Made by a program: the position numbers and the translations under genes
Part shown: positions 1-64,000 of the stretch, piece by piece
How the letters are laid out: the number at the start of each line of letters is the position of its first letter
How positions within the stretch are numbered: position 1 is the stretch's first letter
The notes under the pieces: model-generated
Databases searched by the model: none
What the model was told of the DNA's origin: nothing
The model's input: the letters and a program-made list of their open reading frames with translations, nothing else
Assembly: GCF_002222615.2 (NCBI RefSeq)
Contig: NZ_CP022412.2
Location: 2,294,001 to 2,358,000 of the forward strand
Direction of reading: 5' to 3'
DNA: 64,000 bases
DNA from: Bacteroides caccae
GTDB taxonomy: Bacteria; Bacteroidota; Bacteroidia; Bacteroidales; Bacteroidaceae

Positions 1-90
1 GTCTGCCAACCATTCAGGTTTTACGTGAAGATGGAATACCGAGCCGTCTTCGTTGATAATTAATTCAGAGGATGGAAAGTACTTTTTCAT
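1..90 (-). CDS. Nucleoside (uridine) phosphorylase, N-terminal fragment
   Basis: Only the first 30 codons lie in the window; the gene runs off the left edge. The start is the ATG complementary to 88-90. The peptide begins MKKYFPSSELIINEDGSVFH and continues with HVKPEWLAD, which matches my memory of the N-terminus of Bacteroides PNP/UDP-family nucleoside phosphorylases. These cytoplasmic enzymes split nucleosides with phosphate to give ribose-1-phosphate and base for salvage. No catalytic residues are in the visible part, so substrate (uridine or purine nucleoside) cannot be settled. Confidence 0.7.
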   Translation of the reverse strand, partial: MKKYFPSSELIINEDGSVFHLHVKPEWLAD

Positions 91-137
91 GTTATTGAAA
101 GGTTTTAGTTTTACAATAAGACTGTATCTATAAATAC

Positions 138-239
138 AAACGCCGGAACCGGATTTAAGTTCGGAAGAGGTATCTTTCTTTTTCCGCAGAAAAAAGAGCA
201 TACATCTTGGAACAGAATTGAAACCGGGTTCCGGCGTTT
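138..239. terminator. Long-loop hairpin downstream of floA
   Basis: A 13-bp perfect inverted repeat, AAACGCCGGAACC at 138-150 and its complement at 227-239, lies directly beyond the floA stop. The 76-nt loop holds a smaller CGGAA/TTCCG stem. It probably ends floA transcription, though the loop is unusually long for an intrinsic terminator. Confidence 0.5.
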
Positions 240-247
240 ATAATAAA

Positions 248-1249
248 TTATTTGCTCAACGGCTGATTACCGGTGTTTCCTGTTACCGGTTTAGCAATAT
301 TTTCACGCATGGAAGTATCTGCTTCGATATTTTTCATCCGGTAATAATCCATGATACCCAGATTACCGCTACGGAAGGCTTCTGCCATAGCTTTCGGTAC
401 TTCTGCTTCTGCTTCTATTACTTTCGCACGAGCTTCCTGCGCTTTGGCTTTCATTTCCTGTTCGGAAGCGACTGCCATTGCACGGCGTTCCTCTGCTTTT
501 GCCTGCGCAATATTCTTGTCCGCATTAGCCTGATCAATCTGCAAAGCGGCGCCGATGTTCTTACCTATGTCAATATCCGCAATATCGATAGACAGGATTT
601 CGAAAGCCGTTCCTGCATCCAATCCCTTGCGAAGCACGAGTTTGGAGATAGAATCCGGATTTTCGAGTACTGACTTATGATTTTCGGAAGAACCGATAGA
701 CGAAACAATACCTTCGCCTACACGGGCAAGAATCGTATCTTCACCTGCACCACCGACCAACTGGCGGATATTGGCACGTACGGTAACACGTGCTTTGGCT
801 ATCAACTGGATACCGTCTTTAGCAACAGCCGTAACGGGAGGTGTGTCGATAACTTTCGGGTTTACAGACATTTGCACGGCTTCGAATACGTCACGACCTG
901 CAAGGTCGATAGCGGTAGCCATTTGGAAAGGTAGCTCGATATTCGCTTTCGATGCGGATACCAGCGCATGAACAACCTTTTCAACGTGTCCTCCGGCCAA
1001 ATAGTGGGCTTCCAACTCATCGCGGGTGATGTTTTTCAATCCCGCTTTGTGGGCTTCAATCATTCCCGGCACGATGATATACGGCGGAACGTTACGTATA
1101 CGCATTAGAAATAGTTGTATCAGTGAGATGTTGACTCCCGATACTTTTGCCGACAACCAAAGGAAGAACGGCACGTAATGGAAAAATATTATCAGGAAGA
1201 TAATACCTCCGGCTATCAGAAAGATAGGCAAGTAGAAAGATGATTCCAT
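248..1249 (-). CDS. floA: Flotillin-like protein FloA
   Basis: This is an SPFH-family scaffold of functional membrane microdomains. The start is the ATG at 1249 (MESSFYLP); an upstream in-frame start would run into the end of nfeD. The 333 residues match FloA length. An N-terminal membrane hairpin (about residues 6-33, very rich in Ile, Phe and Leu) is followed by the SPFH/PHB domain (about 40-230). A long Ala/Glu/Lys-rich helical tail with repeated QAKAEE and KAQEARAK motifs drives oligomerisation. It is the last gene of an operon with nfeD 22 bp upstream, the usual flotillin-NfeD pairing. Confidence 0.93.
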
Positions 1250-1271
1250 TGATGTTTTTATTAAGTGAATA

Positions 1272-1742
1272 TTATTTTCTGTGTTTCTCAACCATAATTG
1301 TACCGTCGGTGATACGGCTTACGATAATCGGCGTCTTTTCGTTGAGGAAGCCATCTATCGATTTCACCTCCACGATGTTTCCGTTGATTTCTGCATAACC
1401 GATTTGTGCCAGGCGGGTGGTACTGATACCGGTATCGCCTACCTTTACGCTATCCTCTGCACTACGGTCTACCTTAGAATCAATATCTTTTTTCAGAGCC
1501 AGTTTGTCGAGCATTTTCGACCGCATGAACCAGACGAGCGACCCGATACAGGCTACTCCTGATATTCCCAAGGTAATGAATCCCGCTGCCATACCTAGAT
1601 TGGCAAATGCATAGTAATTGGCATAAATGATACAAACCAGTGCAGAGATTCCTGCCAGACTAATACCGGGTATGACAAACAGTTCTACCAGAAACAGTAT
1701 TACTGCGGCGATAATGAGAACGGTGATAATAAGTATATCCAT
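1272..1742 (-). CDS. NfeD-family membrane protein
   Basis: This 156-residue short NfeD protein has two or three hydrophobic segments in its first 80 residues ([20 protein letters not shown] and following) and a C-terminal OB-fold module from about residue 95 ([20 protein letters not shown], ending IMVEKHRK). It lacks the N-terminal ClpP-like protease domain of long NfeD. NfeD proteins partner with SPFH proteins, and floA follows directly. The TPR gene ends 15 bp upstream, so all three genes probably share one transcript. Confidence 0.9.
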
Positions 1743-1757
1743 AGTTCAGAGTTATTA

Positions 1758-3179
1758 TTATTTTGTTTTTTCCGCGTTTCGTACATTTATTTCAAGAGCA
1801 TCCAGTTCGCCGGACATTTGCAATATTCTCTTTTCCAAATCAAGAATGGCCGGAGTCAATATTGTTTTTTCCTGTTTATTGCCGGTTGCATAACGTAGCC
1901 GCATGCTATTGAGTTTTTCTTCTTGCTGACGATAGTCTTTTTCCATTTGCTGGTAACGTTGGAAGAGTTGTTTGGCCTTGGCCGATTTGAAATCTTTCAG
2001 AAGATAATAAGTCGTATTATCATCAATCACAAACTCGAAATCAGCAATCCGGCGTTCCTGCGGCTTATGGCTCATAGCGGCTTCCAAACGCTGTTGTGCT
2101 TCGGCAACTGCCTTTTTATCTTTCCATGTTTCTTTCAACGAATGAATCTGTGCCAACCGAATCATTTGCTGCTGGTCCATAGCTTCATAGTTGTAGGTCT
2201 GCTTTGAATTGTTGGGGATAAATACATAGATGCAGACCTTTCCTTCCGGTTGGAAACGGTCGGAAGCAAACCAACCCAGATTATTATATTCGTCGATCAC
2301 ATACATATAGTCATTGTAGGGAGAATTAAACGGCATCCCTACATTCTCCGGTACAAGATACGTATCGGTGTTCGTATTGTAACGGGTGACAAAGATATCA
2401 TATCCTCCCAGCCCTTCGCCGTCGCTTGCGTAATAAATAGTAACACCGTCCGCCATAACAAACGGATAGTTGGCGTTTCCGGAATCATTGATACTGCCGG
2501 GCAACGGACGTCCGTTACTCCATTCATCTAACAGCTTATTTTTTGAAAGAATATCCAGATTTCCTCTTTCGCCTTTTTCGCTATAATAGATTTTGTTTCC
2601 GATTTCGGTTTCGTAGACTGTTCCCGGGTTATCGCCTTCAGTTTTGAAGAACTCGTTGAAAGTAAACAGCTTACCTGATTCTTCGCTAATTTTATAAGCA
2701 TTCAGGAAAGTAGACTTGTCTACCACAAAACTGTCGATAATGGAGACATCTTCTACGCCTTTCAGCATACGGAGATCGGCTTTGCTTTTCTCTAACAGCT
2801 TTTCAGCTTCTTCGGTAGGGCGTTTTCGTTTCTTTAAGTCGGTGATATATTCTTCGAAGCAGTTCACTGCATCTTCAAAACGGTACGTGTCATTGTAAGC
2901 TTGTCCCAGATAAAGCTGTCCGCTGGCTACCCGTTTCTTTACAGCCATTTCGAGAGGTTTCACAGCTTCTTCAGCTTCTCCTGTTTTCAGGCAACATACG
3001 CCATACCAGTAATTATAATTACCATTGGACGGTTGGGATTTAGCATATTTCTTAAAGACAGGCTTGGCTTTCTCGTAGTCACCTTTAGTGAATAAGGTGC
3101 GTGCCTGTTCCAGTGTTTGCGCAGAAACTCCCCCAAGGAAGAAACTGCAAATTAGAAATAAAATATATTTTCTTTTCAT
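1758..3179 (-). CDS. Exported TPR and PD40 beta-propeller protein
   Basis: This 473-residue protein begins with a signal peptide (MKRKYILFLICSFFLGGVSA). TPR-like helices follow at about 20-140 (ARTLFTKGDYEKAKPVFKKY). Blades of a PD40/WD40-like propeller lie at about 215-330 (NYPFVMADGVTIYYASDGEG, GGYDIFVTRY, NNLGWFASDR). The charged C-terminal third looks coiled-coil. The domain order resembles Bacteroidota PorE/OmpA-linked envelope proteins, but no OmpA domain is present. It is first in the operon with nfeD and floA, which hints at a link between the periplasm and flotillin microdomains. That link is inference. Confidence 0.8.
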   Translation of the reverse strand: MKRKYILFLICSFFLGGVSAQTLEQARTLFTKGDYEKAKPVFKKYAKSQPSNGNYNYWYGVCCLKTGEAEEAVKPLEMAVKKRVASGQLYLGQAYNDTYRFEDAVNCFEEYITDLKKRKRPTEEAEKLLEKSKADLRMLKGVEDVSIIDSFVVDKSTFLNAYKISEESGKLFTFNEFFKTEGDNPGTVYETEIGNKIYYSEKGERGNLDILSKNKLLDEWSNGRPLPGSINDSGNANYPFVMADGVTIYYASDGEGLGGYDIFVTRYNTNTDTYLVPENVGMPFNSPYNDYMYVIDEYNNLGWFASDRFQPEGKVCIYVFIPNNSKQTYNYEAMDQQQMIRLAQIHSLKETWKDKKAVAEAQQRLEAAMSHKPQERRIADFEFVIDDNTTYYLLKDFKSAKAKQLFQRYQQMEKDYRQQEEKLNSMRLRYATGNKQEKTILTPAILDLEKRILQMSGELDALEINVRNAEKTK

Positions 3180-3255
3180 CGTTCTTAGCGTTTATGAGTG
3201 ACGGTTTGGTAGAAAACGGTATCGTTTTCGGTCAACAGTCAATTTATCAATTGTT

Positions 3256-3263
3256 CAAAAGTA
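3256..3263 (-). promoter_or_regulatory. -7 box of the TPR-nfeD-floA operon
   Basis: On the minus strand this reads TACTTTTG, an exact TAnnTTTG box about 75 bp upstream of the TPR gene. A second match (TAAATTTG) abuts it at 3264-3271. No clear -33 element was seen. Confidence 0.45.
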
Positions 3264-3336
3264 CAAATTTATTAGAAATAAACCCTTTTTCAGCGATTCT
3301 ATTATGTTAATTCTTCTTTAAATCATTCTTTTCGCT

Positions 3337-3344
3337 TACTTTTG
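3337..3344 (+). promoter_or_regulatory. -7 box of ttcA
   Basis: TACTTTTG matches TAnnTTTG exactly, 19 bp before the ATG at 3363. This position rules out the TTG at 3342 as start. Confidence 0.55.
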
Positions 3345-3362
3345 CAGCCGATTTTTGAAGAT

Positions 3363-4109
3363 ATGACACAATTTACGGAAGAAGAGAAAACCATTCGCCG
3401 CGTTGAAAGGCGGTTCAGTAAAGGAGTGGTGCAATATGGACTGATAGAAGAAGGAGACAAAATCCTTATCGGACTGTCGGGAGGGAAAGATTCGTTGGCG
3501 CTTGTCGAATTGCTGGGTAAGCGTGTACGTATCTATAAACCTCGCTTTTCGGTTGTCGCAGTTCATGTGGTGATGAAAAATATCCCTTATCAGAGTGATA
3601 CGGCATATTTGAAAGCGCATTGTGAAGCGTATGGAGTACCTTTTGTACAATATGAGACAGCCTTCGATCCGGCTACCGATACACGTAAGTCTCCCTGTTT
3701 CCTTTGTTCGTGGAATCGCCGGAAAGCTTTGTTTACAGTTGCCAAAGAGCATGGATGTAATAAGATAGCCTTGGGGCATCACATGGATGATATTCTGGAA
3801 ACATTGCTGATGAATATCACTTATCAGGGAGCATTTAGCACCATGCCTCCCCGTTTGGTGATGAAGAAGTTTGATATGACGATTATCCGTCCGATGTGTT
3901 TGGTCCACGAAGCTGACTTGGTAGAGTTGGCGGCTTTACACAGTTATCAGAAGCAAGTAAAGAATTGCCCTTACGAATCACAATCCAGCCGGAGCGATAT
4001 GAAAGGGATTTTGCGGCAACTGGAGGAGATGAATCCGGAGGCCCGTTACAGTCTTTGGGGAAGCATGACGAATGTACAGGAAGAATTATTACCGGATAAA
4101 ATAGATTAA
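3363..4109 (+). CDS. ttcA: TtcA-type tRNA 2-thiocytidine synthetase
   Basis: This cytoplasmic ATP-dependent enzyme thiolates C32 of certain tRNAs using a [4Fe-4S] cluster. The PP-loop SGGKDS is at residues 39-44. The cluster cysteines of the TtcA family are present as CFLC (112 and 115) and a third Cys at about 202 (KNCPYE). The ALGHHMDD motif is conserved. The ATG at 3363 is preferred because the -7 box lies just upstream, giving 248 residues. DUF486 follows 15 bp later, so the two are probably cotranscribed. A related TtcA/TtuA-family thiolase is the main alternative. Confidence 0.85.
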   Translation: MTQFTEEEKTIRRVERRFSKGVVQYGLIEEGDKILIGLSGGKDSLALVELLGKRVRIYKPRFSVVAVHVVMKNIPYQSDTAYLKAHCEAYGVPFVQYETAFDPATDTRKSPCFLCSWNRRKALFTVAKEHGCNKIALGHHMDDILETLLMNITYQGAFSTMPPRLVMKKFDMTIIRPMCLVHEADLVELAALHSYQKQVKNCPYESQSSRSDMKGILRQLEEMNPEARYSLWGSMTNVQEELLPDKID

Positions 4110-4124
4110 TTAAAATCGGTTGTT

Positions 4125-4496
4125 ATGAAAGGAATATATACAATTTTGTTGCTTATCGTATCCAATGTCTTTATGACTTTTGCTTGGTATGGTCATTTGA
4201 AGATGAAACAGGAATATACTTGGTTTGCTTCTCTTCCGTTGATAGGTGTAATTGCTTTTAGCTGGGCAATTGCTTTCTTTGAGTATTCGTGTCAAATACC
4301 GGCGAATCGTATCGGGTTTATCGGTAATGGAGGCCCGTTTACATTGATGCAGTTAAAGGTGATTCAGGAAGTGATAACTCTTGTCATCTTTACGGTGTTT
4401 ACTACTGTTTTTTTTAAAGGAGAGGCACTGCACTGGAATCATTTGGCTGCATTCGTTTGCCTGATAGCGGCAGTGTATTTTGTGTTTATGAAGTGA
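4125..4496 (+). CDS. DUF486 (DMT-like) membrane protein
   Basis: The 123-residue protein has four hydrophobic segments and the DUF486 hallmarks NVFMTFAWYGHLK near the N-terminus and FFEYSCQIPANRIG mid-protein. DUF486 proteins are small, SMR-like members of the drug/metabolite transporter clan with no assigned substrate. It follows ttcA by 15 bp and is closed by two strong hairpins. Confidence 0.85.
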   Translation: MKGIYTILLLIVSNVFMTFAWYGHLKMKQEYTWFASLPLIGVIAFSWAIAFFEYSCQIPANRIGFIGNGGPFTLMQLKVIQEVITLVIFTVFTTVFFKGEALHWNHLAAFVCLIAAVYFVFMK

Positions 4497-4538
4497 AAAG
4501 ATATTGTTTGTCAAATCCTATATGAATGTTTGAAAATT

Positions 4539-4569
4539 AGACGCTCTGTTTTACCCAAACAGAGCGTCT
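4539..4569. terminator. Convergent-gene terminator hairpin 1
   Basis: A 13-bp perfect stem AGACGCTCTGTTT (4539-4551) pairs with 4557-4569 around a TACCC loop, then comes a T-rich stretch. It lies between DUF486 (+) and apbE (-). Confidence 0.85.
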
Positions 4570-4582
4570 GTTTTATATAAAT

Positions 4583-4613
4583 AGAGGCTCTATTTGCATA
4601 AAATAGAGCCTCT
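4583..4613. terminator. Convergent-gene terminator hairpin 2
   Basis: A second 13-bp perfect stem AGAGGCTCTATTT (4583-4595) pairs with 4601-4613 around a GCATA loop. It is a compensated copy of hairpin 1 and probably serves apbE on the minus strand. Confidence 0.8.
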
Positions 4614-4641
4614 AATTTATTCGTATATTTTCGTTGTCTTT

Positions 4642-5658
4642 TTATTGGGGAGTAGTTATGTATTTTTTCATCCCTTCCGTATAGTAAGTCTTAAATTCTC
4701 CGTTGTCTCCACTATAAATAAAGTACGCGTCAATCTTGGGGTTTGCTTTGCAGAATGTTTCGGCGTCTTCCAGTCCCATTACCATGAAGGCGGTAGCCAG
4801 CGCATCGGCGGTCATACAGTCTTCTGCGATTACTGTGGCAGATAAGATATTGTGTTGCACCGGATAACCTGTTCTGGGGTCAATTGTATGAGCGTATTTT
4901 TTTCCGTCTTTATAGTAAAAGTTACGATAGTTGCCGGAGGTAGCCATACCGAGGTCGGTGAGGTCGAGTACCGTTTGTAAGTCTTGTCTCACGGATAGGG
5001 AGTCGTCAATCGGTTTGTTGATGCCGATACGCCATAAGTTGTTTTTGGGGTTAACCCCTTTTACTACCACTTCTCCGCCTATGTCTACCATATAATTCTT
5101 TATTCCTTTCCGGTCGAGCAGTTGGGCGATGACATCCACCGAATACCCTTTGGCAACCGCACTGCAACTTAACATGATGCGGGGATCTTGTTTGATAACT
5201 CTCCCATTTTCTAGTTTCACCTTTTCATAATCGGTGATTTGCAGCAGGCTATCTATCATTAATGAGTCCGGGAAAGCTCCTTTCTTGAATCCGAATCCCC
5301 AGGCGTTGGCCAGTGGGGCTATGGTTATGTCGAAAGCACCTTTGGTTTCACGGGAGATTTCCATGGAACGGTTGAAGCATTTTTGAAAGAAACTGTCTGT
5401 CACTAATTCTTCATTACGATTTACACGACTGATTACGGAACTGTCATTGAACGGAGATAATGAAAAGTCGAAACGTTTCAGTTCTGCTTCGATCTCCGGT
5501 TTCAAGTCACTGTCATATTGGTAGGTGATGTTGTATACTGTTCCGAATACAAGCCCTTTGATATTGTAATAGTTTGCTTGCTGATTGTGTCTGGCTAATA
5601 TCCAAATGGTTGCCAGAATCAGGAACGCCAGCCAAAGGAAACTTTTCTTTGTTTTCAT
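4642..5658 (-). CDS. apbE: ApbE-family FMN transferase
   Basis: ApbE moves FMN from FAD onto Thr of target flavoproteins such as Nqr/Rnf subunits in the periplasm. The 338-residue protein has an N-terminal membrane or signal anchor (FLWLAFLILATIWILA) without a clear lipobox cysteine. Family motifs follow: CSAVAKGYSVDVIAQLLD, NYMVDIGGEVVVKG, MATSGNYRNFY, HTIDPRTGYPV and CMTADALATAFMVMG. mntP lies 37 bp upstream on the same strand and could share the transcript. No Nqr or Rnf gene is in the window. Confidence 0.92.
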   Translation of the reverse strand: MKTKKSFLWLAFLILATIWILARHNQQANYYNIKGLVFGTVYNITYQYDSDLKPEIEAELKRFDFSLSPFNDSSVISRVNRNEELVTDSFFQKCFNRSMEISRETKGAFDITIAPLANAWGFGFKKGAFPDSLMIDSLLQITDYEKVKLENGRVIKQDPRIMLSCSAVAKGYSVDVIAQLLDRKGIKNYMVDIGGEVVVKGVNPKNNLWRIGINKPIDDSLSVRQDLQTVLDLTDLGMATSGNYRNFYYKDGKKYAHTIDPRTGYPVQHNILSATVIAEDCMTADALATAFMVMGLEDAETFCKANPKIDAYFIYSGDNGEFKTYYTEGMKKYITTPQ

Positions 5659-5694
5659 ACGCTTTTCTATATTTTGATGAGAAACTTTTTCTTT

Positions 5695-6276
5695 TTATTG
5701 AAAGAATAAATGTTCAACCAATATTTTTAGTCCGATGATGACTAAAATGATACCTCCCCATAGTTCTGCTTTTAACTTTCGGGCAATCCCGCAGCCGCAT
5801 TGGATACCAAAGATCAGCCCGATGAGCGACATGACAAACGAAACAAGTCCGATGATACAAATAGGAGAGAGGATTTGAGTATAATCTTGAACTCCCAGAA
5901 AGGCGAAGGAAATGCCGATTGCCAGTGCGTCAATACTTGTCGCTATCGCCATTGTGAATACTACTTTCAGCTTGGTGGGATTAAATAGCTGGCAACATTC
6001 TTCTTCCTTGAAAGATTCGAAAATCATTCTGCCGCCTAGAAAGGCAAGAATAGCAAAAGCGATCCAATGGTCTACGCTTTCTATCAGGTGACTGAAACTC
6101 TTGGCGAACATCCAGCCGATGAAAGGCATGAGAGCCTGAAAAAATCCGAAGGCGAAAGCCATGACCAGCATCGGTCTCCATTGGGTATGTTTTAAAATAA
6201 TACCGCTTGCAATCGAAACAGCGAAACAGTCCATCGCCAAACCTATTGCAAGCAGCCAAATCTCTAGTCCTGTCAT
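5695..6276 (-). CDS. mntP: MntP manganese efflux pump
   Basis: The 193-residue inner-membrane protein has six hydrophobic segments in two repeats of three. The MntP signature acidic motifs are present in the first helix of each half: LAIGLAMDCFAVSIASGI and FTMAIATSIDALAIGISFAF. The family exports Mn2+. It sits 6 bp after the DUF6048-type gene. I found no Mn riboswitch (yybP-ykoY), which fits its position inside a transcript. Confidence 0.9.
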   Translation of the reverse strand: MTGLEIWLLAIGLAMDCFAVSIASGIILKHTQWRPMLVMAFAFGFFQALMPFIGWMFAKSFSHLIESVDHWIAFAILAFLGGRMIFESFKEEECCQLFNPTKLKVVFTMAIATSIDALAIGISFAFLGVQDYTQILSPICIIGLVSFVMSLIGLIFGIQCGCGIARKLKAELWGGIILVIIGLKILVEHLFFQ

Positions 6277-6282
6277 TATATT

Positions 6283-7083
6283 CTAAAGAGGTAGTTTATA
6301 AATGAGGGAATAAGTGATTCCCATATTGTTCGATTTATATTTTCCGTAGCCGGGCACATACCAAGGATCTCCGTATTCTCCCGTAGAAGCGCTGGTTTTA
6401 TATTTCATGCGTACCGACCAGCCCATGTTGAAGTTCTTGTAAATGCGTACTTTAACTCCTAATACGATTTCCAACCATTGTACGGAGGCTTTCATTCCCG
6501 GATGATTGAACGGGATACTTCCTCCCCAGTAGTCGTCTCCGAGACTGGGATTACCGATGTTGTCCCCCCATATCGGATCATCTGCCGGCAGGGTCGATAC
6601 ATCGTATTTGAATGAACTGAACGCATAACGGATACCTGCATACAGATAACTGTTTTTCTCTTTCTTCTTTGCCATTGTGTTGTAATCCACACCGATGCGG
6701 AAGAAAGGAGCTGCTTTACTTTTATAGTGTATACCTGTTTCGCTCCATGTGTCTGTACCTCCCATACCAAACTCAACTGTCGGGATGAATTTGTTCTTGA
6801 GGTTGACTGCTATACTTACTTCAGAACTCATAAAGTCACCACCCAGAAGTTTACTTCCGATGCCGTATAAGTCTACACCTACATACGTCCCGTTATAGAA
6901 CGGAATTGTATCTATCTCGGTAACTTCCTTTTTCTTCTGATCTCTTTTGGGTGTATGGACCGGGCGTTGCTGCTGTGCTATCAACGGAAGCCCAATACAA
7001 AAGAGCAGAAGCAGACTAATTAGTCTCTTCGTCAGGTGTCCGCTCTCGGTATATAAAGAATATTTGTAGATTCTCAATTTCAT
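6283..7083 (-). CDS. DUF6048-type beta-barrel-like protein
   Basis: The 266-residue protein has a hydrophobic export segment (RLISLLLLFCIGLPLIA, about 20-36). Alternating strands and many aromatic ends (FFRIGVDYNTM, YLYAGIRYAFSS, MGITYSLIYKLPL) suggest a small outer-membrane barrel ending in Leu. The ATG at 7083 overlaps the upstream gene by 68 bp; a shorter non-ATG start cannot be excluded. I place it in DUF6048 from memory. Function is unknown. The partner gene upstream is a lipoprotein, so the pair may act at the outer membrane. Confidence 0.65.
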   Translation of the reverse strand: MKLRIYKYSLYTESGHLTKRLISLLLLFCIGLPLIAQQQRPVHTPKRDQKKKEVTEIDTIPFYNGTYVGVDLYGIGSKLLGGDFMSSEVSIAVNLKNKFIPTVEFGMGGTDTWSETGIHYKSKAAPFFRIGVDYNTMAKKKEKNSYLYAGIRYAFSSFKYDVSTLPADDPIWGDNIGNPSLGDDYWGGSIPFNHPGMKASVQWLEIVLGVKVRIYKNFNMGWSVRMKYKTSASTGEYGDPWYVPGYGKYKSNNMGITYSLIYKLPL

Positions 7084-7570
7084 TTGTATTGGCTTCTTTA
7101 TTTCGTAAATAGATAGAATCTATTGTTTCCGCACTGTTTCTTTTATTTCCAAACTTGGCGCTGATGATGTTCTGTTTCATCATATATCCGCATTCCATAG
7201 ACTGGAAATAGGGAGTGTTTTGTTGCACAATGTATAAAGTGTCTGCGTTATCCCAATTACGTACAGGGTCATACCGGAGAATAAATATAGTAGAATCGCT
7301 GGTATATCGTAATGGTAACATCACTTTGTGAACTTTCTTCTCATTATTTAGAATAATAGAATCAGTTCCTAATGCTGTAATAGTTAATGAATCGAGTGTG
7401 TCATTTGCTATAACGTTTGGAACGAGAGTTTTGTCAATGGACTTGAATGTGCAATACATCATCGGTCGTCCTGCCAACGAACAGTCGTTTTCGTCCGAGC
7501 ACGAACTGTGGATACTGATAGCACCACCGACAATTAGTAATATGAGAAAGATACGAATTAAATTCTTCAT
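7016..7570 (-). CDS. DUF6452-type lipoprotein
   Basis: From the ATG at 7570 this is a 184-residue protein with a type II signal peptide ending in SIHSSC (Cys24). The mature part begins SDENDCSLAGRPMMYCTF, the pattern I recall for Bacteroidales DUF6452 proteins. No enzymatic motif is visible. It overlaps the downstream barrel-like gene and follows the glycosyltransferase by about 20 bp, so translation of the pair is probably coupled. Confidence 0.65.
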   Translation of the reverse strand: MKNLIRIFLILLIVGGAISIHSSCSDENDCSLAGRPMMYCTFKSIDKTLVPNVIANDTLDSLTITALGTDSIILNNEKKVHKVMLPLRYTSDSTIFILRYDPVRNWDNADTLYIVQQNTPYFQSMECGYMMKQNIISAKFGNKRNSAETIDSIYLRNKEANTNEIENLQIFFIYRERTPDEETN

Positions 7571-7590
7571 AATCAATGGTTGAATGTGAA

Positions 7591-8541
7591 TCAAATTTTC
7601 TTTTCTATCTGATAGTTATTCCGTTCCGGTGCGTTACGCGAGATCAGTTCGCCTAAGAATCCGGCGAGGAACAGTTGTGTACCTATAATCATAGCCGTGA
7701 GTGACAAATAAAAATAGGGAGAATCGGTCACCAGTCTATAGGGGAGACCGTTGTACATGGCGTATAGCTTGCTTACACCTACAATGATAACGGATATCAT
7801 TCCGATGAGAAACATCAGTGAACCTAGCAGACCGAAAAAATGCATGGGCTTGATTCCGAACTTGGAAAGGAACCAAAGAGAAAGCAAGTCCAAGTATCCA
7901 TTAACAAAGCGGTTCAGTCCGAATTTGGTTGTTCCGTATTTGCGTGCCTGGTGGTGTACCACCTTTTCACCGATTTTCTTGAATCCGGCATTCTTTGCCA
8001 GATAAGGGATATAACGGTGCATCTCACCATAGACTTCAATATGTTTGATGACCTCTTTGCGATAGGCCTTCAGTCCGCAGTTAAAATCGTGCAGATTCTT
8101 GATGCCCGAGACTTTGCGTGCAGTGGCGTTGAATAGCTTGGTCGGCAATGTCTTTGATATTGGATCATATCTTTTCTGTTTCCAGCCCGAAACCAAATCG
8201 TAGCCGTCTTCCGTAATCATCCGGTATAGTTCGGGGATCTCGTCCGGACTATCTTGCAAATCGGCGTCCATAGTGATAACCACATCACCCTGTGCCTCTG
8301 CAAATCCGCAATAGAGTGCAGGTGATTTACCATAGTTACGGCGGAACTTGATACCTTTCACACAGTCCGATTGGGCTTTGAGTTTTTCTATCACTTCCCA
8401 TGAGCGGTCTGTGCTTCCGTCGTTAACGAAAATCACTTCGAATGAGAATCCGTTGGCTTGCATTACCCGTTCTATCCAAGCGTAGAGTTCGGGTAGTGAC
8501 TCTTCTTCATTGAATAATGGGACTACAACTGATATATCCAT
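7591..8541 (-). CDS. GT2 polyprenyl-phosphate glycosyltransferase
   Basis: The 316-residue protein has the DPM1/GtrB-like layout. A cytoplasmic GT-A domain (1-230) carries VVPLFNEEESLPEL, VNDGSTDRSWEV and the metal-binding DADLQDSPDEIPELY. Two C-terminal membrane helices follow (about 235-260 and 275-300). Such enzymes load a sugar from a nucleotide donor onto undecaprenyl phosphate. The exact sugar is not readable. DUF4199 lies 29 bp upstream and is probably cotranscribed. Confidence 0.88.
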   Translation of the reverse strand: MDISVVVPLFNEEESLPELYAWIERVMQANGFSFEVIFVNDGSTDRSWEVIEKLKAQSDCVKGIKFRRNYGKSPALYCGFAEAQGDVVITMDADLQDSPDEIPELYRMITEDGYDLVSGWKQKRYDPISKTLPTKLFNATARKVSGIKNLHDFNCGLKAYRKEVIKHIEVYGEMHRYIPYLAKNAGFKKIGEKVVHHQARKYGTTKFGLNRFVNGYLDLLSLWFLSKFGIKPMHFFGLLGSLMFLIGMISVIIVGVSKLYAMYNGLPYRLVTDSPYFYLSLTAMIIGTQLFLAGFLGELISRNAPERNNYQIEKKI

Positions 8542-8570
8542 TTTATTAATTACTATTTACGAATTACAAA

Positions 8571-9128
8571 TTACGATTGAGACAGTCCGTTGTTTTCCGG
8601 TTTGGCTTTTTTCATGACCATTAGTCCGGTAGGGATAGCCAGAAGACTGCCCCAAAACACATCCCATGACAGTAATTGCATAGTAATGTTGATTGAGGTG
8701 AGTGAACAGGCGGTATCTATCGTTTCTTTTATAATATCTTTGTTTTCTGCCAGGGCAGGAGTGTTGGTCATTAACTCGTCCCAAAGTTGGATGTAAGAAT
8801 TGACGATGAAGCCATGGTCTATGAATTGGAAATAAATGTAGTGCACCACAGCTACCAACAAAGAAGCGAACATATACATAAATATAGTAAAGAGTACTGC
8901 ATGAGAAAACTGGATACTTCCTCCGCAGATTTTATCCCGATACATCTTCACGTAGTGGTAACCGATGAAGGGCACTGCCAGCGTCAGGATTACGAATAAT
9001 AATGAAAGGAAGGGTATATGAAATCCTAACGGAAATAATATGAATTTCAATATCCAATAGATTCCCATATACGTGCCAAAGTGCATGGCATATTTTTGTA
9101 AATAACTTCTGTTTTCTGTCATCATCAT
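8571..9128 (-). CDS. DUF4199 membrane protein
   Basis: This 185-residue protein has four hydrophobic segments and begins with three consecutive ATG codons, so the precise start is uncertain by two residues. YAMHFGTYMGIYWILKF near the N-terminus and the later GSIQFSHAVLFTIFMYMFAS fit DUF4199, a Bacteroidota family of unknown function. A TACCTTTG -7 box lies 15 bp upstream, so it probably heads the transcript that continues into the glycosyltransferase. Confidence 0.83.
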   Translation of the reverse strand: MMMTENRSYLQKYAMHFGTYMGIYWILKFILFPLGFHIPFLSLLFVILTLAVPFIGYHYVKMYRDKICGGSIQFSHAVLFTIFMYMFASLLVAVVHYIYFQFIDHGFIVNSYIQLWDELMTNTPALAENKDIIKETIDTACSLTSINITMQLLSWDVFWGSLLAIPTGLMVMKKAKPENNGLSQS

Positions 9129-9142
9129 TTATAAATTGCGCA

Positions 9143-9150
9143 CAAAGGTA
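9143..9150 (-). promoter_or_regulatory. -7 box of the DUF4199 operon
   Basis: The minus strand reads TACCTTTG, an exact TAnnTTTG box. The predicted leader is very short, under 15 nt. Confidence 0.5.
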
Positions 9151-9295
9151 CAAATAATCTCGGTTGGTAGGGGAAATATGGTTGTTAAAGTTAATAAAGC
9201 TACAAAAGTTACTGTCTGAATATTTTTTTTATGATTTTAATTGATTGAAATGTAGCCGGTTAGTTGTTGGCTGGTGAAAAAAGTTTCTTGCACCT

Positions 9296-9326
9296 ATTGC
9301 AGAATCAATAAAAATGTCTACCTTTG
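9296..9326 (+). promoter_or_regulatory. Promoter of the SRP RNA-tRNA-Thr unit
   Basis: ATTG (9296-9299) as -33 and TACCTTTG (9319-9326) as -7 are separated by 19 bp, ideal Bacteroides spacing. Transcription would begin just before the 4.5S RNA. Confidence 0.75.
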
Positions 9327-9337
9327 CAACCGCAAAA

Positions 9338-9435
9338 CGGGTAAGTCCTATACGGCCAGCTCCCTTCGAATCCTCCAGGGCTTGATCGCAGCAAAGGTAG
9401 TTGGTTGTAGCGGCGCGATATAGTAAGCTTACCCA
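9338..9435 (+). ncRNA. ffs: 4.5S signal recognition particle RNA
   Basis: This RNA of about 98 nt binds Ffh and guides nascent membrane proteins to the translocon. The ends pair (GGGTAAG 9339-9345 with CTTACCC 9428-9434), CTATA pairs with TATAG further in, and GCT with AGC. The apex carries the SRP domain IV asymmetric loop, CCAGG on the 5' side and GCAGCA on the 3' side. It has its own consensus promoter, and tRNA-Thr follows 3 nt later. Exact ends are estimates. Confidence 0.85.
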
Positions 9436-9438
9436 CCC

Positions 9439-9512
9439 GCCTCTTTAGCTCAGTTGGCCAGAGCACGTGATTTGTAATCTCGGGGTCGTTGGTTCGAATC
9501 CGACAAGAGGCT
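9439..9512 (+). tRNA. tRNA-Thr (anticodon TGT)
   Basis: This is a full cloverleaf of 74 nt. The acceptor GCCTCTT pairs with AAGAGGC. The D arm is GCTC/GAGC and the anticodon loop TTTGTAA gives TGT. The T arm is GTTGG-TTCGAAT-CCGAC. CCA is not encoded. The anticodon stem CGTGA/TCTCG has a central T-T mismatch. Confidence 0.95.
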
Positions 9513-9536
9513 CAAAAGAAGGATGCCAATCCGGAT

Positions 9537-9573
9537 AAAAAAGCATTCAGGTAGTTGCCTGAATGCTTTTTTT
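9537..9573 (+). terminator. Terminator after tRNA-Thr
   Basis: AAGCATTCAGG (9541-9551) pairs with CCTGAATGCTT (9558-9568) around TAGTTG. Flanking A and T runs make it bidirectional, so it may also end the lipoprotein gene on the minus strand. Confidence 0.85.
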
Positions 9574-9574
9574 G

Positions 9575-10660
9575 TTATCTGTTCCTGTATAATTTTATAA
9601 AGATTCCCAAAGTTGCCAGAATGATTAGTAAGGTAAGCCCGAATGCCCAATAGTTGATAACTCGTGATTCTGCGGTAAGTACATAATTTCCAGTCAGAAG
9701 GCGGAGACCGTCTATTTTCCATACCATTATATTATTGGTTGAAAGACAGGCGTTGGAAGAAAGAAGTGTGCCGGGCATTGTCAACTCAAATTGTATAGCA
9801 TGATAGAATACTTCAGCAATCTTGATTTTCTGTTCGCACATATTGTCCATTGCCTTTGCATGGGCTTTATAAAGTTCCAAGTAATAGTTTGTTTGACCAA
9901 CTTTATCAAAAAGCGCACAGACATCATCTATTCCTGCGTCTCCACAACCGTCTTTCCCTGACAGGTGATTGGTATAGACTGTTTCTTTGAGTTCGTTCAG
10001 GCGATTTACGTAGACCGTGTCACCTTTTTGTGAGGTAAATTGGCGAATGACTTCCCAAATAACTTCGTATTGGCTGCGATTGTACCATTCTCCGAATTTA
10101 GCTTCGAGTTTATCTAGTTTGTCGTTTTGTTCGATGCCGTTCATACCGCTAAAGGCAGCGTTGTCTCCACGAAACCAGATTATTTGTTCTTCTTTATTCA
10201 GATATTTGTCAAGAGGGACTGGTCCTTTGTCCGGAAGTTCTTTATAAGTAGCGGTATATATATAATAGGTATAAAACCATTTAAAACGTTTCTTTAACTG
10301 CTCCGTAGGTATTGCCAAAGAGCTCATCTGTTCTTTTCCATTGGAGATAGAGAAATATTCTCCATTTATCAGGGGAATATTCCGGCAGGCTTTTACATTC
10401 AGTTTTTTTTCTTCTCCCCAGAAATTAAATTTGAGGGTGGAGTCCAGATTTACTATCTGCCAATCGGTATCTAATTGAAACAGAAATGGGTTATGTGTCT
10501 TATCTCCTGCAATGAAAGCGGAATCACCTCGTGCATAGACCTCTCTATGCATACTTCCATTGGTGTCTATCCGTGAAGTCATTCTATAATAAGTACTGCA
10601 CGAAGTCATACCCAGTGACAGTAACAGTAGTAATGTTGCGATTGAATGATTAGTTTTCAT
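9575..10660 (-). CDS. Uncharacterised lipoprotein of an ECF sigma operon
   Basis: The 361-residue protein has a type II signal peptide (MKTNHSIATLLLLLSLGMTSC, lipid Cys21) and a C-terminal membrane helix (WAFGLTLLIILATLGIFIKL) followed by YRNR. It may therefore be tethered at both ends. The middle is mixed alpha/beta with no motif I recognise. It lies 7 bp after a small anti-sigma-like gene, and I infer it is the target or sensor of that ECF system. Confidence 0.65.
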   Translation of the reverse strand: MKTNHSIATLLLLLSLGMTSCSTYYRMTSRIDTNGSMHREVYARGDSAFIAGDKTHNPFLFQLDTDWQIVNLDSTLKFNFWGEEKKLNVKACRNIPLINGEYFSISNGKEQMSSLAIPTEQLKKRFKWFYTYYIYTATYKELPDKGPVPLDKYLNKEEQIIWFRGDNAAFSGMNGIEQNDKLDKLEAKFGEWYNRSQYEVIWEVIRQFTSQKGDTVYVNRLNELKETVYTNHLSGKDGCGDAGIDDVCALFDKVGQTNYYLELYKAHAKAMDNMCEQKIKIAEVFYHAIQFELTMPGTLLSSNACLSTNNIMVWKIDGLRLLTGNYVLTAESRVINYWAFGLTLLIILATLGIFIKLYRNR

Positions 10661-10667
10661 ACTCTGT

Positions 10668-11081
10668 TTATCTTAATTGGTTTTCTTTTATAATTTGAAG
10701 TATTCGCGTCTGCCGGAGTTTCCGGTGCTGCGTGTATTGAGAGGATAGGTAGGTACTTTTCTCCAAGAGTTGCATTTCTTCCCAGTTCTCCGGTAAGGGA
10801 AATGAAGTGCCGTTTGGCTGATAGACATATCCATTTTGCGTTTCTGCTTCGGAAGGGGAGGGAGGAAAACAAACATCGTTTATAAATAAAAAGAGCAATA
10901 ACGTTGCTGCGGTTCCTGATATCCAAGCACCAACGAGATATCTTATCTTTTTCTTTTTAGGAGCGTTATCGGTTATCTTATTCAGAATAGCCGCTGTTAG
11001 TTCTTCTGGATTTTCTAATATGGGTTGTCTGTTTTTGATTTCCGTCAACCATTCTTCGTACTTTTTATCTTCTTGTTTCAT
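10668..11081 (-). CDS. Putative membrane anti-sigma factor
   Basis: This 137-residue protein has a charged cytoplasmic N-terminus (MKQEDKKYEEWLTEIKNRQP), one membrane helix at about 47-68, and a short periplasmic tail. No zinc-binding anti-sigma motif (HxxxCxxC) is present. The role is inferred from topology and from the 4-bp ATGA overlap with the ECF sigma gene upstream. It is much shorter than FecR-type anti-sigma factors. Confidence 0.65.
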   Translation of the reverse strand: MKQEDKKYEEWLTEIKNRQPILENPEELTAAILNKITDNAPKKKKIRYLVGAWISGTAATLLLFLFINDVCFPPSPSEAETQNGYVYQPNGTSFPLPENWEEMQLLEKSTYLSSQYTQHRKLRQTRILQIIKENQLR

Positions 11082-11641
11082 AAGTCGGGGTCTATTTGAT
11101 TCATTTTATTACGTATATTCTTTCGGGCAAGATATAGAGTGCTTTTTATCTTCTCAGGTGATAGGCCTGTGATAGTTTGCACTTCTATGACTTCCAGTTC
11201 TTCTACATCACGCAGCATGAAAACAAGTTTCTGCTGGGGAGGAAGTTCGTTGGTATAGCGCAATATCAATTCTTTCAGTTGCCTGTTGGATAGAGATATT
11301 TCAATATTGTCGTCCGATGCGAGGTTGATAGAATCAGAAAAGGCGAACTCGTTGTTCAAAGACGAATGGCGAAGTGAACGTAAACGGTCATAACACGCGT
11401 TGCAGGTGATTTTATAAAGCCAGGTAGAAAAGCGATTCTTCCGATTATATGTTTTCAAGGATAACCAGACTTTTACAAATGTCTCCTGTGTTATGTCCCT
11501 GGCTTCGTTTTCGTCACAAAGCAACCGGAAGGCAAGCCTGAATACCATTGGCTGAAATTCGGTGACCAACTGGGCAAATGCTGCTGTGTCTTTCCGTTGG
11601 CTCCGGTCTACCAGTTCCAGTGTCTTTTCCTGATTTATCAT
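11078..11641 (-). CDS. ECF RNA polymerase sigma factor
   Basis: The 187-residue protein has sigma region 2 (about 25-95: EARDITQETFVKVWLSLKTY, then RFSTWLYKITCNACYDRLR) and region 4 (about 125-180: PPQQKLVFMLRDVEELEVIE and KSTLYLARKNIRNKM). It has no C-terminal extension. It heads an operon with a membrane anti-sigma candidate and a lipoprotein, typical of envelope-responsive ECF systems. It probably controls its own operon. Confidence 0.9.
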   Translation of the reverse strand: MINQEKTLELVDRSQRKDTAAFAQLVTEFQPMVFRLAFRLLCDENEARDITQETFVKVWLSLKTYNRKNRFSTWLYKITCNACYDRLRSLRHSSLNNEFAFSDSINLASDDNIEISLSNRQLKELILRYTNELPPQQKLVFMLRDVEELEVIEVQTITGLSPEKIKSTLYLARKNIRNKMNQIDPDL

Positions 11642-11717
11642 TGTTTATTCATTCTTGTTTATTATATGATACGCATGAAAATGTTTCTGGTCGTTTGCGA
11701 ATCATCAAATATATAAA

Positions 11718-11753
11718 AAAAGAGGATAGGCTTTTTAAAACCTATCCTCTTTT
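11718..11753 (-). terminator. Terminator of eno
   Basis: AAAAGAGGATAGG (11718-11730) pairs with CCTATCCTCTTTT (11741-11753), 13 bp with a 10-nt loop. It lies 23 bp beyond the eno stop, and A/T runs flank both sides. Confidence 0.85.
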
Positions 11754-11775
11754 ATTTATAAAGTAAAAAGTATGC

Positions 11776-13152
<1,377 letters not shown>

Positions 13153-13236
13153 CTATATGTCGTTAGTCCGATCTTATAATATAACAACGGGACGATGTTT
13201 TTTGTTTGAATGCAGGCGAATGAAATTTGAAGGATT

Positions 13237-13899
13237 TTAGTCTTCGATAATAACACCCAGCAAAGGAAGTAAATCCATAGCTTGTAAGGACGTGATAATA
13301 GCTCCTTTTAGGTCACTGGTATTAAGTGTTATACCGCTGATACGGGAGGTGCGTAGGTCTATTCCCCGGAGTGGGGCGTGTGAGAAGTCGGCTTCCACCA
13401 AATCGCAACTATCAAAAGCGACGGAAGAAAAGCGGCAGTCATTGAAACTCCCGTTTCTGAACAGGCAGTGCGCAAAACGTACCTGGTTCATTTTACTCAT
13501 TGCCAGATTGATGTATCCGGCATTGCACTCGTGTAGCAGAATATGATTCAAAGTGGTTTCCGAAAAATTAGTTCCCAGCAACTTACAGGAAATAAATTCT
13601 ACTCGGTACAAAGAGCTTTCTGCAAAAGAGATATTGGATAGGTCGCAGTTCTCGAACCGGACATCTGTCAGTTGGGATGAATGGAATTTGCATTCGCTGA
13701 ATATCTGATTTTGGAAAGTACAGTTCTTGAAACTTTTATAGGACTTGTTGATTCCTTCTTCTTTTCCTTTGCTAAATAAAAGATCGGAGACTGTTTCTTC
13801 CTTGTCAAGCCATTCTTGTAAAGTGCTTGCACTGGTTTCTTGTTCTTCCATTATTGGAGAAACTACACGGACGGGTTTAGTTGTATTTCTTTTTGTCAT
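13237..13899 (-). CDS. Pentapeptide repeat protein
   Basis: From about residue 55 to 205 this 220-residue protein is a run of A(D/N)LXX-like pentapeptides, e.g. FENCDLSNISFAESSLYRVE and DSCDLVEADFSHAPLRGIDL. This builds a right-handed quadrilateral beta-helix. The charged N-terminus has no signal peptide, so it is cytoplasmic. Some relatives mimic DNA and guard gyrase (Qnr), but nothing here shows that role. It follows crcB by 18 bp and is probably cotranscribed. Confidence 0.85.
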   Translation of the reverse strand: MTKRNTTKPVRVVSPIMEEQETSASTLQEWLDKEETVSDLLFSKGKEEGINKSYKSFKNCTFQNQIFSECKFHSSQLTDVRFENCDLSNISFAESSLYRVEFISCKLLGTNFSETTLNHILLHECNAGYINLAMSKMNQVRFAHCLFRNGSFNDCRFSSVAFDSCDLVEADFSHAPLRGIDLRTSRISGITLNTSDLKGAIITSLQAMDLLPLLGVIIED

Positions 13900-13917
13900 G
13901 TTGCAAAGGTTCCTTTT

Positions 13918-14295
13918 TTATAATTGTTTTCCTAAATAACCGCCTGCCACTACAGCTGTCAGTCCTATTGCTATACTTAATAGGGTGTAGGTAATGAATG
14001 TACCGTAAAATTCTCCTTTTAACAGCCCTATGCCGTCACTGGAGAAAGTAGAGAAGGTGGTAAATCCTCCGCATAATCCTGTTGTCAGAAAAAGGCGAAC
14101 TTCGAAAGGAAGGTGGAACCGTTCGGAAAGAGCGTAAAATAGTCCGATGAGAAAACTACCGAAGATATTGACCGTGAAAGTAGCCCACGGAAAATTGTAG
14201 GGAACAATCCGTTCGTGCATAAGTAGCTGTATGCAATAACGCAATGCGCTACCGGTGCCGCCACCAAGAAAAATATAGATAATTTCTTTACTCAT
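13918..14295 (-). CDS. crcB: CrcB/Fluc fluoride channel
   Basis: The 125-residue protein has four membrane helices and Fluc signatures GGGTGSALRY (10-20), WATFTVNIFGSFLIGLFYA (about 38-56) and LCGGFTTFSTFSSD (about 73-86). Fluc proteins form antiparallel dimers that export fluoride. A single copy is consistent with a homodimer. No fluoride riboswitch was seen in the 60-bp leader. The pentapeptide gene follows. Confidence 0.93.
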   Translation of the reverse strand: MSKEIIYIFLGGGTGSALRYCIQLLMHERIVPYNFPWATFTVNIFGSFLIGLFYALSERFHLPFEVRLFLTTGLCGGFTTFSTFSSDGIGLLKGEFYGTFITYTLLSIAIGLTAVVAGGYLGKQL

Positions 14296-14357
14296 TTGAT
14301 TTTAGATATTTGTATCAGAGTTGGTGTAACTCTTTGGAAAAATAAAATAATTGTGTG

Positions 14358-14365
14358 CAAATATA
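14358..14365 (-). promoter_or_regulatory. -7 box of crcB
   Basis: The minus strand reads TATATTTG, an exact TAnnTTTG box about 63 bp upstream of crcB. Confidence 0.45.
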
Positions 14366-14605
14366 GGAAGAATGTGTAATATACGTGTGTAGTCAATCTG
14401 TTTTATTCGGCATAGCTACTGTGCTTTTTTCTCTTTACTTTCATTATTCGTTTTGTAATTAGTGTTTTATGTGATTGGATATATATTATGGAGAACATTA
14501 TTGCAGTACATCGGTTGATAAGAAAGTAACAAAATAGTGATTTAAAACATTCAGGTGAAAAGATTGTTTTTTTAATCTCCATATTTTAATAAATATTAGT
14601 TGTTA
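14366..14605. other. AT-rich intergenic stretch without a gene
   Basis: I see no ORF with coding character and no plus-strand TAnnTTTG box here. A weak AGATT/AATCT stem lies near 14561-14577. The stretch ends in a good plus-strand terminator with no visible gene in front of it. Confidence 0.5.
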
Positions 14606-14645
14606 CTCCGCAAAGAAAACTAAAACTTTGCGGAGCTCTTTTTTT
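14606..14645 (+). terminator. Orphan intrinsic terminator upstream of the purF-like gene
   Basis: CTCCGCAAAG (14606-14615) pairs with CTTTGCGGAG (14626-14635), followed by a run of seven T. It points in the plus direction and sits just before the promoter of the PurF-like gene. Confidence 0.8.
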
Positions 14646-14665
14646 ATTAGACGGATTCTTTTTTG

Positions 14666-14673
14666 TACTTTTG
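14666..14673 (+). promoter_or_regulatory. -7 box of the purF-like gene
   Basis: TACTTTTG matches TAnnTTTG, 40 bp before the ATG at 14713. It rules out an in-frame TTG start at 14671. Confidence 0.6.
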
Positions 14674-14712
14674 CGCATCTTTTTTAAAAACATCATCAAT
14701 AAAGAGAACGAC

Positions 14713-16122
14713 ATGGGAGGTTTTTTCGGAACAGTCTCACAAGTGAGCTGCGTGACTGATTTATTCTACGGTACAGATTATAATTCACATTTGGGGACGA
14801 AACGGGGTGGACTTGCTACCTATAGTGAAGAGCGAGGTTTCATCCGATCAATCCACAATCTGGAAAGTACTTATTTCCGTACTAAATTTGAAGATGAACT
14901 GGATAAGTTCAAAGGAAATGCCGGAATCGGTATTATTAGTGATACAGACGCGCAGCCTATTATTATTAATTCTCACCTCGGACGCTTTGCCATTGTTACT
15001 GTCGCAAAAATCACCAATATTAAAGAATTGGAAGATGAGCTTCTCTCGCAGAATATGCATTTCGCCGAACTTAGTTCAAGCAACACCAATCAGACGGAAC
15101 TTATTGCATTACTTATCATACAAGGCAAAACTTTTGTCGAGGGTATCGAAAATGTATTCAAGCATATCAAAGGTTCTTGTTCCATGCTTCTGTTGACGGA
15201 AGACGGAAGTATTATTGCTGCCCGTGACCAGTGGGGACGTACTCCCGTAGTGATCGGAAAGAAAGAGGGTGCGTATGCTGCAACCAGTGAATCGTCCAGT
15301 TTTCCGAATCTGGATTATGAGATTGACCGATATCTGGGTCCGGGCGAAATTGTACGTCTGTACAGCGATCATGTTGTACAACTACGTAAGCCGGGTGAAG
15401 GTATGCAGATTTGTTCGTTCTTGTGGGTGTATTATGGTTTCCCGACTTCCTGTTATGAAGGGAAGAATGTTGAGGAAGTACGTTTCACGAGTGGCTTGAA
15501 AATGGGACAAATGGATAAATCGGAAGTAGACTGTGCTTGTGGCATTCCTGATTCGGGAGTCGGCATGGCATTAGGATATGCAGAAGGCAAAGGAGTCCCT
15601 TATCATCGGGCTATTTCGAAATATACACCGACATGGCCTCGTAGTTTTACACCGAGCAATCAGGAGATGCGTTCTCTTGTAGCGAAGATGAAACTGATTC
15701 CGAATCGTGCCATGCTCCAAGGCAAACGTTTGTTGTTTTGTGACGATTCAATCGTTCGTGGAACTCAGTTACGTGATAATGTGAAGATTCTGTATGATTA
15801 TGGAGCAAAAGAGGTACATATGCGTATTGCTTGTCCTCCGTTGATTTATGCTTGTCCGTTTGTCGGATTCTCAGCTTCCAAGAATGCGTTGGAGTTGATT
15901 ACCCGCCGTATTATAAAGGAATTGGAAGGTGACGAAGATAAGAATCTGGAGAAATATGCTACCACCGGCTCTCCTGAATATGAGAAGATGGTTAGCATTA
16001 TTGCCGAACGCTTCGGTCTGACTTCTTTGAAATTTAATACTCTCGAAACATTGATTGAAGCTATCGGATTGCCGAAATGTAAAGTGTGTACACACTGCTT
16101 TGATGGTAGTAGCCACTTTTAA
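14713..16122 (+). CDS. PurF-like amidophosphoribosyltransferase family protein
   Basis: The 469-residue protein has a class II glutamine amidotransferase (Ntn) domain followed by a type I PRTase domain whose PRPP loop LLFCDDSIVRGTQL is intact (about 335-348). True PurF makes phosphoribosylamine, the first purine intermediate, and its nucleophile is Cys directly after the initiator Met. Here the N-terminus reads MGGFFGTVSQVSC, so that Cys is replaced by Gly; the first Cys is residue 13. Other Ntn-domain segments remain (HLGTKRGGLATYSEE, DQWGRTPVVIG). I recall the MGGFFG form in other Bacteroidota, so it is not a sequencing slip. It may use free ammonia or have another role. Confidence 0.8.
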   Translation: MGGFFGTVSQVSCVTDLFYGTDYNSHLGTKRGGLATYSEERGFIRSIHNLESTYFRTKFEDELDKFKGNAGIGIISDTDAQPIIINSHLGRFAIVTVAKITNIKELEDELLSQNMHFAELSSSNTNQTELIALLIIQGKTFVEGIENVFKHIKGSCSMLLLTEDGSIIAARDQWGRTPVVIGKKEGAYAATSESSSFPNLDYEIDRYLGPGEIVRLYSDHVVQLRKPGEGMQICSFLWVYYGFPTSCYEGKNVEEVRFTSGLKMGQMDKSEVDCACGIPDSGVGMALGYAEGKGVPYHRAISKYTPTWPRSFTPSNQEMRSLVAKMKLIPNRAMLQGKRLLFCDDSIVRGTQLRDNVKILYDYGAKEVHMRIACPPLIYACPFVGFSASKNALELITRRIIKELEGDEDKNLEKYATTGSPEYEKMVSIIAERFGLTSLKFNTLETLIEAIGLPKCKVCTHCFDGSSHF

Positions 16123-16140
16123 AAGATATTATACGATAAA

Positions 16141-16180
16141 AAAGAGCCGTGAATTGCTTTGTAATTCACGGCTCTTTTTT
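16141..16180 (+). terminator. Terminator of the purF-like gene
   Basis: The 15-bp perfect stem AAAGAGCCGTGAATT (16141-16155) pairs with 16163-16177, with a 7-nt loop and a T run. Confidence 0.9.
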
Positions 16181-16244
16181 TACCTTTACGGCACTATAAA
16201 CTATCAAATTGTAAATTGTAATTAATAACTTGTAATTAAATAAC

Positions 16245-17468
16245 ATGACTTTAGTAGACAGATTCTTAAAGTACGTAAGCTTCGATACACAATCTGATGA
16301 ATCGACAGGGATTACCCCCAGTACTCCGAAGCAAATGGTATTTGCTGAATATTTGAAAACAGAGTTGGAATCTTTAGGCCTGGAGGATATTACTCTGGAT
16401 GAGCATGGCTATCTTTTTGCCACGCTTCCTGCCAATATAGATAAGGATGTACCCACAATCGGATTTATTGCCCACATGGATACAAGTCCTGATATGAGTG
16501 GTAAAGATGTGACTCCGCGTATTGTAGAAAAGTACGATGGTTCGGATATCATGCTTTGTGCCGAAGATAATATAATTCTTTCTCCCGTTCAATTTCCCGA
16601 ATTGCTTGATCATAAAGGAGAGGACCTGATTGTTACCAACGGAAAAACATTGTTGGGTGCAGATGATAAAGCTGGGATCGCCGAAATAGTATCGGCTGTT
16701 GTTTACTTGAAAGAACATCCTGAGATCAAACACGGGAAGATTCGCATCGGCTTTAATCCGGACGAAGAAATTGGTGAAGGCGCTCATAAATTTGATGTGG
16801 AGAAGTTCGGTTGTGAATGGGGATATACAATGGACGGAGGTGAAGTAGGAGAGTTAGAGTTTGAAAACTTTAATGCTGCTGCTGCCAAGATTCTTTTTAA
16901 GGGACGCAATGTACATCCGGGGTACGCCAAAAATAAGATGATTAACTCGATCTATCTTGCCAATCAGTTTATCACTCTGTTGCCTTCTATAGAAAGACCG
17001 GAACATACGACAGGCTACGAGGGATTCTATCATTTGATCGGTATTCAGGGCGAAGTGGAGCAATGCACTGTTTCTTATATTATTCGTGACCATGACCGGG
17101 CTAAATTCGAAGAACGTAAGAAAGAGATAGAACGCCTGGTTGCCCGGATGAATACTGAATATGGTGAAGGCACTGTAACTCTTGAATTGCGCGACCAATA
17201 TTATAATATGCGTGAAAAGATAGAACCGGTAATGCACATTATTGACATCGCTTTTGCTGCTATGGAAGCCGTAGGCGTGAAACCGAATGTGAAGCCAATT
17301 CGTGGAGGTACGGACGGTGCGCAGCTTTCTTTCAAAGGTCTGCCATGTCCGAATATCTTTGCCGGTGGTCTGAATTTTCACGGACGTTATGAGTTTGTTC
17401 CTATTCAGAATATGGAAAAGGCGATGAACGTTATTGTGAAGATCGCCGAGCTGGTAGCTTCCAGATGA
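16245..17468 (+). CDS. pepT: Peptidase T (tripeptide aminopeptidase)
   Basis: This is a cytoplasmic M20B di-zinc aminopeptidase that removes N-terminal residues from tripeptides. The 407 residues match PepT. Metal ligands appear in order: AHMDTSPD (His about 76), [13 protein letters not shown] (bridging Asp about 138), [14 protein letters not shown] (catalytic and metal-binding Glu about 172-173), [14 protein letters not shown] (Asp about 195), and [16 protein letters not shown] near the C-terminus. gcvT follows 62 bp later on the same strand. Confidence 0.96.
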
Positions 17469-17530
17469 TTTTCAATTACGGATATACCTGATATATAAAC
17501 TTAATACTTAATACTTAAAAACTGAGATTC

Positions 17531-18616
17531 ATGAAAACCACTCCGTTTACAGAGAAACATATAGCACTAGGTGCTAAAATGCACGAGTTTGCCGGTTATA
17601 ATATGCCGATAGAATACTCCGGCATCATTGATGAACATCTGACTGTTTGCAATTCAGTCGGTGTGTTTGATGTATCCCACATGGGAGAATTTTGGGTGAA
17701 AGGTCCGAATGCATTGGCTTTTCTACAGAAAGTGACTTCCAATAATGTGGCGGCATTAACTCCCGGTAAGATACAATATACCTGCTTCCCTAATGAAGAT
17801 GGTGGTATTGTAGACGATTTACTGGTTTATCATTATGAACCGGAAAAATATTTGTTGGTGGTTAATGCTGCCAATATGGATAAAGATTGGGATTGGTGTG
17901 TGTCTCATAATACAGAGGGGGCGGAGTTGGAAAATTCCTCTGATAATATAGGTCAGCTTGCTGTGCAAGGTCCGAAAGCAATTCTTGCTTTGCAAAAACT
18001 GACGGATGTTGATTTATCATCTATTCCATATTATACTTTTAAAGTTGGAAAGTTTGCAGGCGAGGACAATGTGATAATCTCTAATACAGGTTATACGGGT
18101 GCAGGAGGTTTTGAACTCTATTTCTATCCGAGTGCTGCCGATACAATTTGGACAGCTATTTTCGAAGCTGGTGAAGAATTTGGTATTAAACCGGTGGGGT
18201 TGGGAGCGCGTGATACACTCCGACTGGAAATGGGCTTCTGTCTCTATGGCAATGATTTGGATGATACGACTTCACCTATAGAAGCCGGTTTGGGCTGGAT
18301 CACGAAATTTGTAGAAGGCAAAAACTTTATCAACCGTCCTATGTTAGAGAAGCAGAAAGCGGAAGGAACAACTCGTAAATTAGTCGGCTTTGAAATGATT
18401 GACCGGGGGATTCCTCGTCACGGTTATGAACTAGTGAACCAGGAAGGAGAGAAGATTGGAGTGGTTACATCCGGTACTATGTCGCCTACCCGTAAAATTG
18501 GTATTGGTATGGGGTATGTGAAACCGGAATATAGTAAAATCGGTACTGAAATTTGCATTGATATGCGCGGACGTAAACTGAAAGCAGTAGTGGTGAAACC
18601 ACCTTTTAGAAAATAA
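17531..18616 (+). CDS. gcvT: Aminomethyltransferase, glycine cleavage T protein
   Basis: GcvT takes the aminomethyl group from lipoyl-H protein and passes it to tetrahydrofolate, releasing ammonia. The 361-residue protein shows typical motifs: [61 protein letters not shown] and SPIEAGLGW. The gcvH, gcvP and lpd partners are not in the window. It may be read with pepT or alone, and a hairpin at 18639-18675 ends it. Confidence 0.97.
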
Positions 18617-18638
18617 AGATTAAACTCTATTTTATAGG

Positions 18639-18675
18639 TTAGCCTCGGAAATATGTCAACGTTTTCCGGGGCTAA
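18639..18675 (+). terminator. Terminator of gcvT
   Basis: TTAGCCTCGGAAA (18639-18651) pairs imperfectly with TTTTCCGGGGCTAA (18662-18675). No long T run follows, so efficiency is uncertain. Confidence 0.55.
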
Positions 18676-18768
18676 TTGATTTTATGACGGTTACTATGAA
18701 ACATATCCGTTAATATGTTGTTTATGCCATAGAAATATTATAATTTTGTCATCAAATACGATGAACTA

Positions 18769-21042
18769 ATGTCTCAATTACCTACTCTTATAGCTGATCT
18801 CGCACTGATATTGATCTGTGCCGGTATCATGACTCTGTTATTCAAGAAGTTGAAGCAGCCTCTAGTGCTGGGGTATGTCGTTGCCGGATTTTTGGCAAGT
18901 CCTCATATGCCGTTTACGCCTTCAGTAATGGATAGTGCCAACATTAAGACATGGGCGGATATCGGTGTTATCTTTTTATTGTTCGCTCTCGGGCTTGAAT
19001 TTAGTTTTAAAAAGATTGTAAAAGTGGGTGGTTCCGCTATCATAGCTGCTTGTACCATTATCTTTTGTATGATTTTGTTGGGGATAGGAGTCGGTATGAG
19101 TTTCGGATGGCACCGAATGGATAGTCTGTTCCTGGGCGGTATGATTGCAATGTCCTCTACTACTATTATTTATAAAGCATTTGATGATCTGGGATTGAGA
19201 AAAAAACAGTTCACAGGGCTTGTGTTAAGTATCTTGATTCTGGAAGATATATTGGCTATCGTTTTAATGGTGATGCTTTCCACTATGGCAGTAAGTCATA
19301 ATTTTGAAGGTACGGAGATGTTGGAAAGTATCGGAAAGTTATTGTTCTTCCTTATTTTATGGTTTGTAGTGGGTATTTATTTAATTCCTGAATTTCTGAA
19401 ACGTTGCAGGAAACTAATGGGAGAGGAGACTTTACTTATCGTATCCCTGGCATTATGTTTCGGTATGGTGGTAATGGCTGCCAATACGGGATTCTCCGCC
19501 GCATTCGGTGCGTTCATTATGGGGTCTATCTTAGCCGAGACCATCGAAGCGGAATCCATAGATCGATTAGTGAAACCGGTCAAAGATCTTTTCGGAGCTA
19601 TCTTTTTCGTATCGGTGGGTATGATGGTAGATCCGGCAATGATTGTGGAGTATGCCATACCTATCATAGTAATTACTCTGGCAGTAATTTTGGGACAGGC
19701 AATTTTCGGAACATTTGGAGTAATTCTTTCCGGAAAGCCCTTGAAAACAGCTATGCAATGTGGCTTTAGTTTGACACAAATCGGTGAGTTTGCATTTATT
19801 ATAGCCTCGTTGGGAGTATCTTTGCATGTGACGAGTGATTTCCTGTATCCGATAGTGGTGGCAGTTTCCGTTATTACCACTTTTCTAACTCCCTATATGA
19901 TTCGTCTGGCGGAACCCGCTTCCACTTTTGTTGATGCTCACTTGCCGGAATCCTGGAGAAAGTTCTTGATGCGTTATTCTTCAGGATCGCAAACCGCACT
20001 AAATCACGAAAATCTGTGGAAAAAGTTATTGATAGCAATGGTGCGTATTACAGTTGTTTATTCGATAGTCAGCATATCTATCATTGCTCTTTCTTTCCGC
20101 TTTGTGGTACCGTTCTTTAAGGAGAACTTACCCCATTTCTGGGCGTCACTGTTGGGAGCGGTCTTTGTGATTCTATGTATTGCTCCTTTTTTGCGTGCTA
20201 TTATGGTGAAGAAAAATCATTCGGTCGAGTTTGTGACTTTGTGGCATGATAGCCGTACGAATCGTGCTCCCTTAGTTTCTACTATCGTTATCCGGATTAT
20301 GATAGCGGCACTGTTCGTTATTTTTGTAATATCGGGATTGTTCAAAGCATCTATCGGCTTAATAATAGGGGTTGCTGTGCTTGTCGTGTTGCTTATGGTA
20401 TGGTCACGCCGTTTGAAAAAACAGTCAATATTAATTGAGCGACGTTTCTTTCAGAATCTTCGTTCAAGAGATGTGCGTGCAGAATATCTGGGAGAAAAGA
20501 AACCGGAATATGCCGGACGTTTGTTGTCTCATGATTTACATCTTGCCGATATGGAAATTCCCGGAGAATCTTCTTGGGCTGGTAAAACATTGCTGGAACT
20601 GAATTTGGGAAAGAAGTTCGGTGTACATGTAGCTTCTATTCTTCGTGGAAAGAGAAGGATTAACATTCCCGGAGGCTCCGTCCGTTTGTTCCCAATGGAT
20701 AAGATACAAGTGATAGGAACGGATGAGCAATTGAGTGTTTTTAATGAGGCTATGCAAAATGGCGCAAAGATCGACTGGGATGTATATGAAAAGAGTGAAA
20801 TGGCTTTGAGGCAGTTTATCATAGATGCAGATTCTGTCTTTCTAGGTAAGACAATTCGTGAATCGGGTATTCGTGACAAGTATCACTGTATGATAGCGGG
20901 CATTGAAAATGAGGACGGTGCGTTGATGGTACCGGATGTAAATGTGCCGCTTGTAGAAGGGGATGTAGTGTGGGTGGTAGGTGAGAAAGAGGATGTGTAC
21001 CAATTAATCGATCAAAAAAGCGAAAAAGTACAGGTCGGATAA
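18769..21042 (+). CDS. CPA2 monovalent cation:proton antiporter with TrkA-C domains
   Basis: The 757-residue inner-membrane protein starts with an Na/H-exchanger domain of about 12 helices (5-390), including the KefB-like stretches DIGVIFLLFALGLEFSFKK and FSAAFGAFIMGSILAETIEA. A second block of helices (about 420-560) is followed by two TrkA-C/RCK_C-like modules (about 600-665 and 685-755; IPGGSVRLFPMDKIQVIGTD and VPLVEGDVVWVVGEKEDV). No Rossmann RCK_N is present, so NAD-type gating is unlikely. It probably exchanges K+ or Na+ for H+. The HIT gene follows 48 bp later. Confidence 0.88.
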   Translation: MSQLPTLIADLALILICAGIMTLLFKKLKQPLVLGYVVAGFLASPHMPFTPSVMDSANIKTWADIGVIFLLFALGLEFSFKKIVKVGGSAIIAACTIIFCMILLGIGVGMSFGWHRMDSLFLGGMIAMSSTTIIYKAFDDLGLRKKQFTGLVLSILILEDILAIVLMVMLSTMAVSHNFEGTEMLESIGKLLFFLILWFVVGIYLIPEFLKRCRKLMGEETLLIVSLALCFGMVVMAANTGFSAAFGAFIMGSILAETIEAESIDRLVKPVKDLFGAIFFVSVGMMVDPAMIVEYAIPIIVITLAVILGQAIFGTFGVILSGKPLKTAMQCGFSLTQIGEFAFIIASLGVSLHVTSDFLYPIVVAVSVITTFLTPYMIRLAEPASTFVDAHLPESWRKFLMRYSSGSQTALNHENLWKKLLIAMVRITVVYSIVSISIIALSFRFVVPFFKENLPHFWASLLGAVFVILCIAPFLRAIMVKKNHSVEFVTLWHDSRTNRAPLVSTIVIRIMIAALFVIFVISGLFKASIGLIIGVAVLVVLLMVWSRRLKKQSILIERRFFQNLRSRDVRAEYLGEKKPEYAGRLLSHDLHLADMEIPGESSWAGKTLLELNLGKKFGVHVASILRGKRRINIPGGSVRLFPMDKIQVIGTDEQLSVFNEAMQNGAKIDWDVYEKSEMALRQFIIDADSVFLGKTIRESGIRDKYHCMIAGIENEDGALMVPDVNVPLVEGDVVWVVGEKEDVYQLIDQKSEKVQVG

Positions 21043-21090
21043 AAATAGAACACCTATTTTTGTTTCGTTAAAATATAAAATAATTGTATC

Positions 21091-21516
21091 ATGAAAAGCG
21101 ATCCTAAAGAATGTCTGTATTGTCAGAACAATGAAACGCTGCATAATCTGATGATTGAGATTGCGCAGTTGAGTGTATCACGTGTATTCCTGTTTAAGGA
21201 ACAAACTTATCGAGGACGTTGCCTTGTTGCCTACAAGGATCACGCAAACGATTTGAATGAATTGAGCGATGAAGATCGTAATGCTTTTATGGCAGATGTG
21301 ACACGAGTTACCCGCGCCATGCAGAAAGCATTTCAACCGGAAAAGATAAATTATGGTGCTTATTCGGATAAATTATCTCATTTACATTTTCATTTGGCTC
21401 CGAAATATGTGGATGGTCCTGACTATGGTGGTATATTCCAGATGAATCCGGGAAAGGTTTATTTGACGGATGCTGAGTATCAGGAATTGATTGATGCAGT
21501 AAGGGCAAATCTGTAA
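21091..21516 (+). CDS. HIT-family nucleotide hydrolase/transferase
   Basis: The 141-residue cytoplasmic protein has the histidine triad LSHLHFHLAPKY (about 93-104), where the middle His of HxHxH attacks the nucleotide phosphate. A CLYCQNNE motif near the N-terminus suggests half of a zinc site, as in several HIT proteins. Substrates of the family are dinucleotide polyphosphates or AMP derivatives; which one cannot be read. It follows the antiporter gene. Confidence 0.88.
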   Translation: MKSDPKECLYCQNNETLHNLMIEIAQLSVSRVFLFKEQTYRGRCLVAYKDHANDLNELSDEDRNAFMADVTRVTRAMQKAFQPEKINYGAYSDKLSHLHFHLAPKYVDGPDYGGIFQMNPGKVYLTDAEYQELIDAVRANL

Positions 21517-21527
21517 GTAGTAATTTC

Positions 21528-21596
21528 AGGCACGGATTATCCTGTTGTTTTGTGTGACCGTTTTTTTATAAAACGAGCATTCTGTAATTCGTGCCT
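21528..21596. terminator. Convergent terminator between the HIT and S4 genes
   Basis: AGGCACGGATTA (21528-21539) pairs with TAATTCGTGCCT (21585-21596), 12 bp with one G-T wobble and a 45-nt loop. It lies between convergent genes. Confidence 0.5.
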
Positions 21597-21644
21597 AAAA
21601 TGACAATATGTAACAAAGGAAACCTTGCTTAGGCGTTAATTCGG

Positions 21645-22067
21645 TTAGTCTTCGCTATCGAAATCAAATTCAAAATCAAAGTCGTCCATAAATTCTGGTG
21701 TTGTAAACTCTTCCAGATTTCGTCGATCTTTTTTGGTAGGACGTCCGGTTCCTCGTGCTCGGTCAATGAAGCCGCTGATCTTACTCATTTCCAATAGTTC
21801 ATATTGGTCAGGAGTTGTGACGTTCTCCATCATTTCGGGGACGAGTTTGGCTCCTATACGTTTTTCAATTGCTTGCAGCACTTTGAATGAATATGTGATA
21901 GGCGGCTTTTTAACCTGAATTACATCTCCCGGCTTTACCATACGTGCGGCCTTGACGAGTGCTCCATTTATGGTGACACGGCCTTTTTTACAAGCTTCTG
22001 CTGCTATCGTACGTGTTTTGAAGATACGTACAGCCCACATCCATTTGTCTATTCTTGCTTCAGCCAT
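21645..22067 (-). CDS. S4-domain RNA-binding protein (Hsp15-like)
   Basis: The 140-residue protein begins with an S4 domain (ARIDKWMWAVRIFKTRTIAA, KKGRVTINGALVKAARMVKP). This matches Hsp15/HslR, which rescues blocked 50S subunits carrying nascent peptidyl-tRNA. A basic stretch (GRPTKKDRRN) and a very acidic tail of Asp, Glu and Phe (FDFEFDFDSED) close it. pth lies 14 bp upstream, so two proteins acting on peptidyl-tRNA share a transcript. Confidence 0.88.
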   Translation of the reverse strand: MAEARIDKWMWAVRIFKTRTIAAEACKKGRVTINGALVKAARMVKPGDVIQVKKPPITYSFKVLQAIEKRIGAKLVPEMMENVTTPDQYELLEMSKISGFIDRARGTGRPTKKDRRNLEEFTTPEFMDDFDFEFDFDSED

Positions 22068-22081
22068 TTTAGTTATTATCT

Positions 22082-22651
22082 TTATTTTTTATTGAACTGG
22101 TTCATAGTGATATCAATTCCGGCAAGACAGAAACTTTTAATAATCTCACCTGCCGTTGCCAGCCTTTCCTCCATTGTCTTCCAGTCTTCATCTGTGAAAT
22201 GTCCCAGTACATAATCAATCTGCCCGCCACGTGGGAAATCATTACCGATACCAAATCGCAGACGGGCATAATTTTGTGTTCCTAAGGTTGAGGCAATATG
22301 CTTCAATCCATTATGTCCAGCGTCACTCCCTTTTCCTTTTAAACGTAAAGTACCGAAAGGAAGTGCCAAGTCATCTACCACTATCAGCACATTTTCTAAT
22401 GGGATGTTTTCTTTTTGCATCCAGTAGCGGACAGCGAAACCGCTTAGGTTCATGAAGGTGGAAGGTTTCAGCAGGATTAACTGGCGCCCTTTGACTGAAA
22501 AGCTGGTTGTGAATCCGTAACGTCCGTCAATAAAAGGAGGAGCATTATTGATTCTTGCCAATGCTTCTACCGTCATAAATCCGATATTGTGCCGGGTTTC
22601 ATGATATTCAGGGCCAATGTTTCCCAGTCCGACAATTAAATATTTTATCAT
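22082..22651 (-). CDS. pth: Peptidyl-tRNA hydrolase
   Basis: Pth frees peptides from prematurely released peptidyl-tRNA. The 189-residue protein has the expected length and active-site motifs: [20 protein letters not shown] (Asn11 and His21 region), [12 protein letters not shown] (Asn about 69), and [20 protein letters not shown] (catalytic Asp about 94) followed by [11 protein letters not shown]. The usual Pro after GLGN is Ile here. It precedes the S4 gene on the same strand. Confidence 0.96.
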
Positions 22652-22688
22652 TACTTATCCGTAAAACAGTTCATTAATATAGAAAAAG

Positions 22689-22753
22689 AAACGCAGATTA
22701 ATACAAACTAGTACAGACTTAACATCTGCTTTCATCTGCATTAATCTGCGTTT
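22689..22753 (-). terminator. Inverted repeat downstream of rplY
   Basis: AAACGCAGATTAAT (22689-22702) pairs perfectly with 22740-22753 over 14 bp. The 37-nt loop holds a CAGA/TCTG mini-stem. It lies between rplY and pth and probably ends rplY transcription. Confidence 0.6.
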
Positions 22754-22785
22754 AAAGTAAATCTCTTTACAGGAATAGTCTCAAA

Positions 22786-23376
22786 TTACTTGCCGGCTGC
22801 AGCTGCTGCACCTCTTGCTGCACGAGTCAACTTAACGGCACATACCACAGCTTCTTTAGCACTCATCAATTCAAGGCCTTCGAAGCTCAATTCGCCAACT
22901 TTTACAGTCTTACCTAAACCGAGGTGAGAAACGTTCACTGTCAGTTTTTCAGGAATAACGTTATACAAAGCTTTCACTTTAATCTTACGCATCTGCAAAG
23001 CCAACTTACCACCGGCTTTCACACCTTCTGCAAGACCTTCCAACTGTACAGGAACTTCCATTACGATAGGTTTAGCTTCATCGATCTGATAGAAGTCTAC
23101 GTGTAGGATAGTATCTTTTACAGGATGGAATTGAATATCTTTCAGGATAGCGTTTACTTTTTTGCCGTCGATAATCAAGTCTACTACATAGATATGCGGA
23201 GTATAAACCAAATTACGAAGACCTTCGTTAGGCACTGTAAAGTGAACTACTTCATTACCTCCATAAAGTACGCAAGGTACACCACCGTTTTTACGAATTT
23301 CTTTCAAAGCTCTTGCTTGTTCTGAAGAGCGTTCTGCAATTGTTCTTGCAGTTCCTTTTACTTCAATTGATTTCAT
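22786..23376 (-). CDS. rplY: 50S ribosomal protein L25/Ctc
   Basis: This is a long CTC-type L25, which binds 5S rRNA. The 196 residues comprise the L25 N-domain (about 1-90, with VPCVLYGGNEVVHFTV and LKDIQFHPVKDTILHVDFYQ), the TL5-like C-domain, and an Ala-rich tail (RAARGAAAAAGK). A textbook Bacteroides promoter lies about 95 bp upstream. Confidence 0.96.
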   Translation of the reverse strand: MKSIEVKGTARTIAERSSEQARALKEIRKNGGVPCVLYGGNEVVHFTVPNEGLRNLVYTPHIYVVDLIIDGKKVNAILKDIQFHPVKDTILHVDFYQIDEAKPIVMEVPVQLEGLAEGVKAGGKLALQMRKIKVKALYNVIPEKLTVNVSHLGLGKTVKVGELSFEGLELMSAKEAVVCAVKLTRAARGAAAAAGK

Positions 23377-23471
23377 TTCTTTAAAAAATTGTGTTACTCT
23401 AAATTAAGTTAGTTTGCTTAATTCACCATTACACGATGTGGATTATCACACGATGTCGCAAAAAAGCGGTG

Positions 23472-23502
23472 CAAAGGTACGGTCTTTTTTTGATATATCA
23501 AA
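23472..23502 (-). promoter_or_regulatory. Promoter of rplY
   Basis: On the minus strand, TTTG (23499-23502) and TACCTTTG (23472-23479) are 19 bp apart. This is the cleanest -33/-7 pair in the window, and it starts inside the gap after the PUR gene. Confidence 0.85.
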
Positions 23503-23513
23503 GAGCTTTCTTC

Positions 23514-23918
23514 TTAAAAATCAATGTCAATCTTGATTTCACTCCCCAATTTTTCCTCTTTTGCTTCTTCTTCAATAGCAGCTTGCTCTTTTTCCATATC
23601 TGCTTCCTGGGTTAAACGGCTGATATAGTCGTTCATGTCATTGCGATCAATGAAATCGATAGCTTCTGTCAATCCTGCCATGAATTTCTGAAAATCTTCT
23701 CTATATAAGAAAATCTTGTGTTTTTCGAAACTCACCTGAGAATCATCGCCTTCTCCCATTATCACCTTTTTGCTCTCTGTAATAGCAAGGAACATTTCAT
23801 CTTTACGGTTCTTTTTTACATCGAGGTAATAGATGCGTTTACCTGCTTTAATGGACTTGGAGAATACGATCTCCTTATCATTCATGTCTGCGCTCATTTT
23901 CTTTTTTAAATCTTCCAT
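23514..23918 (-). CDS. PUR-family (DUF3276) nucleic-acid-binding protein
   Basis: The 134-residue protein, read from MEDLKKKMSADMNDKE at 23918, is a bacterial PUR-alpha-like protein. The core (KEIVFSKSIKAGKRIYYLDV, DEMFLAITESKKVI, KHKIFLYREDFQKF) forms a PUR repeat, known in Bacteroidota and Borrelia to bind single-stranded nucleic acid. The C-terminal third is strongly acidic (EKEQAAIEEEAKEEK). An in-frame start 10 codons earlier is possible. Its regulatory targets are unknown. Confidence 0.85.
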   Translation of the reverse strand: MEDLKKKMSADMNDKEIVFSKSIKAGKRIYYLDVKKNRKDEMFLAITESKKVIMGEGDDSQVSFEKHKIFLYREDFQKFMAGLTEAIDFIDRNDMNDYISRLTQEADMEKEQAAIEEEAKEEKLGSEIKIDIDF

Positions 23919-24022
23919 ATATTTCGGTCCGTTTATAATCGGCTTCAAAATTGGATATTTTTTTTAAACTGTCAAAAGAAAAAGCGCAGAGAATCAAATA
24001 CTGCATTAAAAAATGTGATTTA

Positions 24023-24055
24023 TTTGTGGAAACTCATTAAAAATATCTACTTTTG
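24023..24055 (+). promoter_or_regulatory. Promoter of the nusB operon
   Basis: TTTG (24023-24026) and TACTTTTG (24048-24055) are 21 bp apart, 31 bp before the nusB ATG. Confidence 0.75.
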
Positions 24056-24086
24056 CAGTTCGATAACAATAGTATAAATTGAATTT

Positions 24087-25013
24087 ATGATCAACAGAGT
24101 TCTTATTCGTCTTAAGATTATACAGATAGTATATGCCTATTATCAGAATGGCAGCAAAAATCTAGACTCAGCGGAGAAAGAGTTATTCTTTAGTCTTTCA
24201 AAGGCGTATGACCTTTACAACTATTTGCTAATGCTGATGATAGCATTGACAGAGTATGCGCAAAAGCGTATTGATGCGGCAAAAGCTAAATTGGCACCCA
24301 CGAAAGAAGAATTGTATCCCAACAAAAAGTTTGTGGAAAATAAGTTTATTGCCCAATTGGAAGTCAATAAGCAGCTGTCCGAGTTTATTGCCAATCAAAA
24401 AAGGACTTGGGCAAACGATCAGGACTTCGTGAAGGAACTATATGAGAAGATTGTAGAAACTGATATATATAAGGATTATATGGCCTCTGATGATAACTCA
24501 TATGAAGCTGATCGCGAATTATGGAGAAAAATCTATAAGACATATATCTTTAATAATGATTCTCTCGACCAGGTATTGGAGGACCAGAGTCTGTATTGGA
24601 ACGATGATAAGGAAATTGTAGATACATTCGTATTGAAGACCATTAAGCGTTTCGATGAAAAGAAGGGTGCCAATCAGGAATTACTTCCTGAATTTAAGGA
24701 TGACGAAGACCAGGAATTCGCACGCCGTCTGTTCCGCCGTACTATTTTAAATTCCGACTATTATCGCCATCTTGTTAGCGAAAATACAAAGAACTGGGAA
24801 CTGGATCGTATTGCATTTATGGATGTAATCATTATGCAAACTGCTTTAGCCGAAATTTTAAGTTTCCCGAACATTCCGGTCAGTGTTTCGTTAAATGAGT
24901 ATGTGGAAATTGCGAAGTTGTATAGCACATCCAAAAGCGGTAGCTTTATTAACGGAACATTAGATGGAATAGTTAATCAATTGAAAAAAGAAGGTAAGTT
25001 GACTAAAAACTAA
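24087..25013 (+). CDS. nusB: Transcription antitermination factor NusB (long form)
   Basis: NusB binds NusE (S10) and boxA RNA in antitermination complexes of rRNA operons. The 308-residue protein is about twice E. coli NusB length, as in other Bacteroidota. An N-terminal extension (MINRVLIRLKIIQIVYAYYQ and a Lys-rich helix region) precedes the conserved C-terminal fold with LDRIAFMDVIIMQTALAEIL, NIPVSVSLNEYVEIAKLYST and GSFINGTLDGIVNQL. It heads an operon with yajC, ybbR, coaE and a DUF5606 gene. Confidence 0.93.
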   Translation: MINRVLIRLKIIQIVYAYYQNGSKNLDSAEKELFFSLSKAYDLYNYLLMLMIALTEYAQKRIDAAKAKLAPTKEELYPNKKFVENKFIAQLEVNKQLSEFIANQKRTWANDQDFVKELYEKIVETDIYKDYMASDDNSYEADRELWRKIYKTYIFNNDSLDQVLEDQSLYWNDDKEIVDTFVLKTIKRFDEKKGANQELLPEFKDDEDQEFARRLFRRTILNSDYYRHLVSENTKNWELDRIAFMDVIIMQTALAEILSFPNIPVSVSLNEYVEIAKLYSTSKSGSFINGTLDGIVNQLKKEGKLTKN

Positions 25014-25052
25014 TACCTTTGTCCATATAGTAGAAACTAAAACTGATTTTTT

Positions 25053-25376
25053 ATGAATGTATTGACTGTATTATTGCAAGCTCCTGCTGGTGCTGCCGGA
25101 GGTGGAAGTATGATGTGGATCATGCTGATAGCAATGTTTGTTATCATGTATTTCTTTATGATCCGTCCTCAAAATAAGAAGCAGAAAGAAATAGCAAATT
25201 TCCGTAAATCTCTTCAGGTTAATCAATCGGTTATTACTGCTGGTGGTATCCACGGAACAATCAAGGAGATTACTGACGATTATATCGTACTTGAAATTGC
25301 TTCTAACGTAAAGATAAAGATAGATAAAAACTCTATTTTCGCTGACGCTTCGGCTGCTAGTAATCAATCTAAGTAA
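25053..25376 (+). CDS. yajC: Sec translocon accessory protein YajC
   Basis: This 107-residue single-pass inner-membrane protein accompanies SecDF. One membrane helix (about 20-37, MMWIMLIAMFVIMYFFMI) is followed by the YajC signature RPQNKKQKE and a small beta domain (VITAGGIHGTIKEI, DYIVLEIASNVKIKIDKNSI). It sits 40 bp after nusB and 10 bp before ybbR. Confidence 0.95.
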   Translation: MNVLTVLLQAPAGAAGGGSMMWIMLIAMFVIMYFFMIRPQNKKQKEIANFRKSLQVNQSVITAGGIHGTIKEITDDYIVLEIASNVKIKIDKNSIFADASAASNQSK

Positions 25377-25386
25377 ATGGTAAACA

Positions 25387-26412
25387 ATGCCTATGCTTGA
25401 TCGTAGGAAAATAAGGTACACATATTTAAAACTATCCAAGAAAATTAAGGACTTCCTGCTTAGCGATAAGAGCAGGGAGTTCTTAATTTTTTTGTTTTTT
25501 TTTCTGATAGCCGGTGGATTCTGGTTACTCCAAACGTTAAATAATGATTATGAAGCGGAATTTTCTATTCCGGTACGGGTAAAAGACCTTCCCAATAATG
25601 TAGTGCTGACTTCGGAACCTCCTTCTGAACTTCGGGTTCGGGTGAAGGATAAGGGGACTGTGCTGCTTAATTATATGTTGGGAAAAAGTTTTTTTCCAGT
25701 CAATTTAAGTTTTCTCGATTATAAAGGGAAAAATAATCATGTGAAGATTTATGCATCCGATTTTGAGAAAAAGATACTAAGTCAGTTGAATGTCTCTTCT
25801 AAAATACTCTCGATAAAGCCGGATACATTAGAATACATCTATTCCGAGGGAAAATCCAAGTTAGTACCCGTCCGTCTTCAGGGGAAGGTAACTGCCGGGC
25901 TTCAATATTATGTTTCGGATACAATTTGTAATCCGGATTCTGTGTTGGTGTATGCGCCCGAAGGGATTTTGGATACGATTACTACTGCTTATACCCAAAA
26001 AATAAATCTGGAGAATATTTCGGATACCACTCGGCAACGAATATCTCTGGCTCCGTTAAGAGGAGTAAAGTTCGTTCCAAGTTCGGTTGAGGCGACATTT
26101 CCGGTAGATATTTATACGGAGAAAACAGTCGAAGTACCGTTACATGGAATTAATTTTCCGGCGGATAAGGCCCTACGTGCATTTCCTTCTAAAGTTCAGA
26201 TAACTTTTCAGGTAGGATTGAAGCGTTTTCGTAGTATTAAAGCCGATGATTTTGTGATAAATGTCTCTTATGAAGAACTGTTGAAGCTTGGTTCTGATAA
26301 ATATACGGTTAAATTGAAATCATTTCCGAATGGGATAAATCAAATCCGTATTGTACCCGAACAAGTAGACTTTTTGATAGAACAAGTATCTTCTTTTTCC
26401 GATGTTGATTAA
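25387..26412 (+). CDS. YbbR-domain membrane protein
   Basis: The 341-residue protein has one N-terminal membrane helix (about 38-55, [20 protein letters not shown]) and an extracytoplasmic region with YbbR-like repeats ([40 protein letters not shown]). YbbR proteins (CdaR in Firmicutes) can regulate the c-di-AMP cyclase CdaA, but no cyclase gene is here. The end overlaps coaE by 11 bp, implying translational coupling. Confidence 0.85.
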
Positions 26413-27016
26413 GGTTGGTATAACTGGTGGTATCGGTAGCGGGAAAAGCGTTGTTTCCCGGTTGCTGGAGATAATGGGTATTCCTGTTTATATAGCGGAT
26501 ACAGAAGCGAAACGTATTACTTGTACCGATACAGTGATTCGCCGGGAACTTTGTGCTTTGGTCGGTCAGGAAGTATTTCAGGGGGGAGAATTGAACCGGA
26601 CTTTATTGGCGGAGTATATGTTCGGGTATCCGGAACACGTGAAAGAAGTGAATGCTATTATTCATCCACGGGTAAAAGATGATTTCCGCCAATGGACAGT
26701 CCGTTTCGGGAATAACGGACTGGTTGGTATGGAATCCGCTATCCTTATTGAATCCGGTTTTAGAGAAGAAGTTGATTTCCTTGTAATGGTTTATGCACCG
26801 TTGGAAGTGAGAGTAGAGCGGGCTATGAAACGTGACTGTTCATCAAGGGAGTTGGTCTTGAAGCGTATTGAGGCACAGATGAGTGATGAGGCCAAGCGGG
26901 AACAAGCCGATTTTGTGATAGTAAATGACAATGAAACACCGTTAATTCCGCAGGTTTTGGAGCTTATTTCTTTGCTATCTAAAAATAATCATTACCTTTG
27001 CGACGCTAAAAAATAA
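26402..27016 (+). CDS. coaE: Dephospho-CoA kinase
   Basis: CoaE phosphorylates the 3'-OH of dephospho-CoA as the last step of coenzyme A synthesis. The 204-residue protein has the P-loop [19 protein letters not shown] (4-22), [14 protein letters not shown] (the DADxxAR-like motif), [13 protein letters not shown] [12 protein letters not shown], and a late [13 protein letters not shown]. It overlaps ybbR and precedes the DUF5606 gene by 24 bp. Confidence 0.96.
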
Positions 27017-27040
27017 TTAATAAATAAAAGAATATATACT

Positions 27041-27472
27041 ATGTTGAAGACTATCTTGTCTATCTCCGGAAAACCGGGATTGTACAAACTTATTTCGCAA
27101 GGAAAAAATATGTTGATTGTTGAATCAATCAATGCTGATAAGAAGCGTTTCCCCGCTTATGGTAATGAAAAAATTATCTCTTTGGCAGATATCGCAATGT
27201 ACACAGATGATGCGGAAGTTCCTTTGTATGATGTGTTGGAAGCGATGAAAAAGAAAGAAAATTCGGCAATTGCTTCTCTTGATCCGAAGAAGGCTAGTCC
27301 GGAACAACTCCGTGAATACTTGGCTGAAGTGTTGCCTAATTTCGATCGTGATCGTGTGCATGTAGGAGATATCAAGAAATTGATTTCCTGGTATAATACG
27401 TTGATATCTAATGGACTTACTGAATTTAAACCAGAAGCGGAAGTTGGGGAAGAAGAGGTAGTGGCAGAATAA
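27041..27472 (+). CDS. DUF5606 protein
   Basis: The 143-residue cytoplasmic protein begins MLKTILSISGKPGLYKLISQ, the signature I associate with DUF5606, a Bacteroidota family of unknown function. The small N-terminal beta domain (MLIVESINADKKRFPAYGNE) is followed by a helical part and an acidic tail (EAEVGEEEVVAE). It is last in the nusB-yajC-ybbR-coaE operon, in the company of translation, secretion and cofactor genes. Confidence 0.82.
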   Translation: MLKTILSISGKPGLYKLISQGKNMLIVESINADKKRFPAYGNEKIISLADIAMYTDDAEVPLYDVLEAMKKKENSAIASLDPKKASPEQLREYLAEVLPNFDRDRVHVGDIKKLISWYNTLISNGLTEFKPEAEVGEEEVVAE

Positions 27473-27506
27473 TAATTAATGTCATTTGTCTAAATGAGAC
27501 TAAAGA

Positions 27507-27548
27507 ACATGATAATCGCATTTAATGTGGTTATCATGTTTTTTTTAT
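27507..27548 (+). terminator. Terminator of the nusB operon
   Basis: AACATGATAA (27507-27516) pairs with TTATCATGTT (27531-27540), with extra pairing in the loop and a run of eight T. Confidence 0.85.
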
Positions 27549-27624
27549 AGAGATGTTTGTAAATTCAGAAAAAAATTAGTATAATTTGGGTAATCTTTTA
27601 TTAAAATAAATATCTTCTACTTAT

Positions 27625-27657
27625 ATTGTAAATAATGGTGCTTTTTATGTATCTTTG
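27625..27657 (+). promoter_or_regulatory. Promoter of a candidate leader RNA
   Basis: ATTG (27625-27628) and TATCTTTG (27650-27657) are 21 bp apart, about 180 bp before the small gene at 27839. Confidence 0.65.
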
Positions 27658-27663
27658 TCGCTG

Positions 27664-27795
27664 TTCTCTATTTTTCACGATGTCTATGGCAGTTAAAATG
27701 AAAATGGACAACAAAAGCGTTTAAAGATATTATTCGATGCTTGAGTTATCCAGTGACCTCAAGTATGATAAATTGTGTAGTTCTCACGCTTTTTT
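27664..27795 (+). ncRNA. Candidate structured leader or small RNA
   Basis: Downstream of a good promoter, AAAAGCGT (27713-27720) pairs with ACGCTTTT (27786-27793) and encloses a 9-bp hairpin, ATGCTTGAG (27737-27745) with CTCAAGTAT (27758-27766). The structure ends in a T run like a terminator. A 14-codon ORF (27680-27724, MSMAVKMKMDNKSV) ends inside the 5' arm. This is the layout of an attenuator or short sRNA. No known family was recognised. Confidence 0.4.
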
Positions 27796-27838
27796 ATAAT
27801 TAATCACCTTCCAGGGAACAGGAGGCTTTATATAGGGA

Positions 27839-28087
27839 ATGGAGACAATAACGAATAAAGGAGTGAATATCTGTTTGGATAATGAATCAGGGGAGTTATG
27901 CTTGACTAATTTGTTATCAGGTACAATGGTATTTTTATATGATTCTCAAGGAGAATTAAGGGAAAAACACCAATTTGCTTTACCTTTGCTTACCATAACA
28001 ATTTCTAAACAGGGTACTTATGTTTTAGTGATGAGTCATCCGAACTGTCAGCCTGAAGTTCGGAGGATTATCTATACAGGGATATAA
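27839..28087 (+). CDS. Small protein of unknown function
   Basis: The 82-residue ORF starts at an ATG with a strong AGGAGG 13 nt upstream, rare in this genus. It has no signal peptide and an in-frame stop sits just before the start. The sequence is beta-rich (NICLDNESGELCLTNLLSGT, LTITISKQGTYVLVM) and recalls the small beta-sandwich of DUF3244 or a Por-type C-terminal sorting domain, only distantly. It follows the candidate structured leader RNA and ends 1 bp before a strong hairpin. Confidence 0.6.
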   Translation: METITNKGVNICLDNESGELCLTNLLSGTMVFLYDSQGELREKHQFALPLLTITISKQGTYVLVMSHPNCQPEVRRIIYTGI

Positions 28088-28088
28088 A

Positions 28089-28128
28089 AAGAAGTCGGTA
28101 AGTTTCTTGGCAAACCTACCGACTTCTT
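28089..28128. terminator. Bidirectional terminator between the small gene and clpB
   Basis: AAGAAGTCGGTA (28089-28100) pairs with TACCGACTTCTT (28117-28128), 12 bp, with A and T runs on the two sides. Confidence 0.85.
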
Positions 28129-28144
28129 ATTTTTTGTATTGTGT

Positions 28145-30733
28145 TTAATTTCTGAATACTAATCCGTCTCCGCCAGCATCGACAATGATCGCTTTACTTC
28201 GATCTACTTCCTGAGCTAGCAGTTTCTTAGACAGGTCGTTCAGCAAATAGCGTTGAATAGCTCTTTTCACCGGACGCGCTCCGAATTCAGGATCATAACC
28301 TACTTGTGACAAGAAGTTTAATGCAGCATCTGTCATTTCCAATTCCACACCGTTTTCAGCAAGCATTTTCTGTACGCTCTTGATTTGTAAGAGGACAATT
28401 TGCCTGATTTCATTTTCTGTCAGCGGCAAGAACATAATTGTTTCGTCAATACGATTCAGAAATTCCGGACGAATCGTTTTCTTCAACATATTCATCACTT
28501 CCTTCTTCGTTTCTTCGATTACCTCTTCCTTATTAGAACCGTTCAGTTTCTCCATTTGACTTTGTATATAGGAACTTCCCATATTTGAAGTCATGATAAT
28601 GATCGTATTCTTGAAGTTAACTACCCTTCCTTTATTGTCTGTCAATCTTCCGTCGTCCAATACTTGCAACAGAATATTAAAAACATCCGGATGCGCTTTC
28701 TCTATTTCATCAAACAACACAACAGAGTAAGGTTTCCGCCGAATAGCTTCTGTCAACTGACCACCTTCGTCATATCCTACATATCCCGGAGGTGCTCCGA
28801 CCAGACGTGAAACACTATGCTTTTCCTGATACTCACTCATGTCTATACGGGTCATCATCGTTTCATCATCAAATAGGAATTCTGCCAGTGCTTTCGCCAA
28901 TTCTGTCTTACCCACCCCCGTTGTTCCGAGGAAGATAAACGAACCAATCGGACGTTTTGGATCTTGTAATCCTGCCCGGCTACGGCGCACTGCATCGGCA
29001 ACTGCTTCAATTGCTTCATCTTGGCCGATTACACGTTGGTGAAGTTCTTCTTCCAAATGCAACAATTTATCTTTCTCGCTTTGCAGCATTTTGCTAACCG
29101 GAATACCTGTCCAACGAGAAACAACATCAGCAATATCTTCGGCATCTACTTCCTCTTTTATCATTGCCTTGTCTCCCTGCATATCGCGCAGCTTCTTTTG
29201 AGTATCCTCAATTTCTTTATCCAATGCCTGAAGTTTTCCGTAACGGATTTCGGCTACTTTGCCATAATCTCCTTCGCGTTCAGCTTTCTCGGCTTCGAAT
29301 TTCAGATTCTCTATCTCTACTTTGTTCTGTTGAATCTTATCCATTAACGTCTTTTCGCTTTGCCATTTAGCTTTGAAAGATTTTTCCAATTCTTTCAATT
29401 CAGCGAGTTCCTTACCGATAATCTCCAGTTTCGGTTTGTCGTTTTCACGTTTGATAGCTTCTCGCTCAATCTCCAGTTGCTTGATTTTACGGGAGATCTC
29501 GTCCAGTTCTTCCGGTACGGAATCTACTTCCATTCGTAATTTGGCGGCAGCTTCGTCCATAAGATCAATAGCCTTATCCGGCAAGAAACGGTCGGTGATG
29601 TAGCGGCTACTTAGCTCCACGGCTGCAATAATTGCGTCGTCTTTGATACGCACATGATGGTGATTTTCGTAACGTTCTTTCAGTCCGCGGAGGATAGAAA
29701 TCGTGCTCAGGTTATCCGGTTCGTCTACTTGTACGATTTGGAAACGGCGTTCCAATGCTTTATCCTTTTCGAAGTATTTCTGATATTCGTCAAGGGTGGT
29801 TGCACCGATAGAGCGCAGTTCGCCACGGGCCAGAGCCGGTTTTAGAATATTTGCGGCGTCCATGGCACCTTCGCCTTTCCCAGCACCTACCAATGTATGG
29901 ATTTCATCAATAAATAAGATAATATCACCTTCCGACTTCTTCACTTCATTGACTACCGATTTCAGACGTTCCTCAAACTCACCTTTGTACTTTGCACCGG
30001 CAACGAGTGCACCCATATCCAACGAATAAACCTGTTTGTTCTTCAGGTTCTCGGGTACGTCTCCCCGTAGGATACGATGCGCTAATCCTTCGACAATAGC
30101 TGTTTTACCCGTACCCGGTTCACCAATCAGAATCGGATTGTTCTTAGTTCTCCGGCTTAATATCTGAAGTACCCGTCGAATTTCTTCGTCACGTCCGATT
30201 ACCGGATCGAGTTTACCGCTACGAGCAGCTTCATTCAGGTTAATGGCATATTTTTCCAATGATTGATAAGTGTCCTCACTGGATTGTGACGTTACTTTTT
30301 CTCCTTTCCTTAATTCGCTGATAGCGTTACGCAACTCCTTTTCCGTCATTCCGGCATCTTTCAGAATGGTGGATACAGTGCTTTTTACAGTGAGCAACGC
30401 TAACAGTATATGTTCCAAAGAAACAAACTCGTCGCCCATTTCCTTTGAATACTGGGTTGCTTTCTGCAATACATCATTTGCTTCACGGCTCAGATACGGC
30501 TCACCACCGGAAACTTTAGGCAGCGAATCAATCTGTTTGTCAACAACAACCGCTACTTGCTGTCCATTCATACCTAACTTTTGGAAGATGAAGTTCGTAA
30601 CGTTTTCGCCTACCTTCATCACCCCCTGCATGATGTGAACGGGTTCTATGGCTTGTTGCCCCCGGCTTTTCACCAGATTTACAGCCTCCTGTATCGCTTC
30701 TTGGGATTTGATTGTAAAATTGTTAAAGTTCAT
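28145..30733 (-). CDS. clpB: ATP-dependent disaggregase ClpB
   Basis: ClpB is a hexameric AAA+ chaperone that pulls proteins from aggregates together with DnaK. The 862 residues include the Clp N-domain (1-145), AAA-1 with [13 protein letters not shown] (about 205-217) and [13 protein letters not shown], the long middle coiled coil (about 400-530), and AAA-2 with [15 protein letters not shown] (about 600-614) and [13 protein letters not shown]. The middle domain distinguishes it from ClpA and ClpC. I saw no CIRCE element upstream. Confidence 0.97.
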
Positions 30734-30955
30734 ATCGTTGTTCTCCTTTCTTTTTCATGTTTCTAATAACACTTAAAAGGGCGCAAAAGATTTGCCAAGT
30801 AGAAAAATGTGACAAAATAGCATGATTATAAGGAGCTTACAGGACAAAATGGCTTCTTTTTCCAGTGTATGACTGACGAATTTGCTGCGAAATGAGGAGG
30901 ATAAATAAAAGTATTGTAGTATCTTTATCGGCTGTAATGTTATTGTAAATAAGAT

Positions 30956-31543
30956 ATGAACGATAAACCTCAAATAAAACTGTCTGAAACAGTAGTGCTG
31001 ATTGATGCAGCTTTTCTGAACTTTGTAATTACAGATATGAAAGGATACTTTGAAGATACTTTGCAACGTTCTTTACAAGAGATAGACCTTTCGATACTGA
31101 CTACCTATCTTACTTTGGACGCCGGGATTACGGAAGGGAAAAATGAAGTCCAATTTCTTTTTGTTTACGATAAGGAGTCTGGGCGGCTTGTACATTGCCG
31201 GCCTTCCGATCTGGAGAAAGAACTGAACGGGGTTGCTTTTCAAAGCCCTTATGGAGAATATTCATTTGCCAGTGTCCCTTCGGAGGGAATGGTGACAAGG
31301 GAAGATTTATTCTTGGATTTGCTGTCTATTGTTGCCGATTCGGCTGATGTGAAAAGAATGATTGTGATTTCCTTTAATGAAGAATACGGGAAGAAAGTGG
31401 CTGATGCGCTGAATGAAATAAAAGATAAGGAAGTGATTCAGTTCCGCATGAACGAACCGGATGCTCCGGTGAAGTATAAATGGGAAATGTTGGCTTTTCC
31501 TGTGATGCAGGCATTGGGGATCAAAGCTGACGAACTACAATAA
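30956..31543 (+). CDS. Bacteroidales protein of unknown function
   Basis: I recognise no characterised family in this 195-residue protein. It is acidic, has no signal peptide or membrane helix, and looks like a compact alpha/beta cytoplasmic protein (VVLIDAAFLNFVITDMKGYF, VKRMIVISFNEEYGKKVADA). The latter segment resembles a nucleotide-binding-like strand-helix unit, but no P-loop is seen. A near-consensus TATCTTTA lies about 40 bp upstream. It may be cotranscribed with the LysR gene 58 bp later. Confidence 0.7.
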   Translation: MNDKPQIKLSETVVLIDAAFLNFVITDMKGYFEDTLQRSLQEIDLSILTTYLTLDAGITEGKNEVQFLFVYDKESGRLVHCRPSDLEKELNGVAFQSPYGEYSFASVPSEGMVTREDLFLDLLSIVADSADVKRMIVISFNEEYGKKVADALNEIKDKEVIQFRMNEPDAPVKYKWEMLAFPVMQALGIKADELQ

Positions 31544-31601
31544 TATCAGTTCCTATATTTGCTGACTATACCTATATATTTAATACTTAAAATTTAGCCC
31601 T

Positions 31602-32498
31602 GTGTCTGATTTTCGTTTAAAAGTATTCCAAAGTGTAGCGAAGAACCTGAGTTTTACGAAAGCTTCGCAAGAACTGTTTGTAAGCCAGCCTGCTATCACT
31701 AAGCATATCCAGGAGTTAGAGACTTATTATCAGGCTCGTTTGTTCGAGCGTCAGGGAAGTAAAATTTCGCTGACCGATGCGGGGGAATTGCTGTTGAAGC
31801 ATAGTGAGAAGATTCTGGATGATTACAAGCAACTGGAATATGAGATGCATTTGTTGCATAACGAGTATATTGGTGAATTGAGACTGGGTGCCAGTACAAC
31901 GATTGCCCAATATGTCCTTCCTCCTTTATTGGGAAATTTCATAGCTAAGTTTCCGCAGGTCAATCTTTCTCTAATCAATGGAAATTCCCGGGGAGTGGAA
32001 ACAGCCTTACAGGAACATCGGATAGATTTAGGTTTGGTGGAAGGAATCTTTCGTCTGCCTAACTTAAAGTATACTTCATTCTTGCAGGACGAACTTGTAG
32101 CAGTGGTGCACGCGCATACCAAGCTGGATATTCAGGATGAGATTACTCCGGAAGACTTGCCGAATATTCCATTAGTTCTGCGTGAAAGAGGTTCCGGGAC
32201 GCTGGATGTCTTCGAACGTGCTTTGTCGCAGCATAATCTGAAACTGTCTTCTTTAAATGTAATGATGTATCTCGGCAGTACGGAAAGCATTAAACTTTTC
32301 CTCGAACATACTGATTGTATGGGGATTGTCTCTATCCGTTCCGTACATAAAGAACTCGTTGCAGGTAATCTGCGTGTAATTGAGATAAAGGGAATGCCTA
32401 TGCAGCGTGAATTTAACTTTGTGCAACTGCAAGGGCAGGAGGGGGGATTATCCCAAGTCTTTATGCGGTTTGCGGGACATCATAGTAAAAGTCTGTAA
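31602..32498 (+). CDS. LysR-family transcriptional regulator
   Basis: The 298-residue protein starts with GTG. An N-terminal winged HTH (about 1-60: FRLKVFQSVAKNLSFTKASQ, LFVSQPAITKHIQELE) is followed by a periplasmic-binding-like effector domain. LysR proteins next to yeiH-type exporters are often CysL/CysB-like, and a yeiH gene lies 1.8 kb downstream. Control of yeiH is an inference. Repeated TTCTCATA boxes begin 130 bp after the stop. Confidence 0.92.
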   Translation: MSDFRLKVFQSVAKNLSFTKASQELFVSQPAITKHIQELETYYQARLFERQGSKISLTDAGELLLKHSEKILDDYKQLEYEMHLLHNEYIGELRLGASTTIAQYVLPPLLGNFIAKFPQVNLSLINGNSRGVETALQEHRIDLGLVEGIFRLPNLKYTSFLQDELVAVVHAHTKLDIQDEITPEDLPNIPLVLRERGSGTLDVFERALSQHNLKLSSLNVMMYLGSTESIKLFLEHTDCMGIVSIRSVHKELVAGNLRVIEIKGMPMQREFNFVQLQGQEGGLSQVFMRFAGHHSKSL

Positions 32499-32630
32499 TC
32501 GGCTTTTCCGTTACTTTTACATACAGAGTAACTTCCCAGCATTTCAATGCGTTACGATGCAACAAAATGGCGGGAAGTTGGTCTTGGTTTTTAGTAATGT
32601 GTGGCACCAGAAAAGATTTTTCAATTTCAT

Positions 32631-32803
32631 TTCTCATATTCTCATATAAAAAGTTATCCTTCTGATTACTAATCATATAAATTATGAGAATTAAAATGTT
32701 TACATGTATTTCTCATAATTTATTCAAGAAAACACGCTTAAAATACCGCATTTCTCATACTATCATTGGTATTTCTCATACTATTGCAAACGTTATTCTC
32801 ATC
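32631..32803. repeat. Cluster of TTCTCATA octamers
   Basis: Exact TTCTCATA occurs at 32631, 32639, 32710, 32752 and 32773. The inverted form TATGAGAA is at 32683, and TTCTCATC at 32796. Seven near-identical boxes in 173 bp is far beyond chance. Several spacings (42, 21 and 23 bp) are close to whole helical turns. Confidence 0.8.
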
Positions 32804-32922
32804 ATCCAATCATCAACACTTAATAAGCTGTAGCAAAACTATTGTTCATCTTCGTTATAACTAACTGACAATCAAAGAATATCCTACTGAAATCAATAGA
32901 TTTTCAATAAGAAATTCCTATC

Positions 32923-33006
32923 GTTGCACTCCAGTAAACAGGCTTGTGCACTGGAGTGAATAGGGCTATCTACCCGAGTGCACCGATCTGTTTACTAGAG
33001 TGCAAC
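32923..33006. repeat. Nested inverted repeat, possible structured RNA or MITE-like element
   Basis: GTTGCACTCCAGTAAACAG (32923-32941) pairs with 32988-33006 at 18 of 19 positions. Inside it, GTGCACT (32946-32952) pairs with AGTGCAC (32977-32983), and GGG (32963-32965) with CCC (32973-32975). No gene overlaps it. Confidence 0.7.
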
Positions 33007-33392
33007 AATGCGGATGAAGGAAAGAAAATACAATGATGCCGGTTGCGAAAGATATGTCATCTACCGACTTAACATATAAACTACGGTTATATTGCCTCCT
33101 ACATATTAGTCCCTTTATTTCCATCAAGCAGGGGTGCTTTGCATTTTCCCTTTTTCTCCGTTGGCTTCGTTTGGCATCATAAACGCTTTATTCATAAGCC
33201 ATTCAATGCCATTTCTCCCATTTTATTCGTTTATTCCAGAGATTCTGGGTAAGTTTGCTCATACTCTGTATAAAATCTCATATTTCTTTTTTATCTTTGT
33301 TCTTATATCATCAAATACAAGAACTTAATGGATAAGATCACCATATATCTTCTGGAAGAAAAGTAAGCTAAACGAAAGGGGGGCTTATATCT
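33007..33392. other. Intergenic stretch without a convincing gene
   Basis: The ORFs here are short and lack coding character. A TATCTTTG -7-like box is at 33292-33299, and a 24-codon ORF starts at the ATG at 33329 (MDKITIYLLEESKLNERGAY). Neither has a clear partner, so the stretch is probably debris around the Fic remnant. Confidence 0.4.
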
Positions 33393-33605
33393 GGAAATGG
33401 TAGAGTAGGACGATTGATCATGTTCCGTGAGTGTCTTTGCCATGACGTAGTTCCGTTTATTATAAACGAGCGGCATAAGCAGTTTTATTATAGGGGACTT
33501 AGAGAGTTTGCGTCTACTCCCGGATATTTGCTTGATACTTGCCTTTTGGCGCAAGATATTTATGTAGTATGGGTGAAATATTTCTATTCTGGATTATTTG
33601 ACTGA
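33393..33605 (+). pseudogene. Fic-domain protein remnant (C-terminal part)
   Basis: One frame reads GNGRVGRLIMFRECLCHDVV and continues with PFIINERHKQFYYRGLREF and GYLLDTCLLAQDIYV. GNGRxGR is the ATP-binding half of the Fic active-site motif HPFxxGNGRxxR, and the rest matches the C-terminus of Bacteroides Fic/DOC proteins. The HPF half and everything upstream are missing: the codons before GNG read KGGLIS, and an in-frame stop lies at 33369. This is a 5'-deleted, inactive copy. Fic enzymes AMPylate targets and often act as toxins. Confidence 0.75.
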
Positions 33606-33779
33606 TACTCATAGAATACTTAAAGAATTAAAAATCAATGGATAATGGATATAGAAAATTATAATTTACAATGATTTCTTGATGTCCGACAAGGCGATTA
33701 TAAACGTGCTTTTACTTATTAGAATGAGACGGACGAGATAACTAAAAGGAATTTATATATATAATTAAATGTTACTATT

Positions 33780-34154
33780 ATGGGCTGTTTTATGAATCTT
33801 TTGTGGCTGTTGCTTGGTGGAATTTTTACGGCGGTAGAATATCTTATCTCAAGTTTATTAATGATGATTACTATTATTGGTATTCCTTTTGGGATGCAAA
33901 CGTTGAAATTGGCAGGACTTGCTTTATGGCCTTTTGGCAAGGAAGTTAGAAACGGAAGCCGTTCTAGTGGTTGCCTTTATATACTGATGAACGTGATATG
34001 GATATTCGTGGGTGGCATTTGGATTTGTTTGTCACATTTGCTTTTTGGGGCGATGTTGTGTATAACTATTATTGGTATTCCTTTTGGTTTACAGCACTTT
34101 AAGTTGGCGGCATTAGCTTTATCACCTTTCGGAAAAGATATTATAACTGTGTAA
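33780..34154 (+). CDS. yccF: YccF-domain membrane protein
   Basis: The 124-residue protein contains two copies of the YccF repeat. Each has a hydrophobic hairpin and the motif TIIGIPFGMQTLKLAGLALW or TIIGIPFGLQHFKLAALALS, followed by PFGK. YccF proteins are small inner-membrane proteins of unknown function. The gene lies in the disturbed stretch between the LysR gene and yeiH, with an AT-rich upstream region. Confidence 0.9.
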   Translation: MGCFMNLLWLLLGGIFTAVEYLISSLLMMITIIGIPFGMQTLKLAGLALWPFGKEVRNGSRSSGCLYILMNVIWIFVGGIWICLSHLLFGAMLCITIIGIPFGLQHFKLAALALSPFGKDIITV

Positions 34155-34235
34155 GGATAGTTCTGAACAGATTATCTATAACTAAAAGTTATAATACATA
34201 ATCAGAAACTATTAGTGTGTCTTGATTGTTTCCTG

Positions 34236-34243
34236 TACCTTTG
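34236..34243 (+). promoter_or_regulatory. -7 box of yeiH
   Basis: TACCTTTG matches TAnnTTTG, 30 bp before the ATG at 34273. The transcript would start after the in-frame TTG at 34222, so the ATG is preferred. The -33 is weak. Confidence 0.6.
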
Positions 34244-34272
34244 CACCCCGAAAACAATTAAAGATAAAATAT

Positions 34273-35265
34273 ATGATTTCAACAGCTACAAAAACGTTGC
34301 AGGGAAACAACAAAACCATTTATGTTGCACTACTTTCTACTTTGACTTTCTTTCTGTTTTTAGACTATATTCCGGGGTTGGAGGCATGGTCGGCATGGGT
34401 GACTCCTCCGGTTGCTTTGTTTCTTGGACTTATTTTTGCGTTGACTTGCGGACAGGCACATCCGAAATTTAATAAGAAAACATCTAAATATTTATTGCAA
34501 TATTCTGTTGTCGGACTGGGATTCGGAATGAATCTACATTCGGCTCTAGCTTCCGGTAAAGAAGGTATGGAGTTTACAGTTATTTCCGTAATCGGTACTT
34601 TAGTGATCGGTTGGTTCATCGGACGTAAGTTGTTTAAGATAGACCGGAACACTGCCTATCTTATTAGTTCAGGAACTGCTATTTGCGGTGGGAGTGCCAT
34701 TGCAGCCGTAGGACCGGTGTTGAGGGCGAAAGATAGTGAAATGTCTGTTGCACTGGGTACTATTTTTATTTTGAATGCGATTGCACTTTTTATCTTCCCG
34801 ATGATTGGTCATGCTTTGAGTATGGATCAGCAACAGTTCGGAACTTGGGCGGCAATTGCTATTCACGATACAAGTTCGGTTGTTGGTGCAGGCGCTGCTT
34901 ATGGAGAGGAAGCCTTGAAAGTGGCCACTACTATCAAACTGACTCGCGCTCTCTGGATAATTCCTATGGCCTTTGCCACTTCATTTATCTTTAAAAGTAA
35001 AGGACAGAAGATCAGTATTCCCTGGTTTATCTTCTTCTTTGTGTTGGCAATGGTGGTAAATACTTATTTACTTGACGGAGTGCCGCAGTTGGGAGCTGCA
35101 ATCAACGGAATTGCCCGTAAAACATTGACAATTACCATGTTCTTTATCGGCGCTTCTCTTTCTCTTGATGTGCTAAAAGCAGTCGGAATTAAGCCATTGT
35201 TACAGGGAGTTTTGCTTTGGGTAGTGATTAGCTTGAGCACGTTGGCATATATCTATTTTGTATAA
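34273..35265 (+). CDS. YeiH-family putative sulfate exporter
   Basis: The 330-residue inner-membrane protein has about 10 helices and the UPF0324/YeiH motifs GLGFGMNLHSAL, SSGTAICGGSAIAAVGPVLR and AAIAIHDTSSVVGAGAAYGE. Family members are proposed to export sulfate or sulfonate products, and experimental support is thin. The ATG is chosen from the promoter position. It is convergent with recA if the island at 35.6-43.5 kb is ignored. Confidence 0.88.
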   Translation: MISTATKTLQGNNKTIYVALLSTLTFFLFLDYIPGLEAWSAWVTPPVALFLGLIFALTCGQAHPKFNKKTSKYLLQYSVVGLGFGMNLHSALASGKEGMEFTVISVIGTLVIGWFIGRKLFKIDRNTAYLISSGTAICGGSAIAAVGPVLRAKDSEMSVALGTIFILNAIALFIFPMIGHALSMDQQQFGTWAAIAIHDTSSVVGAGAAYGEEALKVATTIKLTRALWIIPMAFATSFIFKSKGQKISIPWFIFFFVLAMVVNTYLLDGVPQLGAAINGIARKTLTITMFFIGASLSLDVLKAVGIKPLLQGVLLWVVISLSTLAYIYFV

Positions 35266-35287
35266 ACATACGATGTATAATGTAAGT

Positions 35288-35333
35288 AATTGGGGGAGTA
35301 TTACTTTATATGAATATTCCCCCAATTGCTTTT
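35288..35333 (+). terminator. Terminator of yeiH, left flank of the tubulin island
   Basis: AATTGGGGGAGTATT (35288-35302) pairs with AATATTCCCCCAATT (35313-35327) with one G-T wobble, then a T run. The hairpin beside recA at 43571-43612 is nearly the same sequence. Confidence 0.85.
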
Positions 35334-35412
35334 TAAAACTTCTATTTGAAGTAAAAACAAAACTTTGTACTTATTTGAAATTTTAAAGTGATGTACTAAT
35401 GAAGTCGGGAGA

Positions 35413-35458
35413 GGAGAATGTTTGATTATTTGAGCGATAATAAACAAAACGATTCTCC
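35413..35458. other. Hairpin in the leader region of the tubulin island
   Basis: GGAGAAT (35413-35419) pairs with ATTCTCC (35452-35458). GTTT and ATTAT pair with ATAAT and AAAC inside, giving 16 bp with small bulges. No T run follows. The rest of 35334-35573 is AT-rich and holds no gene. Confidence 0.45.
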
Positions 35459-35573
35459 AGTTATTTATAAGAAAGATAATGGGCAAGAGCATTTTACTAA
35501 GAGTAGTATGGATGCATGATTGAAAAAATATATTTTATAACCTGAAAGAATTCTTTTATTCATTTATTTTTGA

Positions 35574-35581
35574 TATTTTTG
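35574..35581 (+). promoter_or_regulatory. -7 box of the VWA-tubulin-protease operon
   Basis: TATTTTTG fits TAnnTTTG, 30 bp before the first gene. No clear -33 element was seen. Confidence 0.45.
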
Positions 35582-35610
35582 CACATATTGAATTGTAAAA
35601 CCTATAATAT

Positions 35611-37320
35611 ATGAAGAACAATTTCTTTTTTATTCTCTGTATGCTATTTTGCGTACCATTGCACGCCCAACGCGAACGAAACTATATTTATTTATTTGAT
35701 TGTACACAATCAATGAAAACAGTAGACATATGGGAACCGACTAAAAAATATTTGCGGGAAGATATTGAAAGATTATCTCCTTCTTCAACAGTAACTATTG
35801 TTCCATTCCAGGGGATTACTCACCCTACTATTCAGTTTGAATGCAGGAATTTTGATTGGAATAAGATTGAAGAACAATTCAATAAATATATAAAAGATAA
35901 AACGAATACAAATATTTGTTCTGCCTGGGACAAAGGCGTACAATATATTGATGTAAATAAAGACAATTATTTCTATATACTGACGGATGGAGAGGATACG
36001 GTAAAAGGGATTGGAGCCCTTTGTCAACGTATCCGTGAATGGTGTGGTAAATATAAGAATAGTTATGCGTTTTATGTTATGTTAACAGAAAGTGCCAAGA
36101 AAAATGAAAAAGAACTTTCAGATGCTATTGGAATTTGTAGTACTATCCGACTTATTGACCCGAAAGGGCACATCAGTCCCTTTGGAATTTTTGAAGAGGA
36201 AATACTAACTACTAATACATTGGAACTGGAAAAACAGATAAAACTACCGTTCTCTACAGTAGGAAAGTATGACGCGTCTGTCAATTGTAAAGATTCTCTT
36301 TTCGATGTTTCTTTAGTTAGCAATATGATTTCAGATGGTAAGGCTGTATTCAAGATAGATGCAAGAAAACCTAAGCAAGAAATAGCAGCTATACTTAATG
36401 GAAAAGACAGATATGATTTTGAGATAGAAGTGAAAGCTAAGGGAGTAGATATTCTGAATTCTAATCTGACAGTTAATGTCGTGAATAAGCCTGAACGAGT
36501 ACTGACAATGATAGATGAGGAAGAAACTAATATGGGAAAAGCTTCTTATTATCCGACATTTCTCTTTTGGAAAGAAAAAAAACAGGATACTCTCCGTCGT
36601 AATCTCAGTGAAAGTTTTAATCAACCTGCTATTGAGTATGCCTCAAGTGTACGTTTTAAAGTTACGAGCTCAGACGGGGCAAACGACTATCAGATATTAA
36701 TTAATGAAATACCTTGTCCGGAGAATGAGTTTGTTTTTGATGGAAAAACAAATAATAGCATCTTATCCATTATATTCAATAAAAATGCCCGGCAAGGCAA
36801 ACGTTATTTTCTAATTAACCCAATACAAGCAAAAGAGACAGATCGTATCAATAGGATTCCAACAGAACAATATCAGTTATCTGTTCGTGCGGGATATAGT
36901 ATCGATCATAATCCTTTAGCAATAATGTTATCTTGGTTGGTGATACTTTTCATTACTCTATTAATTTTATGGCTTTTCGCAATAAAGATTATGGTATATC
37001 CACGGATAAAACTCGGGCGTATTACTATAACTGAGCCATATTACAAGTCACTGAAAATACATGGGGCGCGAAAGGTTATATTTACTAATAAATTTCAAAA
37101 ACAAAGCTTTTTAAATCGTATGTTAACTGGACGTGTCGTATGTGAGGTAAATGAAATATGGACTAGTACAATGGAGTTGGAGCCATGCAGGAAAGCATTG
37201 AGACCAACAACGAAAGGTAAATATCTGATAACTCCTTTCACTACTAGAATGGAGAAAAATTCTGAATATGAAATTCAGAATATAGATACTAATCAACAGA
37301 TAAAAATAACAATAAATTAA
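35611..37320 (+). CDS. Membrane-anchored VWA-domain protein
   Basis: The 569-residue protein has a signal peptide (MKNNFFFILCMLFCVPLHAQ) and then a VWA domain (about 24-215) with an intact MIDAS: DCTQS at 30-34 (DxTxS), Thr98/Thr100 before the helix, and LTDGED with Asp126. A beta-rich region (220-430) leads to one membrane helix (about 436-460, SWLVILFITLLILWLFAIKI) and a basic cytoplasmic tail of about 108 residues. The predicted topology puts VWA in the periplasm and the tail beside the tubulin-like protein encoded 10 bp downstream. The ligand is unknown. VWA genes neighbour tubulin-like genes in a proposed membrane-remodelling system. Confidence 0.85.
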   Translation: MKNNFFFILCMLFCVPLHAQRERNYIYLFDCTQSMKTVDIWEPTKKYLREDIERLSPSSTVTIVPFQGITHPTIQFECRNFDWNKIEEQFNKYIKDKTNTNICSAWDKGVQYIDVNKDNYFYILTDGEDTVKGIGALCQRIREWCGKYKNSYAFYVMLTESAKKNEKELSDAIGICSTIRLIDPKGHISPFGIFEEEILTTNTLELEKQIKLPFSTVGKYDASVNCKDSLFDVSLVSNMISDGKAVFKIDARKPKQEIAAILNGKDRYDFEIEVKAKGVDILNSNLTVNVVNKPERVLTMIDEEETNMGKASYYPTFLFWKEKKQDTLRRNLSESFNQPAIEYASSVRFKVTSSDGANDYQILINEIPCPENEFVFDGKTNNSILSIIFNKNARQGKRYFLINPIQAKETDRINRIPTEQYQLSVRAGYSIDHNPLAIMLSWLVILFITLLILWLFAIKIMVYPRIKLGRITITEPYYKSLKIHGARKVIFTNKFQKQSFLNRMLTGRVVCEVNEIWTSTMELEPCRKALRPTTKGKYLITPFTTRMEKNSEYEIQNIDTNQQIKITIN

Positions 37321-37330
37321 AATCACAACT

Positions 37331-40072
37331 ATGGCTACTAAAATCAAACGTTGCCTATATATAGGCCTTGGCGGAACAGGTATGAAATCGCTGCTCCATA
37401 CAAAGAAAATGTTTATTGAAACATATGGAGAGGTTCCTCCAATGATCGGTTTCTTAGGCATAGATACTGATGGGGGTGAGTATAAAAAAGAGCTTGATTC
37501 AAAGTATGGAAATGTCGTACTTACACCGAATGAGCAATTGCCCATTAGAGTAGATGAGGCACGTCCTATTTACGAAGTTAATAAAGAACATTTTGCATGG
37601 CTGCCGGAAGAGAATATTTATGCGTTGACATCGATGACTTTGGGAGCCGGACAAATTCGTAGTAACGGCCGTTTTGCAATTACAGTGAATCATACTGAGG
37701 TTGAAAATAAGATTGTTTCAGTATTGACGGACATTACACGTGCTAATATTTCTAATAATGAAAAGTATGAGTTGTTGGCCAATGAGATTGAGGTGCATAT
37801 TGTATTTTCGCTTTGTGGGGGAACAGGCTGTGGCACATTTATTAATATGGCTTATCTCCTTAGAAAATTTGCTCCAAATTGTAAATTGACAGGGTATGGT
37901 GTTCTTCCGGATGTATTTGAGGCTATGTCTAATGCTGGTATGGCAAAAGTCAAACCGAATGCTTATGGAGCCATTCAAGACCTTGATTGGTTGATGCATC
38001 TTCACATGAAAAGTGATAAAATAGCTTTTGATTATATTAACTATATTCAGGAAACGAATGATAGACCTTTCAATGCATTTATTTTTATAGATAACAAAAA
38101 TCCGAATAATGATACATATACTCATATTGATCAGATTGCTGAAATGATCAGTTTGGCTTTGATTACTTCCGCCGGAGAACTCTCTACTACATCTGCCAGT
38201 GTCAGTGACAACCTGGAAAAGAATATACGTGAGGGGTCAATGGATATAGAAAATAAGAAAGCGTGGGCAGCAGGCCTTGGAGTTTGTGAGATTCTATTCA
38301 GAGGACGTGATTTAAGCGAAATATATTCCATTAAGTCGGCCAAAAGATTGATTGAACTGTTGCTTAATTCATGCGTCGATGCAGATACGATTGTCAACCA
38401 GTGGATAGATTCGAAAGATGTTAATATACGTGAGAATAATGGTTTTGACAATGTGATAGACTACATACTCAATAAATCTCCTCGTAGTCCATTTTCTGCG
38501 ATTGACAATCGTGCGAATGCACAAACGGAAGTCGACTTGTTTATCAATAGTGCAATGCCTAAAGAAGGAGAAGTTAATGGAAAAATACAAAGCTTGAGTG
38601 AACGTGTATCTGATGAATTACGCAAGTTGATAGTTAAAGAAATTAATCAAGAATGTGGTATTGGCGCTGCTGAAAGTATTATTTTGGGAATACAAGCACA
38701 AATCAATGTGTTCATGAAAGAAATGAATAGTGAATTGGATGATTTGAGTAACAGAAAGCCGGGTTTGGAAGCAGCAGTAAAAATGGCGGTAAAAGATTTG
38801 AGTGATTATGATTCTAAACTTTTCAAAAACAAAGCAAGAGCCGAGGAGTATTGCGAAGATGTGATAAACGCTGCAACTCAATTAGTCATCAATGAGCGTG
38901 AAATTATTCGGCGAAAAGCTGCAATTACTTTTTATACAGGACTACAAGCCGAATTGCTGGAATATTATACAAGAATATCCAATATAAAAGATATGCTTGT
39001 TGCAATATTCTCTAATTATACTAATCGTTTGGCTGAGATACAAAATAGAGTGGGTAAAGCATCACAAACTTTCCAGATAGATCTTGCTCAATCATTTGTA
39101 AATAAGGTAGTACTTGAAGAAGAGGAGATTCAAGTAGAAGAATTCCTGAAATCATTGATTTATCCGGAAAAAATATATGAGTTCAGCGATAAGCGTACTA
39201 CTGAAATAGAAAAAATATTTCTTGATTATGCTCACACTCTGTCTACTGCACGTGTCTGGGCTAAGACTACTGTCGATGATATAATGAATAAAATGGATGA
39301 AGAATCCTTTACGCATATTTTGAAGATGGCAATTAATAAGTCGGCACCGTTGTTCAGATATAATTATCGTGGATATACTCCACAAGAAAAACCATGTGAT
39401 AGTTATTATATAGGTGTGCCGGATAAGAAAAACTCTCGTTTGGTTGAAGATAACAAACTGAAAAATTTGTTACCTCCTGGAAGTGTCAATTTAGATTTCG
39501 CGAGTATCGGGGTTAAAGATAGAGTTATCATCTATCGCCAAGTCGGTGTAGTACCGGCATATTGCATAACCCCATTACCTTCGTATGAAGAAAAATATAA
39601 TAACTGTAATGCTTGCTGTCATTTTGATGCCATTATTCGAAACAAAATGTTACGCGAAGAATACAATCTTTATCCGAAAGCAGCGATTGACGATACGCTT
39701 GAATTATGGGTGAAAGGGTTCATCTTTGGGCTTATTAAAAATGAAAATGACAAATACTATTATCAAAGTGAAGAGTATGGAGATCCTTTAGATGATAATT
39801 GGGTGGAGTTGTTGAAATATCGTGATGAAGCTTTTGATGCTTTTAAGAGAAGTAAAAATAGTGTTCGTAAGGAATTTAATCAATACTTCGAACAGTTTCA
39901 GAAAACTAAAGGAGCAGAGGCTATGCAAGCTTTAATTGATGACGCTAAACTTTATTATTTTGATAAGTACTCACAAATCAGTTTGACAAAAGAGCAAATT
40001 AAAGCTAAAGGTTTTGAGAGTATCCGTAAATTGATTACTGAAGAACTGGAATACGTAAAGAAAGAATTATGA
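37331..40072 (+). CDS. Tubulin/FtsZ-superfamily protein (Tubulin_2-like)
   Basis: The 913-residue cytoplasmic protein begins with a GTPase domain. YIGLGGTGMKS (10-20) corresponds to the first nucleotide loop, GFLGIDTDGGE (40-50) to the loop after strand 2, and CGGTGCGTF (162-170) to the tubulin signature GGGTG(S/T)G, with Cys replacing the first Gly and the fifth-position residue. The family match is Pfam Tubulin_2 from memory. About 500 extra C-terminal residues follow, including long charged helices (SELDDLSNRKPGLEAAVKMA) likely to be coiled coil. No FtsZ C-terminal peptide was found. It overlaps the protease gene by ATGA. Polymerisation is inferred. Confidence 0.85.
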   Translation: MATKIKRCLYIGLGGTGMKSLLHTKKMFIETYGEVPPMIGFLGIDTDGGEYKKELDSKYGNVVLTPNEQLPIRVDEARPIYEVNKEHFAWLPEENIYALTSMTLGAGQIRSNGRFAITVNHTEVENKIVSVLTDITRANISNNEKYELLANEIEVHIVFSLCGGTGCGTFINMAYLLRKFAPNCKLTGYGVLPDVFEAMSNAGMAKVKPNAYGAIQDLDWLMHLHMKSDKIAFDYINYIQETNDRPFNAFIFIDNKNPNNDTYTHIDQIAEMISLALITSAGELSTTSASVSDNLEKNIREGSMDIENKKAWAAGLGVCEILFRGRDLSEIYSIKSAKRLIELLLNSCVDADTIVNQWIDSKDVNIRENNGFDNVIDYILNKSPRSPFSAIDNRANAQTEVDLFINSAMPKEGEVNGKIQSLSERVSDELRKLIVKEINQECGIGAAESIILGIQAQINVFMKEMNSELDDLSNRKPGLEAAVKMAVKDLSDYDSKLFKNKARAEEYCEDVINAATQLVINEREIIRRKAAITFYTGLQAELLEYYTRISNIKDMLVAIFSNYTNRLAEIQNRVGKASQTFQIDLAQSFVNKVVLEEEEIQVEEFLKSLIYPEKIYEFSDKRTTEIEKIFLDYAHTLSTARVWAKTTVDDIMNKMDEESFTHILKMAINKSAPLFRYNYRGYTPQEKPCDSYYIGVPDKKNSRLVEDNKLKNLLPPGSVNLDFASIGVKDRVIIYRQVGVVPAYCITPLPSYEEKYNNCNACCHFDAIIRNKMLREEYNLYPKAAIDDTLELWVKGFIFGLIKNENDKYYYQSEEYGDPLDDNWVELLKYRDEAFDAFKRSKNSVRKEFNQYFEQFQKTKGAEAMQALIDDAKLYYFDKYSQISLTKEQIKAKGFESIRKLITEELEYVKKEL

Positions 40073-43000
40073 TACACACTGTTCACCTGTTGCTTGGATC
40101 TGAGTTTGAACAATCGGGAATTGATCTGAGGAAGTATATTATAAAATACGGAGAAGGTAACGCTTCTTCGTATTTTACTACGTTGATATGGTCTTTGCAG
40201 AATGACAACTCTATACAGATTGATAGTGCAGAACTTCAGGAATCCAATGAAACCGAAATATTCTATTCAGGATTGGAGAATCTTTACCAGATTAGATTAA
40301 AAGCAGAAAGATGTGTAATAAATGATGAAGAAATAAAACTTTTTTTCTCTGAATTGTATAATAAAACCGTAACAATCAGTAATCCGGGTGATAGTAACAG
40401 TCTACATCTTTGTATCTACTTACCTTTATATGATAAGCAACTGTGGAGTATTGTACAACGAATAGTTAGATTATTGAATGGGGGTATACAGCAACAATAT
40501 ACAATAGATATATTAGGAATAGCAGCGGATATGGCTTTTTTGTTTCTTCCTTCAGAAAAGGCGGACAATCTACAAACTAATCTTCAAATAGCGAAGAAGG
40601 TGGTAGAAGAAATCGTTGCAATGAAAGAGCAAGAAAGGAACTTTGCTCATTTCATTCTCATGCAAAATTGTAATTCTCAAGGTATTGCACTCAATCTTAA
40701 TCATGACGCTTTTATTCGGATTATAGGAGAATTGGCACTCTTATCTATTGAGCATTATACCACTCTATTCCCTGTCACTGAGGATTTTAGTGATCGTAAT
40801 ATTATTACTTTTGGGCTGTCTGTTCTAAATTTTGATAAATATTACTTCGTTCATTATCTAATACGAAGAGCTTATCTATATGTCTTGGAGCGAGAGAAGG
40901 TTATGCAAAAAGAAGTAGACGTTAACAAGGTGTCACAGATAGTGCAAAAACATTTGGAGAACCAAACGCATTTGGTCTCCGATTTTTACCAACAGGAAGT
41001 AGCACCTTTATTGAAAGAAGGGAAGAAGCATGATGATATTATAACAATTATTACGCCCAAATTGGATGAAAAAATAGAGGAATTATCTAAAGAATTTCAG
41101 TCCTTTATTTACGATAAAGACTTGACGCTTCCCGAAAAACAAGCAGCAATGGCTCAATTGTTAGGGGTGGATGATAATCTGCTCAAAGGAAATTTGTTTA
41201 ATAAGCAACAATTGACCATAGATGATTGTGACAGTGAAGCTGCCAATATCTTTATTAGAGAAAACAATAAACTCATTAAACGTTTTACGGACGAAGAAGG
41301 TAAGGAACAGATTATTCCCGCTGTACTAACTACTCCAGAGGATGGCAATAAGGATATTTATCTTCCACTGGGCGAAATTAAAGAATTGCGCGTGAAGATG
41401 CGCGAATCAACGAATTATATCCGACAAAAAAGCAAAGAATTATCTTCTCTCTCTCAGCAATTGGAGAATGAAGAAACGAGTAAGAAGCGTTTAACTGAAA
41501 ACGGGTTTATATACGAAGGTACAGTTTACAAACTGCTTGATATAGAAGAAAAACCATTAACAGAAACTTATCAAAGTCATGCCGTTTCAGAAAAGAATGT
41601 AGATCTTCGATTAGGATTTACTAGTGTTAAGAATCAAGGCAGTCAAGGTAGTTGTTCCGTTTTTTCCATATCTTCCATTTATGAATATATTCTGAAGAAA
41701 AATTCATTTACTGAATATGATTTGAGTGAAGCTTTCGTATACTATAATGTAAGAGAAAAGAACAATAAAGTAATGGAAGATACCGGGAGCTCTTTATATG
41801 AGGTTATAAGCAGTATCATTAAGCAGGGAATCTGTTTGGAAAAGCTATTTCCCTATAAACCGAAAAATTATACAACTAAGCCTGGAATTGAGGCCTATGA
41901 AGATGCGCTTCAAAGACTTATAAAAGAAGCTAAAAATGTAAATCTTACAATAGACGATTTTAAGTCAGCTCTATCTGACGGATATCCCATTGCTGTATCA
42001 ATGAGGATATATGATTCTTTTGGAAATAGTAATTCAGGATTTATATTTCGCCCGACAGAGGCAGAAATAAAGAGTAAGGAATATGGAAATCATGCAATGA
42101 TTGTTTGCGGATATAGTGATGATGAACGTATTTTCATTGTACGTAATTCGTGGGGAAAAGATTTTGGTGATAAGGGATACTGCTATATTCCATATTCTTA
42201 CATAGAAGATACCGAATTGACAAATATGGCTTGTATTATAACGCAGATAAGCAGTGAAGTCAAGGTTGGGGGAATAGCTCAAAAAACAACTGCCTCTTTT
42301 AATAAAACAGACAATAATATCAGGTGTTCTATTATACGTATTCTTATTGATGAAGAGAAACGTTTATTGAATACTTATCAACGTGCATACGCTGAATGTC
42401 GAATCGCTTATGATACATTAATGCAGACTTTGGGGAATAATAGTAACCGGGAACGTATTTATGATATGACTCTTGAGCGTCTGAATGATGAGGTTAATCA
42501 GTTGAATTCGCGGAAAAATCAGTTCATACAGACAGATCGAACAAAAGCTCTTACCGCATACGACGAAACGACTCGTACTTTTGGAATATGGATTGTAGTA
42601 TTAATAGTAATAATGCTACTCTTCTGTGCAAGTACTTTTTATTTCAGCAAGTTTGATGAATGGTTTTCTGATGGGGTTAATTGGGGGATTTTGGTAAGCT
42701 GCCTGCTTCTGTCAGGGCTTCTTTCTCTTTATTTTCCTTACCGGAAGCACTATCGCAGAAAACTGGAACAGGAATTGGCTGAACAGGTTATCAATATTGC
42801 TAATCAGCATCATAAATTACAGAATCAGCAAGATACTCTTCACTTGGAGTTGTATCTTGCAGGAATGGTAATAGATAGATTGGCTACTCTTCAGAGTACA
42901 TTTATGCAACGTTATCAATCGCTAAAATCCTATGTAGGTAATCTTTCTGTTTGGTATGACGAGGAGAGTAAGAAAATAAAGGAGATGAATGTCGCTACAG

Positions 43001-43527
43001 AAGTTCCATTCCTCTCTTTGTTATCAAATGAAGTGCTTGATGCATATTTTGAAAGAGAAAAAAAAACAATAGTGGATGATATTAAATTATATTGCTATTT
43101 TGAAGGATATGATTTGAGTGAAGATACGATCAGAAAATATAAAAATGGTATAAGACAGCAACTGATAGACAAACTTCTCGCTTCTTTAGATGGTTTCACA
43201 GTCTACAACTATATAATGGGAGAAAAAGTATATCCATATTTGGATCCTAAATATGCTGATCCTTCACAATTGTTATTACTTATGGATACTAATTCTGAAG
43301 TCTTTTTGCAAAATGAAAGAAAGGACGTAACAGGGAATACTTCTATTACTCAACATCTATTTATTCATACCGATATGCAAAGTGAACGGATGAAGTGGGA
43401 GCAGATATACCCAAAATATTTTAGAACTAAACCATCATGTGATTCAACAGTATCTATTTTCAATTTAGTTGTTGTTCAAGAAAATCGATTAAATATGAAA
43501 GATATAAAAATGTTGAATTTGGCATAA
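40069..43527 (+). CDS. Membrane protein with an embedded papain-like C1 protease
   Basis: The 1152-residue protein has an uncharacterised N-terminal region (1-500, partly helical), a papain-fold domain (about 508-730) and a C-terminal region with two membrane helices (about 838-858 and 871-890) plus a long coiled tail. Catalytic residues are in place: oxyanion Gln523 and Cys529 in KNQGSQGSCSVFS (six apart, as in papain), His675 in YGNHAMIVCGY, and Asn693 in VRNSWGKDFGDKGY. Papain's Trp after the Cys is Ser, and its disulfide Cys22 is Gln. With no signal peptide, both ends and the protease should be cytoplasmic. It probably cleaves or remodels a partner; the substrate is unknown. Confidence 0.85.
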   Translation: MIHTVHLLLGSEFEQSGIDLRKYIIKYGEGNASSYFTTLIWSLQNDNSIQIDSAELQESNETEIFYSGLENLYQIRLKAERCVINDEEIKLFFSELYNKTVTISNPGDSNSLHLCIYLPLYDKQLWSIVQRIVRLLNGGIQQQYTIDILGIAADMAFLFLPSEKADNLQTNLQIAKKVVEEIVAMKEQERNFAHFILMQNCNSQGIALNLNHDAFIRIIGELALLSIEHYTTLFPVTEDFSDRNIITFGLSVLNFDKYYFVHYLIRRAYLYVLEREKVMQKEVDVNKVSQIVQKHLENQTHLVSDFYQQEVAPLLKEGKKHDDIITIITPKLDEKIEELSKEFQSFIYDKDLTLPEKQAAMAQLLGVDDNLLKGNLFNKQQLTIDDCDSEAANIFIRENNKLIKRFTDEEGKEQIIPAVLTTPEDGNKDIYLPLGEIKELRVKMRESTNYIRQKSKELSSLSQQLENEETSKKRLTENGFIYEGTVYKLLDIEEKPLTETYQSHAVSEKNVDLRLGFTSVKNQGSQGSCSVFSISSIYEYILKKNSFTEYDLSEAFVYYNVREKNNKVMEDTGSSLYEVISSIIKQGICLEKLFPYKPKNYTTKPGIEAYEDALQRLIKEAKNVNLTIDDFKSALSDGYPIAVSMRIYDSFGNSNSGFIFRPTEAEIKSKEYGNHAMIVCGYSDDERIFIVRNSWGKDFGDKGYCYIPYSYIEDTELTNMACIITQISSEVKVGGIAQKTTASFNKTDNNIRCSIIRILIDEEKRLLNTYQRAYAECRIAYDTLMQTLGNNSNRERIYDMTLERLNDEVNQLNSRKNQFIQTDRTKALTAYDETTRTFGIWIVVLIVIMLLFCASTFYFSKFDEWFSDGVNWGILVSCLLLSGLLSLYFPYRKHYRRKLEQELAEQVINIANQHHKLQNQQDTLHLELYLAGMVIDRLATLQSTFMQRYQSLKSYVGNLSVWYDEESKKIKEMNVATEVPFLSLLSNEVLDAYFEREKKTIVDDIKLYCYFEGYDLSEDTIRKYKNGIRQQLIDKLLASLDGFTVYNYIMGEKVYPYLDPKYADPSQLLLLMDTNSEVFLQNERKDVTGNTSITQHLFIHTDMQSERMKWEQIYPKYFRTKPSCDSTVSIFNLVVVQENRLNMKDIKMLNLA

Positions 43528-43570
43528 TCATTTTGTTTTGTAAGAATAGAAATTATAATAGTATATTATA

Positions 43571-43612
43571 AACTGGGGGAATATCGTTTTTTATACGAAT
43601 ATTCCCCCAGTT
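43571..43612. terminator. Bidirectional terminator of the island and recA, right flank
   Basis: AACTGGGGGAATAT (43571-43584) pairs perfectly with 43599-43612 over 14 bp, with T-rich loop sequence. It is almost the same as the hairpin at 35288-35327. Confidence 0.85.
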
Positions 43613-43648
43613 ACTTTAATTCATTTTTCATCTAAAAGTGAAAACTAA

Positions 43649-44683
43649 TTATACTTTCTTTAGTGCTTCAAAAATCAAGCCCTCCAGTTCTTCTGCAAGC
43701 TCCGGATTGTCAGCGATACATTGTTTTGCAGCATCACGTCCCTGACCTAGCTTTGTATCATTGTAGCTATACCATGAACCGCTTTTCTTGATAATTCCCA
43801 GATCGGCGCCCAAGTCGATGATTTCTCCGGAGTGGGAGATACCTTCACCGAACATTATGTCGAATTCTGCTCTGCGGAAAGGAGGTGCCACCTTGTTCTT
43901 CACCACTTTCACTTTAGTCAGCTTTCCGAGTACCTCTTCGCCGTCTTTAATCGCTTGGCTACCGCGAATATCCAAACGAACGGAAGCATAGAACTTCAGT
44001 GCGTTACCACCGGTTGTTGTTTCTGGGTTACCGAACATAACACCGATTTTCTCGCGGAGCTGATTGATAAAGATGCAAGTAGTACGTGTCTTACTAACGG
44101 CTGCTGTCAGTTTACGTAATGCCTGCGACATCAAACGTGCCTGAAGACCTACTTTGTTGTCACCCATATCGCCTTCGATTTCAGCTTTAGGGGTCAATGC
44201 GGCTACGGAGTCGATAACAATGATATCGATAGCGGAGGAGCGGATCAGTTGTTCGGCGATTTCCAATGCCTGCTCTCCGTTATCCGGTTGGGAAATATAC
44301 AAATCGTCAATGTTAACTCCCAGTTTGGCTGCATAGAAACGGTCGAAAGCGTGTTCGGCATCAATAAAAGCAGCGATACCACCGGCTTTTTGTGCTTCGG
44401 CAATGGCGTGGATAGCCAATGTTGTTTTACCGGAAGATTCCGGGCCATAGATTTCGATGATTCTACCTCTGGGGTAACCTCCTACACCTAGTGCCACGTT
44501 CAAGGCGATAGAGCCTGTCGGGATCACTTCCACTTGTTCAACACTGTCGTCACCCATTTTCATGATAGAACCTTTACCGAAGCTCTTTTCTATCTTTTCC
44601 ATGGCAGCCTGTAAGGCTTTTAGTTTTTCGCTTGATGCCATTTTATTATCTGTTTCAAAATTAAGTTCGTCTTTCTTTGCCAT
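43649..44683 (-). CDS. recA: Recombinase RecA
   Basis: RecA forms ATP-dependent filaments on single-stranded DNA for recombination and the SOS response. The 344-residue protein has the Walker A loop [19 protein letters not shown], the DNA-binding L1/L2 region ([40 protein letters not shown]) and a normal C-domain. It is the last gene of a transcript with bcp 18 bp upstream. No clear SOS box was recognised. Confidence 0.98.
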
Positions 44684-44701
44684 ACCTTATAATTAATGGA
44701 A

Positions 44702-45157
44702 TTATTGATTTAAAATCTGTGAGGCATGCTCTTTAGTCTTTACTTCTTTCGGAGTGATAATCCGTTCCACAATTCCTTCTTCGTTAATAAGGAAAGTGGT
44801 GCGGAAAGTACCCATATAAGCACGTCCGTACAGTTTCTTTTCTCCCCATACGCCGAATTCTTCCACTAACTTTTTGTCAGTGTCGGCTATCAACGTAAAA
44901 GGAAGATTGTTCTTTTCGATAAACTTCTGGTGCGACTTTTCATTGTCCACGCTGACACCGATTACTTCGTAACCGGCTTTACGCAATTCTGAATAGTTGT
45001 CGCGCAGATTACATGCTTGTGCCGTACAACCGGATGTGCTGTCTTTCGGATAGAAATACAACACAATCTTTTTTCCCTTGTAAGCACTCAGACGGATTTC
45101 TTCACCTTTCTCATTGATGCCTAATACTTCCGGTGCTTTATCTCCTACGTTAATCAT
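44702..45157 (-). CDS. bcp: Thioredoxin-dependent thiol peroxidase (Bcp/PrxQ)
   Basis: The 151-residue cytoplasmic peroxiredoxin reduces hydroperoxides. The active-site region FYPKDSTSGCTAQACNLRDN carries the peroxidatic Cys and, five residues later, the resolving Cys of the atypical 2-Cys Bcp class. The common TPGCT has Ser for Pro here. GRAYMGTFRTTFLINEEGIV near the C-terminus completes the fold. It is cotranscribed with recA and the saccharopine-dehydrogenase-like gene. Confidence 0.95.
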   Translation of the reverse strand: MINVGDKAPEVLGINEKGEEIRLSAYKGKKIVLYFYPKDSTSGCTAQACNLRDNYSELRKAGYEVIGVSVDNEKSHQKFIEKNNLPFTLIADTDKKLVEEFGVWGEKKLYGRAYMGTFRTTFLINEEGIVERIITPKEVKTKEHASQILNQ

Positions 45158-45186
45158 AACTTTCTTTTTAATATACGACTGATCTC

Positions 45187-46380
45187 CTACAACTCCAAAT
45201 CTTTATCGAACACTTCGTGCCAAGGCAAACCTTGCTTGTTCAGTTGTTCCATGAACGGATCCGGATTAAATTCTTCTACATTGTTTACGCCCGGACGTTT
45301 CCATTCTCCTTTGAAGAACATCATGGCGCCAATCATGGCCGGAACTCCGGTAGTGTAGCTTACTCCTTGCATACCTGTTTCTTTATAGGCTTCCTGATGG
45401 ATGCAATTATTGTAAACATAATACGTACGTTCTTTTCCATCTTTCAGACCACGGATGCGACAACCGATAGAGGTTTCTCCTTCGTAGTTCTCGCCCAAAT
45501 CCTGTGGATTAGGCAGAACGGCTTTCAAGAATTGCAGAGGTACGATCTTCACTCCGTTGTAATCTACTTCGTCAATACGAGCCATACCGATGTTCTGGAT
45601 AACACGCAGGTGGGTCAGATATTCCTGTCCGAAGGTCATCCAGAAACGTGCGCGTTTAATTGTCGGGAAGTGTTTCACCAATGATTCCAGTTCTTCGTGA
45701 TAAAGGAGATATGAATCGCGGGGACCGATATTCGGATAAGTCAGGTCTTTGTGGATTTCCAGCGGACCGGTAGTTACCCATTGGCCGTTTTCATAATAAC
45801 GTCCGTTCTGGGTAATTTCGCGGATATTGATTTCCGGATTGAAGTTGGTTGCAAATGCTTTGTGGTGATTGCCGGCATTACAGTCTACGATGTCCAGATA
45901 TTGGATTTCGTCGAAATAATGCTTGGCGGCGTAGGCGGTATAGATACCGCTCACTCCCGGATCGAATCCACAGCCGAGGATAGCTGTCAGACCAGCTTCT
46001 TTGAAACGTTCATGATAAGCCCATTGCCAACTGTATTCAAAATGAGCTTCATCTTTGGGTTCGTAGTTGGCAGTGTCCAGATAGTTAACTCCGGCTTTCA
46101 GACATGCTTCCATAATGGTCAAGTCCTGATAAGGGAGGGCAACGTTAATCACCATTTCAGGTTTGAAATTGTTGAATAAGGCTACCAACTCGTCCACATT
46201 ATCTGCGTCTACTTTTGCTGTTTTTATATTAGGGTTACCTATTGCCTCGACGATTTTGTCGCATTTCTCTTTCGTACGGCTGGCAATCATGATATCTGTA
46301 AATACATCGGCATTTTGTGCCACTTTGTGTGCAACGACAGTACCAACACCGCCTGCACCGATAATAAGAACTCTACCCAT
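45187..46380 (-). CDS. Carboxynorspermidine dehydrogenase (saccharopine dehydrogenase family)
   Basis: The 397-residue protein starts with a Rossmann motif (VLIIGAGGVGTVVAHKVAQN). It shows the CASDH/LYS9-like segments LDTANYEPKDEAHFEYSWQW, ILGCGFDPGVSGIYTAYAAK, NPEINIREITQNGRYYENG and YVYNNCIHQEAYKETGMQGV. CASDH makes carboxy(nor)spermidine from a diamine and aspartate semialdehyde with NADPH, the alternative spermidine route of gut Bacteroidetes. The decarboxylase partner is not in the window. It heads the transcript with bcp and recA. Confidence 0.88.
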   Translation of the reverse strand: MGRVLIIGAGGVGTVVAHKVAQNADVFTDIMIASRTKEKCDKIVEAIGNPNIKTAKVDADNVDELVALFNNFKPEMVINVALPYQDLTIMEACLKAGVNYLDTANYEPKDEAHFEYSWQWAYHERFKEAGLTAILGCGFDPGVSGIYTAYAAKHYFDEIQYLDIVDCNAGNHHKAFATNFNPEINIREITQNGRYYENGQWVTTGPLEIHKDLTYPNIGPRDSYLLYHEELESLVKHFPTIKRARFWMTFGQEYLTHLRVIQNIGMARIDEVDYNGVKIVPLQFLKAVLPNPQDLGENYEGETSIGCRIRGLKDGKERTYYVYNNCIHQEAYKETGMQGVSYTTGVPAMIGAMMFFKGEWKRPGVNNVEEFNPDPFMEQLNKQGLPWHEVFDKDLEL

Positions 46381-46429
46381 TTCGTTAATTGCGAATTAAA
46401 TATTAAGAATATTAGAATTGTTAGCTTGG

Positions 46430-46437
46430 CAAATATA
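46430..46437 (-). promoter_or_regulatory. -7 box of the CASDH-bcp-recA transcript
   Basis: The minus strand reads TATATTTG, an exact TAnnTTTG box 50 bp before the ATG. Confidence 0.5.
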
Positions 46438-46476
46438 CGTGATTATTTTCAGATAATCATTCGCCGATACTCCTTT

Positions 46477-47760
46477 TTATTTGAAACGTTGCAAGGTGCC
46501 ACTCTCGAATTCCAATGTTTTGCCATTATAAAACCAGTTCTCAAAACGGTTATCCTTTTTCAGTACTATTTCTATCGGGTCGCCGATAGACAGCCGGCAT
46601 TCATCCGTACTCATGCCTACTTCGAGGTCGCCCCGCGAAATGATTTGCCAACGTTTCTCGGTAATGCCCGGATATTTTTTATGTATATCTTCAAACCCGA
46701 AAAGGTCTTCAATATAATTGTTGTTTCTGGTGATTACGTCATACTTCAAGTCAACCTTCATTTCGTAACTAATTCCATTCTTGTCTTTTAATGTCAAAAT
46801 AGCCAGACTGCCGGGAGAGGGCATCCGAACTTCTTTTATTGTCAGGATAGTGTACCGGGGAAGATGAACGCGGGACTCCATTTGTTTGTTTTCAAGAGAG
46901 ACAGCTCTTTTGGCAGACAATGTTTTTTTAGGATAAACGGTTGCCCCCAAGTACCTGTTTTTCAGGCTTTCGATATTATCCAGCTTCTTATTCGTAAAAC
47001 TGATCGAATTTGAAAAGTATTTCATTCTCTTTTCACCTTGAAAATCACTCGTGTCCATACCGGAGTTTGTCCGTGAGAGGGCGACTTCCAGATAATAGGA
47101 ATGTCCCTGTGTGTCTTTGAATATGATTTTCACGGGATATGCCTGGCTGCCCACTCCGACGGCCGTGACAGTTGCTTCCGTATTGACGGAAATAGGTATA
47201 TCCCGATAGCCGGAATAGCTGTTGGCATCATCCACACGGACAGTTTCGGATTGTATGTATATTGTCTTTCCTATCAGCAGATCTTTTGCCGTATCTACAT
47301 CTTGCAGGTAAACTAATCCGTTGATGCAGGCACGGGGCATTCTTTCGCATATCTCGTCCAGCCGCATATTCTTTATGTCATAATAATATTTTTCCCCTTC
47401 ATCTTCGAAAACGAAGCGAGTGGTGTAGTTTGTTTCATCTGCTATTTTTTGAACCTTCTCTTCGGTTCCGGTGAAAGTGAGTATTTTGTGTCTCATCAGG
47501 CTATTATCCACTCCTTTTTCTGTGTTGTATATTAAAAGGGTAGGAAGAAACATTTCCCGTGCGGAAGGAGCAAACATGAATTTCATTCCGGGAGTCCATT
47601 TACATAAAGGTTTTAGAGGAAAGTGTTTTATGATAAACTGTTCTTCTTCACTTGCAGGAATTTCCTGGGCGGAGGGGGTAGTGACAATGTAATCACTTTG
47701 GGCGGTAACATGAGACATACCACAACAGAATAAAATCACGGATAGGACGATTGTTCTCAT
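46477..47760 (-). CDS. Exported protein of unknown function
   Basis: From the ATG at 47760 this is a 427-residue protein with a signal peptide (MRTIVLSVILFCCGMSHVTA). The ORF extends 32 codons further upstream, but those codons would precede the signal peptide. The mature part is beta-rich with repeated small modules (GKTIYIQSETVRVDDANSYS, GATVYPKKTLSAKRAVSLEN, TLKDKNGISYEMKVDLKYDV). I recognise no family. Its C-terminal motif DECRLSIGDPIEI resembles the SmpA/BamE-like rule for recognising metre-like repeats only weakly, so I assign no function. Confidence 0.6.
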   Translation of the reverse strand: MRTIVLSVILFCCGMSHVTAQSDYIVTTPSAQEIPASEEEQFIIKHFPLKPLCKWTPGMKFMFAPSAREMFLPTLLIYNTEKGVDNSLMRHKILTFTGTEEKVQKIADETNYTTRFVFEDEGEKYYYDIKNMRLDEICERMPRACINGLVYLQDVDTAKDLLIGKTIYIQSETVRVDDANSYSGYRDIPISVNTEATVTAVGVGSQAYPVKIIFKDTQGHSYYLEVALSRTNSGMDTSDFQGEKRMKYFSNSISFTNKKLDNIESLKNRYLGATVYPKKTLSAKRAVSLENKQMESRVHLPRYTILTIKEVRMPSPGSLAILTLKDKNGISYEMKVDLKYDVITRNNNYIEDLFGFEDIHKKYPGITEKRWQIISRGDLEVGMSTDECRLSIGDPIEIVLKKDNRFENWFYNGKTLEFESGTLQRFK

Positions 47761-47865
47761 ATTTATTTCTTTAAGTGAACTATGTAAATTGTTCATTTGT
47801 TGTATATTCAATGGCAAATGTATATATTTTATATTGTATTGGGTGTTATTTCCCAATCTTTTTGG

Positions 47866-47873
47866 TATCTTTG
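47866..47873 (+). promoter_or_regulatory. -7 box of the META-domain gene
   Basis: TATCTTTG matches TAnnTTTG, 30 bp before the ATG. The upstream TTG is 24 bp away, a little far for a -33. Confidence 0.55.
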
Positions 47874-47903
47874 TCCACGATTTAACTTAAACGTTATAAC
47901 AAT

Positions 47904-48695
47904 ATGAAGAAAGTTTTTGTTTCAATTTGCGTTGCAGGTGCAGCACTTGCAATGTCTTCATGCCGTTCGGTTGAGAAGGCAGTTCCTGTGTCATCTATCA
48001 ATGGTGAGTGGAATATTATAGAAGTCAATGGCTCGAAAGTTGCTCCGGGCGAAAGTAGAACCCTTCCGTTTATTGCATTTGATACGGCTACCGGTCGTGT
48101 GTCCGGTAATAGCGGATGTAACCGTATGATGGGTACATTCGATGTAAATGCGAAACCGGGAAGCCTTGAGTTAGGTGCTATGGCCAGTACTCGGATGATG
48201 TGTCCGGATATGACTACCGAGAAGAATGTATTGAGTGCTCTTGCACAAGTGAAAGGATATAAGAAAGCAGGTAAGGAGAAGATGTATCTTTGCAATGCTT
48301 CCAATCGTCCGGTTGTAGTTCTTGAAAAGAAGGAGGCTGATGTGAAACTTTCAGTGTTGAATGGAGAATGGAAAATTAAAGAAGCAAATGGTGAGGCGAT
48401 TCCTTCAGGAATGGAGAAACAACCGTTTATCGCTTTTGATGTGAAGAAAAAGTCTATTCATGGTAATGCCGGATGCAACCTGATTAACGGAGGTTTTGAA
48501 ACTAGTACGAGCAATGCCAAATCGATTTCCTTCCCGGGAGTGGCAAGTACAATGATGGCTTGTCCTGACATGGAGACAGAAGGTAAGATCCTGAAAGCGT
48601 TGAATGAAGTAAAGTCATTCGATGTATTGGCAGGCGGTGGCATTGGGCTGTATGATGCCAATAATGCATTGGTTATTGTATTAGAGAAAAAGTAA
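47904..48695 (+). CDS. META-domain lipoprotein with two META repeats
   Basis: The 263-residue protein has a lipoprotein signal (MKKVFVSICVAGAALAMSSC, Cys20) and two META domains (HslJ-like), about 32-140 and 150-260. Each shows NGEWNIIEVNG or NGEWKIKEANG, then PFIAFD, GNSGCNRMMGTFD or GNAGCNLINGGFE, and an ASTRMMCPDM or ASTMMACPDM motif. META proteins such as HslJ are linked to heat-shock and novobiocin tolerance in E. coli; the role here is open. It has its own promoter and terminator. Confidence 0.93.
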   Translation: MKKVFVSICVAGAALAMSSCRSVEKAVPVSSINGEWNIIEVNGSKVAPGESRTLPFIAFDTATGRVSGNSGCNRMMGTFDVNAKPGSLELGAMASTRMMCPDMTTEKNVLSALAQVKGYKKAGKEKMYLCNASNRPVVVLEKKEADVKLSVLNGEWKIKEANGEAIPSGMEKQPFIAFDVKKKSIHGNAGCNLINGGFETSTSNAKSISFPGVASTMMACPDMETEGKILKALNEVKSFDVLAGGGIGLYDANNALVIVLEKK

Positions 48696-48744
48696 TTATT
48701 ATAAGAAATAGGAAAGGCTGTATCAATAAAGCCTGATATTTATG

Positions 48745-48787
48745 AAACCGGCCTCATTGCTATCTGTTGCAGTGAGGCCGGTTTTTT
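48745..48787 (+). terminator. Terminator of the META gene
   Basis: AAACCGGCCTCATTGC (48745-48760) pairs with GCAGTGAGGCCGGTTT (48769-48784), 16 bp with one G-T pair, then T6. Confidence 0.92.
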
Positions 48788-48821
48788 GTTTCATGAACTA
48801 ATTAATAGTGGAAGCTGATTG

Positions 48822-50078
48822 TTACAATTGCTTCAATGCTTCCCAATCAATTTCCGGTTCTTTGCCTGTTGGCTTGCAATAGAACTTAGTTCCCATTGGA
48901 ACGGATTCGTTAAAGAAGCCTCCCATTTTCAGATAAAACCGATTGTCTTTAGTATTGCCACCTTGATAGTCGAGACGGACTTGGGCACTCGCTGTTGCAT
49001 CGTGTGTAAAGGTAGCGTCAGTGAGTCGGGACCATTTACCTTCTTTGCTACGTGCCCATTGGTTGCCGAAGAAAACTTCACGTGATAAATATCCTTGTTC
49101 CGGACTGAAATTCTCAAGGAAGCTGTGAGGACGTTTATACCATGTGTTGGTTTTGGGGCGTAAGAAACTGGCTATTAATTTCCATTCTTTCTCATCTGTT
49201 GCATAGAAATAGGCAGTGTAGGTCGTATTTCCATTCCCGTCCGGTCTGATTTGCATCAGAAATTTATATGTATTACCGGCTTTCCAGGGATACTTCAAAT
49301 AACTTTGTCCGCCTGAGCCTTCGTTGCCAAACTCTCCGATGTGTACATCTTTGCCTTGGCGTAACAGTTTAATCTTTTGGTCATCCGGAATCTCTTTGGG
49401 GTTTTGTGTATCAAAAGGACTCCATACCGAGAAAAGAATACGGCGTTCTGTCGGGGAGTTGTATTGCATTCCGAAATAACCTTCCCCGAAGCCGGCCGCC
49501 ATGTAGTAGCTATGCATTGTTTCGCCTTCTTTGGGCACTGTGATTTCATTGTAGAACCATTCAGTATCACCTTCAGGTAGCGCATATCCCAAATGAACGG
49601 AAGGACCGCGGCGTCCCCAATAGTCAGAGAAGTCTTTCACATAATTACTTTTACCTGTAACATTGTCTGCTATCAACTGCTTAATTTCTCCGAAACCCTC
49701 ACCACTTTTAGAGACTCCTTGTAAGTCGATACGGACATACCCTGCCTGTCGTATATCGATACTTCCAACAGGAACTTTAGTGAAATCATTCGATTGTAGA
49801 TTGACTTTGAAGCCCTTCTTTCCATAACTGACTTTGATTTCGGAATGTCCTTTGGCATACAGTGACAGATCGGCTGTTGTCGGTTGATGCAAATAGAAGT
49901 AAATACTAACGATACTTTTAGGATTTGTCCAATGTGTAACTCCTCTTTGTGTTATTCGCGCACCATCTTGTTGCCGGGTTACATAGCCATTGCCGGAAAC
50001 TCCTACGACAACTTGTTGAGGTTGTGCAAATACGGTAGTGCATAGTAGTAATGCAAGTAAACATAATAAATTTTTCAT
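48822..50078 (-). CDS. DUF3472 (with DUF5077) exported protein
   Basis: The 418-residue protein has a signal peptide (MKNLLCLLALLLCTTVFAQ). A DUF5077-like beta-sandwich (about 40-125, ISIYFYLHQPTTADLSLYAK) is followed by a DUF3472 domain (about 140-340, SVHLGYALPEGDTEWFYNEI, GYFGMQYNSPTERRILFSVW). This pair occurs in Bacteroides envelope proteins that may bind glycans. No catalytic residues can be named. It is transcribed alone on the minus strand. Confidence 0.85.
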   Translation of the reverse strand: MKNLLCLLALLLCTTVFAQPQQVVVGVSGNGYVTRQQDGARITQRGVTHWTNPKSIVSIYFYLHQPTTADLSLYAKGHSEIKVSYGKKGFKVNLQSNDFTKVPVGSIDIRQAGYVRIDLQGVSKSGEGFGEIKQLIADNVTGKSNYVKDFSDYWGRRGPSVHLGYALPEGDTEWFYNEITVPKEGETMHSYYMAAGFGEGYFGMQYNSPTERRILFSVWSPFDTQNPKEIPDDQKIKLLRQGKDVHIGEFGNEGSGGQSYLKYPWKAGNTYKFLMQIRPDGNGNTTYTAYFYATDEKEWKLIASFLRPKTNTWYKRPHSFLENFSPEQGYLSREVFFGNQWARSKEGKWSRLTDATFTHDATASAQVRLDYQGGNTKDNRFYLKMGGFFNESVPMGTKFYCKPTGKEPEIDWEALKQL

Positions 50079-50429
50079 GTAGATGTCATTAATTGATTTT
50101 ATGTATAATTCCGATATTAATAAATAGTTCGTTGTTTTATAGTGTAATATTGCAAAGTTAAGAATTAATTCTCTTTATCGAACCAGAATAGATAATATTT
50201 GTTTTAGTGTCAGTCACTGAATAACTTTCTTTATGGCTATCATGGCAAGGAAGTTTATTAAAAACTGTCGTTTTGGCAGATATTATGTCATGCATTCGTA
50301 TAATTTCTTTTTGGCACACGGTTTGCTTTTTAATAAGCGTCCGTTCGAGACGAAGCTCCATAACAGGAGTGGAGAAACAACCGGACAAAAAGAAATCATT
50401 GAATAATAATAAATAAAAAAATAACGATC
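50079..50429. other. Intergenic region upstream of dnaK
   Basis: This 351-bp divergent gap contains an AT-rich stretch and no convincing gene. A 76-codon minus-strand ORF (50158-50388) lacks coding character. I found no exact TAnnTTTG box or CIRCE for dnaK here. Confidence 0.5.
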
Positions 50430-52349
50430 ATGGGAAAAATTATTGGTATTGACTTAGGAACTACAAACTCTTGTGTTGCTGTATTTGAAGGTAACGAACC
50501 GGTAGTAATTGCAAACAGTGAAGGTAAACGTACTACTCCTTCTGTTGTCGCTTTCGTAGATGGTGGCGAACGTAAGGTGGGCGACCCTGCAAAACGTCAG
50601 GCTATTACTAACCCGACACGTACCATTTTCTCTATCAAACGTTTCATGGGTGAAAATTGGGACCAGGTTCAGAAAGAAGTTACTCGTGTTCCTTATAAAG
50701 TAGTGAAAGGCGATAACAACACTCCGCGTGTTGACATCGACGGACGTCTGTACACTCCGCAGGAAATTTCTGCTATGATTCTTCAGAAAATGAAGAAAAC
50801 TGCTGAAGATTATCTTGGACAGGAAGTAACGGAAGCAGTAATCACTGTTCCTGCATATTTCTCTGACTCTCAACGTCAGGCTACGAAAGAAGCCGGACAG
50901 ATTGCCGGTCTGGAAGTAAAACGTATTGTGAACGAACCGACAGCCGCTGCTCTTGCTTATGGTCTGGACAAGGCTCACAAAGACATGAAGATTGCTGTGT
51001 TCGACCTTGGTGGTGGTACATTCGATATATCTATTCTTGAATTTGGTGGTGGTGTATTCGAAGTACTTTCTACAAACGGTGATACTCACCTTGGTGGTGA
51101 CGACTTCGATCAGGTAATCATCAACTGGCTGGTAGAGGAATTTAAGAACGATGAAGGCGCTGACTTGACTCAGGACCCAATGGCTTTGCAACGTTTGAAA
51201 GAAGCTGCTGAAAAAGCTAAGATCGAGTTGTCTTCTTCTACAAGTACAGAAATTAACTTGCCGTATATCATGCCGGTAAACGGTGTGCCCAAGCACTTGG
51301 TTAAGACTTTGACTCGTGCTAAATTCGAATCTTTGGCTCACGGATTGATTCAGGCTTGTCTTGAACCATGTAAGAAAGCGATGAGTGATGCAGGCTTGAA
51401 CAATGCTGATATTGACGAAGTAATCCTTGTAGGTGGTTCTTCACGTATTCCGGCTGTACAGAAATTGGTGGAAGATTTCTTTGGAAAAGCTCCTTCTAAG
51501 GGTGTAAATCCAGATGAAGTGGTTGCTATCGGTGCTGCTGTACAGGGTGCTGTTTTGACAGACGAAATCAAGGGTGTAGTATTGTTGGATGTAACTCCGT
51601 TGTCAATGGGTATCGAAACATTGGGTGGTGTAATGACTAAGCTGATTGATGCTAATACTACCATTCCGGCTCGTAAGAGTGAAACATTCTCTACTGCTGC
51701 CGATAACCAGAGTGAAGTAACGATCCATGTATTGCAGGGTGAACGTCCGATGGCTGCACAGAACAAATCAATCGGTCAGTTCAACTTGTCAGGTATTGCT
51801 CCTGCTCGTCGTGGTGTTCCTCAGATTGAGGTTACATTTGATATTGATGCAAACGGTATCTTGAAGGTATCTGCAAAAGATAAGGCAACCGGTAAGGAAC
51901 AAGCTATCCGTATCGAGGCTTCCAGTGGTTTGAGCAAGGAAGAAATCGAAAAGATGAAAGCTGAAGCTGAAGCTAACGCCGAAGCAGATAAGAAGGAACG
52001 TGAAAAGATTGATAAATTGAATCAGGCTGATAGCGTAATATTCCAGACTGAAAATCAGTTGAAGGAATTAGGTGACAAGTTGCCTGCTGACAAGAAGGCT
52101 CCGATTGAAGCTGCTTTGCAGAAACTGAAAGATGCTCATAAGGCTCAGGATTTGGCTGCTATTGATACTGCTATGGTAGAAATCAATACTGCTTTCCAAG
52201 CTGCAAGTGCTGAAATGTATGCTCAAGGTGGTGCACAACAAGGTGGCGCACAGGCGGGGCCTGATATGAATGGCGGTGCCGGTCAGCAAGATAATGGAAC
52301 TAAGCATGGAGATAATGTGCAAGATGCTGATTTTGAGGAAGTCAAATAA
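50430..52349 (+). CDS. dnaK: Chaperone DnaK (Hsp70)
   Basis: The 639-residue Hsp70 starts [20 protein letters not shown]. The nucleotide-binding domain (1-385) contains the phosphate loops ([40 protein letters not shown]). The linker [14 protein letters not shown] leads to the substrate-binding domain, the helical lid (about 510-600) and a Gly/Gln-rich tail ending DADFEEVK. DnaJ and GrpE genes are not adjacent. A strong hairpin follows. Confidence 0.98.
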
Positions 52350-52371
52350 GAATTTGCTAAACGCTTAATAT

Positions 52372-52416
52372 ATAGAAAAAGAGCTGAAGATCATTGACTT
52401 TCAGCTCTTTTTCTAT
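52372..52416 (+). terminator. Terminator of dnaK
   Basis: The 17-bp perfect stem ATAGAAAAAGAGCTGAA (52372-52388) pairs with 52400-52416, with an 11-nt loop. It contains A and T runs on either arm. Confidence 0.92.
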
Positions 52417-52521
52417 TTGAGAGATATATGCTTGTTATGATGTACTTACTGATTAGGAAGGTTAGAAGAATAGATGTTTTTTCTTAAAGCGATTTATATA
52501 AATATTTAGGACTAAAAATAG

Positions 52522-52569
52522 ATATAAAACAGCGTTTGGGAATCAAGTGTTTCTAAACGCTATTTTATA
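52522..52569 (-). terminator. Terminator of the PiT transporter gene
   Basis: ATATAAAACAGCGTTT (52522-52537) pairs with AAACGCTATTTTATAT (52554-52569) with one mismatch, 18 bp beyond the pit stop. Confidence 0.75.
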
Positions 52570-52587
52570 TGGCTGGAATATGTTTTA

Positions 52588-53604
52588 TTATATAAATAAA
52601 GAAACAATAAAATAAACACCGGCTGCTAAAAGTCCGCTGACCGGAATTGTAAGAATCCAAGCCGTCATCAGGCTTTTGGTAACTCCCCAACGAACAGCAG
52701 AAAGGCGTTTTGTTGCGCCTACTCCGATGATTGCTCCTGTGATAGTATGTGTCGTACTTACAGGAATTTTCAACATTTCCGTGATGTAGAGAGTGAAAGC
52801 ACCTGCTGTTTCGGCAATCACTCCTTCCAGTGGAGTTACTTTGGTGATTCTGGTTCCCATTGTTTTTACTATCTTCCAACCTCCGGACATGGTTCCGAGT
52901 GAAATGGCCGTAAAACAGGAGAAGGCAACCCAGTCGGGCAGATCATTGATACTATTTATGCCCATCCCCAATCCCATGGAATGTGCGGCTATCATGGCGG
53001 CAGCTATGATACCCATTACTTTCTGAGAGTCATTCAGACCATGTCCGACACTGAAAAGGGCGGAGGATACAAGTTGTAATCTCTTGAACCATTGCTCTGC
53101 GGTATGAGGATGAGCTCGCCGGCAGATATAAAGTACGAACAAAGTGAATCCGAATGCAATGACCATGCCAATAAAAGGAGCCAAAAAAATAAATGCTGCA
53201 ATTTTTAGGATGATATTAAGTTGAATAGCTTCAAATCCGTTTGCCATGATAGCTGCTCCTGCAAATCCTCCGATAAGGGTATGAGAAGAAGAGGAGGGGA
53301 TACCTTTCCACCAAGTAATCAGATTCCAAGTGATAGCGGCAATAACTCCTGCTAATATAATCGGTAAAGTAATATATTGCTCTACTACGGTTTTGGATAC
53401 AGTGTTGGCAATTCCGAATCCGCCTATTATATATTTAGCGATAAAGAAAGCAACGAAATTAAAGAAGGCAGCCCATAATACAGCTTGGAAGGGGGTAAGA
53501 ACTCTCGTAGATACGATAGTGGCAATGGAGTTTGCAGCATCGTGAAAGCCGTTGATATAGTCGAATATCAGAGCTAGGATAATGATAGTCACTAATAATT
53601 CCAT
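52588..53604 (-). CDS. pit: PiT-family inorganic phosphate transporter
   Basis: The 338-residue inner-membrane protein has about 10 helices and both PiT signatures: FDYINGFHDAANSIATIVST (14-33) and VGHGLNDSQKVMGIIAAAMI, with STTHTITGAIIGVG near the C-terminus. It is a phosphate:cation symporter. The DUF47 gene lies 15 bp upstream, the usual pairing in which the DUF47 protein tunes Pit activity. Confidence 0.95.
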   Translation of the reverse strand: MELLVTIIILALIFDYINGFHDAANSIATIVSTRVLTPFQAVLWAAFFNFVAFFIAKYIIGGFGIANTVSKTVVEQYITLPIILAGVIAAITWNLITWWKGIPSSSSHTLIGGFAGAAIMANGFEAIQLNIILKIAAFIFLAPFIGMVIAFGFTLFVLYICRRAHPHTAEQWFKRLQLVSSALFSVGHGLNDSQKVMGIIAAAMIAAHSMGLGMGINSINDLPDWVAFSCFTAISLGTMSGGWKIVKTMGTRITKVTPLEGVIAETAGAFTLYITEMLKIPVSTTHTITGAIIGVGATKRLSAVRWGVTKSLMTAWILTIPVSGLLAAGVYFIVSLFI

Positions 53605-53619
53605 GTGTTCAGGCTTCTT

Positions 53620-54267
53620 TTATGCGTACTTTACAATCAGGCTTTTCAGAATTTTACCTACATGCTCTGCAGCATCGGTTGTCTTTTCCAGTTCGTGCAT
53701 GATTTCTTTAATCTTGATAAGTTCGATACAATCTTTTTCTTCTTCAAAGAGTTTGGTGATGAAGAACTCATATACATCATCCGCTTGGTTTTCGATTTCA
53801 TGCAGTTTGGAGCAATATTCTCGGAGGAGTGTCGGCTTTTTGCGGAATGTTTCGAGTTCATCCATAGCTTTACAAATATATATAGCTTCTTCTTGGATCA
53901 AACGGCTCAGTTCTTTTCCGCTTTCAGAAATAGGACGAGGATTATAAATGGAAATCCTTTTGGCACAACTGTTTATTCCGTCGATGACATCATCCATACA
54001 AGAAGCTAAGTCATGAATATCTTCACGGTCAAAGGGAGTGATGAATGTAGTTCCTAATTCATCAAAAATCAGATGTGTCAGTCTGTCTCCTTCCCGTTCG
54101 AGGTCTTTGATCTTTTTGTAGTACTCCGAGCGTTCTGTCGGTTGGTCATGTTGCAGACTTTCTACTAAAGCAACAGATGAGGCAGAAAGTACTTCTGATA
54201 ATTGTTTCAGTAACGGGAAAAACTTCGGTTCCTTTGGGGTAAACCGATTAAAAAAAGAATTTTTCAT
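53620..54267 (-). CDS. DUF47 PhoU-like phosphate-transport regulator
   Basis: The 215-residue protein is fully helical, like PhoU. Typical segments are FFPLLKQLSEVLSASSVALV, DLEREGDRLTHLIFDELGTT, FITPFDREDIHDLASCMDDV and KKPTLLREYCSKLHEIENQA. The acidic ExxxD motifs fit metal binding. It precedes pit, so it most likely modulates phosphate uptake at the inner face of the membrane. Confidence 0.92.
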   Translation of the reverse strand: MKNSFFNRFTPKEPKFFPLLKQLSEVLSASSVALVESLQHDQPTERSEYYKKIKDLEREGDRLTHLIFDELGTTFITPFDREDIHDLASCMDDVIDGINSCAKRISIYNPRPISESGKELSRLIQEEAIYICKAMDELETFRKKPTLLREYCSKLHEIENQADDVYEFFITKLFEEEKDCIELIKIKEIMHELEKTTDAAEHVGKILKSLIVKYA

Positions 54268-54346
54268 AAGTGTAAAAACTTTAAATTGTTTTTTTCTACT
54301 TTATTTATATTAGTAACAAATGAATACAGACTATGGTTTGGGCAGT

Positions 54347-54982
54347 TTAAAATTTCAACTTGGCGCGTATGACCTCAATTACGGCAGGCAATATGGATAT
54401 GAATATAATGGCTACAATGAGTAGTTTTAGGTTTTCCTGCACAAACGGGAGATCGCCGAAGAAATATCCTGCATAACAGAATATAGTTACCCAGACAGCT
54501 CCACCAACCAAATTATATACCATAAAATAGTAGTAATTCATTTTCCCCATTCCTGCAACGAAGGGGGCAAATGTACGTACTATGGGGATAAAGCGTGCCA
54601 GGATAATGGTTTTGCCACCATACTTCTTATAAAATTCGTGCGTTTTCTCCAAGTGACTTTGCTTGAATATCTTGGATTTAGGATTGTTGAATAGCCTTCG
54701 ACCAAAGAAATGCCCAATCATATAATTGCATGAATCACCTAATATGGCAGCAGCAAATAATATGATAACGAGTATGTGTATACTGATAGGCATATCGGGT
54801 AACGCAGAGATCGCTCCGGCAACGAAAAGTAAAGAGTCACCCGGGAGGAAAGGAGTGACTACTAATCCGGTTTCACAGAAGATTATGATGAATAAGATAG
54901 CATAGGTCCATGCATGATAATCACGCACAATCATGGCCATATATTGGTCAATATGGAGTATAAAATTGAGTAAAAAATCCAT
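54347..54982 (-). CDS. DedA-family membrane protein
   Basis: The 211-residue protein shows DedA/SNARE-associated signatures: [60 protein letters not shown] and [20 protein letters not shown]. Two re-entrant and three to four membrane helices are expected. DedA proteins flip undecaprenyl phosphate or phospholipids and maintain membrane potential and drug tolerance. The gene is 79 bp from DUF47 and may be separate. Confidence 0.93.
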
Positions 54983-55032
54983 TTTATATACTTTGATTGT
55001 TATTAAAAGGAAAAGATAGGAACAACAAATAA

Positions 55033-55060
55033 GGCATAGAAAATATGAATTTTCTATGCC
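55033..55060 (-). terminator. Terminator of the small exported-protein gene
   Basis: GGCATAGAAAAT (55033-55044) pairs perfectly with ATTTTCTATGCC (55049-55060) around an ATGA tetraloop, 20 bp beyond the stop. Confidence 0.8.
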
Positions 55061-55079
55061 TATAAAAGGTATAAAATGG

Positions 55080-55517
55080 CTAAATGAGTATATGACCTAA
55101 TGTATAGATGTGATATCTATCGGAATATTTGATAAAATTAGTATAGAATGAGAAACCTGTCCATTGATTCTTAGGAAGTTGAATCTTTAAAGAACTTAAT
55201 ATCCGGATAGTAACGGAATGAATATTGAATCTAAGTAACTTTGAAGGAGAGAAATAACGGAAGGAGGATGGATTTAAGACACCGTCACTGTCATTGTAGT
55301 CCTGCTTTCCTGTATTTTCTTTTGCTTTGACGAGTTTCTTTTCTTTCCCTAGTTGTTTTATCATAGTTTTAGTTTCGGGATGAAAAGCATTAACACAAGT
55401 TTGTATATAGGTACTACCGGTTTCTGGCCGATATGCTTCTTGCCTTTCGTCGGAAATCAACTGGAATCCCCAACTTAGAAATATACCTAATAATATACAG
55501 AATATGTACTTCATCAT
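55080..55517 (-). CDS. Small exported protein of unknown function
   Basis: The ORF gives 145 residues from the ATG at 55517 or 144 from 55514. A hydrophobic N-terminus ([20 protein letters not shown]) looks like an anchor or uncleaved signal. The middle is charged ([20 protein letters not shown]). No domain is recognised. A TACATTTG box at 55526-55533 implies a near-leaderless transcript. It sits alone between DedA and a large AT-rich gap. Confidence 0.55.
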
Positions 55518-55525
55518 AACGGCCA

Positions 55526-55533
55526 CAAATGTA
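55526..55533 (-). promoter_or_regulatory. -7 box of the small exported-protein gene
   Basis: The minus strand reads TACATTTG. It lies under 10 bp from the ATG, so the transcript would be nearly leaderless. Confidence 0.35.
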
Positions 55534-55908
55534 GAAACTATTTTTATATGAAATACATATTCACAAGTATAATTAACAATTATATCTACGGCTGTCGGGA
55601 ACTGTTTTCTGCATTTACTCTCATAAATCTCATTGGAGTATATGTTATCCCGTTAGTACATTGCTTCTCATTCATCTTTTAAATCCTAAATGAATGGCGT
55701 ATGTGGATGAATGGACAGTCATTTTTCTGTCTGAGCACTCTTATTAGTAGAAATGTAATTTATTAACCTTTAAGAAGCATCAGTATGAGAAATGTAGAAA
55801 AGCACTTGGTTGGATAACTGTTTATTTATTATTTTGCAATTTTCCTTGTTCTCAAATGGATATTATAAAAGATATACCCGAATTTCTGCTTCCTTTAAGA
55901 TTGATTTG
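55534..55908. other. AT-rich intergenic stretch
   Basis: I see no ORF of coding character and no strong hairpin here. Direct TGAATGG/TGGATGAATGG repeats occur near 55690-55720. The right end leads into the promoter of the DUF4250 gene. Confidence 0.4.
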
Positions 55909-55940
55909 TTTTGCCATTCAATGAGATTGCTGTAACTTTG
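55909..55940 (+). promoter_or_regulatory. Promoter of the DUF4250 gene
   Basis: TTTTG (55909-55913) and TAACTTTG (55933-55940) are 19 bp apart, 26 bp before the ATG. Confidence 0.7.
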
Positions 55941-55966
55941 CGTCCGGTTTAAAAAGATTGTATGTT

Positions 55967-56143
55967 ATGGAATTACCCAAAGACCCGATGATGCTGTTTA
56001 GCGTTATCAATATGAAGTTGCGTGATTGCTATTCTTCACTTGACGAACTTTGTGAAGATATGGACGTAAATAAGGATGAATTAGTGAATCAGTTGAAAGC
56101 TGTCGGTTTTGAATATAGTGCGGAACACAATAAGTTCTGGTAA
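55967..56143 (+). CDS. DUF4250 small protein
   Basis: The 58-residue protein MELPKDPMMLFSVINMKLRD belongs to DUF4250, a family of tiny cytoplasmic proteins spread over gut bacteria. The pattern KLRDxYxSLDELCxDxxVxxxELxxxLxxxGFxYxxxxNKFW is kept. The sequence looks like one HTH-like helical unit. Function is unknown. The ATG at 55967 is preferred over an upstream TTG because of promoter spacing. Confidence 0.88.
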   Translation: MELPKDPMMLFSVINMKLRDCYSSLDELCEDMDVNKDELVNQLKAVGFEYSAEHNKFW

Positions 56144-56181
56144 CAGACTTCTTATTTACAATTTATAGATAAAGTATTCGA

Positions 56182-56226
56182 ATTGCCTCTAAAGCCTCTG
56201 TAAAGGTCTTGGAGGCAATTTCTTTT
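56182..56226 (+). terminator. Terminator of the DUF4250 gene
   Basis: AATTGCCTC (56182-56190) pairs with GAGGCAATT (56213-56221), then TTCTTTT. Confidence 0.7.
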
Positions 56227-56343
56227 CCTTGTATTCTACTTCTTTTTCTCCTCTTCCTTGTTAATAAAAGCAAAATACGAATTCTTGTATTTAACTTCCA
56301 CACTCTTCTGCGTTCTAACTAATAAAGCTCAGATATAGAATTG

Positions 56344-56883
56344 ATGATAAACGAGAATAAAATTCGTGAAGCTTGTTCCTCGGATCGTGAACGGGGATTC
56401 AAGATGCTGATGAACTCTTTTCAGGTACCGATATATAATTATATCCGTAGGCTGGTCGTGTCTCACGAAGATGCGGAAGATGTGCTTCAGGAGGTCTTTA
56501 TCCGGATATTCCGACATATCGATCAATTTCGCGAAGAAAGTTCATTGTCAACCTGGATTTACCGGATTGCGACGAATGAAAGTTTACGCTTATTGAATAG
56601 TCGTAAAGAGGAAGGAGTCGTATCAGCGGAGGATGTACAGGAAGAATTGATGAGCAAACTGAAGGCTTCTGATTATATAGATTATGAGAACGAACTGGCG
56701 GTGAAGTTTCAAGAAGCCATTTTGAGTTTGCCGGAGAAGCAACGGCTTGTATTCAACTTACGTTATTACGATGAACTTGAGTATGACGAAATTGCGCGGG
56801 TGCTGGATAGTAAGGTGGATACGCTGAAAGTGAATTACCACTATGCAAAAGAAAAAATAAAGGAATATATACTAAATAGGTAG
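56344..56883 (+). CDS. ECF RNA polymerase sigma factor
   Basis: The 179-residue sigma factor has region 2 (DAEDVLQEVFIRIFRHIDQF, SSLSTWIYRIATNESLRLLN) and region 4 (LPEKQRLVFNLRYYDELEYD, KVDTLKVNYHYAKEKIKEYI). It differs clearly from the other ECF sigma at 11.1 kb. An anti-sigma candidate follows after 4 bp, then a Spy-like protein and an outer-membrane barrel, probably its regulon or sensor branch. Confidence 0.92.
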   Translation: MINENKIREACSSDRERGFKMLMNSFQVPIYNYIRRLVVSHEDAEDVLQEVFIRIFRHIDQFREESSLSTWIYRIATNESLRLLNSRKEEGVVSAEDVQEELMSKLKASDYIDYENELAVKFQEAILSLPEKQRLVFNLRYYDELEYDEIARVLDSKVDTLKVNYHYAKEKIKEYILNR

Positions 56884-56887
56884 AACG

Positions 56888-57244
56888 ATGAAAAAGGATT
56901 TTGATTTTGACGATATTGGTAAACGGACCCCTTACACTACCCCCGACGGATTCTTCGAGGATGTGCAACGAAAGGTAATGGAACGTACCGGGGTGAAACA
57001 ACAGCGGAAGTCTCACATGAAGCTGATTATTTCTACGGTAGTTGCCATAGCGGCAGTATTAGCTGGAATTTTATTCGTTCCGTCCTTGCGTCAAATGGAT
57101 GAGGTCAAATCGTCTTCTTCGAACACATTGGCTGTCGACAGAAGTAATGGTACGGATCCGGTAGACAAATGGATTAAAGAATTGTCGGATGAGGAGTTGG
57201 AAGAGCTCGTCAGCTTCTCTGAAAACGATATATTTTTGAATTAA
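56888..57244 (+). CDS. Putative membrane anti-sigma factor
   Basis: The 118-residue protein has a cytoplasmic N-terminus with KRTPYTTPDGFFEDVQRKVM, one membrane helix (about 45-65, LIISTVVAIAAVLAGILFVP) and an acidic C-terminal tail (WIKELSDEELEELVSFSEND). It lies 4 bp after the sigma gene. The YTTPDGFF motif is common in small Bacteroidota proteins next to ECF sigma genes. It binds no visible metal. The role is inferred from position. Confidence 0.7.
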   Translation: MKKDFDFDDIGKRTPYTTPDGFFEDVQRKVMERTGVKQQRKSHMKLIISTVVAIAAVLAGILFVPSLRQMDEVKSSSSNTLAVDRSNGTDPVDKWIKELSDEELEELVSFSENDIFLN

Positions 57245-57277
57245 GTAACTCAATCAATGATTAAAAATGTAAAGATT

Positions 57278-57835
57278 ATGAAGATGAAATTTATTTATGT
57301 AGTTTTGGCTGCTCTCTTGTTGGGAAGCCAGATGACCCTTTCAGCTCAAAATAGAGATAATAAGGAGAAGAAACAACGTCCCACACAAGAGCAGATGATG
57401 CAGATGCAGACGAATCAGATTGTTAAAACCTTGATGCTGGATGATGCGACAGCCGCCAAGTTTACACCGGTTTACGAGAAATATCTGAAAGAACTGCGCG
57501 AGTGCCGCATGATGAACCATAAACCAAGAGCCGAAAAAGCTCAAGGAACATCGGCTACCGATAAAAAGGATGCTCCGCGACCGGTAATGACTGACGAACA
57601 GATTGCTACCATGTTGAGAAACCAGTTTGCTCAAAGCCGTAAGATGCTTGATATTCGTGAGAAGTATTATAATGAATTCAGCAAGATACTTTCTCAAAAG
57701 CAAATTATGAAAATCTATCAGCAGGAAAAGAGTAATATGAATAAATTCAGGAAAGAGTTTGACCGCAGAAAAGGTCAGAAACCGGGACAGGGACATCATC
57801 AGGGACAAAGACCTCGTGCTCCGCGCCAAGGATAA
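57278..57835 (+). CDS. Periplasmic Spy/LTXXQ-like helical protein
   Basis: The 185-residue protein has a signal peptide (MKMKFIYVVLAALLLGSQMT) and a helical body with two LTXXQ-like parts (RPTQEQMMQMQTNQIVKTLM, SKILSQKQIMKIYQQEKSNM). A basic tail rich in Gly, His and Gln (GQKPGQGHHQGQRPRAPRQG) closes it. The shape fits Spy/CpxP-type envelope stress chaperones. It sits between the anti-sigma gene and the barrel gene. The ATG at 57278 is preferred since it sits directly at the signal peptide. Confidence 0.7.
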   Translation: MKMKFIYVVLAALLLGSQMTLSAQNRDNKEKKQRPTQEQMMQMQTNQIVKTLMLDDATAAKFTPVYEKYLKELRECRMMNHKPRAEKAQGTSATDKKDAPRPVMTDEQIATMLRNQFAQSRKMLDIREKYYNEFSKILSQKQIMKIYQQEKSNMNKFRKEFDRRKGQKPGQGHHQGQRPRAPRQG

Positions 57836-57887
57836 CAATAGGGATTAGGTTATATTATAAGTTTCTGTTTTACTAAATCAACACAAC

Positions 57888-60638
57888 TTGAGCATAGACA
57901 GACGTATTTATTCTTTTCAGTACCGTTTGATCAGTTGTTATGTCCTGTTACTGATAAGTTTGGCTGTTTATGCACAGTCCGGCAAAGAGCGTTTTGTCGG
58001 GCGTGTTGTTGATACTGAAACCAATCAGCCGGTACCGTTTGCTACGGTCCGGCTTTTGGCTTTACCGGATAGCATCTTATTAGTGGGAGGAGCTACGGAT
58101 ATACAAGGTAAATTTCAGTTAGCTGTTACTATTCCGAAAAGCAAGTCTATTCTATTGCATATCTCTTATATCGGATATACCTCTGTTTATCGGACTATAT
58201 CTGTTTCAGCAAATAATAAGACACCCACTTTGGGTAATATATCTTTGAGTCCGGAGAGTATTTCATTAAACGAAACCGTTGTTGTGGGACAAGCACCTAT
58301 GGCGGTGACCGAAGGAGATACTACCGTCTTTAACGCTTCGGCTTATCGTACTCCCGAAGGCTCCATGCTGGAAGAACTGGTGAAACAACTTCCCGGTGGA
58401 GAAATAGATGAGGACGGCAAACTGCTGATTCATGGAAAGGAAGTGAAAAAGATTTTGGTGGACGGAAAAGAATTCTTTTCCGACGACCCGAAAGCAGCTC
58501 TTAAAAATCTTCCGGTAGAGATGATAGAAAAGCTGAAAGCATACGAACGCCAGTCCGATCTTGCCCGTCTTACCGGTATTGACGATGGTGAAGAAGAAAT
58601 GATTCTCGACCTGTCGGTCAAGAAGAATATGAAACGAGGGTGGATGGAAAATTTTATGGGTGGTTATGGAAGTAAAGACCGTTATGAACTGGCCAATACT
58701 TTAAACCGTTTCCGGGATAACTCCCAATTGACTGTTATCGGGAATCTGAATAACACCAACAACCAAGGTTTTTCTGAAATGCAGGGGGAGTCTGCCAGTT
58801 CTTCCGGTAATCTTCGTACTCAAAAAGGGCTGACTACTTCCCGTTCTTTGGGAGTGAATGCCACTCATGACTGGAAGCGCGTCAAATTTCGGTCGAACAT
58901 TCAATATATGGGCACTGACCGTCTGGAGGACAGTCGTACTACGGTAGACAATTATCTTCGTAAAGACAAATCTATCACCGAAAGTACCGGACACAATCGA
59001 CAGGGAAACGATAACTTGGTAGCGAATGCTTTCTTGGAGTGGAAAATGGATTCTGTTACAACATTGATTTTTCGCCCTCAATACCGTACGGCTGCCAATG
59101 ATAGAAGTAGTAACGGTTTTCAGCAAGGGTGGGGCAATGATGTGCTACTGAATGAGCGGGAATCATCAGGAACAACTCATAGTTCATCCTATAATCTGAC
59201 CATGATGCTGCAACTTAGTCGGAAACTTAGCCGAATGGGAAGAAATATAGCCTTGAAAGTTGATTATGGTACAAATGAATCTTCCACCGACAGAACCAGC
59301 CTTTCCACTACCCATTACTTCAAAAACAATGCTAAGAATGTAAAGAATCAAAAGATTGAAGATAGAATGGAGGGGTATAACTATCGGTTACAATTAGTTT
59401 ATGTAGAACCTTTGCCCTGGTTTCATTTTCTTCAGTTCCGTTACAGTTACCAGTATCGGGTGAACAACTCCGACCGTTTTGTCTACAACTGGAACAAGGA
59501 ACTGGAAGAATTTGCTCCTGATTATGACGAGGACGCAAGCAATTGTTTTGAGAATCAGTATAGTAATCACCTGTTTAATCTTGCGGTCCGTACTTCTCGT
59601 AAGAAATATAATTATAATATCGGTGCTGACTTTGAACCTCAAAAGTCTGTCAGCCGTTCTCTTCTGGAAAAGGCAACTCCGGCAGAAGAACCGTTGCGAA
59701 AGTCTGTTTTTAATATTTCTCCTACCGTCAATTTCCGTTATAAGTTCTCCAAACGTACCCGTTTGCAGATTGTATATCGGGGAAAAAGCCGTCAGCCGAA
59801 TATACGCGACCTTCAACCGGTGACGGACCGCACCAACCCGTTGAATATCCGTGTCGGTAATCCTTCGCTGAAGCCTTCGTATACGAATACTTTCACATTA
59901 AATTTCAACTCCTATAATGCCAAACACCAACGGAATATGGTTGCTTCCGTCTTGGCGGAGAATACCATTAATAGTATAACCAACCAAGTGACCTATGATA
60001 GCGAATCCGGTGTGCGAACTACCACTCCTCTTAATCTGAACGGTAACTGGCGTGCTATGGGCTCTTTTTCTCTCAATACTCCTTTCAAGAATCGTAGTTG
60101 GCGATTCCGTACATATTCATATCTGCAATACAGAAACCAGAACGGGTATAGCACTATAAATAAAGAAGCTCCTGTAAAAAGTACAGTGAAACATCTCACA
60201 GCCCGCCAACGCTTGCAATTAACATACCGCACGAAGCAAATGGAAATCAGTGCCCGTGCAGAATTGCTGTACAACAATTCCCATAATAATGTGAAAGAGA
60301 CACGTACCGAAACTTACGATTACCGCTTTGGCACGGAAGTACAATATTATTTCCCATGGGGGATAGAACTGTTCAGCGACCTTACCTGTTTTCAACGTTC
60401 CGGCTATGGATATAGTGGCAATGCCCGCGAAAACCTGATGTGGAATTGTCAGTTGTCGAAAGCCTTTCTGAAACGGAAACAACTACTGCTCCGTTTCAAA
60501 ATATATGATATTCTTCATCAGGACGTTTCGATGATACGTACGATTACTGCCACTGCTATTCGTGATACTGATTACAATGCGCTGGGTTCCTATTTCATGG
60601 TGCATGCTATTCTTCGTTTGAATATGATGGGGCGATAA
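57888..60638 (+). CDS. TonB-receptor-like outer-membrane beta-barrel protein
   Basis: The 916-residue protein has a signal peptide, then a carboxypeptidase-regulatory-like domain (GRVVDTETNQPVPFATVRLL, about 37-56) and a plug-like region (LNETVVVGQAPMAVTEGDTT, ILVDGKEFFSDDPKAALKNL). The rest is an OMP_b-brl_3-type barrel ending YFMVHAILRLNMMGR. The start is TTG at 57888; no ATG is in frame near it. No SusD partner is adjacent, so it is probably not a Sus transporter. It closes the ECF cluster, 52 bp after the Spy-like gene. Confidence 0.88.
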   Translation: MSIDRRIYSFQYRLISCYVLLLISLAVYAQSGKERFVGRVVDTETNQPVPFATVRLLALPDSILLVGGATDIQGKFQLAVTIPKSKSILLHISYIGYTSVYRTISVSANNKTPTLGNISLSPESISLNETVVVGQAPMAVTEGDTTVFNASAYRTPEGSMLEELVKQLPGGEIDEDGKLLIHGKEVKKILVDGKEFFSDDPKAALKNLPVEMIEKLKAYERQSDLARLTGIDDGEEEMILDLSVKKNMKRGWMENFMGGYGSKDRYELANTLNRFRDNSQLTVIGNLNNTNNQGFSEMQGESASSSGNLRTQKGLTTSRSLGVNATHDWKRVKFRSNIQYMGTDRLEDSRTTVDNYLRKDKSITESTGHNRQGNDNLVANAFLEWKMDSVTTLIFRPQYRTAANDRSSNGFQQGWGNDVLLNERESSGTTHSSSYNLTMMLQLSRKLSRMGRNIALKVDYGTNESSTDRTSLSTTHYFKNNAKNVKNQKIEDRMEGYNYRLQLVYVEPLPWFHFLQFRYSYQYRVNNSDRFVYNWNKELEEFAPDYDEDASNCFENQYSNHLFNLAVRTSRKKYNYNIGADFEPQKSVSRSLLEKATPAEEPLRKSVFNISPTVNFRYKFSKRTRLQIVYRGKSRQPNIRDLQPVTDRTNPLNIRVGNPSLKPSYTNTFTLNFNSYNAKHQRNMVASVLAENTINSITNQVTYDSESGVRTTTPLNLNGNWRAMGSFSLNTPFKNRSWRFRTYSYLQYRNQNGYSTINKEAPVKSTVKHLTARQRLQLTYRTKQMEISARAELLYNNSHNNVKETRTETYDYRFGTEVQYYFPWGIELFSDLTCFQRSGYGYSGNARENLMWNCQLSKAFLKRKQLLLRFKIYDILHQDVSMIRTITATAIRDTDYNALGSYFMVHAILRLNMMGR

Positions 60639-60725
60639 TTGAGAATTAAATTTCTATTTATCCGAAAACCACAGCAGGGTTTTGATTGTTGTTGTCGTAC
60701 GTGAAAACAATGAAAACCTTGCCGA

Positions 60726-62297
60726 ATGTTTGATTTTGTCAATAAATTGAAGGATAAGGGCCGTTGGCGAATCTTTAAACTGAAGTTGATTGACGCGCGG
60801 CTTTACTTTGTTAGTATCTTTGTGGGGCTGCTGACGGGGCTTGTTGCAGTGCCCTACCATTATCTATTGCAGTTTTTCTTCAATCTTCGTCACGATTTCT
60901 TTGATGCCCATTTAAAGTGGTATTGGTATATTCCTCTTTTCCTGCTGATGTGGGGAATTCTTCTATTTGTTTCCTTGCTCGTAAAAAAAATGCCTCTCAT
61001 TACGGGTGGAGGGATTCCACAGACACGTGGAGTCATTAACGGACGGGTTGATTACAAACATCCTTTTCGGGAATTGATGGCTAAGTTTGTAGGTGGAATA
61101 CTCGCATTAAGTACCGGACTGTCTTTGGGACGTGAAGGACCTTCCGTACAGATAGGTTCATATGTGGGATACTTGGTATCCAAATGGGGGCGGGTGCTTA
61201 GCGGCGAACGGAAGCAGTTATTAGCTGCCGGTGCAGGTGCCGGATTAGCGGCTGCTTTTGCTGCGCCATTGGCTTCGTCGTTGCTGGTTATAGAATCCAT
61301 TGAACGGTTCGATGCGCCTAAAACGGCTATTACTACGCTACTGGCAGGAGTGGTTGCCGGTGGGGTCGCCAGTTGGATTTTCCCTATGAATCCTTATTTT
61401 CATATAGATGCCATTGTGCCGGGAATGACTTTTGGGGGGCAGGTGAAACTGTTTCTTCTATTGGCCGCCGTAATTTCCATTTTCGGAAAACTCTTTTCTA
61501 TTACCACACTTCAGGTCAAACGTATCTATCCTGCCATTAAACATCCGGAATACGTGAAAATGCTGTACCTGCTCTTTATTGCTTTTCTTATCTCTATGGC
61601 GGAGTTCAATTTGACCGGTGGAGGAGAGCAATTCTTGCTTTCCCAGGCCATGCATCCGGATACACATATTCTTTGGATTGTCGGTATGATGCTATTACAT
61701 TTGGTTTTTAGCATATTTTCTTTTTCCTCGGGCTTGCCGGGTGGAAATTTTATTCCTACATTGGTGACAGGAGGGCTTCTCGGACAAATCGTAGCATTGA
61801 TTATGGTGCGACAGGGACTTATTGCATACGAGAATATCAGTTATATCATGTTGATTTGTATGTCCGCTTTTCTTGTGGCAGTAGTTCGCACTCCATTAAC
61901 GGCTATCGTGCTGATAACCGAGATAACGGGACATTTAGAGGTATTCTATCCTTCGATCGTAGTTGGGGGATTAACTTATTATTTCACTGAAATGCTTCAA
62001 ATAAAACCTCTCAATGTGACTTTATACGAAGACATGATTCATTCACCTGCATTCAAAGAAGAAGCACGCTACACATTATCGGTTGAGGTCATGAGCGGTT
62101 CTTATCTGGACGGAAAGATTGTGGATGAGCTTCGTCTGCCGGAGCGTTGTATTATTATTAATGTTCATCGCGACCGGAAGGACTGGACTCCTAAAGGGCA
62201 GAAACTAATGCCCGGCGATCAGGTACAAATCGAAATGGATTCACAGGATATAGAAAAACTGTATGAACCTTTAGTCAGTATGGCGAATATTTATTAG
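60726..62297 (+). CDS. ClC-family chloride transporter with TrkA-C domain
   Basis: The 523-residue protein is a ClC transporter (12-18 helices over about 20-440). It has GGGIPQTRGVINGRVDYKHP (GSGIP-like), SLGREGPSVQIGSYVGYLVS with the gating Glu, and SSGLPGGNFIPTLVTGGLLG (GxFxP-like). The gating Glu argues for a Cl-/H+ exchanger. A TrkA-C-like C-terminal domain (about 445-520, SGSYLDGKIVDELRLPERCI, LMPGDQVQIEMDSQDIEKLY) may bind a regulator. It has no operon partner. Confidence 0.93.
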   Translation: MFDFVNKLKDKGRWRIFKLKLIDARLYFVSIFVGLLTGLVAVPYHYLLQFFFNLRHDFFDAHLKWYWYIPLFLLMWGILLFVSLLVKKMPLITGGGIPQTRGVINGRVDYKHPFRELMAKFVGGILALSTGLSLGREGPSVQIGSYVGYLVSKWGRVLSGERKQLLAAGAGAGLAAAFAAPLASSLLVIESIERFDAPKTAITTLLAGVVAGGVASWIFPMNPYFHIDAIVPGMTFGGQVKLFLLLAAVISIFGKLFSITTLQVKRIYPAIKHPEYVKMLYLLFIAFLISMAEFNLTGGGEQFLLSQAMHPDTHILWIVGMMLLHLVFSIFSFSSGLPGGNFIPTLVTGGLLGQIVALIMVRQGLIAYENISYIMLICMSAFLVAVVRTPLTAIVLITEITGHLEVFYPSIVVGGLTYYFTEMLQIKPLNVTLYEDMIHSPAFKEEARYTLSVEVMSGSYLDGKIVDELRLPERCIIINVHRDRKDWTPKGQKLMPGDQVQIEMDSQDIEKLYEPLVSMANIY

Positions 62298-62376
62298 CTG
62301 TTCGTTATATATAAATAGCTGATAGATCCTGTCTGCCAGCTATTTTTGTATATCAATGTCTTTTGTTATCTGTCTT

Positions 62377-63210
62377 TTACTCAACACTTCTTAACCAGGC
62401 TATTTCTTCTGCCCACTTACTTTCATCAGGAGTTTCGAGTACCAAAGGTATATTATCAAATCTTGAATCTTGCATTAATCTTTCAAAGAATGCTTTTCCA
62501 ATTAGTCCCTCGCCGATACTGTCGTGACGGTCGACGTGGGTACCCAGTGCTTTCTTCGAATCATTCAAGTGCATACCACGCAGATAATTGAATCCTACTT
62601 CCTTGTCGAATTCTTCAAATACTTTATCGTAATCGTTCACAATATCGTAACCTGCTGTATATGTATGGCAAGTATCAAGGCAAACACCTACCCGGCTTTT
62701 ATCATCTACCCGGTCAATAATATATTTTAATTGCCAAAACTCGCTTCCCAAATTACTGCCTTGTCCGGCAGTATTTTCAATAACGGCTGTTACTCCTTTT
62801 GTCTTTTCCAGAGTGATATTAATGCTTTCTGCAATAAGTGACAGGCAATCTTCTGTTGCTATTTTATTAAGAGAGCTGCCGGGGTGAAAATTCAGAAGTC
62901 TCAAGCCCAGTTGCTCGCAGCGTTGCATTTCGTCCAAGAAAGCGGCACGGCTTTTATTCAGTCCTTCTTCCTCAGGATGCCCTAAATTAATAAGATAACT
63001 ATCGTGAGGTAGGATATACTCAGGCTGAAAACCGTACTTATCACAATTCTCTTTGAAAAGCCGGATACTTTCTTCGCTCAATGGTTTGCTAATCCATTGG
63101 CGTTGATTTTTAGTGAACAGTGCAAAAGCATTTGCTCCTATTTCATGCGCATTTATGGGGGCGAATTCTACGCCGCCGGATGCACTTACGTGTGCTCCGA
63201 TATATTTCAT
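62377..63210 (-). CDS. nfo: Endonuclease IV (AP endonuclease)
   Basis: Nfo cleaves DNA 5' of abasic sites in base-excision repair, using three zinc ions. The 277-residue protein starts at the ATG at 63210 ([20 protein letters not shown]); a longer in-frame ORF is not needed. The TIM-barrel metal motifs are [68 protein letters not shown] and [18 protein letters not shown] -7 box lies 28 bp upstream. Confidence 0.97.
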
Positions 63211-63237
63211 ATTTTGTTCTTTTTTGATTATAATCTG

Positions 63238-63245
63238 CAAATATA
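63238..63245 (-). promoter_or_regulatory. -7 box of nfo
   Basis: The minus strand reads TATATTTG, an exact TAnnTTTG box 28 bp before the ATG at 63210. Confidence 0.5.
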
Positions 63246-63337
63246 ACATTTTTAGAGGAACGAATGTTTGAATGAACAATTAAGATTGTTCTTCTTCAAA
63301 AGCAAGCCATGAGTTTCTTGAGGTTTCCTTAGTTAGA

Positions 63338-63367
63338 AACTCCAGTTTCCAGCCTTGGAACCGGAGT
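63338..63367 (-). terminator. Imperfect terminator after the RsbW-like gene
   Basis: AACTCC (63338-63343) pairs with GGAGTT (63363-63368), and TTCC pairs with GGAA nearer the loop. It is imperfect and lacks a long T run. Confidence 0.4.
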
Positions 63368-63399
63368 TCCCACGTTTGGAATATCTTCTCGTCCTTATG

Positions 63400-63807
63400 T
63401 TAAATGTCTTTTTTCATTATTAGTCGATTTTCGTTATCGATGCGTTGATAGGATATTTCATTCATGATGCTGCGAATCAGGAAAATGCCAAGCCCACCGA
63501 TAGGACGTTCCTCAATCGGAAGTGTGATATCTACTTCCTCTACTTGCGTGGGATCGAAATAAGCTCCTTTATCTGTGAGAAGGAAAATCAGTTGTTTTTC
63601 GGTTGAAGTAACTTTCAGTAAGATAATATGTTGCTCTTTGGGAGGGTAAGCGTACATGATAATATTGGCTACAGCTTCTTCCAGTGCCAAATTGATATTC
63701 ATAACCGTTTCTGCCGGCAGGGAAAGTTCCTCGCCCAGTTCTTCTATAAAATTGGCTAAAACTACTATCTCGTTCAAATTGTTTGAGATTCTAATTTCTT
63801 TTTCCAT
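63400..63807 (-). CDS. RsbW-like anti-sigma regulatory ATPase
   Basis: The 135-residue cytoplasmic GHKL protein has the N box INLALEEAVANIIMYAYP, the G1 box LLTDKGAYFDPTQV and the G2 box GGLGIFLIRSIMNEI. It phosphorylates or binds an STAS antagonist, or acts within partner-switching. The SpoIIE-like gene upstream on the same strand ends 12 bp before this start, a common RsbU-RsbW arrangement. No STAS gene is in the window, so it may lie beyond the right edge. Confidence 0.9.
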   Translation of the reverse strand: MEKEIRISNNLNEIVVLANFIEELGEELSLPAETVMNINLALEEAVANIIMYAYPPKEQHIILLKVTSTEKQLIFLLTDKGAYFDPTQVEEVDITLPIEERPIGGLGIFLIRSIMNEISYQRIDNENRLIMKKDI

Positions 63808-63819
63808 ACTGATAATAAC

Positions 63820-64000
63820 TTAACTGTTTGCTGTTCCGGGTTCATATTGAATTAGTAAGATGGTGAGGTCATCACTTGCTTCGGCTTCTTTGACATGGCT
63901 TGCAATGGAGTCTACAACAACGTTGACTGTAGTACGCACATCCGACGAGGCATTATCTGATAACATTTCCAATAACTTTTCTTCTCCATATAGTTCTTTA
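63820..64000 (-). CDS. SpoIIE/PP2C-type protein phosphatase, C-terminal fragment
   Basis: The gene runs in from the right edge, and only its last 60 codons are present. They read LLEMLSDNASSDVRTTVNVV, then DSIASHVKEAEASDDLTILL, then IQYEPGTANS. DDLTILLI is the final conserved PP2C/SpoIIE motif, whose Asp binds metal. The protein would dephosphorylate an anti-anti-sigma factor. It lies 12 bp upstream of the RsbW-like gene, so the two are surely cotranscribed. Confidence 0.85.
   Translation of the reverse strand, partial: KELYGEEKLLEMLSDNASSDVRTTVNVVVDSIASHVKEAEASDDLTILLIQYEPGTANS

Follow-up and report, generated by a model that had tools for sequence, protein, structure and literature searches.

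A low-GC VWA–tubulin–papain operon of Bacteroides caccae as a candidate signal-gated membrane protease system

Operons that combine an FtsZl1-type member of the tubulin superfamily with a VWA gene were published in 2010 by Makarova and Koonin (PMC2875224), and the link between the two families to which the preliminary description of the present locus had pointed is found there. In the part of that paper available to us, a VWA gene is located in the same operon for the majority of published FtsZl1 operons, Bacteroides caccae is included in the set of Figure 1, and membrane remodelling is predicted for FtsZl1. The terms papain, peptidase and protease do not occur in its main text (additional files aside); a papain partner may stand as an unnamed family in the additional files. 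The GAP1-N2 conflict systems (eLife 2020, PMC7159879) likewise contain, in the passages at hand, a tubulin and a membrane vWA protein with predicted regulated assembly near the membrane, and peptidases turn up repeatedly among the systems described there. These systems are built around a TRAFAC GTPase and GAP1, with the tubulin-containing ones in Firmicutes and Actinobacteria, and no papain–tubulin operon is present in these passages. A third point of reference is provided by the DUF499-centred, BREX-related Hma systems (PMC12839542), in the available text of which the word tubulin does not occur. As far as the available parts of these papers go, FtsZl1 was predicted in 2010 and no tested function is reported.

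The locus described here lies in a window of 64,000 nucleotides (the whole stretch of DNA that was analysed) from B. caccae, whose genome consists of one contig of 4.57 Mb. It shares with the FtsZl1/VWA operons (PMC2875224, as far as available) a Tubulin_2 protein and a VWA gene in one operon, followed by a gene for a papain-domain membrane protein. In contrast to the GAP1-N2 systems, TRAFAC GTPase and GAP1 are absent from the three-gene operon and no GTPase is apparent among the ten surrounding genes; in contrast to the Hma/BREX-related systems, these ten genes include neither Hma nor brxL. The genes and boundaries of the locus are as follows (window coordinates).

35284..35331, no strand assigned: terminator-like hairpin 3' of yeiH, upstream cassette boundary (fold of 35280-35345, -27.1 kcal/mol)
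35565..35581, + strand: two adjacent TATTTTTG motifs, candidate Bacteroides -7 element (motif scan, by itself no evidence of function)
35611..37320, + strand: VWA protein, 569 aa, with signal peptide, periplasmic VWA domain, complete MIDAS and membrane helix (topology predicted from sequence)
37331..40072, + strand: Tubulin_2/FtsZl1-type protein, 913 aa (PF13809), no membrane helix by hydropathy
40069..43527, + strand: papain-domain membrane protein, 1152 aa (AlphaFold2 model, mean pLDDT 84.4, pTM 0.65)
43571..43612, no strand assigned: terminator-like hairpin with 14-bp perfect arms, downstream cassette boundary

All three genes (35611-43527) are encoded on the + strand in the order VWA, tubulin, papain, and the tight packing described previously was confirmed from the open reading frames, with a 10-bp gap followed by a 4-bp ATGA overlap. 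The motifs upstream of the first gene were called as candidate -7 elements on the basis of the consensus TAnnTTTG, which we take to be that of Bacteroides. The operon is flanked by the genes for a YeiH-type protein (PF03601) and RecA and has its closest named relatives in B. ovatus and Bacteroides sp. Its three genes have a GC content of 34-36%, compared to 41-46% for 11 other genes of the window. When 17 genus members were compared with the window genome, whose yeiH–recA spacing is 8.4 kb, a spacing of only 137 bp and 125 bp was found in G142 and G121, respectively, both with a 99% identical RecA; the spacing was 0.26 to 4.9 kb in eleven others and about 21 kb in G131, and the remaining three had only a YeiH-like match of 30-32% identity. 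The cassette is bounded by two similar hairpins, with a single one at the same place in G142. The upstream hairpin is imperfect (missed by a scan for perfect arms of at least 9 with loops of up to 14) and resembles, by eye, the single yeiH–recA hairpin of G142. The operon is thus a low-GC cassette that looks like a foreign insert between yeiH and recA.

Profile searches with the three proteins, as proposed in the preliminary description, gave a Tubulin_2 match for the second (PF13809; 161.2 bits against a cut-off of 27, E=5.6e-47) and a Peptidase_C1 match for the third (PF00112; E=8.7e-20, over the cut-off), whereas the first had no Pfam match to PF00092 or PF13519 of its own. The first protein is nevertheless considered VWA-like by motif and relatives, because some of its relatives do match PF00092 or PF13519, a B. 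ovatus protein named vWA is 87% identical to it, and its MIDAS residues are conserved: D30, S34, T100 and D126 are kept in 42/42 N-terminal VWA rows (window included), with Thr or Ser at position 32 (42 rows). For the VWA distance set, proteins of at least 480 aa were used. The signal peptide, the VWA domain and the membrane helix claimed earlier all stood, but the helix does not form the end of the protein: about 100 residues, predicted to be cytoplasmic, come after it.

36907..37014, + strand: membrane helix region of the VWA protein, residues 433-468 (hydropathy)
37814..37834, + strand: nucleotide-binding loop CGGTGCG of the tubulin-like protein, residues 162-168 (sequence conservation)

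The PF13809 match places the 913-residue protein in the tubulin superfamily, as had been claimed; a failed placement had been named as an outcome that would speak against the original reading. Glycines 12, 14, 15, 17, 163, 164, 166 and 168 as well as Thr165 were kept in all 46 proteins of the conservation and distance set (at least 850 aa and 250 bits). Compared to the GGGTG(S/T)G loop, the core GGTGxG is present in 46/46, the first Gly is replaced by Cys, Ala or Ser in 44/46, and the S/T position is occupied by Cys in the window protein. FtsZl1 proteins are further characterised by a coiled coil and a C-terminal domain of helices; in the window protein, the only matches to residues 422-575 were weak ones to DUF507, sigma-1 and a Rab effector chain (E 0.065 to 0.98). 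A canonical FtsZ is also encoded by the window genome (TIGR00065, 349.5 bits, over the cut-off), which rules out that the second gene is the division FtsZ.

The third protein comprises the following regions.

40069..41343, + strand: N-terminal alpha/beta region, residues 1-425 (AlphaFold2 model)
41584..42258, + strand: papain domain, residues about 506-730, with Q523, C529, H675 and N693
42565..42741, + strand: two-helix membrane hairpin, residues 833-891 (helices 833-863 and 869-891) with acidic loop and basic exit (hydropathy)

A fold search with this protein returned a list filled by papain entries, consistent with a C1 fold. The catalytic residues Q523, C529, H675 and N693 are invariant in a 24-row alignment, and among 48 full-length papain proteins (over 900 aa and 300 bits) they are found in 48, 47, 48 and 48 cases, respectively; conservation and distances were otherwise determined with 850 aa and 250 bits as lower limits. 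The complete papain triad reported for this 1152-residue membrane protein is therefore intact, with the membrane helices assigned by hydropathy. Both helices are located C-terminal to the papain domain, for which a position on the cytoplasmic side is predicted. Known C1 papain-family peptidases are mostly secreted or lysosomal. Unlike Xylellain (3ois) and other members of the family, the window domain is embedded in a large membrane protein and predicted to be cytoplasmic. The idea that residues 1-425 are a second tubulin was rejected, as comparing their profile with the tubulin alignment yielded no match; a second copy of this region was not found in the window genome.

A pattern scan with the third gene, covering 84,980 species with one genome each, yielded 64 loci, 47 of which (L002-L048) carry the long papain protein or a piece of it. 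The other 17 (L049-L065) contain the papain part only, with no VWA or tubulin match in the fetched stretch. All but one of the 47 papain-type loci are in records titled as Bacteroidales, with two Candidatus names presumably belonging to this order. The exception is a 5-kb contig with a Bacteroidales-type papain gene in a metagenome-assembled genome titled Planctomycetaceae (L043), probably a binning error. The homologues are indeed adjacent in other genomes: all three families occur in the same order in 41/47 loci, and the remaining six end at a contig border inside the operon or, in L024, 174 bp past a partial tubulin frame. The distance between the tubulin and papain genes ranges from -17 to 145 bp (44 loci). 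One locus of the genus (L067 in G105, 522-12916, one strand) contains two VWA-type genes, a tubulin, a papain protein, a 343-aa membrane protein and a second tubulin, the latter falling inside the papain group of the tubulin tree.

Within the genus, the tubulin profile matched 4 of 80 genomes: besides the window genome, these are G103 with the whole triad, G105 with a second tubulin in addition to the triad, and G124, whose third gene lacks papain, so that the papain-type operon is present in only three of those sampled. The profile matched 2/101 genomes in the family sample (one of them weakly) and 4/296 in the phylum sample (three partial), and Tubulin_2 was present in 14/295 genomes of the order sample (10 over the cut-off). 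Different host families are intermingled in the papain group of the tubulin tree, which is consistent with horizontal transfer; the three-gene set is apparently mobile. A role as phage or prophage cargo was discarded, as a phage collection gave one distant match (24.8% identity) and a pattern-based scan of viral contigs none.

The papain domain is not a constant part of the set. The third genes of L068 and L073 are without a papain match. That of L073 resembled the papain protein weakly (12.9 bits; E 2.6e-5 in a set of 11 proteins, 0.011 against all open reading frames), that of L068 gave no usable signal, and profile comparisons of the papain protein with both were not significant. In L047 (Alistipes timonensis metagenome-assembled genome, 10001-13258), a long papain protein carries Ser at the position of the catalytic Cys. 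Because of these three loci, proteolysis is not universal in the family, which weighs against the protease reading. The tubulins of L068 and L073 fall outside the papain group (group support 91/88, just short of the tool's mark) in a tree calculated from 42 chosen rows, six of which have long branches and unsure places. We read this as one papain acquisition, suggested by the tubulin sequences to have occurred in Bacteroidales.

The nearest tubulins found outside the Bacteroidota are encoded on four Thermales plasmids, where they adjoin a third gene and brxL, with the VWA gene kept in three. They group with the Bacteroidales triad in the tubulin tree (support 94/89, slightly below the tool's mark). 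On plasmids of Thermus oshimai, Allomeiothermus silvanus and Meiothermus taiwanensis, genes for a vWA, a tubulin-like and a third protein of 677-686 aa are followed by brxL, which in A. silvanus lies behind an IS transposase. In T. thermophilus SNM3-3, only the end of the tubulin is left behind a transposase, followed by the third gene and brxL; type I-C CRISPR genes lie next to them, and no VWA gene is annotated at the locus; despite the truncation, the third gene and brxL are still annotated as whole (L106, 8815-14477). In the Meiothermus locus (L101), HmaA, HmaB and HmaC (PADLOC E=0) precede the triad on its strand, separated from it by one ATPase gene, and brxL comes directly after it; HmaABC is thus joined on one strand to a tubulin triad that directly precedes brxL, a likeness to the Hma systems (PMC12839542, available text). 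A comparison of the Thermales third gene with the papain protein gave no detectable similarity. These contexts were taken from 11 of 15 plasmid records (one without annotation; H17, H18, H19 and H21 left out), with PADLOC applied to the Meiothermus record. A papain partner of FtsZl1–VWA, which had been claimed to be undescribed, was not found in the open-access literature, and neither was a Tubulin_2–brxL linkage, the additional files of the 2010 paper lying outside this scope; within it, we regard the papain partner and the brxL linkage of the Thermales tubulins as new.

Taken together, we see about an even chance that the operon encodes a membrane protease that is gated by a signal, scaffolded by the tubulin and employed in conflict or defence. 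Such a self-contained, horizontally exchanged cassette would build a signalling complex at the inner membrane. Its periplasmic VWA domain would bind a ligand or sense an envelope event and pass the signal to the cytoplasm through the membrane helix, upon which the tubulin-like GTPase would assemble or change state at the membrane. This change may cluster or open the cytoplasm-facing papain domain, putatively zymogen-like at rest, which would then cleave host or invader proteins, such that infection is stopped or the cell is killed. The scheme, in which a scaffold would activate a protease, resembles caspase activation on a platform. The proximity of the Thermales relatives to brxL, and once to HmaABC, lends indirect support to the defence role guessed at in the preliminary description. 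A more specific proposal, which we hold only tentatively, is an immune platform in which a VWA-gated tubulin scaffold activates the papain protease, with an older module of VWA, tubulin and third gene (still among BREX-related genes in Thermales) having gained a papain domain in Bacteroidales and spreading as a cassette.

Several results weigh against a role in defence. A known defence system was ruled out as the identity of the operon, as none of its three proteins had a PADLOC match. The ten genes around it have housekeeping or unknown functions, and their PADLOC matches are confined to generic AAA cross-hits of ClpB. Other Bacteroidales operons were represented by 126 of 192 neighbours within 3 kb and of at least 120 aa, picked by hand with most of the longest and a few others left out and scanned at 1e-8; among the 25 of 104 matching models listed, none (PDC-S02, AriA, pVip, mad8) was found in more than three neighbours, in a scan without a control. 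Neither of these two surveys supports a defence-island context in Bacteroidales. The supporting context stems from four related Thermales plasmids whose third gene has no detectable similarity to the papain protein, and no recognised defence system is named in the annotation near other plasmid-borne Tubulin_2 genes.

The main rival, considered rather unlikely, is the membrane remodelling proposed by Makarova and Koonin, in which a polymer would shape the inner membrane or vesicles under VWA control and the papain protein would turn over the complex, with no part in defence. It is the published prediction for the FtsZl1 family (PMC2875224, as far as available), agrees with the membrane anchoring of both the VWA and papain proteins by hydropathy, and meets the need for a non-division role that arises from the genome's own canonical FtsZ; the window neighbours are not defence genes, nor does a defence model stand out elsewhere in Bacteroidales among those listed. 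However, the operon is rare and patchy within one genus and is inserted at an otherwise closed site, which is unusual for a cell-architecture device, and the Thermales relatives adjoin defence genes. The conflict or defence reading is favoured over plain remodelling.

Two further explanations appear improbable. The papain protein could mature a peptide or protein product, with the tubulin organising the machinery and neighbouring genes supplying the substrate. Genes for a His-Xaa-Ser-rich protein and for radical SAM proteins indeed follow the operon in L012 (15031-18256), with the same families in L014 and L022, but such genes are present in only these few of the 47 loci, and the next genes in the window (yeiH-like and recA) leave no adjoining substrate or exporter. 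Equally improbable is a function in envelope stress or inter-bacterial antagonism, in which the VWA protein would sense damage or a toxin and the protease would cleave a regulator or membrane protein, no phage being involved. A periplasmic VWA domain and a cytoplasmic protease resemble the logic of regulated proteolysis, and, according to the record titles, gut and rumen samples are the source of many loci. Against this speaks that no dedicated regulator is apparent, because no neighbour family except a nuclease is shared by more than a few of the Bacteroidales loci, with a minority of the families annotated individually. A chance arrangement of neighbours with no joint function can be dismissed, given the short gaps and the gene order conserved in 41/47 loci.

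The nuclease (family F3) was found in the flanks of 10/47 papain-type loci. In nine it lies on the operon strand, no more than 5 kb downstream (four within 10 bp), and in one it lies upstream on the other strand. Endonuclease_NS matched 9/126 scanned neighbours, equal to the number of F3 members in that set, with a member named only through L007. About 0.1 occurrences were expected by chance from the nuclease density in the order (64 matches over 99 genomes, whose rounded sizes add up to about 344 Mb), a comparison in which related loci are not independent. The window operon has no F3 or Endonuclease_NS neighbour.

A stand-alone three-gene cassette of about 8 kb with a Cys-dependent output offers a simple way to test the tubulin branch, and the Thermales linkage an independent second test system. 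If the operon acts in defence, a tubulin-type scaffold would control a protease in bacterial immunity, with a logic comparable to that of caspase-activating platforms.

Tubulin_2 genes also adjoin peptidase genes elsewhere. In L069 and L075 (Bacteroidales, another Tubulin_2 branch), a gene for a 797-aa tubulin lies next to that of a trypsin-like peptidase, and L069 also contains a gene with a weak VWA_2 match, forming a separate tubulin–protease combination. On an Azospirillum plasmid (L102), the Tubulin_2 gene adjoins genes annotated as caspase family, one of them matching PF00656. On a plasmid of Deinococcus sp. QL22 (L110, 343-12680), the Tubulin_2 gene is preceded by genes for an AAA ATPase and a DUF2357 protein and followed by MotA/TolQ/ExbB and OmpA genes, which we take to be similar to the ZorA–ZorB pair of Zorya.
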